Positions 1-64,000 of a stretch of DNA of 64,000 bases are shown here, in pieces. This DNA comes from Membranipora membranacea (lineage: Eukaryota > Bryozoa > Gymnolaemata > Cheilostomatida > Membraniporidae): contig OU612072.1 of NCBI GenBank assembly GCA_914767715.1, positions 22,630,001-22,694,000 of the forward strand. Reading direction: 5' to 3'. The translations under genes were made by a program, and so were the position numbers. Under the pieces are notes generated by a model. That model did no database searches. It worked only from the letters and a program-made list of their open reading frames with translations, and was not told the origin of the DNA. Every line of letters begins with the position of its first letter. The first letter of the stretch is position 1.

Positions 1-70
1 TTATATGAGCGCACATAATGTAGGGAGCATTTTCTTCCCAAGCCATCCACCATTAGAAATGACAAATTTT

Positions 71-173
71 GTTGTTGACAAATCAGGCGGTTTTAAAATC
101 TAGCTGAGATCCAACACTAATAAAAATGTTGGATCTCAGCTAGATTTCAAAAGCACCTGATTAGTCAACAACA
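71..173. repeat. Short foldback (hairpin) element
   Basis: Two arms of about 45 bases are near-perfect inverted copies, starting gttgttgacaaatcagg and ending cctgattagtcaacaac, around a short ctaataaaaa loop. No ORF is present, so it looks like a MITE-type foldback. It lies about 130 bases left of the edge of the segmental duplication. Confidence 0.7.
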
Positions 174-395
174 TGCCCAGCTGTGGCAGCAGTGGTTTAA
201 GATCATAAGAACTAACGCACTGGTGATCAACACCTGACTGCCAACATCAAAAATTCTAATAAGATTGAAATTTCAATTGTCAAACACATTTAGATAGCGG
301 TCTGATTTTTAAACTTGTTATTGAAAATATTTATAATTTCTCTTCCTGCTAGTAGCTTTTGCTTGGAATAATTTGAGCACAGCAGGCTAACTTAC

Positions 396-2562
396 TGTCT
401 ATAGCTCGCCCTCGTAGATTTCCACTGGACTGTATATTACTAGACAGCGAGTCTTCTACCAGAACATCAGACCAAACATTCCTTCTCTTTCTGACCTGAG
501 TCACTGCTAATAACGTCAGGATAATAATAACAGTTGAAGTAATGATTTATACATTTAGTATTGAATCTAATTTAAAGAGATTACTCAGGTTTAACATCTC
601 GGACATATCATGATGTCATTTAGAGCGGAGGACAGCAAAGGACTGGCTGTTTTTAACAAAACATCATATTAAATAAAAAAGATTCAATTAGCCCCACTTT
701 GGAGTTGCTTCCCCTCTACTCGATTGACTACAAGAAGGAAGCATGTGATACAAATTCAGACACACTGGATACGAGCGAGCCTTGCATGCATTTCTCATTG
801 TACAAATGTAGTGTTTGATACCAATATTTGTTAAACATAACGTCATCTTCTAGCAGCTTGAACTTGAAAAGTCGAAACAAATCAAGACTACATTCAGCTG
901 AATCAAAAATTTAGAAGCAAGACTTATAAGGTTACTAGAGAGATATTTAGACTATACACATATTATACCTGCATGCTGCCGCCTGTGAGTAGATGATGAT
1001 GCCGAGCCTTTTAGTTGGAGTTTTATCTTCTTACCGCTAATATACCCTCTGTCATCACTCAGCTCCGAGTCTGCATCATCTGAGTCGTCTCCTTCTAACC
1101 TGGGACTCTCTCTGAATGTGTGAGCTCGTGAACATGGCTCTGAAATAGCGCAACAGATTGAGTAAAGTGGTGAGAAACAATTCAGGGACTTATATGCTTG
1201 ACTTTCTATACTTGACTCACTTTATAACTCCAGAATTTACCTTTTAATTATTGAGGTTCAATCATAACTTTCTAAATGGTACCAACGAAGTTGTAAATTT
1301 AATCAGCACCAGCCAATATGATGAATGATATATTAATTATGACAACTGAAAAAGCCTGGCTTTTGATAGCACTGGTAGAGATAAGATAAGATATTAATAA
1401 ACTGTAGCTATCATAAGAGTCAAGGCTTTTGAAAATAATTTAACGTAACAGCATTTTTGGTATGATATTGAAAAGCCAGCGTTGAGTTGGCTGAAAGCGC
1501 AACATCAGCGGCTCGTATATCAGCAAGCCGACACACTAAACTGTGTCAAAACAACACTGCTTCATACTCATATTACATTCTCATAAACCTGATAATAGGA
1601 TGGTTGCTTACAATTCCTCTCCACTCCTAATATAATCTTTAGAATGCTTCAACATTACAAGTCAAACCAGAAGTCTATCTATGGTCTAGGACAAATAATA
1701 TGACACGCTTGTGATAGCTTGGTAGGGAGGGTTAGTTAAGCAAACATACAGGCATACCATCACAATATGGGCTAACTTAATCATCATCAAATTAGTCTGT
1801 CTCAGGTTAGACAACTGATGCCTCTCTTGGAAATATGTGCTCAATGGATTCTGTATCGCTCAAAGATAGCAAATCGAGGCCTTAATCCCAACATTGTCGC
1901 CGAACAGGTCCATAATTTGCACTATCTGATTGCCAACAGTATGGAATCAAAACACTCCCTGTTATTGACACTAAACTTCTGCAAATAATTTGCCCATCAG
2001 GTGACAATCCTGAGAATGAAACTTCTATTAGTCATCGATACTGAATTCAATGAGTGAACATTTCCCTGACTAGCAGCAGTAGGTTAAACTTTAATGTGAC
2101 CTGATGACATCATAAGCACACGCTGATGACCGAATCTTACCCACACTGGTCACATGATATACTATTGCATGTATATCTCTGATCGATAGAGAGTGAATTA
2201 ATTCATTTAGCAAGAATACCATCACAAGGAATTTGGTGTGACCACCCAACTCCTTGGACCACCCATGCTCAATTTTATTAACTAGGGGTGGGTCCATGTT
2301 ATGTACTCATATTAAGTTGACTCTAACGATCAGATATACACATGATAATAGCGTAGTCTCAATGTCAGTGTGAATCTTATTTTCCCTTATACTAACCTTG
2401 AGGTGCTCTGTAGCTCATAGCCGGATTATTCGGCCGAGGTAACGGATCTGGAGCGACGTAAGAAGTCTTTGAACTGCCGCCATCATCACTAGCTTTGATC
2501 TGTCCGACTTCCTCCTCACCAGAATCAGTGCTCTCTCCTTCCTCTACTTCTCCGTCCTCCAT
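396..2562 (-). CDS. PHAX: PHAX-like snRNA export adaptor, first three coding exons (partial)
   Basis: Three minus-strand exons join in phase. Exon 1 is 2562-2397 (start MEDGEVEEGEST, donor GTTAGT), exon 2 is 1139-1035 (donor GTAAGA) and exon 3 is 503-396 (donor GTAAGT). All introns are phase 1. The product begins with an acidic MEDGE/Ser-Asp-rich segment, has a second acidic stretch (GDDSDDADSELSDD), then KRRNVWSDVLVEDSL, which resembles the NxWGxVLQEQ region of PHAX. PHAX bridges the cap-binding complex and CRM1 for U snRNA export. Later exons with the RNA-binding domain would lie left of the window. The identification rests on this architecture and one short motif, so other nuclear acidic proteins remain possible. 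It is head-to-head with AP2S1. Confidence 0.6.
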
Positions 2563-3242
2563 TGTTTATATGTAAGGGGATCAATGCAAGCAACTCTCCT
2601 AAAACAATATTGTCACAATGTTGGCTATCAGGTATTGCGTTTTAAGTTTAGGCCTACGCTATGCGTTGACATTTTATGGTCTTATCTTCTTATGGTAGAC
2701 AAGTTATAACAGTAGGCATGATTGCAACTCCCAGCTACAGAATGGATGTTCAGAACAGAATATATTTTCATTGCAGAATCAGCCAAGTTCGTCGTCTGCA
2801 ACTCCTCCCTCCTAGATGGCCCTAGATCTTTAACATGATTCTTTCTATTTTAAAATAGTCTATTAATTAAAATTATGAAGGAATGAAGCATGAATTGAAT
2901 AAGCCTAGAACATGGCCCCAAGAAACAACAATTTCAAAAGATTGCTATTAAAAGTAAGCTTCTTAATGCCTAATGTGGATCTATATAAAGTGATCACTGC
3001 TTGCTTAGATAATCATTGTTTGTTTTGTAAAATCTGCTACATACAACAACGGATTCACAGAAATCCTCCAGCTAGGGCTAGTAGGGAAAGCTACTTATCT
3101 CAGATCCACCACAATGTCAACCATAACTGTGCCACACATATAAATATTTCACTACAATCACCTCACCTCAAGACTGCAGACTGTAGATAGCTCAATTTGG
3201 TTAGTTCTGCAGACAGTGCACGTATTTTTTCTTCACTCCTCA

Positions 3243-3247
3243 CTTAT
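3243..3247. repeat. 5-bp target site duplication (left), CTTAT
   Basis: CTTAT precedes the 5' LTR here and follows the 3' LTR at 12444-12448. The empty site in copy 2 (near 37388) has a single CTTAT in the same context. This proves that the retrotransposon inserted after the duplication, or into one haplotype. Confidence 0.95.
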
Positions 3248-3516
3248 TGTTATAGATAGTGAAAGTGGACTCACTAAATAATAGTCTGAGAACAATATCA
3301 GTAGAGTCGAGATAGACTCATATACAAATCTACAGAGGGGGATCGACCTAGGAGCACGGAAGGAGAGAACCAGACTATGAATGGTGACCGAGTGAAGGAG
3401 AAGCAAGAATAACCTAGCTAGAGATATCCGTCCTATTGTAGACCGAAAACTGTCCATCCTTATGTCCATCGAGCACCTATCTAAAGACCAACCACTGGTG
3501 AGTCCATCCTACAACA
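3248..3516 (+). repeat. 5' LTR
   Basis: 269 bp, starting TGTTATAG and ending CTACAACA, identical by eye to 12175-12443. Confidence 0.97.
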
Positions 3517-3531
3517 TGGTGTCAGAATAAC
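3517..3531 (+). promoter_or_regulatory. Primer binding site of the LTR element
   Basis: TGGTGTCAGAA follows the 5' LTR directly. TGG is the complement of a tRNA CCA end, and the following bases resemble the 3' end of leucine tRNAs. The tRNA identity is an inference. The nested element inserted at its downstream edge. Confidence 0.6.
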
Positions 3532-6500
3532 CGGTAGGTACGAAAAACCGAACACGAACTCACAAGCTACGAACCTTTAAAAAACCGAACCTTCAATGTG
3601 TCTGATAACATAATTTCGGCCAATGATGTTCTTTGTAACAAAAAGTCAAAACGTTGATGAACAGTTATCCTCTCTTGCACTTTGGCAAATGGTAGAGGAC
3701 AACTCCAATCCCAGCAGAGAGTTTGGGACATATGAGCAGGGAGAGTGGGAAGGGAACAGGGAGGGGAGCAGGGAGTTTGTCCCCGACTGAACAAAGAAGG
3801 GGATTTTGTTCTAGAAGAGACACCAGGCTAGATCATGGCCTGAACGATTTCCAGATTGAGACAGAGGTTCCGGAGAGCTGGGAGCCACCAAGTTCAAACT
3901 TAGTGATTATTACCATGGTGGTGCGACTGATCCTGGATAATTGAGTGATTATGCACAAATGCACGCAGTGATGCTTTTACTTACTAAATGATGCTTGCAA
4001 ATACTCTGTTTATGAGATCATTGCACTGTTTGAGTGATAAGGTGATCCAATCAGATAACATATTATATGCGCATTCAAATAAAGGTAATGGTTCAGAGAA
4101 GAGACTGTTGATGGTGTTTACACGTGTATTCAATGAACTTATTTGTATATTATGGTGCCTGAAAAAGCGGAAAATCGAGAGGCAGAAAAAAAGGCCTGAG
4201 AGAATAGTAATGGCTCAGGTGGATTAATACTGAAGTGTGAGCATTCATGGCTGTGAATACACGTGTGATGGTAGACCATCGGGGACATAAAGCAGTTCCT
4301 ATCCAATCGTAGTGGCGATGTACGTTGTTAATGACAGCTAACTATCAAGCCATCACTGTTGCATAACAGCTATCACTAGGATTGTGCTGTGACTTCTGGT
4401 ACTGCGTAACTAAAAAAACAGAAAATATCACATTCAAATTCAAAGAGAAGTGTTTGATATCCTATGTTAAAATCTAAAACTCACTTTTTGCTCACTGTGC
4501 TCTACTCATAGCTTTAGGGCAGCATGAGGCAAGCTCCCCGTTTCTTCATTGCCGGTTAATATTATTTGCTTTTTTATGGCTAGATGGTGACTGGTGAAGC
4601 TCACACCACATTACATTATCAATCATGCTCGACTGGGATAAAATGAATAATACACCAATTAATTTTGGTACATACCTGACCCAACTTGCAGCTTAATTAC
4701 TATGTAGTTGTTTTACACGATGCCGTTTCAGAAGACTAGGATATTATCATTATCAGTATAGTCCGGGCCACCACAGCTTGAACCTGACTTCGTTACACAG
4801 CTATAGTACAGCATGTTAGTCTGCCCATCGGACCAAAATAATTTTGTATTCTGTGGTACGAGTCAGAGAAATCAATAGCTGAGGTTGTAATGAGGAAGGG
4901 CCCGCATGGATATCTACAAACACAAGATTTCTTATGTTAGTTATTACAGAATATGCAGTTGATATATAGTATTTGCCTAACCACTTTCATACTAGTAGGA
5001 TCATTTCATAGATGATGAAGCCTGATCAAGCTAATGTAAATTTCAGAGAGGCAACACTGATCTGATATCTCTTAGAGTAGCACAAAATGCTGTATGTAAG
5101 ACCTAACAGTTAACAGTTATAGTTATATATATAGTAAATAAATTATTTTTATAGAAGAATTTTAATGTATACTAGAGGTCCTACTTTCCCCCTCATGCTT
5201 TGTTTGAAACCAAAGAACAGCCATGAACTTTTAAAACAATATTTCAAGATAGGCCAACACCCATAGTACATACTGTTGAGAGGTGATGATTCAGGAGGCA
5301 GCCTTCTGCTCCTCCTGTGACGAGTCAAAGGGGCTCCAATTTACTAAACTGTGACCATTTCTAATAAATAAGTGTGGTGTGTCCTCCATAACAGCCTTCT
5401 GTAGTAGCTCCACATACCTCCATCATTTTCAAACTTGCAGGAATATATATATAGTCAAACCATTCCTCTCTCCAATGCAAAAGTTCATTTGGATTCATGA
5501 TGACTAATTTCACAATGACATCTACTTGGTGTGTACCAAACCAATGAACTCATTGACCAAACTGTGCCATCTTGCTCTCCATAATTTTTCATCAAGTGAC
5601 CTTGAGCTAGTGCACCTAGTTAGGATGCAATGAGTTCTATTAAAAGTTCGGGTTCGAGTCCCACTGGGGGAGCTTTCATTGATGATTGTTCCAGCCCCCA
5701 GCACCCTCGGGTGTATACCTCTCCTGTGTACTTGTCTACTGACTGACTCATGGAAAGACATGTGACAGCATGGAAAGACATGCTGACAAGCTGGAAAGAC
5801 AGCTAAACCTACTACAAGGGGTCCCAGCAATGGGCCATGTAAGGCCAATAACCCTAACACGTACGCTGTGTTTCATAGGGTGGCAATGGTGGATTGGAAT
5901 GTGCTGTGGGATGAGAGAACACAACTCCGAGTAGTGAATAGCGGGCTATCTAATTAGCGCCATCAACCCATTCTTTTTTGGGGATGGTGAGATGGCGCAA
6001 TCGGTTAGCGCGCTTGCTATTCACTGCCAGGCGATTAGTGCCGCAGGAGTTGTGGGTTCGAGTCCCACTGGGGGAGCTTTCATTGATGATTGTTCCAGCC
6101 CCCAGCACCCTCGGGTGTATACCTCTCCTGTGTACTTGTCTACTGACTGACTCATGGAAAGACATGTGACAGCATGGAAAGACATGCTGACAAGCTGGAA
6201 AGACAGCTAAACCTACTACAAGGGGTCCCAGCAATGGGCCATGTAAGGCCAATAACCCTAACACGTACGCTGTGTTTCATAGGGTGGCAATGGTGGATTG
6301 GAATGTGCTGTGGGATGAGAGAACACAACTCCGAGTAGTGAATAGCGGGCTATCTAATTAGCGCCATCAACCCATTCTTTTTTGGGGATGGTGAGATGGC
6401 GCAATCGGTTAGCGCGCTTGCTATTCACTGCCAGGCGATTAGTGCCGCAGGAGTTGTGGGTTCGAGTCCCACTGGGGGAGCTTTCATTGATGATTGTTCC

Positions 6501-7109
6501 AGCCCCCAGCACCCTCGGGTGTATACCTCTCCTGTGTACTTGTCTACTGACTGACTCATGGAAAGACATGTGACAGCATGGAAAGACATGCTGACAAGCT
6601 GGAAAGACAGCTAAACCTACTACAAGGGGTCCCAGCAATGGGCCATGTAAGGCCAATAACCCTAACACGTACGCTGTGTTTCATAGGGTGGCAATGGTGG
6701 ATTGGAATGTGCTGTGGGATGAGAGAACACAACTCCGAGTAGTGAATAGCGGGCTATCTAATTAGCGCCATCAACCCATTCTTTTTTGGGGATGGTGAGA
6801 TGGCGCAATCGGTTAGCGCGCTTGCTATTCACTGCCAGGCGATTAGTGCCGCAGGAGTTGTGGGTTCGAGTCCCACTGGGGGAGCTTTCATTGATGATTG
6901 TTCCAGCCCCCAGCACCCTCGGGTGTATACCTCTCCAAAGTTTGATGTCTGTTATATTATTGGTCACTTATCAAAAACATGACATTTCATTGGCTACTGA
7001 CAATTTAAACTTTGAGCAAATTGATTTAAGCAGGAGAGGATAATCCTGAGTTCGGTTTTTAGAGGGTTCGTAGTTCGTGAGTTCGCGGTTCGGTTTTTCG
7101 TACCTACCC
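3532..7109. mobile_element. Nested non-autonomous TIR DNA transposon (3.6 kb)
   Basis: About 58-bp terminal inverted repeats begin GGTAGGTACGAAAAACCGAAC and are themselves built from repeated aaaaaccgaac blocks. The element is flanked by a 9-bp direct repeat, CAGAATAAC (3523-3531 and 7110-7118). It interrupts the leader of the LTR element between primer binding site and gag. No transposase ORF is present. It carries unique AT-rich DNA (3600-5640) and a tandem SINE array (5648-6935). A 9-bp duplication with long TIRs is most like Mutator-type elements, but the superfamily cannot be fixed from the ends alone. Confidence 0.8.
5648..6935 (+). repeat. Tandem array of a 404-bp unit containing a tRNA-derived SINE
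   Basis: Units start at 5982, 6386 and 6790 (exact 404-bp period), preceded by a partial unit from 5648. The last unit stops at 6935. Each full unit has an A-box-like TGGCGCAATCGGTTAGCGC and a B-box GGTTCGAGTCC about 55 bases later, the pol III promoter of a tRNA-derived SINE. A tail with CCCAGCACCCTCGGGTGTAT follows. Units look virtually identical, so the amplification is recent. The ORFs of 104 and 63 codons repeated here are by-products of the repeat. Confidence 0.85.
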
Positions 7110-7369
7110 CAGAATAACACCCACCAGAACTCGATTCAGACCAGATAGATTTGTGGAATTTTTCAGAGGTCAGATTCTAGCAAATTAGTTGAATTTGCTC
7201 GGGTCACAAAACAAGCATCAGTCTCAGAATAAGAAAGTGGTGAGAGATTTGTTGAATCTCAGAAGCTCTCACAGAGTGCAGAAAGGAATTGTGTTACATT
7301 CCTAGCCAAAAGTAGTGAGAACAGTGTAACTGTATAAAAGTGAATTGTAGATTAGAATTATCAGCTAAA

Positions 7370-8146
7370 ATGGCTACCAGTGAAAGTAAACAAGAAAAGT
7401 TTGTGAAGACCATTGATTTAACAGCAAGCAATTTATCTGCAAAATGGAAAATTTTCAAAGAGCAGTTTGCCATCTATAAAGTAGTAAAGGGTATTGATGC
7501 TATGACAACAGAAGATGAAAAGATTTGTCACATGTTGGTAGTCATGGGAAGTGATGCTGTTCCGGTTTATAATCAGTTTGTATTTGACCAGAGCGTAGCT
7601 GCTAAGAAGAAAACTCTAGCAAATGTAATTAAGTTTTTTGACGAGTACTTTGAACCAGTAAAGAACGTGATTTATGAAAGACTAGTGTTCAACCAAATGG
7701 TACAAGATTCAAGCGAATCTATACACGCATTTGTCGTCCGTTTACAAACACAGAGTGAAAACTGTGAGTACGGTGTTATGAAACCAGAACTCGTCAGAGA
7801 TCGAATAGTGGTAGGAGTGAGAGATTCAGAGTTAAGGAAATATCTCATTGACACAGAAAACCTAACTCTTGAGTTATGCATACAAAAGACAAAACAGTTT
7901 ATCTCACACCAATCACAAGCAGAAAAGATGGGAGAGAACATAGCCTCAAATAAAGAAGAATCCAATAACATCGACACCCTATCAACTGACAAGAGAAGAC
8001 AGTGGCAGCAGAAAAATGATCTCGAGCTGAAAAGTCAATGCCAGAAATGTGGAAAATGGCGGCAGTTTGGTGGAAAATGTCCAGCAGAAAGTAGTAAATG
8101 TAACAAATGTAAAAAGATAGGACATTGGGCTTTTGCCAGCTGGTAA
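7370..8146 (+). CDS. gag: Retrotransposon gag polyprotein (3' truncated)
   Basis: The ORF is open from 7340, but the likely start is the ATG at 7370 (MATSESKQEKF). It has a capsid-like helical region of about 200 residues typical of Mag-type gag. A cysteine-rich nucleocapsid follows: CQKCGKWRQFGGKCP, then CNKCKKIGHW, where the final Cys of the second zinc knuckle is missing. The ORF stops abruptly at 8146, just where the deletion into the protease region occurs. The product would coat the RNA genome in virus-like particles. Confidence 0.85.
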   Translation: MATSESKQEKFVKTIDLTASNLSAKWKIFKEQFAIYKVVKGIDAMTTEDEKICHMLVVMGSDAVPVYNQFVFDQSVAAKKKTLANVIKFFDEYFEPVKNVIYERLVFNQMVQDSSESIHAFVVRLQTQSENCEYGVMKPELVRDRIVVGVRDSELRKYLIDTENLTLELCIQKTKQFISHQSQAEKMGENIASNKEESNNIDTLSTDKRRQWQQKNDLELKSQCQKCGKWRQFGGKCPAESSKCNKCKKIGHWAFASW

Positions 8147-8399
8147 AGAGTTATTGGGAGCTGGGAATGCAAAGCTGCGTACGGTAGGGAAAGCGCAAGT
8201 AGAACTATCATACTCAGACAGAGTGTATACTGATACAGTGTATGTGATAGAAGACCTTGTCACTCCGTTACTAGGCAAACCAGCTTTGTCGGGTTTACAA
8301 ATCATAACATTTGTGGGTGAAATAGTGTCAAAGCAAGAGTGGACTACAAAGTTTCCGAAGTTATTTACTGGGATCCATGGACACCGAAGTGAAAATTGA
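8147..8399 (+). pseudogene. Retrotransposon protease remnant, active site deleted
   Basis: In a different frame from gag, the sequence matches the C-terminal half of a retropepsin and its linker to RT (KELLGAGNAKL, VIEDLVTPLLGKPAL). The upstream segment with the catalytic Asp-Ser/Thr-Gly triad is absent: gag's last zinc knuckle runs straight into the middle of the protease. The frame then ends at 8399 while RT continues in another frame from about 8370, so there is also a frame break. This copy cannot process its own polyprotein. Confidence 0.75.
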
Positions 8400-11163
8400 A
8401 CTCAGAGATGGTGCAACTCCTTATTGTCAGTCTATCCCCAGAAGAGTAGCGGCTGCTAGAAGAAAACCAATGCTCGAAGAACTGAGACGAATGGAGAAAC
8501 TAGGGGTGATAAAGAGAGTTGAGGGCCCCACAGAGTGGTGTGCTCCATCGATTGTGGTCCCAAAGAAAAACAACAAAATCAGACTCTGTGTAGATTTCAC
8601 TCAACTAAATGAGGCAGTGAAACGATCGTATCACCCTCTTCCAGCCACGGATGAGTTGTTAGCCCAGCTGGGGGGGTCTAAAGTTTTCTCAAAACTCGAT
8701 GCCAACAGTGGTTATTGGCAGATGAAGCTGTCAAAAGAATCCCAAGCACTAACTACATTTATTACTCCTTTTGGAAGATACCTGTGTTGCAGGCTTCCAT
8801 TCGGAATATCGATAGCTCCTGAAATATTCTCACGTGAAATGCAGAGGATATTGGAGGGCATAGAAGGGATTGTTTGTCAAATGGATGACATCCTAATTCA
8901 TTCAGAAGATGAAGAGTCGCAGAAAGCTAAAATAGAAGAGGTGCTGAATAGACTGAGTAGGGCCGGGGTTACTCTGAATGAAGAAAAATGCGAGTTTTTT
9001 CAGAGCAGAATTACATTTCTAGGACATGTCATTTATGCTCAAGGCATTCATGCGGATCCAGAAAAGATAAGAGCAATTCAGGAGTTTCCTCCCCCGAAAA
9101 AGGTCAAAGATCTCAAAAGATTTTTTGGGATGGTGAACTATTTAGGTAAATTCTCTCCGAGTTTAGCAAGTGACTCAGTACAGCTCAGGCAGCTGCTGAA
9201 GAAAGAAAATAAAGACAACTGGACTTGGAATGGCGACATGGCTCTCGAATATGAGAAGATGAAACAAAATTTAGCTTCTGCACCGGTGCTGTCGCCATTC
9301 TCCCTTGAAGCAGACACTCTTTTATCGACAGATGCGTCCTCCTATGGATTGGGGGCTGCCTTATTTCAGAAAACAGAAGAGGGTCTCAAACCGATTGCTT
9401 ACGCATCGAGAGCTCTCAGTGAAACAGAACAAAGGTATGCTCAAATTGAAAAGGAGGCGCTGGCAATCTGTTGGGCTGCGGAAAAGTTTTATTACTATTT
9501 AGCAGGTAGAAAATTTCAAGTAGAGACAGACCACAAACCTCTTATCAGCATCCTATCTAAAATGGAATTGGCAAAGCTACCTATGCGGGTGCAGAGGTTC
9601 AGGCTTAGGATGATGAAATTCTGCTATTCCATAAGATATACTCCAGGGGAGAAGTTATTGATTGCCGATGCATTAAGCAGAGCACCCTGTCCAAAGAGTG
9701 ATACGGTTCAACTGGATGAACTAGATATATCGGAGATGGTAGAAGATCTACCGATGTCGGAGACTCGCAGAAGACAACTCCAGTTCTCTACACTCAATGA
9801 TACGGTTTGTCAGCAAATTAAGCGGTATATACAGTATGGTTGGCCTGAGTATAAGCAGTGTCCGCAGTTTGTTAAGAATATCTACACATTCAAGGAATGT
9901 CTAACAGAAGCGGGGGATCTTGTGTTTTATAACAACAGGGTGTTCATTCCGCTCTTAGAAAGGCAACAGGTACTGAAGGATATACACGCGGGACATCTGG
10001 GAGAATCAAAATGTTTGGAGAGAGCTAAAGATCTGGTATGGTGGCCTGGTCTAACTACAGAAATTAGAGAGCTAGTTAAAACATGTGCTACATGTTTGAA
10101 ATATCGATCTCAACCAAGAGAGCCTCTGGTATCCGTGCCTTTTCCTGAATGCCCGTGGTGGCAGATCGGAATGGATCTTTGTACAGTGGAGGAGAGGGGT
10201 AATGATTATCTAGTTATCATGGACTATTTCAGTCGATATCTGATTGCAGAGAAGCTTTCTGACACGACTGCAGAAACTGTGTGCCGCACAATAAAGAAGG
10301 TGTTCTCGCTGTTTGGAATTCCTAATTCCGTCATCAGTGATAACGGTCCTCAGTTTGTGTCTGAGAAATTTAAGCAATTAATGGACCAATGGAATATCTT
10401 ACACCGTACCAGTTCTCCTAAATATTCTCAATCAAATGGTGAAGCAGAGAGAGGGGTACAAACCTTCAAGAAGCTAATCAAGAAGAATGAGAATATAGAC
10501 CAAGCTCTTCTATGTTACAGAGATGCTCCGTTACAGAATGGGTACTCTCCTGCCCAGCTGCTGATGGGGCGAGGTTTAAACAGTATGGGTATTCTGGCGG
10601 AGAAACAGGTAAACCTGAAAGGACTCAAAGATTTTGAAGCCAGGTATCGAAACAAGCAGTCGGATCAGTACAACCGGAGATATAGAGTGAAGATCAGGAC
10701 AGAGGTTCAGGTTGGAGATAGAGTCACACTAAATGATCCAGGAGCTAAACCATGTTCGTCTACAGTAGTAGCCGTCTCAGGAAGAGAAGTGGCTCTTCAG
10801 AAGGAAAACGGTCAAATTCTTAGACGGAACAGACGTCAGATCGCGCCAGATATACCACATACAGCACTGCAATCACCAGAGAGCACAGAGTCTGAGGTAC
10901 CCCACCAGAAAGTGTTACCTCCTGTGTTGCCAGATGTACCCCATCAGGTTCTGTCATATGCAACTCCAGCAGTTAAACAGGAAGCTCTGTGTCCACAGCC
11001 CGACAGGAGTACAGGAACCTCGTTCTGTGAGGCAGTACCAGTGCCTTCAACGAAGAGGATAGAAGTCAGGCAGTCTCTAGATAGGACGCAGGCCCCACCA
11101 GAGACAAGGAGAACCACGAGATCGGGTAGATCTGTGAAACCTGTAAAAAGAATGAACCTGTAA
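8377..11163 (+). CDS. pol: Retrotransposon pol: reverse transcriptase, RNase H, integrase
   Basis: 928 codons. RT spans about residues 30-260, with the catalytic box as QMDD (168-171), a variant seen in Mag-type gypsy elements. RNase H begins at TDASSYGLGA (near 317). The integrase has an HHCC-like zinc region (HAGHLG...CATC) and a DDE core at D600, D655 and E691 with 35 residues between the last two. The C-terminal 150 residues are Pro/Ser/Arg-rich. The initiating Met is probably not the natural start, since normal pol is continuous with the protease. Confidence 0.95.
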   Translation: MDTEVKIELRDGATPYCQSIPRRVAAARRKPMLEELRRMEKLGVIKRVEGPTEWCAPSIVVPKKNNKIRLCVDFTQLNEAVKRSYHPLPATDELLAQLGGSKVFSKLDANSGYWQMKLSKESQALTTFITPFGRYLCCRLPFGISIAPEIFSREMQRILEGIEGIVCQMDDILIHSEDEESQKAKIEEVLNRLSRAGVTLNEEKCEFFQSRITFLGHVIYAQGIHADPEKIRAIQEFPPPKKVKDLKRFFGMVNYLGKFSPSLASDSVQLRQLLKKENKDNWTWNGDMALEYEKMKQNLASAPVLSPFSLEADTLLSTDASSYGLGAALFQKTEEGLKPIAYASRALSETEQRYAQIEKEALAICWAAEKFYYYLAGRKFQVETDHKPLISILSKMELAKLPMRVQRFRLRMMKFCYSIRYTPGEKLLIADALSRAPCPKSDTVQLDELDISEMVEDLPMSETRRRQLQFSTLNDTVCQQIKRYIQYGWPEYKQCPQFVKNIYTFKECLTEAGDLVFYNNRVFIPLLERQQVLKDIHAGHLGESKCLERAKDLVWWPGLTTEIRELVKTCATCLKYRSQPREPLVSVPFPECPWWQIGMDLCTVEERGNDYLVIMDYFSRYLIAEKLSDTTAETVCRTIKKVFSLFGIPNSVISDNGPQFVSEKFKQLMDQWNILHRTSSPKYSQSNGEAERGVQTFKKLIKKNENIDQALLCYRDAPLQNGYSPAQLLMGRGLNSMGILAEKQVNLKGLKDFEARYRNKQSDQYNRRYRVKIRTEVQVGDRVTLNDPGAKPCSSTVVAVSGREVALQKENGQILRRNRRQIAPDIPHTALQSPESTESEVPHQKVLPPVLPDVPHQVLSYATPAVKQEALCPQPDRSTGTSFCEAVPVPSTKRIEVRQSLDRTQAPPETRRTTRSGRSVKPVKRMNL

Positions 11164-11264
11164 CTATTACACGAGGCACTATGTACCATGTTTCGGGTTT
11201 GGTTAATAGTTTTTAGCCATGTTGTCACGTATTTGACCATTTTGTGGTTTTATTCTATTTCTAG

Positions 11265-11897
11265 GATGGTTGTGTAAAACTTATCCTCATGGGTAATAGT
11301 GTGGTCAGAGGTATGGCACCTGTCGGGTTCGACAGGACGGAATGTTACCCGGGTGCAAATTGGGATCAACTTCTATCCATTATATCACAATCCTTCCGAA
11401 CTATATATGCTAACTCTATAATATTTCTATCGACTGGGCCAGTAGAACTAACAGTTAAAGATAAAAAGTCTAGAGAAGTTTATTTACGTACAGAGAACGA
11501 GTTCAAGGCCATTGAGCTAAGAATAAGCACTTTGAAGAAACGGGGAGTTTATGTAGTTTTATGCTCCACGTTCCCCATGGACTTTGCACTGTATAATCAC
11601 CACAGTAAGGTGGCTGAGCCTGTGTATGAAGAGTTCTATGAAGAGATGACGGCGCATCTCGTAGAGAGTATTGTCATTTTGAATCATCAAATAGCCTTAA
11701 TGAATGACCGCTCTGATTATGCTACTCCATTTTTACACACACACCTTTTGAAAAGGATGCATGGGAAGTGGAAATTTAGATTCTGGTACCTCAGAGATGG
11801 ACTCCATCCTGATGAGGGCACTCAGAGAATCCAGGAGTGGGAGCTTTCTGCGAAAGCGTCAGCAACCATAGCTAGACTTGCTTATGCAAAAATCTAG
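11265..11897 (+). CDS. Third ORF of the retrotransposon: SGNH/GDSL-hydrolase-like protein
   Basis: The ATG is at 11289, but the frame is open upstream only to 11265. There a splice acceptor (tctatttctag) directly follows an in-frame stop, and the extra residues DGCVKLIL complete a beta-strand before the motif, so a spliced message like that of an env gene is likely. Motifs counted from the Met are GNSVVRG (2-8, block I with D changed to N), PGAN (21-24), STGPVE (48-53, block III position) and DGLHP (170-174, catalytic D170/H173 pair). About 202 residues matches a single SGNH domain. SGNH enzymes are esterases or lipases; substrate and role are unknown. Block I and III changes leave activity uncertain. 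Confidence 0.65.
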   Translation, partial: DGCVKLILMGNSVVRGMAPVGFDRTECYPGANWDQLLSIISQSFRTIYANSIIFLSTGPVELTVKDKKSREVYLRTENEFKAIELRISTLKKRGVYVVLCSTFPMDFALYNHHSKVAEPVYEEFYEEMTAHLVESIVILNHQIALMNDRSDYATPFLHTHLLKRMHGKWKFRFWYLRDGLHPDEGTQRIQEWELSAKASATIARLAYAKI

Positions 11898-12164
11898 GTA
11901 TCCCATACACTAATATTTTGGTATATGACCTTTCTTCACTTGTTATTTTGTCTTGTCTAGCACCTGTCATGTTTATCTTCCTTATAAAAGTGGCTCTTGG
12001 CAATTTGTTTAAGAACATTTTTTGGTTATATTTGCAGAATTGAGTTCGATGTGACACATCGAATATCGGATATATGAACTGATGTGAATCATCAGCAAAA
12101 AAAAAAAAAAAAAAAAAAATCGGATGCAGGTGCATCAGTTATATAAGATTATGGTTATAATCTT

Positions 12165-12174
12165 GAGAGGGAGA
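12165..12174 (+). promoter_or_regulatory. Polypurine tract of the LTR element
   Basis: GAGAGGGAGA abuts the 3' LTR. A 23-base A run lies about 50 bases further upstream (near 12097-12119). Confidence 0.75.
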
Positions 12175-12443
12175 TGTTATAGATAGTGAAAGTGGACTCA
12201 CTAAATAATAGTCTGAGAACAATATCAGTAGAGTCGAGATAGACTCATATACAAATCTACAGAGGGGGATCGACCTAGGAGCACGGAAGGAGAGAACCAG
12301 ACTATGAATGGTGACCGAGTGAAGGAGAAGCAAGAATAACCTAGCTAGAGATATCCGTCCTATTGTAGACCGAAAACTGTCCATCCTTATGTCCATCGAG
12401 CACCTATCTAAAGACCAACCACTGGTGAGTCCATCCTACAACA
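12175..12443 (+). repeat. 3' LTR
   Basis: Identical to the 5' LTR over all 269 bases and followed by CTTAT at 12444-12448. Confidence 0.97.
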
Positions 12444-12674
12444 CTTATCATTGTCCAGCTTCAACTTTTCTTTTTCAATTGCAACACTCTTAGAATAGGA
12501 GATAAAAATAACCCTCACTTTTTGTAAGACATGATTTGATTTGATCGGCTGCATTATGATATGGAGTATTGGTATAAGTATTCTTGGAGAGAAAAAGTAT
12601 GTAGGGCACTCAGGATTACTTTATTATCACATCATTTGTGGTGTCTTTGACATTTGGAATCTACTGCTTTAAAG

Positions 12675-15600
12675 ATGGTATGTGCTAGCAATTGCAATTT
12701 GATATAGCCCAATATAGAACCAGGCCTATGGAATTAATGCCTGATAGTCATGAGAATGAAATGGTCATGAAGAAATGTTTGAAAGAAATGGAGCAGTTTT
12801 TTTTATTTTTACTTGCCAAGTAATAACATCTTAATTAATTTATAAATAGATCTTCTCCCTGCAAATTTGTATAATAATCTTGTAGGGCAGTATGAATGGT
12901 TATTTGTATAATTCTGCCCTACCCATGTTAGGGTACTTGTAGGCATGGTGTCACTCAGCAATGACTGATTTAACTGTCACTTATGTGTGCATGATTTTCT
13001 ATTCAACCAAACTTTACCTAAGCTAAGCGCTGACTAACTGACTTGAGTGAGTAGCATGATCACAGACAGTAACCCTACTCTCAGTACAGACTAGCTAAAT
13101 AATAGCTCTCAATATTGATTGGCTCCTGTGAGCTTGTAAGCATTTATATTGTCGAGGCGTCTTGCATCAATCATACACTTTGCACATGAGCACCCAATCA
13201 ATTCAGGGCGGTAATCTTTGCACCTTAGCACTTGGATTTATCCAAATGTGAGTTCTCAGACTGAAGAGTTGCCCTGTTTGCACTGGTTAAACACTAACTT
13301 TATGTGCAAAATGTAAATGTAATAGGTCATTTGTATGGGCCCCTGGGACTTACATGTCTTTACTTTGCCAATGTCCACTATCAACCACCCAAAAAACACC
13401 AAACTTTGGTGTTTTTTGGGTGGTTGATAGTGGATATTGGCAAAGTAAAGACATGTAAGTCCCAGGGGCCCATGGTGAATTGGGCCAGTTTGTGACACTG
13501 TCGCTGCGATGCAGAGTGACTCGTATCGTAGAGTCGCTGCAGTGCATAGAAGCTTATATAGCCTCAGGGAGTATGCAGGCAAATTAACTGTCAGTACATC
13601 CTGGGCTGTGGTTGATGCAGGTTTTCTTGGTACATCATTGCCATTTAATAGGGTAGTTTTTTTTCAGGACAATCAGTTCAACATTACACACTGTCATTTC
13701 AGATTGATTTAGTATATGGATATGGTTTTCTTTTTGTTCATGACAGTGTTCTGGTCAATATGAGACTGATTAGTCAAAAAATCACTCACGTTTCATCATA
13801 ACTTGCCTGTACCATGAAAGTATGAAGTCATTGAGAATTATCGGGTAGTTTAGTACACCTGCATTCCTTTACCAGATCATATCATCAACAAAACAATTCT
13901 TATTTATGTCAGGTCTTCCTCACTTATAGCTTTAGTCATTCCTAAAATACACTATGCTATCTAGGCTTATAATTTGGACTGACCCTATTTCATCCTTGTA
14001 TGGCTGACATTAATATCACTGATTATGCTTGCTGTTTCAGATTAGTTTTATTCTGATACAGAACCGAGCTGGTAAGACACGTCTTGCTAAGTGGTATATG
14101 CACTTCGACGATGAGGAGAAACAAAAACTGATTGAAGAAGTCCACTCTGTTGTCACTGTGAGAGACGCCAAACACACAAACTTTGTAGAGGTAACTAACT
14201 CAGGTTCCTATTTAAACCTTCCATATATTATTATTGGGTTTTATTCAAGAAGTTTTTACGGAACATACCCGGTTTCAGTTTCTCACTGCCCTAAGTTTGT
14301 TTAAAGAGTTACAGGAGCTCTTCTATATTTTTTTAATCTTACCTCAGTTGGCCACCAGGCAAACATTTCAAGATCTATATGATATATGATTTCAGCTAAT
14401 TTGGAATCAATCAGTCATCTCATGATCACACCTGTTATAAATAAGTGCCTGCACTCCAGTCCCCAGTTGATAATTGCTCACAATTAACACTGTTCTCACT
14501 TTCTCTCAAACTCTGAAACAATCCTACCAACACAGAAAAGCATGTTCATATTAAAGTAAGAATCAGGTTTGAATCTTTCTAGAGTTCTCAGTGTTGTTTA
14601 AACCACTCTGTAAGGTCTATGAACTGTGGCCTATTTGCAACCTATTTTCACTCACTCAAAGTTGAGATGAGAAGGTACTGAAAGGTGCTTTCTTAACGAT
14701 AAAATATACAATATAGTCCCTTTTTAGTACCTTCTCATCTCAATTTTGTCTGAAAATCAGGTGAAAATGGGCACAGGTAATGAGATTTATAGTAGGTTTC
14801 TAAATTAGACTGAGAACTCTAGAATCATATAAAAAATATGTTACATTCACAGTCACTTTAACTAAGCCTAGTCTGATCCATCGTCATACTTATAATTTTA
14901 TCCATGCCAAACTACTAGCTCACTCTTTATCATGTTACTCATGTCATGTTTTGTAGTTCAGGAAATTTAAGATAGTATACCGACGATACGCCGGATTATT
15001 CTTCTGTGTATGCGTGGATACCGCCGACAACAGCTCTAGCTAATCTAAAAGCCATACATAACTTTGTCGAGGCGCTCAACGAATATTTCGACAATGTCTG
15101 CGAACTAGATCTAGTCTTCAACTTTTATAAGGTAAGTCTTTTATTGGGAGAGGAGTAATGTATTCGAAGGAGGAAAAGTTTCACACAGGCTTGAAATAGT
15201 CAAAATTATGGCTAGCTAACATTTAACTCAAATTGGTTTCTTTATGATATTATCTACCGCCAACTCCGTGCCTCGACCAAAGCTAGCAAGAATCGGTGCT
15301 AGTTAACATGAAGACACTCCTGTCTAATCGAAGCCAAATTAAACTTTAGCTCATATTCATTCCTCTGGGTATCATGTAACCATTGCCGTTGCCAAATTGT
15401 TTGAAGTCAGGAAAACTGAAAAACATTGTTGCTGTCATTTTACAGAAAAAAATGAGTTGCACCCCCTGATCCAATCCTATATATATTTACCTCACCATGA
15501 TAATATGAGATGGACCCATAGCTTTGAACATTAGGTGTAAAAAAAATTGACAATCAAAGACCATAACAAAAGAACATCCCTGCCTAACTATAGCATATCC

Positions 15601-16484
15601 TCCAATAAACCTGAAACTATATGACAAGATAACCCACACTCCCTCCTGATTTTTTTGGTTTTCTCTGACACATTTTGAACGACTATGTTTCTTTTGCCCA
15701 GTTCAACAGTTTGGTGGCCTAGTTACTATAATTCTGTTTGTCTTGAGAGTTGTGGGTTATCTTTGGTTGCACAAGACTTGATATTCCGATTGCCTCTGGG
15801 CCAAATTGTATAAACAGACGAGGTGTAAGCTCACTTAGCCCGATACTGGCATGTGAATCTTTAGACTGACCTCTCACCTTACATGATAAACTGGCAGCTA
15901 AGTAGATAAAATTTACTGTTTAATTGTATCCTAGATTCAATCATTTAGATCCGCTTAATCTGACTCTATAGTTGTATATTTTTGAGGAAAGACATACGCT
16001 TTCATTGCCGTATTTTTTCGATGTGTAGTATCAGACCACACAGAACTTATTTAGGCATGTTTATAGCGAAAGCGTAGAGTTTGGTATATTCACCTTTACG
16101 CACTATCAAATTGGAGTTGTCCGCTCAAAAACAGTGGTTCAAGGAGTTGACAACTCCTGAATGATGCTAAATTATTGCCTTTGAAATTCCACATTTTGTT
16201 TCTTAATCATGCTGATGATACTCGTTTGACCAACCTTAGACTTCTTAGTGAAATTCTGTAACACATTTTTCCATTATATCATTACATAAGGAATTACACC
16301 CCCTCCCCCCGCCAATTTTAAGGAGAAAGCTACTGTCACTCACTTTTCATGTTACATATAACTTTTTGTCCTTTTACTGTAGGTGCACAGCGTGGTGGAT
16401 GAGATGTTTTTAGCTGGAGAAATTATGGAGACGATTCAAACCAAAGTACTAAAACAGCTCCTTATGCTCGGATCACTGGAATAA
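12675..16484 (+). CDS. AP2S1: AP-2 clathrin adaptor sigma subunit (four exons, one-base frameshift)
   Basis: Sigma subunit of the AP-2 endocytic adaptor. Exon 1 probably holds only the start codon (ATG 12675-12677, donor GTATGT), as in other animals. Exon 2 is 14041-14190 ([28 protein letters not shown]), exon 3 is 14957-15131 ([38 protein letters not shown]) and exon 4 is 16383-16484 ([21 protein letters not shown], stop TAA). The total of about 142 residues is the usual length. Exon 3 is 175 bases where the family has 174: after [10 protein letters not shown] an extra base shifts the frame and gives an early stop. Other oddities are Ser for Arg3, and Met and Ile in [10 protein letters not shown]. 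It is either decaying or carries a sequencing indel. Confidence 0.9.
13335..13473. mobile_element. Near-perfect palindromic MITE
   Basis: Arms of about 69 bases (atgggcccctgggacttaca and its complement) meet almost without a loop (aacaccaaactttggtgtt), with about one mismatch. Copy 2 lacks the element (near 38196), giving an empty-site comparison. It lies in the first intron of AP2S1, so a pre-mRNA would fold into a long hairpin. Confidence 0.85.
14577..14826. repeat. TIR/MITE family A (about 250 bp)
   Basis: Outer inverted repeats (tctagagttctcagt and actgagaactctaga) enclose an inner inverted pair (gttgagatgagaaggtactg and agtaccttctcatctcaa). Related copies occur at about 22205-22415, 25598-25720 (partial) and 39284-39535 (the duplicate). 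It lies in AP2S1 intron 2. Confidence 0.65.
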
Positions 16485-19400
16485 GTCTACTATACATCAT
16501 CACCTATCTATAATACGTAACGCAATCGTAATCTGGATATATAACTGTACCAGCAGGCAAACCTGGAGAATTCATCTTCTACTTATTCATTTGGTCCTTA
16601 GTTTTACTAGTTTGGAAGCAGTTTGTAATATAATGACCAGATTATATATACATGGCTCCCGATATAAAGGAGATTAACATTTCCGTACCATAACTGTTGT
16701 TGAGTAATTCAGAGCATTAGAATGTGATCGATTTGAGCTTTAGTTATGAAGATTACATTACATTATTATACATCATATATCCCGAAGACCAAACATTACA
16801 TGGTGATGATGAAACTGCATTTTTCTAAGAGAGAGTCTTGCCCAAGTCAATAGATTTTCTGAAATAAAAAATGACTTTACTGGTTGAAGTCATGTCTTAC
16901 TACTCATGTAGCTGAAAGTGGTTTTTTGGCATCAAAACTTCTTTCATCTTCATGTGTACTATGACTAGCGATGTTTGGTTATTGATTCAAGTAGATTTAA
17001 TGGTGGTTTTTTTCCTCACTGGTCCCTGTAATTCCTATCCATGGTGTAGCTGTTGGAAAAGTTGATAATTCTAAATACCATTGAGCTGTTTACTTATTTT
17101 TGTAAAGTCTTACGATTTTGTGTAATATATCATTGTCTATATTTTGTATCAGTTATTACCTACTTTATTTTATCAATGTTGCAGCAAAATAGAAAAAAAA
17201 TATGAAAAAGACTTAGAAAAGCAAAGTTTGATGATTTCGCTGCGAAAGTTTCAAGAAAGGCGGAAGAAAACTTAGGTTAGTGTTCACTTAACCTTTTAGT
17301 AGAGCTCTCATCAACATAAGTCAACTATTTAAATCTTTGTGCCAGTTTTATAGAACATGTCAGAGCGTATGTCATAACGTAACTCGCCGGTATTCTGAGG
17401 GTATCGGGCCAAGGCTAGATATCAGAATTTGGCAGGACCGCTCTTGGAATTCCAGGCCGCATTGACGGAATTATTCAAACATATTCTATTAATTTTGACA
17501 CCCCAATTGATATCATTGTTTGGTGTCATGATTGACGAAATAGTGTTCCAGTTTTCAATTTTGACATCAAAAATCTACTGCCAACCTGATAATAATTGGG
17601 GGAGTGTGCCGCTTTGAAGCACGCTCCAAAAAAAAGCTGTAAGTTGTGACAAATTATTCATAATATGTTGACTTATGATGTTGATGTCTCACATTTTGAT
17701 CAGTCGTCAGTTCACAATAGAGCAGTTCTTGCCCTCCCTTTGCGTTTGCTGGTTCCCTTCTCAGGCATTCGGTGTCACCACCTCCCCTCCCTACTGGGAT
17801 GGAAACTAGCAACGTCGCTATCATTAGGCAGTTCAAGTTTGTTCATTAATGTTCGTTTGAGCCAATATATAGAGTTGACTGACTTCCTAAACTTTAGATT
17901 AGATATCTGACTGTTCTCACCGGATGTTGCTGACAGGCAGATTTGTCTGGACGTTATCCACACTCACTGTATATAGATTACAGTAGTCACTCCCATCATC
18001 TCATCCCAAAAACTTCTTGTGCCAAAGACTTCCTGTGTCAATGAGATCTTCCAACCTCACCTCTCGTCTTTTGTGGTATAGAACTAGTACTGAGTTCTGT
18101 CCACCATGGATGATTAGGCTGAGAGGCAAGATGCCATACTTATTCTGATGTATTCATGAGAGGACAACTCTGATTTTAATGAGTTTTAACACCAACATTT
18201 TCTCAAAAACAGGGAATGTGAGATTGCAAGTAATACTTGAGAGTTTTGACTGAGTATGATTTTATTTATCATGTACATGGAGAATTCGGTGTTTGTCCAA
18301 ATGAATATCTGAAGTTATAGAAAGGAATATCTGAAGACATCAATTCACCACCGTCCCCAAAATAGCTAGACTTAATTCTAGCTAATAATATTTACTCCTC
18401 ATTGGTATATGAAAGCGTACATATGTAAAAGGTCTTACTAATTCTATTCTGTAGCAGAGTATGGCAGTAGGGTTCTTTACAGAGATTGAATTGACGGCGA
18501 GCCTAGTGTTGTCGTGCACTGGTGATAAACGACTAATTTAGGGGATATATCTGCGACCTTCCCTCTCTGACTCCATTCCTGAAGTGGCGCGATCAGTCTG
18601 TATATAGGCCCTGAATATCGAGGGTTTGGGAAATTATGAACAGGAAAAAGATAAAAAACAATTTAATGGAATACAAGCACACAAATTCCCTACTCAATCA
18701 TCCATTTGATCTCCACAATTGTCCATTCCCGCTCTCAGTGAATTTACCCTGGCTTTGGATTCAGCATCCAGAGATAGCTCAAGGCAAATGTTGATCAAGC
18801 GTAATATTTAATTAGCGATAAAAACTTATACTGCCAACAGGATTTTCCCCAACCTTTATATCTTATCGAGGAAGTATTCAGAAAGTTCTATCATAAAATT
18901 AATGATCTGTGTAAGTTTTATAATTATGTTAACCAATTATGCTAACCGAATAGTAGTGACATCGTAGGCGCCGATGAGTCTGTGTTTTATCAGCATGATA
19001 AAAAATCAATATATAAAAGTCAATACTATACTGGGTCTAGTTGCCTGTATTCGGGTTTGCTCTCCTTCCGCTGACAAGCCGTTGCTGGTTAGCAGGAGAG
19101 AGGTGGGGGGGGGGGATATTCCGAACGCAAGAGAACTGGATCTTACATGATCTAATGCTATACAGACTCCACCATGCTCACCTAATTTTAATACGTTAGC
19201 TATTGGAGGTAAAGGATTGAATGGCAACAGATGATATCTGACACAGCACTAGACTGAATAGAGCGGAATAGTCTTCAATTATCTCCACTCACTTTTCCTC
19301 ATAATTATTAAATATTTGAGCGCAGATAAATATAATCATAATTTTATTTGACCGTGTTTTGCTATGATCAAAGCTAATGTGCAAGTCATAATTGTTGTGT

Positions 19401-20321
19401 CTAAATTAAATTGAGTTTTAAGAAAATGAATGAGAAGAGAAAGGCTGATTGTTATTGGGTATGTACATTGTGGTCTACATAAATGTTGCACAGTAACTAT
19501 AGAGGTATATGGCAATGAGTTTAATGGAAATAAGGATGAAAAATTTAACAGTTAATATGGTTGAAAACTGGTCATATGGATAAGATTCGGTCCGTGGGTA
19601 GAAAAAAATTCATTTGCTCGTTATTTATCAAATATGTCTCACAAAAAAAGTAGATGCAAAAAAGATAAAAAACACCTGACGTCTGTTTTTTCGACTCAAC
19701 AGCAGCGTCAATCGTTACAAAAATGCATGATTATATGAAAATAGAATGGAGGCGAGTCAGTGCTGATTGGATTGAAGTCCGATGCCACAAAATGCCGAGT
19801 AGACTGATTCTGAATTGTCAGTATTGAGTTTGATCAAGCGTTCATGGAGAACAAAACGAGTATGATTCAACCTATACATAAAAAATCGCACTTTGAAATC
19901 GCAGATTTAGCCAAAAACACTAAATGGAACCATAATTGCAGGCCAAGGGAGTCAGCCAAGTATCAACTGTAATGTAAAGAAAATTTTAATTGAAGCGCAG
20001 AGCCTCATTGTCTTCAGTAAGTCATAAATATATAACATGTATGTACAGAGGATACAGAGGAAACATATCAGGTTTGTAAAATACCAATTGGAGATACAGA
20101 ATAAGAGCATAAATAATAAGAGCTCTATATATACACCAGGATTTCAATCCATAATAACTTATCGTAGCTCAGAATAGAGTTTGTTTATAATCTGACATTA
20201 CCCGATCTGACATTGTCAGATTAGCGAGTGCTGATCAGGTTTACCAAATCAGCGATAACCTGTTCAGCGATTATCCGATCAGGATTACCCGATCAGCGGT
20301 TACCCGATCAGGATTACCCGT
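16485..20321. other. Intergenic stretch without a supportable gene
   Basis: Between the AP2S1 stop and the RAPGEF1 stop (converging genes) I see AT-rich DNA with short chance ORFs only. An exon-like segment at 17185-17274 (acceptor ttgcag, Lys/Glu-rich) is too weak to call. A G-run (gggggggg) lies near 19105. Confidence 0.5.
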
Positions 20322-20340
20322 TCAGCGGTTACCCGATGGT
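20237..20340. repeat. Short tandem repeat overlapping the RAPGEF1 stop codon
   Basis: Irregular 15-30-bp units of the type gatcaggattacccgatcagcggttaccc are repeated about four times. The last unit covers the end of the RAPGEF1 reading frame (stop 20322-20324). Confidence 0.7.
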
Positions 20341-23300
20341 TTAACCTCTTTGGATCTTTCCCACATTTCATCATCGCTGGAGTTGTGATCACTAAAGTTA
20401 TCCAAAAACTGCAGAATCTTCGGATCTTTCTTGAACGGATAAACTCTACAATATACAGCGATATAAGCAAGTGAGAAATAGATATTTCTAATGATAGAAA
20501 CAACTTACACATTTACAGAGAAAACGGCTCATAAGAATAATTCAGTCTTTTGCAGTATTATTTTAGATATTTCGTCTTCCTCCCATTATGTCTATAAGCT
20601 CCCCTTATATGACACAAACTGGGAGGCTGCAATATAACATGCATATTTGATGCTAACACGTACAGTGCCTTTTCCCCGCACAGTTTTTGCAGCAAACGAG
20701 GGAATCTGCATGTTTACTGAAATGATGTGGCTGGAATTTTCTCTCATGATACACTGCTGTGCAGTCATTAACACAAATAAGGGAAGGGGTGGTGAAATTG
20801 GAATATTATTGGAAATGGTCTATTCTTGACAAACTTTGTACGTTGGAATGAGGGGAGGGGACAAACCTTGCCAATATTCCTTTGAATTGTCAGGTGGTGA
20901 TTTGGCACCCCCTCCCCCCTATTTAGCCGTTATGGTGATTCTAAGATCATATTACGTTAGTGTTACCACAACTGTGACTAAATTTTGCGACTTTTGAAAG
21001 TAATTGCAAGTGAAAGTTTGTTTCACCCTTGAGGTGTCCCTCCAATTCCGGAGGGGGAAACCCAAAGCAAATGACGACTAGTTGTGTCTCCCAAAACAAA
21101 GCTGATGAAGAAAGGCTTAATCTGGACCTCCTTCACTTATATCAGTACCTGCTGATGTGTTTGAAGAATTTTATTTTTATATGTAAATTTGCACATCATA
21201 TAAGTAGCCTACATTTATATATAAGTACACCAATATGTATATATATATATATAAGAACACATATTATATGTAGGTACAGATCCAGTTCTATAAGATATCT
21301 ACTTACGGTTTACGGAATCTCCTCAGACATTCGAGTACATTGAACAGATGCCACCTCATCTGAAAGTTTATATTCCCGTCAGCGAGATTAGACGTGTTAC
21401 CCACGCGTATAATATCGTTCAATATCAGACCACTGTAAGAAAAAATGTTCTTATGTTAATAATAATGATAATGGGTTTATTTATATACCACTTGATCTAA
21501 GCCACAATGGGTTGCAGTTTACTGCACGGTCACCGGGTCCAAGCACTCCATAGCCAACCCTGACTAATGAGAACCTTCATCTCATAAAGCGTTGGTACTC
21601 CTTGTTATTATAAAACCACAAAATAAATGCAAATGTGACTGACTACTGTATGAGCAACACATCCAGGACCAACTACATCAGAATCAGACTAGCACAGGCC
21701 GAGCAAGCTTTGAGAAACGGCAGAGTACAAGTGGCTCATAAATTATCAGAAGCCTGGAGAGTTGTGAGCCATTTTCTGAGACAGGTATACTTATAATGTA
21801 AAGGTTTGTTTCACAGAATTAAACCCTTCTCATAGAATGGAGATATTAGCATAACCCTATCCAATTAAAACACTCAACACAGGGGCTGATCTGACGATGA
21901 TCTCATTGGCTGTCCCTACTAGCTTGCAGAATGTAGCCTGGGAAATAGTCTTGAAATTCTACTAGGGACTGGCTATTTTTGCAAGCCCTTTGTTTGGCTC
22001 ATTATGCAACTCCAGATATGGATTTCAGTGGTTTGTTTGTTTCCTTAATTTTACCTCACCAAATTATAAGCCACCCGACACTTAGTTTTAAGTGATTATG
22101 ACACACAGCTTTTTACATTAACTATTTTTGTTACCCGAGTATGCTTCTACTGGTGAACAACAATAATAGATTGATTGTGAGAGGGACAGGTTTCTTGGTG
22201 TAATTCTGAAGTTCTCCACCTTGTTTAGAATACTGCTCATGGTGGCCCAGTTTTCAAAGGTACTCAAAAGGTACTCTTTTTTCCAAATATTGAAATTAGA
22301 ACCATTTTAGGAACTTCTCATTACAACTATGATAGAAAATCAGTTGAAACTGGGCCAGAGGCTGTTTATGAGCTAAGGCTAGTATTCTGAAATAAACTGA
22401 GAACTCTAGAAAGATACCAAAGCACCTGTTTCACTGATAATTAAGCTTTTATTGTTGTGTACCACTAGCCTTGTCACGCGGCCACTGGTTTTGGATTTTT
22501 TGGTTCTTTGGGTGGCCTTGTATTTCTCGGTATAGTATCGGCAGTTGTCTTCTGCTGTTTTAGCTCTAACCTTCACCACTTTGAGCTTTGACTCTTTCTC
22601 TGTTCCATAGGCAAATTAATTAACTTTGTCGTTTATTATATTCAAAATATATATAAATAAGTTGATTACACTACATATTGCAGTAATGATGTTAAAACAT
22701 CGCTAAGTTGCAGAAAATTTAAAACACCGATGAGTATGACCATGACCTTGACCTTGATCTTACTCATGGGTGTTTTAAATTTTTTTCAACTTAGCCATGT
22801 TTTCACATTATTACTGCAATGTTTAGTGCAATCAACTTATTTATATTTATTTTGAATATGACATATGACAAAGTTAATTAATTTGCCTATGGAACAGAGA
22901 AAAAGTCAAAGCTCAAAGTGGTGAAGATTAGACCTAAAAAAGCAGAAGACAACTACCGACACTATACCGAGAAATACATGGCCACCCAAAGAACCAAAAA
23001 ATCCAAAACCAGTGGCCGCGTGACAAGGCTAGTGTATCACTACTAGCATACTTTTGTAACGGCGGTGAGCGTTACTGCTGTACAATACATATTATTCACA
23101 CTTTTTCAAGGCTTGATCCAATTCATTAAATATGGTAGTACGGAGTTGCATCCTATCATTCACACACTTCTACTAGGGACATATAACTTACATATAAGGT
23201 ATACAGGGAGGCTCTGCTTCACTGAGCGCTGTACGGTATGATTTAAAGCTGCTTGTACAATCTATCAGATGGAAGTACTCTGATATCATATCCTTCTCCT

Positions 23301-26300
23301 GTCTCGGCCAGTCGAGTCGACTAACCGGAGCCGAGTCCAGAGCGCTCAGTAACGCCAGCAGTGAGTTAAAGTTGTTGTGTTTCCGTAAATGCTGAATAAG
23401 ATTAAAATTTAATTACGCAAGGCACAGTCACTTGATTTAAGTTGGATACTTGGACATAACAGGCAATTATTACAAAGAGAATTGGCTAAGCATAAAACGT
23501 TAGTGAGTCTATGCAAACATGGTTGTTATCATTTTACAACAGTGATCTTGTTCAAATTTTGAAAGAGTAGATACTGAGCGTATTTGCCAGCCACACAATG
23601 GTTTTTCATCTAATGCAACCAAAGATTAAAAAAAATACTAGTCGTTGATGCAACTCTTTCGCTTTGAAGGTTTGCTTCGTAATAATCGCCAGTGTGTTTC
23701 TACCTTTTGTCACAGAGATCACTAAATGTGACACTCTCATAAAAACATAATGGGCAGGCGTATCTCACTACATGATGAGCACTCTATTGGAGCATCTTGT
23801 TTTTGAATCACCCTACCCTAGAGGAAAAGTTCGCGTTTAGCAATAGCTTTGATAGCTAACCCTAAATCTAGCTAACATTGACTCACCCTCTTTACTTTAT
23901 ATCGAATCCCACCTCAAGTAGCCAAAATTATTGCTAGCCAAAATTAAGTCACTCTAAATCTAGCTAAACTAAACTCTAGCTAACATTCCCCCCCCTCCCT
24001 CCCTCCATTTGTTGATTCTCTACACATGCTCCAAGCTCACAACCTGCTGTGTTTAACTGTTCCATATTTTAAGGCTAATGGACAAGGAATGGACTGAGAG
24101 ACTAGTGGATGCCAGATTTGGAATCTCCATGCCTCATTACTTTACTGTGCTGCTATCCAGTGTTGAGATATAGGTAGCGATGCCTGGTGCATGTAAAAAC
24201 GCAATGTAATGAAGCGTAGAGATTCTACATCTGGTATCCATGTGTTTCTCAACCCTTTCATTGTCCATTAGCCTGGGTCATCTAAGCCATAAAAAATAGA
24301 ATATATAATTGATTCCTATTCGCAAATCTGCGCTGATAAAATGATAAAATCTCTCCCTACACACTCACCTTGAGTATATGTACAAATTTGATGAAGTATT
24401 TCTCTCTGATTGCCTGATCGTCTGGTTTGAGTATTACATTCCTACACCACCATGACATCTTATTAAAGTGCTCCGTAAACTGTACCAGATTGGGGCACCT
24501 GTAGAGAGCAAGAAAACAGAACTATACTGATGACTGATACTCCTTACACAGCTGACTGAGTGTAGGTAACTTGTACTGGCCATATTTTTTGAATCGTAGT
24601 CAGATAATTGATCTACTGTTAGCCTGCCTGCTTGAAAAGATTCTATGAAAGCCATCTCAAAATGGACAGACAACCATGATTTGATATCACCTGGGGTATC
24701 TGCCTATTGCTGCCTGCTGATGGCACTACATTGACGGTTGATGGTGGGGTGGGGGTGGGAAAGTCAACAATGCCCTGTTTAAAACGCTTAAAACCGCTTC
24801 TATCTTGATGAAATTTGGCCTCACTGAACTACATAAAGCTCAGAGAAGACACCTCGATATATGAACTGTCAACTAATGGGCATATTATTTTTAGATAAAG
24901 ATAGTTGAAATCAGAATTCGGAATCAAGGAACTTAGTAATGACAGGAGTATGACCTACCATTGTGAGAGTGAAGTCTCAATTAGTATTAATATTTTAGAT
25001 AAACAAAACTCAATGAGCACAAATTTAACTGACTAGCAGCAGCACCTGTGACTTGCGAATATAATCTACACCTTACTGTACAATCTATCATATCGAGTCC
25101 ACCTGTACCACAGGCTAGGTCAAATGGAGCACTGCTCGGGTCTTGTAATCAGACGGTGTAACTGATCAAAACCTCCTCAGTTACCATCAGAAGCTCACCA
25201 AAGATGGGTTCATCAAATATATCTATGCTTAGTATTTATACCCCATAAGAAATGTCCAAGTGTCCTAGTAGAGTGTTGTATATATATATATAGGTTTTTT
25301 TCCCGAAAACAACGTGGCATCAGAAGGATCGGAGGGTATACCACCCCGCCCAGTAGCTTTGTTGCTCATTGGTCCTTAGTCTAATATAAGTGAGTGTATA
25401 ACTTACTTTTCTTCGTTCTGTTCTCTAGACCAGGTGAGAAGCTCAGGTAATTCTAACCTCTGATAGAAGTCTGTCTCTATAAGTGTGAGATGCTCGGCAA
25501 TCTCATGTGACTTGAAATCCACCAGCGTTAAAACTCGCCTGGGAAATACAAACAGAACATGTGTTATAGTGCTTGTGAGAGAATCAGATCTTTGGGAGCA
25601 TGCTGAGTTCTTAGACTAATATTTGTAATAGTGCTCTAGGCTCATAAACAGCCTGCGGCTCAGTTTCTAGTGATTTTCACAGTTGAGATGTGAAGGTACT
25701 AAAAAGGTACTACAGAGAAACTCTTTTCATGATAGCATTTACAGTAGTATTATTCATTCACAATCACGCTAGGTCATGGTGAATGCTGAAACCTTTGCGG
25801 ATGGATCAGATGCAAATCGATATTCTCGGGAGCTCATTATATTGAGCTAGTTTTTCTGCAGGTAATTATGTGTCTGGCACTTCGGATATGGGCTTAGAGT
25901 ATATATTATTTGAGAGAAAATGAACTGCAGAAAAAAACATACTGATCTTTGATCCGGTAGCATTAGCCTTGTTCACGGCGGCCACGGGTTTGGTTTTTGT
26001 GGTGTCCTGCGTGAACAAGGTTAGCTAGCATCAATTGCTTATTACAAGATCAATTCCGGGAGTGATTAAAATCACATGAATCGTTGACAATTTGCGCCCA
26101 GTCATGTGCTATCAAGCATTGACTGAATATTTGACCACAGCACGATTATGAATTTCCTAGAGGGGTAAAGAATTCGCGAGAGAAAAGGTTCTTCATTACC
26201 AAGAAGTTTGAAGTAGCATAATTCAAGGCTGGCTAAAACTATATATATTAAAAAGATTGAGTAAAACTCCAACCTAAATTAGCCAGAACCTAGTGCCTTT

Positions 26301-29300
26301 ACATTAAGTCGGCATAGGTAGAATGAAAGGGGCTGACTTAATTCAGCTCCTTTCATTCTACCTAGTCAGCTAAACCTGAAGCTGAACTTAACTCAGCTGA
26401 TATTTACTCCTCATGCGTATATCAGTCTACTTTTACTTACGATGGAGATTTGGGGCAGGACGAGGGAGCTACAAGCTGCAGTTCCTGAACAGGCCTCTGA
26501 TTTGGGTCACATTTCTCAAGCACTTTACGTCTCATGATCTTAGCGAGCGTCAGTTCTCCCTCCCTTACCAACTCTATGACTAGCTTCAATAATCTCAGGC
26601 TAATAGCCTCTTTCAGTTCGCTGGATCTGTATAATGGTAGATGACATAAATAGCGTTGTGTGAAATCAGCATTGAAGTTATTTCCGATCTTTGTTTTTCA
26701 GAGAAATCTTGCTCAGGATGATGTCAAATGATCTGACACCGACCTAGCCTAGTCACACAGCTACTTTTTTGTACCACGTGACAAGCTACCACCAACCCTT
26801 CATTCTCATCTATAGCTGATTCTGCAGCCAATTTATGCCTCTTGTAAATCCATTGTGGTGTCTCAAATATACTAAGTACATATCGAGACTAAAGACTGGT
26901 TCGCATTGTCCCAGATAGCGTTGGGATGGCATCTGGGATGCTGATCCCAAATGGTCCCAGAAAGAGTATGTCTTTTGTTTACATTGCAAAACTGATCCCA
27001 GATAGTCCCAGATCATCCCAATGTTGTATTCACATAGTACCAAGATGAGAAATGCGTCTGGGTCATTAACGGGAAAGTTCCTAAGCGTCAAACTTTTCCG
27101 TTGCTGACCCAGACTCATTTCGATCGTGTCGTATTTATATTCACAATGTCTGGGTTGGCTGCAATGGACAATGTGAACTAGGCCTAACAGCCTGCTCAAC
27201 TACAGGCAAATGCTACTTTAACTCCGGTTTTAAGCACCGCAATGACTAAATAAGGAATCAACGTTCTAATCAACTTTTATGAGAGAAGAGAATAACGAAA
27301 TAATGAGACTTACGTCAGCTCATCCAGAACTCTGACGAGGAGGGAGAAGGCGTTTCTGGACAATCTCTTCTTAGAGACATCTTTAGAGTGAGCAAACTTG
27401 TTATATCTGTATAGCAGTTTATCTATGAGATCTTCTGGTGTGATGAATGTCCTGTAGGTGGTCAGAAAAGCCTCCTGATACATGAAATCTAAAATAGAGA
27501 CAGCAGGTAAAATATATATCAGGGCAACTATATTGTCATTACCTGCTTGGCTGGTTTTATTTTAGGTCTAATTATGCAGTAATTTTGGGCATATGGACTT
27601 GAAGGTAAGGTCAATATTATGTTAGCATGTATTGTAGTTCTGTTCAGCCCAAATCAGTAACCAACAGGTCCTCAGGTTCAAGAGTTAAATTCAAAATCTA
27701 AAAAAGGCGCAAATTGTGTCATATATGGAAAAAATTTTGGTAAAAATTCCGATAAAAGCAATTTTCCTATACAAATTTGTGGCTTTCTAAGATATAAGTA
27801 AAAAGAATCATTTCTATATAGGTCAAATCTTAAATAATGGCTAGCCTATGTTTGGAGACTGAAATAGTGTAAGCAAAGATTGTAACATTGAACTCCCAAG
27901 CCTCCTCAAAGATACCAGTGAAGTCCTTACATAAATATTCTATTTATGATCATAAGTTTACCCATAAGCGCAATGAAAAGAAGAAACCTAATGTATATCT
28001 AAGAAGCCCAGTGGGGTGTAAAACCAAACCAGACAATTATTGCTGCCCATATAGTAATCAATTCATACTTTTGCAGCTTATTGTTCCAACTTAGAAAGAC
28101 AGGATCTATGATTTTCAATAAGATTAGTCCTAATAGATTAGTCCTAATAGATTAGATGATTCAAAAAAGATTTGTATTGAAAGTCTGTTTTGTAAATTAA
28201 TCGCAAATAGTAAGGCTTTTTCCTGTTCAACAATCAATTAAATGTCCTATAAAGTTGGGAACACGTAAATAAAACGGGTAAAATACATAAGTAAGAGGAT
28301 CTGAGTTGACCCAGAACTAAATAAAGACATAAATATACAAGCAGCGCTGACGCATTAAAGATAAGCTGAGCAGAGCCAGATCACCATGCCTCAGACAGAT
28401 CACCATGCCTCGGACAAATATCAGCTAACCTCGCAGGAAACCAAGAGAAATACTACCTAACTTGATCATGGTGAAGTGAGATTGATCAGATTTTATACTG
28501 AAATGCAATATTTGAGCTTTCCCCTCCCTCTCTCTCCCCAAATGTGAACCCAATTAAATAAGGAGGCTTCATTCCGAAGCTGACCTGTTTGATAACTTTA
28601 GAGTCAAGGACAATCTCAGAATCCCGCATGAGAACGGGAGGGTTTTTGATGGATATTTTTGCATTCGGATTGCTCAAGCGCCATCTTAACATTTCTAATC
28701 AGTTGGCATATCCAGTTATCATAGCCTGGTCACGCTGCTACTTTTTGGGTTTAGGGAAACCAAAAATGTAGGGGTTGTAGCGGCTTTAGCTATTTTACAA
28801 GTGGTTATAAGTGAAGTGTGTATTATTACTTCTAAATCAACAAATCAACTCAAGTGTAGTGAAAAGGAAGGTCAGATTACAATGGCTGTCAAAACATTGA
28901 GAAAGCTGTGCAGCATGTTATTGAAGAGAGGCTATTCGAACAATATTCCCATAATGCAATTCATCACATTCTGGGCCTATCGACAACTACTCGCCTTTGC
29001 TGAGCATGCAAAAGGAGACTCACTGCAAATTAACATGCCAGAGCTAAACGGACTGAACAGATGCTCAAGGACAGATTCTGAGCAAAAATGTTTGCAAGAT
29101 GAGCAGCACATTGGTGCGCAACCAAAACGTCAATCAGCAGAAATAAATCACGAGGGATCAACGCAGCACTGCATTCGTAAGTGAGAAAAATTTCACATTC
29201 AGTGATGGGATAGCTGCTAGGAGTTAATAGGATACCAAAACGAACATATCAAATTCTTCATATTAATATCTGGGCTGGTTTGTCTTGTGAAGCTTGTTCT

Positions 29301-31477
29301 GGTGAAATAATTTGTAAAAAACAAAAATTTAATAGGATAGACTAAACAAGGTAAAGCCTTGGACCACATAAAGTAGTTTCACTACATGTGCCGCCTCAGC
29401 TCCCATCAAACAACAAGTTTAGGTCAAACCTCTCAAAATACAAATTCTATAGACCTCACCCTATGGGCGTGCAACGCCAAGAAAAATAACATTTAAGTGC
29501 AACTGACCCAAGATTTGCCCTCTAAATTCAGCCACATCATAGAAAAGAAACCCTGTTATAAGTAATACCAATATCCCACTATATATGTGAATGTGTTAGA
29601 TTTTTGCCTGAGCGCCCTGTCTGCTTCAATAAGGGATTGATTGAAATCACTTGGGCACACAGGCTAGTTAGATATAGAAACATGATCTAAATGGCGTAAA
29701 ATGCGTAATTGAGTCCAACACACTCTGCTTTTCTCAGGGATGGTAGAATTCACAATGATGAAAAAGAAGAAGGCTGGATCTCGGCTGAAAGCAGGGCAGA
29801 ATGTAGAATTACCTGAATCTGCGTGGACGTTTACCAGTGACATTAAACTGTCGGCTGGCCCTAAATCTGCACACAAAACACAGCTAAAGTTAGAGGATGA
29901 ATTATACACAAAGTAAGCTTTCATGTTTATACCCCTCTAAATCTAATACCCACACATTTAGTATTTACTAAGACATGGACTCGGACCTGGTACATTTATG
30001 GTTCTATAACCGGAAACACAGTAGCGTGATAAGCTAGTTATTGGCGGCAGCGGACGCTGTATGATGCTCATGACATATGAGTTTATACATGGATGAATGG
30101 TCTGTCTGTCTACAGAGAAGGCTTTTCGACTCAAAAAAAAAATGTGAAAAACGCCCATTCATAGAACATCCCTATGTAAACTCACATATGCCTACCGCAG
30201 GAAAATTGAGCGGCCGTTTTAAGCAGCGAGTTGGCTGGTAGCAGAAAATAATATCAACAGTACTATCAGTAAAAAAAACGCTGAAATCTAGCAGCGGGTC
30301 TATCATTATAGCAACTTAAACTGCAATGCGATGACATAAAGTTACGTTTGCCACCAGCTCAAATGCCAATTAAATGAGATGAGATATAATTGTTTATCAT
30401 ACCGTGTTTCCTACGTGTGTAGCGTACACTACGAAGGCGTCTACACTACCACCCTTCAGCCCTGACATGATCTTTGACGAGCCACCCTAAAAGCAAAACA
30501 TTGGTAAGTGAATGAAATATTCAGGCATCGATACGAGCATCCGCAACTTACATCCAAATATTACACTAGAGGAGTTATGTATTTGCATGAGGAGAAGCTA
30601 GCCATTTCATATACTATCAAACTACCTGACATTCAACCTTAGCTAACATTTACTCACCCACTTGGCTTCATATAGACTCCCACCTCAGGCAGCAAAAACA
30701 GAGTGCTAGCTAACATTAAGTAACCCCTAAAGCAGCTAAATTAAACTCTTGCTAACATTACTCATCTAGGGTCATTGTAAATTCAGCAATACAAACAGTT
30801 GCATAAGGGAAGGCAACTCCCATCCGTCAAATTAACAAAAATTAAGAAGCTAACATCCCATTTATACATGAGGACAACAGTTTGTAATACAAGGACGCCA
30901 CTTCGCACATATTTTTACAAGATTACCTATTATCTACCCTAGGAGAATAAATATCAGCTGGATTCCAGTTTAGACTGTTTAGGGGTGACTTAATGTTAGC
31001 TACTGCCAATTAAGGCTAGCTAAAGTGGATGTGTAAATGTTAGCTGGCAATAATATTCACTATTCAAAGAATAAAAGCGAGTTTTTTCCTCCCTCTAATA
31101 CCTTACTTATAGCATCTAGCATCTTGCACCCCTAAAAGTAGTACTGACCTTACGATGATGGTGATTGGTTGTTTCAGCAGTGCTGGAGGAGGCGGTACTT
31201 GCCTGACGATGATGGTGATTGGTTGGTTCAGCGGCGCTGGAGGAGGCGGTACTCACCTTACGAAGATGGTGATTGGTTGGTTTAGCAGCGCTGGAGGAGG
31301 CGGTACTTGCCTGACGATGATGGTGATTGGTTGGTTTAGCAGCGCTGGAGGAGGCGGTACTTACCTTACGATGATGGTGATTGGTTGTTTTAGCAGCGCT
31401 GGAGGAGGCGGTAGTATTAGATGAGATACTACCGACAGCAGTGTCACTGGATGTGCTACTACCTTCACTTTCTCTGA
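20322..31477 (-). CDS. RAPGEF1: RAPGEF1/C3G catalytic half: REM and CDC25 RapGEF domains (5' incomplete)
   Basis: GDP-GTP exchange factor for Rap GTPases acting downstream of Crk. Minus-strand exons: 31477-31365, 30486-30403, 27488-27314, 26626-26441, 25538-25407, 24498-24369, 23391-23192, 21432-21307 and 20445-20322 (TGA). Motifs in order: SVDAFVVYATHVGN; EAFLTTYRTFITPEDL (REM); LVREGELTLAKIMRRKVL; DFKSHEIAEHLTLIE; LVQFTEHFNKMSWW; NNFNSLLALLSALDSAP; EAEPPCIPY; INFQMRWHLFNVLE; and a short acidic tail. All junctions agree in phase except 30403/27488, which is one base off (missing micro-exon or indel). The first exon shown is Ser-rich and ends in a repeated NHHHRK segment. The Crk-binding proline region is not found. 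N-terminal exons lie on the other strand at 39885-42262. Confidence 0.9.
21667..21784 (+). CDS. Orphan exon-like ORF, plus strand
   Basis: 118 bases open between a good acceptor (acatccag) and donor (GTATAC). It encodes 39 residues including IRLAQAEQALRNG and KLSEAWRVVSHFLRQ, an amphipathic helical composition. I do not recognise the family and find no partner exons. It sits in a RAPGEF1 intron on the opposite strand and could be a nested gene, a relic or chance. Confidence 0.3.
22462..23036. mobile_element. Large foldback element (about 575 bp)
   Basis: Two arms of about 270 bases are inverted copies at roughly 90% by eye, from cactagccttgtcacgcgg to ccgcgtgacaaggctagtg, with a centre at catgaccttgaccttgatc. 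There is no transposase ORF. A mini-relative at about 25966-26028 (agccttgttcacggcggcca ... cgtgaacaaggttagct) and fragments near 26740 and 28723 share the terminal motif. It lies in a RAPGEF1 intron. Confidence 0.8.
26890..27188. mobile_element. TIR element (MITE-like, about 300 bp)
   Basis: Terminal inverted repeats (gactggttcgcattgtcc and ggacaatgtgaactaggcc) enclose internal repeats of gatcccagatagtcccag. A 129-codon minus-strand ORF across it is a by-product. It lies in a RAPGEF1 intron. Confidence 0.6.
28801..29184 (+). other. Unrecognised 127-codon ORF in a RAPGEF1 intron
   Basis: Open for 127 codons, with the first ATG only at 28882 (MAVKTLRKL). The product would be basic with three Cys. 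No domain is recognised, there is no flanking splice pattern I trust, and a MITE-like terminus (catagcctggtcacgctgc) lies just upstream. It may be chance or part of a transposon. Confidence 0.2.
31145..31420 (-). repeat. 54-bp coding minisatellite at a RAPGEF1 splice donor
   Basis: Five 54-bp units are read on the minus strand as an 18-residue in-frame repeat (TASSSAAKPTNHHHRQAS). Each unit boundary carries a splice-donor-like GTAAGT, GTGAGT or GCAAGT. The donor used by phase is at 31365, but each later unit could also be used or read through. Confidence 0.85.
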
Positions 31478-31591
31478 CTAAAATAGAGATATTAGGTAAA
31501 GGTCAATGTTTACTGATAACTAACTATACTGCTATTATTCAAAGGTGCTACCTTATTCACAACCACTATATGCTACCTTATTCACAGGAGA

Positions 31592-31715
31592 ATGAGGTGG
31601 CTCAGTTGGTTGGAGCACCGGTCCTTTAGCATACAAATGTTGGGGTTTGGTTGCACCAAGGTGTTCTCCAAAGAGAGACCAACCTGGCGCGGATATTACG
31701 CCTCAGCCCCTTTTT
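31592..31715 (+). repeat. tRNA-derived SINE copy (family B)
   Basis: The 5' end GGTGGCTCAGTTGGTTGGAGC matches the A-box end of the SINE at 55083-55320, and the tail GGCGCGGATATTACGCC matches that copy's tail. It ends in a T-rich run. Confidence 0.65.
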
Positions 31716-33010
31716 TAAACAAGTTACTATATTACAGACTTTGTATAGATCTAAAGTGATCTATGACTAAAATGGAGAGATCAATTCATGGTTTCTGTTT
31801 ACTGAGAACCAAGTTTACAGCTAACATGTATGATATTTTACTATAATATTGTCTTAATTGAAGTAGGATACATCTCTGAAGGGCCATCATACACATTAAA
31901 AATGTACTGCTTGATAGACTGACTAGCTACATAGAACGCTAATATATATATACATATATACATATATACATATATATATATGTCATGTAAAACTGTCGAC
32001 GGGATTGAACTCCGATAGTTGTGTCTCAGTGCCAAACATATGCATGTATGATTCAACTGTGAAAATATGAGAAATCAGTGATGGTTAAAACAAAGTATAG
32101 CATTCGGAATAATGTTAACTTAACCTATCCAAGTTCCTAATCATGTGTAGTCAATATATCATCTCCCCCCCACCCCTACAGGTAGAGGGCGGGGTAAGAT
32201 AGCGGATTGTCGCTAACTAACTACTGTATGGCGCCTGTGAACAGAAACTAACAAATCACTCTTAGATAATGTCAATCAGGTACGCCTTGCTCAAAGTTGC
32301 AAACCAAAATACCCTGAGCCACAATAGATTGACAATAAATAGCATACACATAAAATAGCATAAAAACTTATTTTTGTAGATAATTTACTTAAGTTATACC
32401 AAGTTTAGAGATAGTTGGTTTCTTTTTGTGCGCCATGTCGCATCTGCTCACAAGTTTATGACTAGTGCACTTTGTTACATCTCCAAACTCGAAGTGTCAA
32501 GAATACAACGCGAACAATACATTATTATCTTAATACCAGGACAATTACAAGTGATATTATCCGACCTAACCAATCATGACTTGTGTAACAAACTCTGAAC
32601 CAATCAGAACTCAGTTCAAAATGCTCAAAACAATATATTGTGGTGGGGAAACTATCCAAATATTATATCGCCTTTATCTAACCGGGATAGATCAATTAGA
32701 ATATCCCAAAACAAAAAACAACCAACCAGTGATCTTGATTACAGAAATAAACCTAGAATAAAATATCAGCCAGTTGATTGTAACCCTGTCTCCCAGCACA
32801 TAACCAACATGCACGACATGAATAATTGATGCCTATGAGCTCTTGGTCATCCCCGTGACTGTATACCTTTATAGACGTTGACACAGACCCCACAAAATGA
32901 GCATTCAGCACCCCACCTGGTGATACTGCACGCCCTCTCTCAAACAATCTTTGCTCAAATACGTCCCTGACACCTAATTTTTGGATTCTTCAAGTCTTTT
33001 ACATCTGGAG
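31716..33010. other. Non-coding stretch upstream of the RAPGEF1 catalytic half
   Basis: No exon with coherent phase is seen on either strand. It contains a TA/CATATA microsatellite (31940-31985), a C-run near 32165 and otherwise AT-rich DNA. The proline-rich RAPGEF1 centre would be expected here on the minus strand if the gene were intact, but I do not find it. Confidence 0.5.
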
Positions 33011-33474
33011 GACCAAGTTTCAAATCACTGTGACCAACATTTGAGGAATAATGATCTGAAGTAGAAGTGCTGGCTCAATTGGTAAGAAAACTTTTTATTC
33101 ACAAACCTTAACTTAGCAAGACGCTACAGTCGAGCTAACATTACCGCAATTACTGTACTAAGCCGACCATTGAGTGTGTCTGTTGTTGTTTTGTCCTCAT
33201 GAAACACTTATATTGCATCTTGTAACTCCCTCCCTATTCAATTTTAGGACATTAACAGGGGGAGGGAGGTGTTGAGTATTTCATAAGGAGAAAACAACAG
33301 CAGACAAACTCAATTTCCAGCTTAAAATATAGTCAATATCATAATGTTAGCTCCGCCATTACGTAATCCTGAAATTGGGATCCCCGAAGAGCAAAGTTTT
33401 TGAACCAACAAGCCAGCACTTCTGTTTCAGGACATTACTTCTCTCAAAATAATCACAGAGATTTGAAACTGGGA
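33011..33474. mobile_element. Large foldback element with two nested inverted pairs
   Basis: Outer arms (gtttcaaatcactgtga ... agaagtgctggct against agccagcacttctg ... tcacagagatttgaaac) span about 70 bases each. Inner arms at about 33178-33218 and 33276-33316 (gttgttttgtcctcatgaaac against ttcataaggagaaaacaac) are also inverted. No ORF is present. Confidence 0.65.
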
Positions 33475-33680
33475 CCTATAAATGTAAAAAGACATAGATA
33501 AACAATATATATTAGGTTAGAGCATCCTCTATAATACCCACATCATTGTAGTGTCTCCTGTATTGGTTGATATCTAAAGGATGTAGTTTTACTCAAGTGG
33601 CAGCAGGTGAGATTTTGTACAATTCTGTTTGATCAACAAATCCAAGACATTTTATGTATACTTGTGATCTTATAACTTGT

Positions 33681-33775
33681 AGATCCCTAATGATATAATC
33701 ATCTTGTCTTGTGGATCTAAGAATATTATTAATATTATTCTTAGATCCACAAGACGATTATATCATTAGAGATCT
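33681..33775. repeat. Hairpin at the left edge of duplication copy 2
   Basis: The arms agatccctaatgatataatc and its complement (gattatatcattagagatct) continue through cttgtggatctaagaat on each side of an AT centre. It ends about 47 bases before homology to copy 1 begins. Confidence 0.75.
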
Positions 33776-33918
33776 ACTGTTAGGGTTACCAAGTGCTCAG
33801 ATTATCTTTGTCACTTTATTAGCCCTGATTTTTAAACTTGTTACTGAAAATATTTATAATTTCTCTTCCTGCTAGTAGCTTTTGTTTGGAATAATTTGAG
33901 CACAGCAGGCTAACTTAC

Positions 33919-35884
33919 TGGCTATAGCTCGCCCTCGTAGAATTCCACTGGACTGTATCTTACTAGACAATGAGTCTTCTACCAGAACTTCAGACCAAAT
34001 ATTCCTTCTCTTTCTGACCTGAGTCACTGCTAATAACGTCAGGATAATAATAACAGTTGAAGTAACGATTTATACATTTAGTGTTGAATCTAAATTAAAT
34101 AGATTACTCAGGTTTTACATCTCGTACATATCATGATGTCATTTATAGCGGAGGACAGCAAAAGACTGGCTGTTTTTAACAAAACATCATATTAAATAAA
34201 AAAGATTCAATTAGCCCCACTTTGGAGTTGCCTCCCCTCTACACGACACACTGGATACGGGTGAGCTTTGCGTGCATTTCTCATTGTACAAATGTAGTGT
34301 TTGATACCAATCTTCGTTAAACATACCGCCATCTTCTAGCAGCTTGAACTTGAAAAGTCGAAACAAATCAAGACTAAATTCAGCTGAATCAAAAATTTAG
34401 AAGCAAAACTTATAAGGTTACTAGAGAGATATTTAGACTATACACATGCTATACCTGCATGCTGCCGCCTGTGAGTAGATAATGATGCCGAGCCGTTTAT
34501 TTGGAGTTTTCTCTTCTTACCGCTAATATAACCTGTCATCACTCAGCTCCGAGTCTGCATCATCTGAGTCGTCTCCTCCTAACCTGACTCTCTCTGTGAA
34601 TGTGTGAAGTTGTAAATTGAATCAGCACCAGCCAATATGATGAATGATATATTAATTATGACAACCGAAAAAGCCTGGCTTTTGATAGCACTGGTAGAGA
34701 TAAGATAAGATATTAATAAACTGTAGCTATCATAAGAGTCAAGGCTTTTGAAAACAATTTAACCTAACAGTATTTTTGGTATGATATTGACAAGCCAGCG
34801 TTGAGTTTCTGAACCGCAACATCAGTGGCTCGTATATCAGCAAGCCGACACACTAAACTGTGTCAAAACAACACTGCCTCAAACTCAGATTACTCAGATT
34901 CTCATAAACCTGATAATAGGGTGGTTGCTTACAATTCCTCTCCACTCCTAATATAATCTTTAGAATGCTTCAACATTACAAGTCAAACCAGAAGTCTATC
35001 TATGGTCTAGGACAAATAATATGCCACGTTTGTGATAGCTTGGTAGGGAGGGTTAGTTAAGCAAACATACAGGCATACCATCACAATATGGGCTAACTTA
35101 ATCATCATCAGATAAGTCTGTCTCAGGTTAGACAACTGATGCCTCTCTGGGAAATATGTGCTCAATGGATTCTGTATCGCTCAAAGATAGCAAATCAAGG
35201 CCTTAATCCCAAAATTGTCACCGAACAGGCCCATAATTTGCTTAATCTGATTGCCAACAGTATGGAATCAAAACACTCCCTGTTGTTGACATTAAACTTC
35301 TGCAAATAATTTGCCCATCAGGTGACAATCCTGAGAATGAAGCTTCTATTAGTCATCGATACAGAATTCAATGTGTGAACATTTCCCTGACTGGCAGCAG
35401 TAGGTTAAACTTTAATGTGACCTGATGACATCATAAGCACACGCTGATGACTGAATCTTACCCACACTGGTCACATGATATACTATTGCATGTATATCTC
35501 TGATCGATAGAGAGTGAATTAATTTCTTTTAGCAAGAATACCATCACAAGGAATTTGGTGTGACCACCCAACTCCTTGGACCACCCATGCTCAATTTTAT
35601 TAACTAGGGATGGGTACATGTTATGTACTCATATTAAATTGACTCTAACGATCAGAGATACACATGATAATAGCGTAGTCTCAATGTCAGTGTGAATCTT
35701 ATCTTCCCTTATACTAACCTTGAGGTGCTCTGTAGCTCATAGCCGGATTATTCGGCCGAGGTAACGGATCTGGAGCGACGTAAGAACTCTTTGAACTGCC
35801 GCCATCATCACTAGCTTTGATCTGTCCGACTTCCTCGTCACCAGAATCAGTGCTCTCTCCTTCCTCTACTTCTCCGTCCTCCAT
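33919..35884 (-). pseudogene. PHAX: PHAX-like exons 1-3, inactivated copy
   Basis: Exon 1 (35884-35719) and exon 3 (34026-33919) are kept with their splice sites. Exon 2 (ending 34521) has lost its 5' part and acceptor in a deletion. It also has small indels, one of which brings a TAG into frame just before the donor (AGG TTA TAT TAG). Confidence 0.75.
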
Positions 35885-36132
35885 TGTTTATATGTAAGGG
35901 GATCAATGCAAGCAACTCTCCTAAAACAATATTGTCACAATGTTGGCTATCAGGTATTACGTTTTACGTTTAGGCCTACGCTATGCGTTGACATTTTATG
36001 GTCTTATCTTATGGTAGACAAGTTATAACAGTAGACATGATTGCAACTCCCAGCTACAGAGAGGATGTTCAGAACAGAATATATTTTCATTGAAGAATCA
36101 GCCAAGTTCGTCGTCTGCAACTCCTCCCTCCA

Positions 36133-36945
36133 AGAGCGAGCACATAAAGTTCAGCCGCAAACGAAAGAAGACCATTGACAACACCTATGTTCTCCACGGC
36201 ATAATTATCCCCCAGGTAAATTCCACCAAGTACCTTGGAGTAAAACTGGAAAAGGACCTACGGTGGAACACAAACACCAACTTCATATCAGCAAAGGCAG
36301 CCAGCAGACTAAGATTCGTCTCGAGGACTATCCCATTCACTCTTCCTCATCTACGAGAAAAAGCCTATAAACAGCTGGTCCGTCCTGTACTTGGATATGC
36401 TAGCACTGTGTGGGATCCGACCTTGACCACCACCCAGAGCAACGCGCTAGAGGCTATCCAGAGAAAGGCAGCTAGGTTAGTAAACAACATCAGTAGGACT
36501 GACAGGACCACAAGCACAACGGAGATACTATGCAAGATGAACTGGGAGAAGCTATCATCCAGGAGGGAGTCAAGAAGTCTTGGTCTATTCAGAGCAATTC
36601 AACTTTAATGAGATTGCCACCACTATCACTGATTACATCTCCCCTCTCTCAGCTACATCTGGTTTTAGCAGGAGGCATGAAATGCAATATCACATCCCTC
36701 ACTGTCACTCATTACACCACCAGAACAACTTCTTCATCAAAACAGCGAAGGCCTGGAACCAGCTACCTGTGAGCAGTAATCTCCTCGTGGCACCACCTGT
36801 GGTAGGCTAGACTGGCATGACAGAGAATACCCGATGATCCCATGATACCGACGCGGAACGAAATACGGAGTAGACGATTATGCCATATCTCTAGGACCTT
36901 CAAAAGAAGCTGGAGATTACACTACAAGTAGCAAGTAAGTAAGTA
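36133..36945 (+). mobile_element. 5'-truncated non-LTR retrotransposon (CR1/L2/Jockey type) fragment
   Basis: Inserted in copy 2 only: the flanks read ctccctcc/tagatggccc, as the uninterrupted copy 1. It encodes the last part of a LINE reverse transcriptase: STKYLGVKLEKDLRW, YKQLVRPVLGYASTVWDP, ALEAIQRKAARLV, then after one frame shift near 36590 KTAKAWNQLP. The 3' end is an AAGT microsatellite (caagtaagtaagtag), typical of these families. Confidence 0.85.
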
Positions 36946-37612
36946 GATGGCCCTAGATCTTTAACATGATTCTTTCTATTTTAGCATAGTCTATTAATTA
37001 AAATTATGAATGAAGCATGAATTGAATAAGCCTAGAACATGGCCCCAAGAAACAACAATTGCAAAAGATTGCTATGAAAAGTAAGCTTCTTAATGCCTAC
37101 TGTGGATCTATATAAGTGATCACTGCTTGCTTAGATAATCATTGTTTGTTTTGTAAAATCTGCTACATACAACGAAACGAATTCACAGGAATCCTCCAGC
37201 TAGGGCTACGCTAGTTACAGTAGTAGGGAAAGCTACTTATCTCAGATACACCACAATGTCAACCATAACTGCGCCACACATATAAATATTTCACTACAAT
37301 CACCTCACCTCAAGACTGCACATATGTAGAAAGCTCAATTTGGCTTGTTCTGCAGACAGTGCATGTATTTTTTCTTCACTCCTCACTTATCATTGTCCAG
37401 CTTTGACTTTTCTTTTTCAATTGCAACACTCTTAGGATAGGAGATAAAAAAAAAACCTCACTTTTTGTAACACATGATTTGATTAGCTGCATTATGATAT
37501 GGAGTATTGGTATAAGTATTCTTGGAGAGAAAAAGTTAGTAGGGCACTCAGGATTACTTTATTATCACATCATTTGTGGTGTCTTTGACATTTGGAATCT
37601 ACTGCTTTAAAG

Positions 37613-39711
37613 ATGGTATGTGCTAGCAATTGCAATTTGATATAGCCCAATATAGAACAGGCCTATGGAATTAATGCCTGATAGACATCTTAATTAATTT
37701 ATAAATAGATTTGCTCCCTGCAAATTTGTATAATAATCTTGTAGGGCAGTATGAATGGTTATTTGTATAATTCTGCCCTACCCATGTTAGGGTACTTGTA
37801 AACATGATGGTGTCACTCAGCAGGTAGCCACACAATGACTGATTTAACTGTGTGTGTGCATGATTTTCTATTCAACCAAACTTTACCTAAGCTAAGCGCT
37901 GACTAACTGACTTGAGTGAGTAGCATGATCACAGACAGTAACCCTACTCTCAGTACAGACTAGCTAAATAATAGCTCTCAATATTGATGGGCTCCTGTGA
38001 GCTTGTAAGCATTTATATTGTCGAGGCGTCTTGCATCAATCATACACTTTGCGCATGAGCACCCGATCAATTCAGGGCGGTAATCTTTGCACCTTAGCAC
38101 TTGGATTTATCCATTTGTGAGTTCTCAGACTGAAGAGTTGCCCGTTCGCACTGGTTAAACAATAACTTTATGTGCAAAATGTAAATGTAATAGGTCAACT
38201 GGGCCAGTTTGTGACACTGTCGCTGCGATGCAGAATGACTCGTATCGTAGAGTCGCTGCAGTGCATAGAAGCTTATATAGCCTCAGGGAGTATGCAGGCA
38301 AATTAACTGTCAGTACATCCTGGGCTGTGGTTGACGCAGGTTTTCTTGGTACATCATTGCCATTTATTAGGGTAGTTTTTTTTCAGGTCAATCAGTTCAA
38401 CATTACACGCTGTCATTTCAGATTGATTTAGTATATGGATATGGTTTTCTTTTTGTTCATGACAGTGTTCTGGTCAATACGAGACTGATTAGTCAAAAAA
38501 TCACTCACGTTTCATCATAACTTGCCAGTACCATGAAAGTATGAAGTCATTTAGAATTATAGGGTAGTTTAGTACACCTGCATTCCTTTACCAGATCATA
38601 TCATCAACAAAACAATTATTATTTATGTCAGGTCTTCCTCACTTATAGCTTCAGTCATTCCTAAAATACACTATGCTATCTAGGCTTATTATTTGGACTG
38701 ACCCTATTTCATCCTTGTATGGCTGACATTAATATAACTGATTATGCTTGCTGTTTCAGATTAGGTTTATTCTGATACAGAACCGAGCTGGTAAGACACG
38801 TCTTGCTAAGTGGTATATGCACTTCGACGATGAGGAGAAACAAAAACTGATTGAAGAAGTTCACTCTGTTGTCACTGTGAGAGACGCCAAACACACAAAC
38901 TTTATAGAGGTAACTAACTCAGGTTCCTATTTAAACCTTCCATATATTATTATTGGGTTTTATTCAAGAAGTTCTTACGGAACATACCCGGTTTCAGTTT
39001 CTCACTGCCCTAAGTTTGTTTGAGTTACAGGAGCTCTAAAATATTTTTTTAATCTTACCTCAGTTGGCCACCAGACAAACATTTTAAGATCTCTATGATA
39101 AATGATTTCAGCTAAATTGGAATCAATCAGTCATCACACCTGTTATAAATAAGTGCCTGCACTCCAGTCCCCAGTTGATAATTGCTCACAATTAACACTG
39201 TTCTCACATTCTCTCAAACTCTGAAACAATCCTATCAACACAGAAAAGCATGTTCATATTAAAGTAAGAATCAGGTTTGAATCATTCTAGAGTTCTCAGT
39301 GTTGTTTAGACCACTCTGTAAGGTCAATGAACTGTGGCTTATTCGCAACCAATTTTCACTCACTCAAAGTTGAGATGAGAAGGTACTGAAAGGTGCTTTC
39401 TTAACGATAAAATATACAATATAGTACCTTTCTAGTACCTTCTCATCTCATTTTTGTCTGAAAATCAGGTGAAAATGGGCCATAGGTAATGAGCGTTATA
39501 GTAGGTTTCTAAATTAGACTGAGAACTCAAGAATCATATAAAAAATATGTTACATTCACAGTCACTTTAACTAAGCCTAGTCTGATCCATCGTCATACTT
39601 ATAATTTTATCCAAACCAAACTTCTAGCTCACTCTTTATCATGCTACTCATGTCATGTTTTGTAGTTCAGGAATTTTAAGATAGTATACTGACGATACGC
39701 CGGATTATTCC
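37613..39711 (+). pseudogene. AP2S1: AP2S1, truncated second copy
   Basis: The putative start exon (ATG 37613-37615), exon 2 (38760-38909) and the first 15 codons of exon 3 (from 39666) are present. Exon 2 is intact and keeps Arg3, which the longer copy has lost. Exon 3 has CGA changed to TGA (IVY then stop) and is cut off by the duplication boundary. Confidence 0.85.
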
Positions 39712-39884
39712 TCTGCCTACGGGTGTCAGGAAAATTCAGTGATGAGGTCGAATAATCTTGAAACATTATCATGTTATGTTATTTTCTCACTTACTAGACG
39801 ACTCATGATAACAGAGCCAATATAATTCACTAATTTGCTGCATTATGGGAGCGTAGTTTTCATTCACTGATTGTGTTCTTGTAG

Positions 39885-42262
39885 AATGTCAGGAAGGTAC
39901 AGAATGAAAAGCGGAAGGTAACTCAGGCTCTCAAGTATATAAACTTTGCTATAGATAAGAGTAACATGATATTATTACCAGGCTCTGCTACCGTAGCTCT
40001 GGAGGAGATATTCGGAGTTATCACTCTTATCACAGGTCTCATGTCTAATGAGGATGCCAGGTAAGTGAGGAACGGAGGCTTTAGGGGGCCTCAACACGGA
40101 ATGGCAACCTCAGGGCGCCCCAACATGATAGAGTATCAACAGTAGTTTGGTTCCGTGCAGCTAAAGCTTCGACAGTGAATTCAATGAAAAGTCAGATCAT
40201 CTAGATGTGCAGCGCAGATAATGGGGCTGTTTATTTCATAATTTATCAAGCTCTGATCTCAATTTAAAAAACCCGGTCAGGGAGGATTGCAGGCGTCTCT
40301 ATCATTCACTGGTTAATGATGTCACTTCGCACCCTGAAACTCTGTCAAACCCTCTACCTCGCCACTCCCCTACAATCAGCCCCCTAGCAGTTAACTTTGT
40401 TTAGGTCACAATTAGAGCTGTTGTTGGTGGTTGGTAGTTGAATGCCATAACTAAACCAGCAGCCAGGAATAGACTAGACATGACAACTTCGTTACAGGAG
40501 GAGTTGTGCGATTACCTCCACCTAGGAGTTAGAGTTAGGAGTTGTCTCTAACTCCTTGCCTCCACCACTCCAAACATTGATAAATAAAGATCTGTTGTGT
40601 GTTTGGCAATTTACATATTGGCATGTCTAGTATAAACTCTGCTATATTCTCTTGTTGCTATTTTGGTAGCGCAGAGCTGACTTATTACCTACACCAGACA
40701 TCTAATGCTCTGGCTGAGCTCACAGAGTGGGCTGACGCTGTCATGCTCATGGATATAAAAACCCAACTAGATATCAACAATGCAAAGTGAGTCCGGGTTC
40801 TGTTAGATGAGGAAACTTTTGCTTTTTTTTGTTACTTGTAAGCAATGCAATAACGATTTGAGAATTGATATCGTTGATATACGAAGGTCCCTTAAGATAA
40901 TTATTAGTCCTTAGTAGTTCCTTACTTTGGCTCTTGTTTTTGAAAGTCACAAATTAATATAACTGTATTATAACATCAGTTCAAAATGTTTGCTTTGCAT
41001 TCCTTAGCTACTAGTTATCCCAAGTACCAATCATTCCAACACATTGGATAAATTATATATTACACTGGTTGAAACTTGTAATTGATTTCTACAATGACTT
41101 CCTTATGATTTGACAGGAGAGTGAGACGAGGTATTGAGACATCAGTAGATGACCTCACAGAGTTTACATGTGAAGTGGTATAATGTAGTTATGGGACCAG
41201 ATGGTAAAACCTACCTACAAGCACCGCTGGCTCAGAGCGGGGAATTGTCCCCCATACAACCGATTCTCAGACCTGCTGGAGCTGCTACCGGTACTGGATA
41301 TAAGTAAGTTATTCTTTGTGTGTAAACTGATGTCATTTTATTCTGTTGGGCACGAGGAATAGCAGTCATTATGATTGACATAGTTTGTGTGGTAAATTTA
41401 GTTTGTTTATGCCTTGTTCGCACTTGCTCTAGCTAAGTTAATTTCATCATTTTTTGCATAACTATACGTATACATTCAACTTATTGACTTGCTACACCAA
41501 ACAACCAAGAGTTATGCCCTCTTTGATATTAAGGGGGGCAACTCCAACATAAAGCTACAATGCATGCGTTTTTATCCTTCGGTTCATAGGGGAGCACCTG
41601 TCGATTTGAATGATTTCACAAGCAGAATAGACCAGTTAACGATGGGCTTCATAGCTAACTCTGCTACAGGACAGAAGGGGAGAGCCCCCAATTTATCTCA
41701 TCCACCCTCAACCTCTGAGAGAAAATACAGATCAAGAATAAGCTCTGATTATGATAACGTCAGCAATAATTGTAAGGATAATCGATAACTTTGCACCAGG
41801 ACAAGGCTAACTTGAGGAGCCTAGTAACTTAATTTTCTCTAATAAAATTGTCAATTTACTCTGTTAAACTTTGCCAGAGCTGCTTGTAGTTATATTCCAT
41901 TATTGACCGGCGATGAATGATGATGGAATGCCCCTACCAGCAAACTAGGATAAACCACATCACTCAGGAACTATCTATTGTCCGTACTGTGAGCTAAGAA
42001 ACCTCATTGCAGGTCAAACTGTCCCTGAGCAAATCACTAGAAAAAAGCACATCGCTTACTGTTATAAAACATTATTCATTTCGTTTTCTTTTTATGAGCA
42101 GCCTCGTATGACAGTAACACCAAGTCACCTGCTGTTTCACCGATGATGGCTGCCTCTGATTCTTGGACCCCCAGTGGGGACAGAAATCTGATGAACAGAA
42201 GCTTTGCTGGTCTACCGTCTGTCAACCAGTGGCACCAACAACATGTGAGAGAAAAGAACGGG
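39885..42262 (+). CDS. RAPGEF1: RAPGEF1/C3G N-terminal region, five exons (partial, opposite strand to catalytic half)
   Basis: Plus-strand exons 39885-40060, 40670-40786, 41117-41303, 41590-41771 and 42102-42262, with matching phases. The product contains EKRKVTQALKYINFAIDK, LLPGSATVALEEIFG, TSNALAELTEWADAVML and VRRGIETSVDDLTE. These align in order with the helical N-terminal domain of C3G (remembered as ALRYFKTIVDK, MLPGSASKVLEAIL, YQSLANLIRWSDQVML, VKGVIKAVLDGVKEL). Ser/Pro-rich linker exons with SDYDN follow. In the third exon the frame must slip by one base near 41163 to avoid the stop at 41181. No first exon is found, because duplication copy 2 begins immediately upstream. It is a displaced part of the same gene or a partial paralogue. 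Confidence 0.7.
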
Positions 42263-42599
42263 GTATGTCTCGCCTTTCAATAAGATTTTTTTACCTCCAG
42301 GATTTTTTCAGAAGGGTCATATTTAGAGGCCAGTACAAAACATATAGAGAAAAGCCAAAGTCCCAAGTTGATACTTTCAGTCAGTTTACATCTTTCAGTT
42401 TGATGGGAAAGTTCAAAATACCCTCCCAGTATTAATTTATAGTGATTCGAAAAAGTTACCAAATCTAGGGTTTGCTAATTGGTTAAACAGTCCACTCCCG
42501 AGACTCAGATCGAGATATACCCAGAGTGTATCAGAGCATTAGTGGAGAAATCATTCACTTCTCAGTATACCTTGTTTTAGTAATATCACATAGCACTCT

Positions 42600-42622
42600 G
42601 TATATATATATATATATATATA
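42600..42622. repeat. TA microsatellite
   Basis: About eleven TA units. Confidence 0.9.
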
Positions 42623-42876
42623 GCCTGCAGGTACGTGGTCCTATATCATTAGGGCGTACCAGTCTAATGCATTGAGCTGACGGTAGCACTACTCATATCG
42701 TATGAATTGAGCATTCCTGGTGGTGACTTTATGATCCATATACCCACGCTTCATTGTTATCAACCAGCTAAATCTTAATTCCCTACAGCTGAGCAGGAAA
42801 ATCAAATGCCTCTCATGTTATGAGGTATGAGAGTCGCAAACCTTTCCTATTATAACACAATGTCTGCTGCCTATAT

Positions 42877-43101
42877 GTTAGCTAGTGGTGGATCTAAAGG
42901 GCACAGGCTCCCCCCCCCCATATCTTAACGATAAATTTTCAAGAACAGAAGAGAATCATCTCCACCTGCTGTTGTCCCCTTTGATAAATATGAAATCACC
43001 GCCAACTGATACTTGTATAGTGGCGATAGCTGAACAACGTCACACATTACAACCGTTTAGCCCCACAGACCCCCTCCAGACTCTAGATCCGCCACTTAAT
43101 A
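42877..43101. mobile_element. MITE-like TIR element (about 225 bp)
   Basis: The ends tagtggtggatctaaagg and ctctagatccgccactta are inverted copies. The interior has a C-run and no credible gene (a 77-codon ORF is incidental). Similar aGTGGCGGATC ends are common in invertebrate MITEs. Confidence 0.6.
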
Positions 43102-45514
43102 TGTTGATAAATGATTGATGATGATGATGAGGATAAATGATAAATTCATAAATTCAAGTTACAGTTTTTTGAACTTGTATACTTTTGGGCCTTGCTCAAA
43201 TCATGTTCTATGATTGGTTGGAGCCTTTCAATGATTATAGGTTTATTATATTATTTCCCCACCACCGCCAATGTTACATATTCTCGTCTGGAAGTGGATC
43301 TTGTTGAATCAAGCCGCCTAAATGCTGGCAACATTTGGTAATGAGGTTCCTTTGTTTTGTATCAATATAAGTCTTGATCAGGGGTTCATCCCCTTGCATA
43401 TTACTCGGTGTAACCATGATGGTTTTATTGGTTTGATTGGTTAGGGATACTCTGTGGAGCAATTTCAATACTACCTCATGGCGATCATTACGCATTGGCC
43501 TCAATATCTTTGCTAACCATTGATAGCAGGATTGTACCTTTGATGACGTACGACTGTTCACCTTGATAGTCTTATAGTCTTATAGTTATTTATACCCAGC
43601 ATGATATGCCATGTATGGTCACCGGTATGGTTGTAATATTTATCTGACCATTCCGGTGAACATCTGCGGCAAACTGGTTCAGCAGCCAAGCTGTGATATT
43701 GGTCTAATTGTGACGCTGGCCTTTGTCCAGTTTCAATAAATCACCAGTAATGCTCATAGTTTGTTTACTACTCTTGGTGACAACTATACAGCTTATTTTA
43801 TTGGATCAGGTTGAGAGTAGAACCGAACAAAGCTTTTCATGACAGGCTAGTGTTAGCCGAACCTCATGTACCCTGCCTGACATGATATATCATCATGTGA
43901 TATACTATCACGTGACATACCACATATGGTCACTGATATGATTGTTATAAATTTATGAATATTTGAGTGCGGATAAATTACCCAGAAAAGATAAGCAACA
44001 CTACTTATCAGAATTCCAGACTGCTTCTCGTCTTCGTTTTTAGTAACAGGAGTTGCCCTCTTTTGAAAATTATTTTCTTTTTTACCAGTGAAGCAAGCAC
44101 AGCACTGCATACTCATAGGCTCATCATATGAATGTGCAGCCTTAACGGAAGGCATGTTATCCAAATGATTCAATTCAGATTAATTGAAGATGATTTGTTT
44201 TAATGTTATAATCAGGCGAAGAGATTACACTCAAAAAGTACAAACGTATAAATAACTAGAAAACTATTTTGAATTAAATTTGAATGACTTTTATTGGTAA
44301 GATATTATTGTGGAGTTCAGTGAACCGTGGATTCTATTCCACAATTATGTGGAGGACTGAGAGCCAATTTTCTATTAAATCCGGAAGACAAAAGTCCTGA
44401 TCGGTTTTATTTAGTGAATCAATTAGTGATAACTACTCTAAAAAGTGTTGAAATGATTTAGATAAACTTAGAGCAGTTTGTTTGCGGCCCTGGACCAAAG
44501 GCACATGTGATAACTCTACTCTTGTTTATTGTGTTTTATATTGAGGGAGGATTGTGTCAAGAAGTTTAGCGACTCATTTGACGGCCACTTATGTTATTCA
44601 GTTGAGATGAAAGGTTCTAGGATCTAGATATTCAAATATACCCGAAGTAGAAAAGAACTGCAACAGAGCTGTTGACTTGAGACTTCTTTCAATATTTCTT
44701 CTTCAGAAAGTTATTTGATTGTGTTCCCCTGATCAATTGTCCAAGGTCAAAACATCCCTCCCTCTATTAACACCGATATGAATGAGGCTAAATAAATTCC
44801 CTGGTAAATATTGCCTAACTTATCAAAATTCGGCTAGATGCAATAAAGTATTAATTGATACCAAAATTAATTTAATCGTGAAGAATTGAATTGGGATGTA
44901 TAATAAAAGTGATTTATTGCATAGACTATGTAATAGAACTAAAGGGAAAGCACATTCAGATATTAACACAATGTCATCACAAGGCAAAACAATACCCACA
45001 ATTCTCTTCAGCGCTACCTTGCTCACGTTTACACAAATCAATCAATGGAGAGACAATAATAAAAAGTCATTTGACCAGTCCTCCTCCTCCTTCTCCTCCG
45101 ACGACGACTTAAAAGTCTTGATGGAATTGCTAGTTGCTGTGCATTGATGTTGTCGGCGCAAATAACATATTAGAATTGAACTTTTAAATGCAGTCAGTCG
45201 TTAACGCTGTGATTCCGTGAATAAGTCAAATATATGCAGCAACTCAGTGCAAGTTTTGTCAAACAGATAATATGAAATGAGCCATCTGAAATGACGGTAA
45301 AAAATTCATAATTGACTGATAAACTTTGAGAAGAATTTGTATCTGCTTTAAAGAAAAAAATGTTGGACTTTTGTTGAGCATTATGTGTCGCACCCTGTTA
45401 TAAAGCACCAGATTCGGCTTGATTTTCTCTCAACCAGGGAGCATGTCATCGTGGTGCTGCTGCTCGTCAGTACAAGCTCAACCATTCCCTGTTGTGGACA
45501 GAGTGATAACTTAC
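43102..45514. other. No supportable gene
   Basis: A 95-codon minus-strand ORF (43561-43274, ending LIQQDPLPDENM) and an 83-codon plus-strand ORF (44896-45147) are open, but neither has a recognised domain or clear splice context. The rest is AT-rich. Confidence 0.4.
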
Positions 45515-46315
45515 CTTTATAGAAGCCTGTAGTCCCGGAAAGCTCTCCCTGACATGTAATAGTCCCTGGCCTTCACTCTTCTGCTGTGACCTGAAGATAT
45601 CTATTCTATCTCCTGTTGGGCTGATATGCAGATTGGAAGTGGTCACTATGTGTCCATGTGCTGCACTGCATATAAACACTAGTGATATAGTTCTCTTAGA
45701 GTTTTAACGAGGTTTTGGTCTTTTCACAAAAAAGTTATTACTATCGATTCTGCTGGCAAATGACTGGATCATCTATCCTCTTTTTCTCTTTTTTATTTTG
45801 AAACTTAGCGGCGTGGATGTCTTTTTAATGCAGGAGACAGTCAGGTCCGTTGCTGTGTCCTAGAGCTAGCAGCGCACATATCCTTTCGCCAAAAATTTGA
45901 AATGAACATCTGAAGCGATGATCCTTGTATTTATATGGGTATTTTATGTTCCATGTGTTTATCAATATTATATTGATTGATTTTAATGTGAGCATTTTAT
46001 GCAGCGATTAATCTGTAAATTTAATCAGGTTATATCATCATCTCGCTTTGTGTCAGTAACTTGAGTAAAGTGTACTTAGTTCCAGTGCGAGATATGCAAT
46101 CATATCTAGTTTATTTTGGCATCGTGTGGGGCGATAAGAATTTTTTTTAACAAACCTTTCCAATCTGTGTTCTAAGCGTTTGTATCAAAAGGCTTTTATA
46201 TTCGATAGGGGCCGGGAAATAATTGGGGAAGAAACGAGTCAGAACATAGGTATTAGATTTTCCATCAGAAAGGGTTCTGGCACTGGTATACATTACTCGC
46301 ACATCCCAGAAGTCT
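45515..46315 (-). CDS. Unrecognised gene, at least two exons
   Basis: Exon 46315-46156 (acceptor gtttcag, donor GTTTGT) encodes 53 residues including DFWDVRVMYTSARTLSDG and TRFFPNYFPAPIEYKSLL. Exon 45666-45515 (donor GTAAGT) encodes HGHIVTTSNLHISPTGDR and LLHVRESFPGLQASIK. Codon use and splice signals look real. The two exons do not join in phase directly, so a small exon may be missing. It sits on the minus strand between two plus-strand genes. I cannot name the family. Confidence 0.45.
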
Positions 46316-49247
46316 CTGAAACAAAGTAAGCTACATGATTAGCATCAATATATAGTTTGCAGACCAATGATGCCCTAATTTCTTAACCAAAAGGCATGTT
46401 TTGGGAGGAGGGGGGGATGAGATATTGCTGCGCACTTCCAGCTATTTTGCTGATCAGATTTTGAGAGGGCATGCAAAGTAAAATTCCTGCTGCATAACTT
46501 AGCTGTGTCCAATCAATAAGTATTAAAGGGTGCACAATAATATTTCAAGTTGGAGTAATCTCCCCTTAAATGGTGAGAGGACAACTCAGACACATCTCAC
46601 CTTGAGAAGCGTAACTGCATACAGCTGGTAGTATTGGAGTTAATGAGATTGCTAATAGTAAAATGTTTAGCTGGCCTGCGCTGAAAAAACCTGGGATAAT
46701 ACTTGGGTAGCTTATCTCACTTATCACTTGCCGAATCAACCGAGATTTGTAGCTATCATTTTGAGATTGCGTCCATCAATTCCCGACCCCTTAACCCAGT
46801 CAAGACATTGTTACTCCCAACAATTATTAGCAGGGACTTATTCTTTTAAATGATGTAATATCACTTTAAGCCCGTTACTATTTTTGTTTCTTCAGGTGGT
46901 GTATTTCACAGCCTTATTCCCATATTTGGTGCTTGTTATTCTGTTCTTCCGCGGAACCACTCTTCCGGGTGCCTCAAGAGGGATCTGGTTTTACATCACA
47001 CCACAATGGCACAAGCTGTCAGACGCTATGGTGGGTTTTACTTGATTTAATTATGATTTTTTTATGACCCCAACTTGCTTGTGCAGAATGAAAAATACAG
47101 ACAACCGGAATTTAAAGACCTGGAACCTGGAAGACATTCGACCTGGCCCATATCCAGTAAGATTTTCGAACTACCAGAAAAGCAGAGTTCCCTTTTTCGA
47201 TGGAAGGCAGCGCCACCATCTATATGCCGCAAAGATAAGACTAAGTCATAAGGCTATCCTGCAGGCAGAATGGTTGTCCCGTCTGACAAACATATTTTCA
47301 TTTACTCTAGGTTTGGCGAGATGATGCAATAAGTTATCTCCCCTATGTGTTATATCCTCAAAGAGTGGACAACTCACACAAAGCAAGATGAGCAAAACCA
47401 TAAAAATATCTTTTTCGAAAAATTACGCGAATATTACGAGCTGCATTAGCAATTCAAATTTGCCATAATTCATTATTTTGCAACACTGTCTTGATGAACA
47501 GAGGCGCTAGATTTGCCTCTGGAAGGTTTGAATTCTACAGGTTCGAGAGTCCCAAACCTATGATAGTTTAGTTATCTCTGGCCAGCCTCGTTTCAGAAAC
47601 AAAACTAACAATAATTCCAATACTTGATTTAATTAGCATAAATCAAAATAGTTGCCACCAACGACAATATTTACAAACACAATATAATTTGACCCTATTT
47701 TATTTGCAGGTGCCGGTCTAGCCTTTGTCATCTATCCCATGGCGGTACTCAACCTCCCTGGATCGCCCTTCTGGGCATTTCTGTTTTTCTTTATGCTGCT
47801 AACACTGGGACTGGATACTCAGTTTGCTTTGATTGAGACGGTCTGTACGACTATATTCGATGCTTTCCCCAACCTCATCGCTAAGAAGATGTGGGTCACT
47901 CTGGCGCTTTGTGTAGCTTTCTACTTCCCAGGTATGATGCAACAAGTAGGAATCTTGTACTATTAAATATTCCACACAAAAGGCAGTGAGCCATTTTTTG
48001 TCATTTGCAGCCAAGCATAGTTTGGTCTGGACTGTGTGGGATAAAACAAATTACATTTTGTTGCTAGGTTTGTATAGCAATGTGTGTCTGAGTGAACCAA
48101 TACATCTTTTAGGGAAAATCTGACTGATTTTCCCAAATCCTTATTCTATTTGAAATTTACCAATAATCTTACTAAACAAGTTTTTGAATAAGTGAGAAAA
48201 ATATTTCCTCCTTTTTTTATTATTTGAACACCAAAAACAGAAGCATTGTGGGTAAATTTAATCTTCGACTGTGAAACATATCAAAACAGGAAAAATCATG
48301 TCGCGGTAAATTTGCCATCCATCACACAGCTATTATGTTCATCAATTTTCTACGGATTAGAAGTCGTAACCCTCTTGGTACGTTTTCTGTCTTCCTATTT
48401 GTCCTCCAGCTTTTGCTGTAATTTATTCAACACAATATGAATAACATCCGACTATAAATATTGTATAATACTTGATCCCAGGTTTGATATACGTTACACA
48501 AGGAGGTAATTCTACATACTGAAGATGGTGGACAGTTACGCTTCTGGCTGGAACGTTATAATCATCTGCCTCACTGAAACTGCTGTAATCGCCTATCTGT
48601 ATGGTTATGATCGATTCGCTAAGGTTGGTATGGTTCGTAGTAAACAAACCTTGACTTGTCTGCATTTCGAGTTGCTCCCCCTCCACTGGGCATGCATGTC
48701 CAATGGAAGGGGAGCGACTGGAAGGCCGGCAAATTGAATCATACTTGTTTTAGGTTAGTAGACATAGTACACTTCTTAGAGCTACCGTTGAAGTCACCTC
48801 TATCATCACTTTTGTATCGATTCGCTAAGGTTGGTATGTACTGTAGACATAGGACCAGTGCTCTAAGTGGAAATCTTTCTTTGTGGGTACTCAACTCTCT
48901 GGCTCGACATCAAATTATGAAAATGTATTGGCATATTGAGTGCTGGCCTAGTGCGAAAAAGTACTAACTGGCGCTTTTGTCAAACTGGGATAAAGGCCTT
49001 TTTGTGTCCGAATTGCATTAATGATACAAAGGGAAATTTTTATTTAAACTTCAATTTTTAGCCATTTGTAATTTGAATTATGGTTCATTTTTTGTGAACA
49101 TAATAATATATGAAACACCCTGCAGAATCCAGAAGTGGTCATAACTCCATTCCTTTTGATTTCGCCAGTTAAGACTTTGTCGTGGTGGGCGAGCGAAATC
49201 GAAATGCAGAAATATGGATCTGCATCAGTATCATTGATCATTGATAT

Positions 49248-49432
49248 TACCCACAAAGATATATAGAGAGGGAACTCTTAGAACACATTTCTCACTGGAT
49301 TCTGAAAAATTGTCTCCTTTTGACCAGACATCAATCATATTATTATGATTGATGTCTGGTCAAAAGGACTGATGTCTGGTCTGTGAGAACTGTGTTCTAA
49401 GAGTTCTCGCTCTAAATATCCTTGTGGGTACT
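49248..49432. mobile_element. Foldback element in an SLC6 intron
   Basis: Ends tacccacaaagatatatagag ... gaactcttagaacac and gtgttctaagagttc ... atatccttgtgggta are inverted. The centre is a second hairpin (tgaccagacatcaatca / tgattgatgtctggtca). A related terminus, ctttgtgggtactc, lies at about 48876. Confidence 0.7.
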
Positions 49433-50132
49433 CCGTTCCCACTCACATTGAACACTTCTTAGAGCTACCTTTGAATTCGCTTCACCATCACACTGGTATC
49501 TGATTTTTGTTGTGTTTTCGAACTTATTTATTCTAGAATGTGCTACAAAGATTACTGCTAGTGCCTTTGTCTTGAAATTAACCACTTGAATTTGTTTGCA
49601 TGAGTAGTAAAAACACACAGTTTTTGTCTTATCAAGTGATAGTTTAGAGAAATATTATTAAATATTTATTGAAATGATTAACCGCTTTTGTGAACCGGGT
49701 AGGTTGACACCTTTGGTTTATACCAGTCGGCGTCAAATTACAATAAGCTATATTATGAAGAGAGACTTTCATTACTAAAGCTCGAAGAGCTAAAAATACA
49801 TCCTGATATTCTTTGTTTTCGATATAATATTGGAAAGGTTAAGGAATTTGAGAGTCATCCGTGCGAAATATTTTTTGGAAACCCGAGGTCACCCTTCTAT
49901 AAATAGGACAGCATTTATAGACAATGATATTTTCATAAATACACCTGACTGCTTTATTTTTTTTGGTTTATTTATGCATGGTCTTTATTTGCCATTGACT
50001 TTGATCGGCAATGATAAAGTATATATATGTATATGTATATGTATAAAGAGATGGAGTTTGTGGGTAATTTAGTGGTCAGTTATCGCATTCTTCAAATAAT
50101 ATGACAAGGGGAAGAGAATTAAATCGACATCA

Positions 50133-50190
50133 GTGGGATTCGAACCCACAACCTTCAAATAACAGCTAGCCACCTATTTGTTGTACATTC
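50133..50190 (-). repeat. SINE family B fragment
   Basis: The B-box region GTGGGTTCGAATCCCACTG and the preceding GAAGGT match the SINE at 55083-55320 on the same strand. The head is degenerate (AGGTGGCTAGCTG). Confidence 0.6.
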
Positions 50191-50319
50191 TTGGACTTTT
50201 AAAAGACATTACAATTTTTAACATTTATTGTCATCTCTCATACTTTTAACACCACATTTGCGGTGTTTTACATTGATTGTACTGTCTCACCACGTTCGAA
50301 TACCACTCTCGGATTTCAA

Positions 50320-50755
50320 ACACATCACAGTTTTTAATATTTATTGTACAAACACTATTTAAAACAACACGGATTTTTAAAATATGTTTGTGCCTGTGCC
50401 TAAACATAGCTGTCACTGTAAAAATTCTAACACATTTACGCTTTTTAATATTTAATGCACAAACACTATTTAAAACAACTCGGATTTTTGAGATATATTT
50501 GTGCCTGTGCCTAAACATAGCTGTTACTGTACAAATTCTAACACATTTACGCTTTTTAATATTGATTGCACAAACACTATTTAAAACAACTCGGATTTTT
50601 GAATTATATTTGTGCCTGTGCCTAAACATAGCTGTTACTGTACAAATTCTAACACATTTACGCTTTTTAATATTGATTGCACAAACACTATTTAAAACAA
50701 CTTGGATTTTTGAATTATATTATTTTGTGTCTGTGCCTAAACATAGCTGTTACTG
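50320..50755. repeat. 108-bp minisatellite, four units
   Basis: The unit contains aacactatttaaaacaactcggattttt and gtgcctgtgcctaaacatagctg. The 108-bp period is a multiple of three, so long ORFs appear on both strands. It lies in an SLC6 intron and I see no reason to call it coding. Confidence 0.85.
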
Positions 50756-51213
50756 ATCAGGAATAAATAAGCTATATAATAAAACTTGTCTCCATGAAAA
50801 ATTGTTGAATATTCTGGTAGTACGTAGTCAATAAGGTGATCATGTGTGGGTAACGGACCAATTCACTTTGTGAGTAGGAACCTCGAATTCAGTTTTTTAC
50901 TTCAACATGCTACTCATTGGGAATGTCATGAGAAAAACACAAAGCCTAGGAATGTGAAATGCAATTATAATATGAGTGGGCAACGAGTTCTGAGATACTT
51001 ATTACCCAGGATAAGGAGTTGTCTCTCCTAAACCTGTAATCATGGTGAGTTTGTTTGAAAAATCCATTGGTTGGGAAATCCCTGGCTTTATTTTTTGCAA
51101 ATTGATCATAAATCAAAGCATACTGCATCATGTTTTGATACCATTATTCTTTTATCGAACAACTATTTTCTTTCTTTTCTCCCTTTCCCTCTTTCCCCCT
51201 CGGCACGTGGCAC

Positions 51214-51263
51214 ATTATCCCCCAGCTGAAGTCGACGCGCCAACCATTGCGCCACGAGGCCAG
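51214..51263 (-). repeat. tRNA-like fragment (Trp-tRNA-like head)
   Basis: The minus strand reads GGCCTCGTGGCGCAATGGTT then GCGCGTCGACTTCAG, like the D-arm and anticodon arm start of tRNA-Trp. The T-arm is missing, so this is a SINE head or tRNA relic, not a gene. Confidence 0.5.
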
Positions 51264-51619
51264 ATATATGTAGGAAAAAGGGGACATTTTTGGGCGGCAC
51301 AGTCCAAAACAGACCCAAAATTAACTCCCTGTAATAACATACAACCAATCTCAAACATACAATTATCTCACTTATCACCATGCATACAGTTTTATCAGGC
51401 TGATGATTATGAATGCTTTGGCCTGGGGGGAAATTCATCCGCTCCCAGTAAATAATATAGATTGGTAGCTCCTAGTCTTGAAGATTGAAATGGCAATATG
51501 TCACAGTCTTCTTTATCTCTAGAAAGTTCAAGCTAATTTCCTGTTTACGAATCTTAACATGTAATGCTGCAAATGACCATATAAATAAGATATAAGATAT
51601 AAAATATAAGATGCTCACC

Positions 51620-51910
51620 GTTGACATCATTGCTATCATTATTATCGTTCTTATCAACATCGATCACTAACAAAACTGACATCATCATGATGAGGATCAA
51701 TTCTGTCATAAATATCTTCATTATTGTCATTGCTATTGCCATCACTGCTGGGATCATCATGACCACTATTATCATCATAATCTTCAATATTGATATCACC
51801 ATCACCGCAATCAATATCATCATTGTCACCATCTCCATCATTGTCAACATTGACACTATCAGTATTCACATCATCATTAACATAATGACCGCTATTGTGT
51901 CTTTCAATCA
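51620..51910. repeat. Degenerate ATC/ATT trinucleotide tract
   Basis: Long run of atcat/attgt/accat-type triplets that opens several frames on both strands with Ile/Met/Asp-rich products. Low-complexity intron DNA. Confidence 0.8.
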
Positions 51911-54900
51911 TTCTAATAATACATTACCTTCCTTTACAAGGTTTATGATTGGAAGGAAGCCGCCATTATTCTGGAAGTTTTGCATTATGGGTATTAGCCA
52001 AGTCACAATATCCGTTAGTAACTTATAAAATCTTCCTTAGCATGTCCTAGTCCCGATAATATAGCCTGGACTGTGTGTGTATAATAGTGACCATCCCCAA
52101 TATTCACACATGCTAACTTTGACATCAACTTTGTTAAAAAAATCTGTTTCTGCCTCATATTTTTGATGAGTTGAGATTCAATGAATACTTTAGTTATTGA
52201 ACTGTAAACATTCTGCATACCTTTGTAATTTCTAAAGAGTGTGTAAACTCCAGCTTATCTACCTAAATATTGATCCGTGTGCAGCTGTGCAATTAAACTA
52301 TTTTGTCCAACTCCTACCTACCATTGACTTGAAAACTTTGGACTCTAGATCCAGATCAAGTTGTCAAAGGGAGAACATGATACCAGTTACGCAATTTTTA
52401 TCTACAATCTCTGACCAACATCTTCTTCTCGTTTGCTCCTCTAGTTTGTGCTAATATTCGACTGGGCTAACTTCAAAACACTGAAATATGGAAACTATAA
52501 GTTCCCTATGTGGGCTCATGTAATAGGCTGGGGGATATCCATCTATGTGGTGGCAGCGATTCCAATCAAAGCCGCTGTCAATGTCGGGAGAACAAAAGGA
52601 GAGTCTCTGCTCGACCGCATCGTATGTATAGTAGAAGTTTTTCATATCTCTTTTCTTCTAATACAGAGAGAAAATGTGGGTTTAGTGAAGCATCGATTTA
52701 TTCTCATCTACATCAATCTTATATAATAGGAGAAAACTTCAACCCTAAATCGTCAATTAATATTGTGTAAAACAGGATGACACACACAGTATACCTTGTA
52801 CAGGATACATATTATGTCAGATTCATTTATGTAACCTGCCCAAGATTTTTTTAATATCCGGGTATATAGATTTAACTGAATTTTGATTTATGAAATTATT
52901 TAGTATAAGCGGACATTTTGCCAAGTCCTGATGATTAGAGAGTTAGAATATAACAAATTTACGATGAGAAAAACGGCGAAATTCACAACCCAATGGAAAT
53001 ATTTACTGGTAGGGTAATTTTTTCACAGGCATTAATAAAGATTCATGATTTTGTGAGCCTTGATACTGTTAAAATATTTTAACAAGAAAAGTTTTGCTAT
53101 TAAGTAAATAGCGCATTTTCCAAAATTGCAATTTATTATTTTTTCGATAGCTGTCAATCAAAATAATTATGGTCATGGCCCTGAAATCAAAACGCAAAAC
53201 TGATTATTGTAAAATTCTGAGAACTTGTTTGAATTACCATGCCTGGATATAATTTGTTGGTTATGCTGAAATTTTGGTTGCAGAAAAAGTGTGCAAGGCC
53301 AGCGTATGATTGGGGTCCAGCACTGCCCAAACATAGAATGTACATAGAATATGTACCAAACTGGCAGGTACACCCGATCGGGGACGCTGAAAGTCTAGGT
53401 TCTGAGGTGAGATGTCTCAGTTACACCCATTACTTTTATGATCAATTCCCCGCTCAATTTGGGTTCCCTGTTATAAATGTATTATATTTATAGAATTATC
53501 ACAAGAAGCCTAATGATGAAAGTCCATACTTGCAATGATATTATTATATATGGATCTATCAATATTAAATTGTGCAAACTAATAACAACCTTACAATCAT
53601 ATCCTTTATCTATATCAATACATTATTGAGGGTAAGCCTCTCACTTTTATCAGAATAGAAATAGTTATGCAATCATAAGCTGGTGATAGTAAGAAACATA
53701 ATATTATGTGAGTTGTTATCACTGCATGATACAAACATATACTTACACATATACTTACACATAACCTACACACTAGTTATGATAATCGAATCAGTCATAC
53801 AAACAAACTATAATCACCCGGTTATCTCAACATCCCAAGACCTGAGGGCTATGAAATTACCATCTACTTTGTAATAACACTTATGGTAATAACGACATGT
53901 TGTCAAGGAAAGATCAATTACCAAAACATGTTTTGTCATTACAGGTGATTGCGCAACGTGACTATGATAAGCGCATAGCAGTGGAATCAAATAAAGTCAG
54001 CCCCACCCAACCTGCACAGCCGGACCAAGGAGGCCACTCTGAACGTAATCCGGACACACAAAACCAGTGAAAACAGTGACACATGAAGTCTACATAATAA
54101 TGTGCAACACCTCAACTTTTGCGGTGATACGCCCAAAGTTCCTTATTTAAAACATTCGACATAATTACTGACGATGTGTTCAATTTGTTAACCCGGTGTT
54201 GTACATATTTGTGGCACAGTGCTTAGAGCTAAATACATACCATTATAAGGTATCATGACGCTGCATGATTTTATTTCTTTCTCACTGTAGCTGAGGAGCA
54301 TCAGTATTTTTGCAGGTTGAATTTGCTTTAATATAGGTGTGATGTTCGGGATTTGTGGTTTATATTAATGAGAAATAAAATGACCTACAAAATAATGAAT
54401 ATGCTTGTGAGTGACTTAGGGTTGCTCTCTTATTAAGAATGTTCCCGTTTGTGGTTTTGTGTCTTATGATGAAGTTCTTGGATGCCAGTGTGACAAAATG
54501 TTCCCTGCTACATACCCGAGCAAATCAAATAAGGAACTGTTCCAAAGTCTCATTTTCGAATATAGGTTATTAACTAAAAATAGCACCACCGTGGTAATGA
54601 TAACCTCTCAATAAACTTATCAAGGTTTTAAGCTAAAAAGACTCATTATAAAAATTTGACAAAGTTGTTGGTTCAAGTTGTCATAACCTGCATAACTTCT
54701 CAATCTATGACTCAAGACTGCACTTCATCGAAGTTTCAAATACGTATCCACCAAGAAATAATTAACCTAACTAGCAAAGAGTCCGTTATGATATTGGCTG
54801 TTTTCAGACTTCAAAGGCAGCTGTATTGTTTTGGTAAGCAAAGAATCACAATTTTCACTTTTCTATCTTGCTTTGTGACAATTTTTGAGCACCACATAAA

Positions 54901-55082
54901 TGCAACAAAACGATAGTTACCAGGGACAAAACCATTTAGTCTTAACAGCGCAATAAGACTAGATTTGTCACCTTGAAATCTCCTTCCGTTTCAGTTGTCG
55001 GCTGATTGAAAATCAATCTAACACAGTTTTCTTGGATACCTTTCAGAAGTGGGTGTGTCTTGTTGATTAAAAAAGGTTGATT

Positions 55083-55320
55083 AAAATCCGGTGGCATATC
55101 ACTCGCCCATCCCGAGGCATGGGCGGCGAAATATTAACGCCTTCATGGCAAGGCCGCAATATCTGCGCCAATTTGCTCTCAGTTTGCAGGCAGGTCGGAG
55201 CACACCTGGGGGCCAACCAATCCCCAGTAGAAGATGGACTGCAGTGGGATTCGAACCCACGACCTTCAACACTTGCGTGTTGAAGTCCGGCGCTCTAACC
55301 AACTGAGCCACCTCCTGTTT
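55083..55320 (-). mobile_element. tRNA-derived SINE (family B), near full length
   Basis: Read on the minus strand it starts GGAGGTGGCTCAGTTGGTTA (A-box), has an 8-bp anticodon-arm-like hairpin (TTCAACACGCAAGTGTTGAA) and a B-box GGTTCGAATCCC. About 140 bases of non-tRNA body and tail follow, with GGCGCAGATATTGCGGCC. Partial copies are at 31592-31715 and 50133-50190. The long non-tRNA tail argues against a functional tRNA. Confidence 0.8.
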
Positions 55321-56239
55321 GAGATTCAGGTCACAATTAGCGGTAGACTGCAGTTTAGACCATATCAAAGGTTCGCAGATTGTGTTGTTTTGACAAGACC
55401 AGTAACCCAAATTTCATGGCACAATCACACATTTATCTGTTTAGAATTATATGAAATTATATGACGATGGTAAATGGTATGGTATTACAGGCATAATAAT
55501 CTGTGTTGTATTATCTCAATTGCTGCCAGTGGTATTCCCTCTATTCACATTAACGTTCAGCATTGGCCTACAGTCTAATAATTTTGTCGGCTATGCTGCT
55601 TTCTTCCCGAGTTTTAATGCCTAGGTTTCCCTGCAAACATTGTACAACATTGGCGTAGTCGTAGCCCTGTGAGTCCCCAGAAACATTAGAAGGTCCCAAT
55701 TTATAAATAAAAGGTTCTACGAAAATTATCCAATTTTACAAATTTCCGACTTCCTGGCTTATAACAATCACTCTTTATCACAGGGTCAAAGTTAATTTTC
55801 TCTGTGTTTAGTATAAGAGGGAGCGCGTACCTGAGATAGTCATTCACTTTCTTTGCAAAGTTGAGTAAAATCGGGCTGCTGATATAGAATAGCTTGATTA
55901 TTAACTTCGATTATTTGTTTGAGAAGCTGACTATAAAGACAAAACTCCGTGATAGATATGATGAGAATATTTTAGATATTTTTGACATTTTATCGCAGTG
56001 TTCCCTTTGAGTTCTTTCTCCATAGTGATCTGTTTTCAGTCCATTTGAATGCAGGATAACTCAGAAAAACAAATAAGTTTTTAACCTGACTTGGAGTTTA
56101 CTGATCAATTCAGTCAATCTTAGTTCCTTTGTTCATACAAAATCTCCCATCAGAAACGTTCTTGTGACTTCTGAATGCTTTTATTTCATTGCCCTTTACC
56201 TTGTTTACCACCTGTTTCTCCCTGATGTTTGTAGAAATC

Positions 56240-57219
56240 ATGCAGATCATCGCTCTCCTTGCTGTTCTTATTGCTGCTGTGGGTGCCTGGCCAGGATCCT
56301 ACAGCGGATCCTACGGAAAGGGATACGGTGAGTTTTCTCTCTAGCAGTTTCAAAATTAAAATTGAAAAACTCTTTACCAGAACATCATCCAATATCTTCT
56401 CATGTTATTGGTGTATAATAAAACAGGCAATATCAATGAACTCAAAGCATTACCAGGCTTTACAAAAAGAGCTTTTGAATTAAAATATAATACCTAGTAA
56501 TGTGCATCTACATGTTTTAAAAATTCAATCCAACTATTTTTGTCCAAATACTAACTATACTTCAAACTCAGCTGTTAAAATATTAATTGTGTCATAATCC
56601 ATTCCATTCCATTCCAAACTCCATGCTCTATGCTGGGAGGGTTGCGGTCTGTGACATTATACCAACTGCACATTCGCTTATAACATTGTTGAAATAATTA
56701 TAATAGATTAATCAGCAGAACAGGGAAAAGCCTTTGATACACTATTCACTATTCTTTATACACTCATGAAATGATTGTTAATACAGTGTTGAGTTTACTA
56801 AATCTCTTTTATTATAAAAGTGCTGATCAATTAAGAGAAAATAAGCAAACATCTACTTATACAACTTTATAATGGGTGGTCTATAAACACAATACTCTAT
56901 TTAGGATTACCTGGGGAGTTCAACTATGTGTCAAAAGTTAATCCCCTATATTTCGTAACATGTGGTTATTATCTATAGAAAATTCTAAAAGTTGTGTTAT
57001 CTTGTTGAGTTATAATGCCTCAGTCAATAAAATATCTCAAACTCCGAGCCAAAAGCTGCTGAGTATATAGTTAGGTGCTATTATAAAAAAACATGGCTAA
57101 AGCGGCAATGTCATCTTTTAGATACTACTGTAGAAATTTCATTCATTCATTCATACATTTTAGCAGGTTACCATAAGAATAAAAAACATCCACATCCGGA
57201 ATTTGAAAAAATGCGTTAA
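56240..57219 (+). CDS. Small secreted basic peptide, two exons with alternative terminal exons
   Basis: Exon 1 begins after an acceptor (tttgtag, so an upstream UTR exon exists). It encodes MQIIALLAVLIAAVGA, a clear signal peptide, then WPGSYSGSYGKGY up to donor GTGAGT (exon end 56327). Exon 2 (57167-57219) gives YHKNKKHPHPEFEKMR and stops. The mature product of about 31 residues is Gly/Ser/Tyr then Lys/His-rich. The acceptor is a tandem tagcag, which can add one Ala. A further acceptor at 57240 gives an in-phase alternative end (GGSYGHSKKETQSK, stop 57281-57283), and another at 57490 is also in phase. The function is unknown; antimicrobial or matrix peptides have such composition, but that is only a guess. 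A TATAAGAG lies near 55812. Confidence 0.6.
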
Positions 57220-57283
57220 AGTTCCAAATATTACACCAGGTGGTTCATACGGCCACTCAAAAAAGGAAACTCAGTCTAAATAG

Positions 57284-58374
57284 AAGAGCTTACGTAATAG
57301 AATCCTTAAAACTGTAATTCAAGGTTAATGATAATATTAAATGTGTGACTTATCTCGACAACAGATTGAAGCATCTACTGATTTGTTAATAGCAGGTCAT
57401 TCAAAACAATGTGATGTCTGACCAGTTGGGCAAGAAAACATTCATATCGATCTGAAATAATGAATAACTAAATGACAACCTTTCTCTAGGTAGCTGGTGG
57501 TTCATATACTTGGTAATAAAAAAATCAAATAAAATCTATAAGCCTACATAATAGCAGTAAATTAGATATGTAAACATGTGAGCAGACAAAAGGTAGACCA
57601 TTTATATATGGTTGTTAGCCAGCCGGTAATACTACTAATTACTTTATATATATATATCAATCAGCACAGCAAAGTCAGTTCCATAAGGGTCAATAGTAAT
57701 ACTTCTTATGATCCTGGAGATCCCTTGAAATACCTGCCTTGTCATGGGTGTCTAGTGGTTGTCTGATTTCTGCACATCGAAATTAAGATCCCCACGACTA
57801 TTTCGGCCTGTGAAAAAAGAAGAAATTGAAAAACTATACTACCAATGTTTGATTGAGCCTTGCGATTTAAAACAAAAATTAATCAATCCTAACATCTCTT
57901 GATAACCGTATTATTAAATTTTTGACACATTATAAGACTTGTATGCTTTTTCTGTGGTTGCAAAAGTGTAATGCTCTAATTGCTTGGTATTTCCAAAATG
58001 AAAAAAATACTAGACTAAATAATTAACGTATGGCCTGGATTTGATACCACACTCTTTCTGTATCATAAAGTTTTCAATAGAAAGCATGCCGCGTTTTACG
58101 ATTATACGCCGAAATATCAACCCAAACTTGAGTGATGCATACCCTTTTATTGCTAGACCTAGATGCAAGTGGACCGAAAAGGACAGTATCACTTCAGTGA
58201 AATTCACATAGATGTATCAAAATACAAATTTTTAGTGTACTAAGTTTCATGAATAAGCTTAAGGTTTTGGTGACCAACAACTGATGGTTGAAGCACAACC
58301 CCACAAAGCGCTACTTAAGCTCACAATGGAAAGCTGATGCCATCATTGTAACTTGGCATCGATTTATTTCCAAT
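57284..58374. other. Intergenic, no supportable gene
   Basis: AT-rich sequence between the secreted peptide (plus) and the 3' end of the Roc-COR-caspase gene (minus). Only short chance ORFs are seen apart from the possible third terminal exon near 57490. Confidence 0.5.
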
Positions 58375-61300
58375 TTACTTAGTTATTAGAAAATGGGGAA
58401 AAACAAAAGACACATGTTGTTGGCGTGTGGGATATGATTTATAAACTTCTACAAACATTGAAGAACCTGACTGACCTTGAAACACCACCTCACTCTTAGC
58501 AGGATTCGGTGATACAGGATTGACCAGCTCATCTGGATGAGTAGTTCTCATATTAACTCCTGGTGATAGATAGAGCTTCCTATCATTAGTGAATGTACTG
58601 ATGGTGACAGGAAGCTGACGTTCAGGACTCCCTTCTCTTGGTGCCGAGTTTCTCACAACTGATTGGATCTAAACAATAAGGAGAATTAAACTGATTGACT
58701 GGTTCAGATTAATATCAGGCATTAGACACCAGCAGCAGGGAGTCCTGCTGACATTCCCTTGTCCTTTTTTTTCAAAAATGCAGCAATGGTAATATTTTGA
58801 TTATTTCAATAAGTTCAAAGAGAGGAGCATGATGGGTATCGTCTATATGTCTTATGTCAAAGATTGAAATACTTTACAAAATAGAGCAGTGTCTGTCAAA
58901 AGTGTATTAGACACCAGCAGGAATCAGTCTATCTGAAATCCCCTTGCCCTGGTTTTTCCATGATTTAATTACTTTTGATCTGGTTCAAAAAGAGGATCAA
59001 GATGGTTAACCTAAATTTGAGACCATGCCTTATTTTGACGATGGAAAAACTTTACAATAAGATATAACTTCAGAATATAAAGTAAGCGTTAGTTGAAGAT
59101 TAAATTCTATGTATTGATATGTTTATCTTTTGTAAAGCTATCAATATGAGAGTTATAATCTGTTTTGTATATCACTGTAAATTTAATGACCTTTGAAAAA
59201 CATGAGCAGCTGATTTTTTACCATATTACTTTACATTGAAGTGTAAATCAAATTATTCAGTGGGTAAAATCTAGTGAGTCAAATCAAGTGAGTCAAATTT
59301 AGTCGATGAGTCATCAGAGTTTGGTGAAGCACTTACCAGTTTACTGAGTTCTTCGACATGTTTACTTCCGGCCTGTTGATAGAATGTTGCTACGAAAGCT
59401 CTGATGAACACTGAACCGTAATTTTCATCTCTGAAGGCGGCATACTCTGGGCAAAGGAAAAAAGAGAAAGATTAAAAATATTCACTGAAATTATTGATTA
59501 AAAAGAATTGATGAAAACGCTGACTCAATATAATTGGCCTAATAAGAAACTTTTCAAAAATCTCTCAATACCTATTATTGGGGAAATGGCATGCTTATTT
59601 ATAGTAGTAATTTCATCCCCATTCTAAATAAAGGGTAGCGATCAGAAAGCAGAATTTATAGAAAATCTGATGATGCTATGCAGTTATGTATCGGCTCACC
59701 TTTTTAGAGGTATACACCCGAGGGTGCTGGGGGCTGGAACAATCAACAATGAAAGCTCCCACTGGGGGAGCTTTCATTGTTGATTGTGCCAGTCCCCAGC
59801 ACCCTCGGGTGTATACCTCTCCTAATTTCATCCCCATTCTAAATAAAGGGTAGCGATCAGAAAGCAGAATTTATAGAAAATCTGATGATGCTATGCAGTT
59901 ATGTATCGGCTCAGCTTTTGAGTGTTTGAGTTTATGGTTATATAACACAAGTATGAGCCACATAAATAAACAGTTTATCGCTGTTATTCATACCAAACTA
60001 ATTTCTCAAGCTGACGATGGACAGTAAGGTATTGACATCGCATTGGTATTTCTGTTGGATGCAATACCAACATAATTGCTGCACAAATACAATTTCTTAT
60101 CACCTGGGAAACTTGGATAGAAGACAATCAGGTCATCCATACATAAGTGGCTATCCTCTCTCAGTATGTCTCTAGGATTGGTAGGAACAGGATCAGCTGC
60201 CATGTCTTGAGGTTGTTGTACTGAAAATAGGGAAAAATAGCGGCTTAGTGAGAAATCATTTCAGAGTAGGAAGAAGAAAACAATTTAGATTAATTGCATA
60301 ATTTTGTTGTTAACAGAACAAATGTCTGACAATAAGAGACATCTGAAGTAAAGAAAGTGTGAGAACCATAACCCATTGTGAATAGCAGGAGGGCAGAGCT
60401 GGATGGATAATTTTCAACAGTGAGATTTATGATGAAATAAATGTCAGTGGTATGTTCGATATTTGATAAGATGTTAGCATCGTAATCCTTCATTCATCAC
60501 ACGTAATATTAAAATGGCAAAAATTTTCATTTATGTGTCATGAAGATCATAAATGGCTCAAAAAGTTTGCTAATCCTGGATTTTGTTTCACTTTTTTCAA
60601 AACCCAGTTAAAAAAGATTAGTCTTTCAGGTTTTTTAACTGAAGTTGATCACTTACTTCGTCTTCTCTGGGTTGCTGATCCTTCACTCAGTGTAACAACA
60701 GGATCCATTCTCATGATGTTAGCTGAAGGGAGTAGAGTGAGCATATAATAAATCATTATTATGCACAAAAGAGAATCTATTGCAAAGGAGTTGTGCTCTT
60801 TAAATAGAGATTTGAAATAGGGATTTATATGGATCAGTATTCAATTAAGATGGTTAGCTAGGGCTGCAAGTGGTATTCCACACCAGTATTTCAGTATTTA
60901 CTTGTACAGAGATAATAAATAAGAAAACGACCTCCTGAACATGATTGTAGTACAATCATCTTTGGTTTTCCTCTCATAGCTTGAAAGTTCTGAGGTGAGA
61001 GAAGTCTGTAGATATCCACCAATCTGATCATCTCGTTACCAACAGAGATAGTACCACTTCCTCCATGACTCATCAGCACCAGTACAAACATTCCTAGATT
61101 AGCATGTACAGATGTACGAGTTCTTCTATCCACATACTGAGTCTCACTGTGGATTGTCTTTATCAGCTCCTTCAGAAAAGAAAGTTAGTAAGATTCGATC
61201 GGAAGTAACGTTGATCATCAGGTATTTTTCAAATTTCAGCAATCGTATGATTTTTAACGGCATAACCATCTAAGAATGTCTAACAAGAGAGGCTCAAAGC

Positions 61301-63961
61301 ATGAAATATGAAAGCCAAATATAAACAATGGTATGAGTACCTTTGCATGCCATTCTTTGTCTTCAGACAAATCACTTATGACAAAACCGAATCGCTCTAA
61401 CATCCTCTTTATGTTAGCATAGTCATTCTGAGAACCTTCTCGATCTGTTTTATTGTTGATTATCAGAGCTCTTCCTCGTGTCGCAGTCATCACATAAACC
61501 TGCAAGTAAAGGCAACAAATAGATAACTGCAACTTATGTTACTACCACTAGATTTTGAATAAAGAATTCATTGCATGCAACTGATCACTCTATGCGTGGT
61601 AAAGGCAAGTGCACATAAACGTATTTGCAGTCTTATTGAGATACTTTAATTGACGTCAATCCTGAGAAGAACGATGGTTCAATAATATGTGTTTATTAAT
61701 CAATCCTCATCAAAATCTTTGATATTTATACACCCCACATAAATTAAAGGGACATATATCTTAAAAGGAAACATATTTCACCTCCAACAAATATTTTTTT
61801 AAACAAAAAGGAGCTAGGTGTCAAATACAAAACATTTCCTGCATCATACCAAAATGATTTTCTTTATTTTGATAAATATCTGGTATTTTCCTTGAATTCT
61901 AGCTGTTAATTACCTTGTCCATTGGGGATGCTCTGTACAATGATGTTTGAAAGACAGGATGCATATCGATGTCCTTTTCTCTCTCAGAAACAATCTGTGT
62001 GATTGCTGTCACCTCATTCAGCCCCTTCTTATTGATATAGTGTGTGAGTAATCTGATCCCCTCCTCTCCTGGGTAAGTACCTAGAATACACATCAGGTCA
62101 TTAATCACTACCTCTATTTTTTGTATCAAGATGACAAACTACTGCAGACAAGGTAAGTACTGAGGATATGTCCAAAACATGAATTTAGTGAATTAGAAAA
62201 GTGAGTGCTAGTTGTACACAGATATCCAACAAAGATGAGTGTTGTTCAAACGAAGAAGCTTTGCAAAATAATGATGAACTCACATGGTACTCTGAGCAAA
62301 GCTGGTATATCCGTTTCATCGCCACATTCAGCAATCTCTGTAGTGAGTCTTTGTGGATGAGCCGTTACCGCCTGGAACTCTAACAGTGCTGGATTTGGCC
62401 TACCAAGAATGAGACAGTGGAGGCAAGGAATGTCATAATCTATCTTTATGGCAGGCCATGTTGATTTTGCTTTCCCAGATAACACTTTGAGGAGGGTGGA
62501 GAACTTTGCCCAACATTCAGATATAGTGGTTGCACATCCGTCAACTCTGATGATTGCCCTTTGCGAATCTCTCTCATGTATGAAATGAACATCAAACTGC
62601 TCCTTCTTCTCATTGCCAGATCTGGTTGGTGCTTGCAACTTTGCAGCTGCTCCATTCCCATAGGGGAAAATTTGATAGCTTTCATCCATATTTTCGAGAA
62701 ATGAAACTGTTAACTGATGAAATGCATAGTCAGGCGCCTTCAATCCGATAAAGTTCATTGATGCATATAGCTGAATCTCAGCTCTATGATGAGAAAATGA
62801 ATGTTCAGGCATGAAGTATGGCATCAGGTAGCATTCATCCTGATTATTGATAACTGTTGGGCCAAACAGAAGTTTGAATTTTACCAAAAGAGCAATAGCA
62901 ATTTCAGAAGGTATTTTGGAGGGTAGGTCAGAAATGCGGGAATGAAGGTCAGCTTTGCTCATCATACCATTTCTTTGATAGCTGCTGGGTCCTGAAGTCA
63001 CATTTCCATCTGCTGATTGTTGTATGACAATTTCTGGAATCATGGTGTGACCATACAATGATCCTATGAGCTCTGTTAAAACTGGTATTTTATGGAACAC
63101 AGTATTTGCCAGGCTAGGGGTAGAGGAATCTGGGTACCACAATATCTGACCAGATCGCTTCATGAAGTCAAAAACAGTCCGAGGGTGCTTCAGAGAAGGA
63201 GAAATCAGGTCATGTTTGAGATAGCTGTCATTATTCTTGATGAAGGGAGAAAGCCAAATACTGGGAATGGAACATTTTGAACCCTGTACTCTGTTGTAGA
63301 GGGTTCTCTCTAGCCTCTTGAATACTGTGGAATAGACTTTGTCATCTTGAGAAAAGCCTACTGAGAACAAATTCTTCTTGCTGAACACAGATGAAACATG
63401 ATCCCCGTCAGAATGAACAGCAAGCCTTTCTATTTGACTGTTTTCATTTAGAAAGTCATCAGTCAAATCTTGTAGAGTGCGAATGAAGTCACCAGCTATT
63501 TTTTCATACAGGTCTAACTTAGTTCTATATTCATCATGGTGGGTGAGAACTACGAGGGGCTCTTGGATCTTTTGAACTGCTGTCCCAAGGTGTGCGACCC
63601 AATTGAAAGCGACTTCCCTTGTGGCTTCACGTGGTCCTCGCTTTTTGGCTATTTCTTCGAATTCTGACATATTCACCACGACTATTGGTATGCAGTCTTC
63701 ACGCATTGTCAGGTGGTAGCCGTGATGGTACATTTCATCACCACCAAAGTCAATAACCTCGACATCACTTTCCTCTGAATCAGGGCCTTGAATCTGTACC
63801 TTCTCAAAACCGAAAACCTTTGTTTTTTCAACGCTTGCATCATGTGGACTTCGAGCTTCGAACTTATGCTTCATGACACTTAGAAGAGAAGACTTCCCTG
63901 CCTCTTTTCTACCAATGAGGACTATAGGTGATAGAGAGATGACTTCTTTTCCACTTTCCAT
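58375..63961 (-). CDS. Roc-COR GTPase fused to a caspase domain (ROCO-caspase)
   Basis: Eight exons with fully consistent phases: 63961-62284, 62080-61914, 61499-61341, 61169-60932, 60722-60657, 60220-60104, 59446-59337 and 58668-58375, encoding about 942 residues. The Roc domain is near residues 10-190, with P-loop GRKEAGKSS, DFGGDE and THHDEY. COR is about 230-545 (SGQILWYPD; LLVKFKLLFGPT with YLMPYFMPE; IPCLHCLI). A linker of about 70 residues leads to the caspase p20: RGRALIINN, R-EGSQND, His703 in MSHGGSG and Cys745 in QSCSGG. The p10 has DLIVFYPSFP, YAAFRDENYGS and the terminal strand LPVTISTF. Both catalytic residues and the Arg residues for Asp binding are kept. An acceptor-like ctacacag just before the Met suggests more protein upstream, beyond the window. 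The last exon may instead splice at 58476 (GTCAGT). Confidence 0.85.
59608..59913. repeat. Palindrome of SINE tail flanked by 91-bp direct repeats
   Basis: Two inverted copies of the tail of the tandem SINE (the part with CCCAGCACCCTCGGGTGTAT) meet at actg, arms 59706-59760 and 59765-59820. Identical 91-bp direct repeats (taatttcatccccattct ... atcggctca) flank it at 59608-59698 and 59823-59913. It lies in the intron between the last two p20/p10 exons of the ROCO-caspase gene. Confidence 0.85.
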
Positions 63962-64000
63962 GTCTGTGTAGTAGTGTTTTATGTCGCTCCAACCTCCTTC

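What the first reader, a model, noticed from the sequence alone, without database searches (positions are those of the whole stretch)
58375..63961. A ROCO GTPase joined directly to a complete caspase domain
Seen: one reading frame carried over eight exons, with every intron phase matching, runs from a Roc P-loop through a COR domain into caspase p20 and p10. Known: Roc-COR proteins usually end in kinase, death or no further domain, and caspases usually carry CARD or death-effector prodomains. I know of no described Roc-COR-caspase family. Inference: the GTPase/dimerisation module could act as the activation platform for the protease in the same chain, bypassing adaptor proteins. That would be a self-contained death or immunity switch.
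Basis: partly seen in the sequence, partly recalled or inferred. Interest (0 to 1): 0.88.

Follow-up and report, generated by a model that had tools for sequence, protein, structure and literature searches.

The report
LRR-Roc-COR GTPase fused to caspase
A sea-mat (bryozoan) gene joins a repeat-type sensor, a LRRK2-like GTPase switch and a complete caspase in what looks like one protein, and it belongs to a large family of such genes in that genome, which suggests a ready-made cell-death or immune receptor that needs no adaptor.

The parts
62284..64000 (-). Exon 1 (open at the window edge; continues to about 64.2 kb with LRR codons): Roc GTPase and COR
63890..63913 (-). P-loop (G1) GRKEAGKS
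   Evidence: read from sequence; columns G30, A34 and K36 invariant in the 8 rows of alignment A2
63737..63751 (-). G3/switch II DFGGD
   Evidence: DFGG invariant in 8 of 8 rows of A2
63533..63544 (-). G4 motif THHD
   Evidence: T153, H154, D156 invariant in 8 of 8 rows of A2; THxD as the Roc G4 motif is recalled
62357..63280 (-). COR region (approximate), ending in a CLHC motif
   Evidence: fold match; hhalign to two bacterial-looking Roc-COR proteins into COR-A, probability 99.5
61914..62080 (-). Exon 2: linker between COR and caspase
   Evidence: splice sites, phase 1 to phase 0; same boundaries in L012 and L014
61341..61499 (-). Exon 3: start of caspase p20 (RGRALIINN...DREGSQNDY)
   Evidence: Pfam C14; boundaries conserved in L012, L014
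60932..61169 (-). Exon 4: rest of p20 with catalytic His (SHG, codon 61065-61067) and Cys (QSCSG, codon 60939-60941)
   Evidence: Pfam C14; motifs
60657..60722 (-). Exon 5: p20-p10 linker
   Evidence: match in L012
60104..60220 (-). Exon 6: linker and start of p10
   Evidence: matches in L011, L012, L013
59337..59446 (-). Exon 7: p10 with the substrate-pocket Arg region (AAFRDENYGSVFI)
   Evidence: Pfam C14, E 0.0086 alone and within the spliced match; dN/dS 0.08-0.10 against L011, L013; the Arg role is recalled from caspase-3
58375..58668 (-). Exon 8: end of p10 (KLYLSPG) and C-terminal tail to the stop
   Evidence: alignment to the caspase-4/-11 C-terminus

Best explanation
This is one member of a large, tandemly duplicated gene family of the bryozoan Membranipora membranacea that encodes intracellular LRR-Roc-COR-caspase proteins. 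Shown: the exon structure, the Roc-COR fold, a caspase with its His-Cys pair, LRR codons directly before Roc, the family and its fixed order, and purifying selection on both halves. Inferred: the LRRs bind a ligand (likely microbial or modified-self); this changes the nucleotide state and oligomeric state of Roc-COR; the attached caspase domains are thereby brought together, dimerise, cut the p20-p10 linker and cleave substrates after Asp, giving cell death or inflammation. It would work like an NLR or Apaf-1 platform plus its caspase in a single chain, with Roc-COR in place of NACHT/NB-ARC.
Against: No RNA or protein evidence. The architecture was not seen in another species: the caspase half found no relative among 2272 candidates, and relatives P0001-P0014 (unnamed contigs, taxon unknown) are ORFs that reach no further than the COR exon, so what follows is unseen. 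66 of 157 ROCO loci have no caspase match in the capped list; only two of these were inspected (L028, L032, both with diverged caspase exons). 42 of 133 merged caspase loci have no ROCO ORF in my list, so free-standing caspases probably exist too. The LRR selection test rests on few changes (p 0.03 and 0.24 for the two pairs singly) and leaves out L012, which has a one-codon deletion there. L013 has a changed P-loop (ARKS), so not all copies need bind GTP. L015 has EACSG in place of QACSG. Exon 2 shows no purifying selection against L012 and L014 (ratios 1.36 and 0.8, few sites).
Confidence: 0.66

Rival explanations
1. Two adjacent genes: an LRR-Roc-COR gene followed by a separate caspase gene, duplicated together as a unit and merely co-regulated.
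For: No transcript available; in-frame ATG codons exist in exons 2 and 3 from which a separate caspase could start (sequence).
Against: The COR exon ends in a phase-1 donor at the homologous place in 13 of 13 loci; exon 2 begins with a phase-1 acceptor, conserved in L012 and L014; the order does not reverse in 91 pairs; intron 1 of this gene is 203 bases, little room for a promoter.
Confidence: 0.06
2. One protein, but its job is developmental or housekeeping cell death (for example the regular polypide regression of bryozoans), with Roc-COR tuning the caspase and the LRRs binding internal ligands.
For: Bryozoans degenerate and regrow polypides (recalled); catalytic residues are kept.
Against: 157 clustered ROCO loci, variable LRR number and dN above dS in the LRR part look like a recognition family, not a housekeeping gene.
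Confidence: 0.15
3. The fusion acts mainly as a decoy or inhibitor, or as a GTPase scaffold with a mostly inactive caspase fold.
For: Some members have diverged caspase halves (L028: 17.3 and 23.5 bits), this copy has QSCSG in place of QACxG and L015 has EACSG.
Against: His and Cys are kept in 13 of 13 copies with that exon in view; purifying selection on p20 and p10 exons.
Confidence: 0.1

Closest known systems
ROCO proteins of the LRR-Roc-COR group (C. tepidum Roco, MFHAS1/MASL1, brown-algal ROCOs)
   Different: No C-terminal caspase is described for them in the passages; [quoted passage not shown]
ROCO proteins with other death or immune domains (DAPK1; Trichoplax ROCOs with CARD or death domains; Aplysia ROCO-TIR and ROCO-MyD88-like)
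   Same: Roc-COR tied to death/immune domains in one chain (PMC6337361, PMC4104024, PMC9334734, passages read)
   Different: The passages list adaptor, kinase or TIR domains, not a caspase
Amphioxus LRR-caspase and TNFR-caspase hybrid proteins
   Same: Receptor part joined directly to a caspase as a signalling shortcut (PMC2575513, passages read)
   Different: The words GTPase and Roc do not occur in the main text; whether these proteins hold an unnoticed Roc-COR was not tested
NLR inflammasome or Apaf-1 apoptosome with caspase-1 or -9
   Same: Works like: LRR or repeat sensor, nucleotide switch, caspase activation by proximity (recalled)
   Different: Uses NACHT/NB-ARC and separate caspases recruited through CARD/PYD (recalled)

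Membership tests
ROCO family | Roc GTPase domain with P-loop, G3 and G4 | tested here: met
   Pfam Roc over cut-off; motif columns invariant in A2, apart from the AGK to ARK change in L013
ROCO family | COR domain directly after Roc | tested here: met
   Fold match over model residues 1-561 to Roc-COR structures; hhalign 99.5% over LRR, Roc and part of COR-A. Against: Pfam COR-A/COR-B only below cut-off in relatives and not reported for this copy
ROCO family | GTP binding and hydrolysis | not testable with these tools
   needs biochemistry
Caspase family (C14A) | p20 and p10 caspase fold with His-Cys pair | tested here: met
   Pfam C14 99.3 bits, positions 1-229 of 233; SHG and QSC; caspase-4/-11 alignment through the C-terminus. 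No structure was predicted for this half
Caspase family (C14A) | Asp specificity (two pocket Arg) | tested here: inconclusive
   Arg present at the matching places by eye (DREGSQ in exon 3; AFRDE in exon 7, aligned to SYRDK of caspase-4); activity not tested
NLR family | NACHT/NB-ARC NTPase | tested here: not met
   Pfam scan of the spliced protein at E up to 10 reports no NACHT or NB-ARC; the NTPase is Roc-COR by fold
LRR protein | leucine-rich repeats | tested here: met
   LRR codons in exon 1 beyond the window and in upstream stretches, judged by motif; Pfam LRR models match in relatives, mostly below cut-off

The most novel reading that the evidence does not exclude
Bryozoans use a very large, fast-evolving repertoire (over 150 genes) of one-chain receptor-proteases, LRR-Roc-COR-caspase, as their main intracellular immune receptors, in place of NLR-adaptor-caspase cascades, with LRR arrays diversified by tandem exon duplication and positive selection.
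Probability: 0.42. Interest if true: 0.92.

Novelty: new variant of a known kind. Interest (0 to 1): 0.8.

Why it matters
It would be, to my knowledge, the first described ROCO GTPase with a protease as built-in output, so it makes a long-open question directly testable: what Roc-COR nucleotide state and dimerisation do to an attached effector, which has been hard to settle for LRRK2 and its kinase. It also suggests that animals evolved NLR-like receptors a second time on a different NTPase, in parallel with the LRR-Roc-COR families of brown algae, and it gives a compact adaptor-free death switch.

Tried and rejected
Rejected: two-gene reading (conserved donor, fixed order); assembly artefact (91 paired loci on eight chromosomes); chance splicing (phases, conserved boundaries, purifying selection). 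Tried without result: Pfam COR on this copy; caspase-half protein search (none of 2272 candidates); whole-protein search (one hit among 6982 candidates); first structure model with two sequences (pLDDT 37, discarded); viral-contig scan with A2 (one 33% match over query residues 1-108, L027, not pursued). phmmer of the exon-1 protein against PDB sequences gave 4wnr (an archaeal Roco, E 0.0025) and a chance-level match. Not answered although retried: the genome search with the window exon, with PF16095 and with an L024 query. The amphioxus LRR-caspases were not checked for Roc-COR. No other bryozoan genome was found to be held here (the tool says G000 has no relatives).

Rows dropped before counts. 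In the family count I kept 67 of the 148 Roc matches (open frame 371 aa or more) and dropped the other 81 (shorter frames), taken as ordinary small GTPases or split exons; L016-L023, fetched, are of that kind and were not inspected. Without this step, 34 of 148 had a caspase downstream within 10 kb and none the other way. Searches scored only 71 of 243 and 74 of 237 candidates. In the dN/dS table one exon-7 match in L012 lies inside its exon 1 and was set aside as spurious. In the Mantel test 3 of 9 loci dropped out because a motif search missed their p20 exon, and two of the six left (window, L012) are close copies. Fisher counts were rounded to whole changes.

Full report
The gene. The minus strand from the window end to 58375 holds eight exons with GT-AG junctions and matching phases. 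Spliced, they give 955 aa from the window edge to the stop. Pfam finds a caspase over profile positions 1-229 of 233, E 3.6e-28, and a Roc domain just above its cut-off. The caspase half aligns with caspase-4 and caspase-11 through the C-terminal end of p10. It keeps His in SHG and Cys in QSCSG.

The organism and the missing 5' end. The window lies on contig C8 of a 339-Mb genome in 18 contigs. The contig lengths 41,072,641 (C1), 29,963,023 (C5) and 24,422,204 (C10) equal the longest scaffold, N50 and N90 printed for Membranipora membranacea in PMC10290214 (passages; contig lengths). The paper gives 339,374,674 bp in 21 scaffolds, the held copy 339,339,785, so a few small scaffolds differ. Beyond the window, exon 1 continues into LRR codons. 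Two further LRR stretches on the same strand, at about 69.6-69.9 and 72.6-72.8 kb, sit in a 3.1-kb tandem repeat of 98.8% identity; that they belong to this gene is inferred. The protein is therefore LRR-Roc-COR-caspase; its start was not mapped.

A family. Pfam caspase gives 145 matches in this genome and Pfam Roc 148, both lists capped by the tool. With these alone, 34 Roc matches have a caspase match within 10 kb downstream on the same strand, and none in reverse order or on the opposite strand. Two searches with ROCO exons gave 71 and 74 matches, all at E below 1e-165. Together with 67 long-frame Roc matches and five C8 loci this makes 157 distinct ROCO loci. Of these, 91 have a caspase match downstream on the same strand within 8 kb (median 1.46 kb), 0 upstream, 0 opposite. 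Counting from the other side, 91 of 133 merged caspase loci have a ROCO exon upstream and 42 do not. Of the 66 ROCO loci without a caspase match, two were inspected (L028, L032); both have diverged caspase exons (Pfam matches for L028). The other 64 are open.

Thirteen fetched loci contain a ROCO exon (window, L012-L015, L024-L026, L028-L032). All 13 show caspase sequence downstream, though several stretches end before p10 and L014 ends in its first p20 exon. At the 3' end of the COR exon all 13 have a phase-1 donor T|GT at the homologous place, 11 of them GT(A/G)AG and two GTAGGT. This is the best evidence available here that transcripts run on from COR into the caspase exons. In the 13 copies with the catalytic exon in view (the same list with L011 in place of L014) His and Cys are kept; L015 has EACSG in place of QACSG.

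Selection. Against L013 and L015, dN/dS is 0.36 and 0.33 in exon 1; against L011, L013 and L015 it is 0.08-0.33 in exons 4, 7 and 8 where it could be computed (exon 3 was saturated for these). No stop codons interrupt the aligned pieces. Against the closer L012 and L014 exon 1 gives 0.52 and 0.43, and the linker exon 2 gives 1.36 and 0.80 on few sites. In L013 and L015 the Roc-COR exon is much closer to this gene (dS about 0.4) than exon 4 (dS about 1.0), which hints at gene conversion or module exchange. The 71 LRR codons before Roc show dN above dS in 5 of 6 pairs among window, L013, L014 and L015. For two non-overlapping pairs the nonsynonymous:synonymous counts are 31:5 against 101:58 in Roc-COR (pooled Fisher p 0.0097; singly 0.03 and 0.24). 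Members on C11 and C1 carry about 49-51 and 35 LRR units in the ROCO exon.

How it most likely works. Shown: order, Roc-COR fold, caspase homology and catalytic residues, family, selection. Inferred from families: CtRoco and LRRK2 change oligomeric state with nucleotide, and initiator caspases are activated by proximity (recalled). So an LRR-triggered change in Roc-COR would bring caspase domains together, and the p20-p10 linker with its several Asp residues (exons 5-6) would be cut. I put this receptor-protease reading at 0.66, developmental death at 0.15, an inactive or inhibitory role at 0.10 and two separate genes at 0.06.

What is known. A ROCO review lists LRR-Roc-COR, kinase-bearing and DAPK groups (PMC6337361; caspase, peptidase and protease do not occur in its main text). 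Trichoplax has ROCOs with CARD and death domains (PMC4104024), Aplysia has ROCO-TIR proteins (PMC9334734), brown algae have LRR-ROC-COR genes with shuffled LRR exons proposed as immune receptors (PMC11378527), and amphioxus has LRR-caspase and TNFR-caspase hybrids (PMC2575513). All were seen as passages only. None of nine literature searches listed a ROCO-caspase fusion; each showed at most 20 of up to thousands of papers, and subscription journals are mostly not covered. A bryozoan genome paper (PMC13326412) does not use the words caspase, ROCO or immun- in its main text.

Limits. No transcript, no second species with both halves, no biochemistry. The counts come from capped searches and are best taken as lower bounds.

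Noticed in passing
window 7319-11163 +: Ty3/gypsy-type retrotransposon pol ORF of 945 aa with RT, RNase H and integrase, preceded by a 275-aa ORF without Pfam match.
   Followed up: no
window 14023-14301 + and 38742-39023 +: Nearly identical ORF occurs twice 24.7 kb apart; the first copy matches the clathrin adaptor small chain, pointing to a local duplication.
   Followed up: no
window 47688-47963 + and 52445-52723 +: Exons of a sodium:neurotransmitter symporter (SLC6) gene.
   Followed up: no
window 5522-6680 -: Roughly 400-base direct repeats that read as nearly the same open frame three times.
   Followed up: no
L013 5222-6907 -: A paralog with ARKS in place of AGKS in the P-loop, while its caspase exons stay under purifying selection: possibly a GTP-independent copy.
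   Followed up: partly
L031 3-5327 + and L032 3568-8001 -: Single exons with about 50 and 35 similar LRRs directly before Roc-COR.
   Followed up: partly
L028 2739-3774 +; L031 6058-7249 +; L032 1883-3092 -: A second caspase subfamily on C3/C11/C1 with diverged motifs (SHGTAG/SHGIAG, QACQ); the p20 exons of L028 and L031 fall below Pfam's cut-off or are unmatched.
   Followed up: partly
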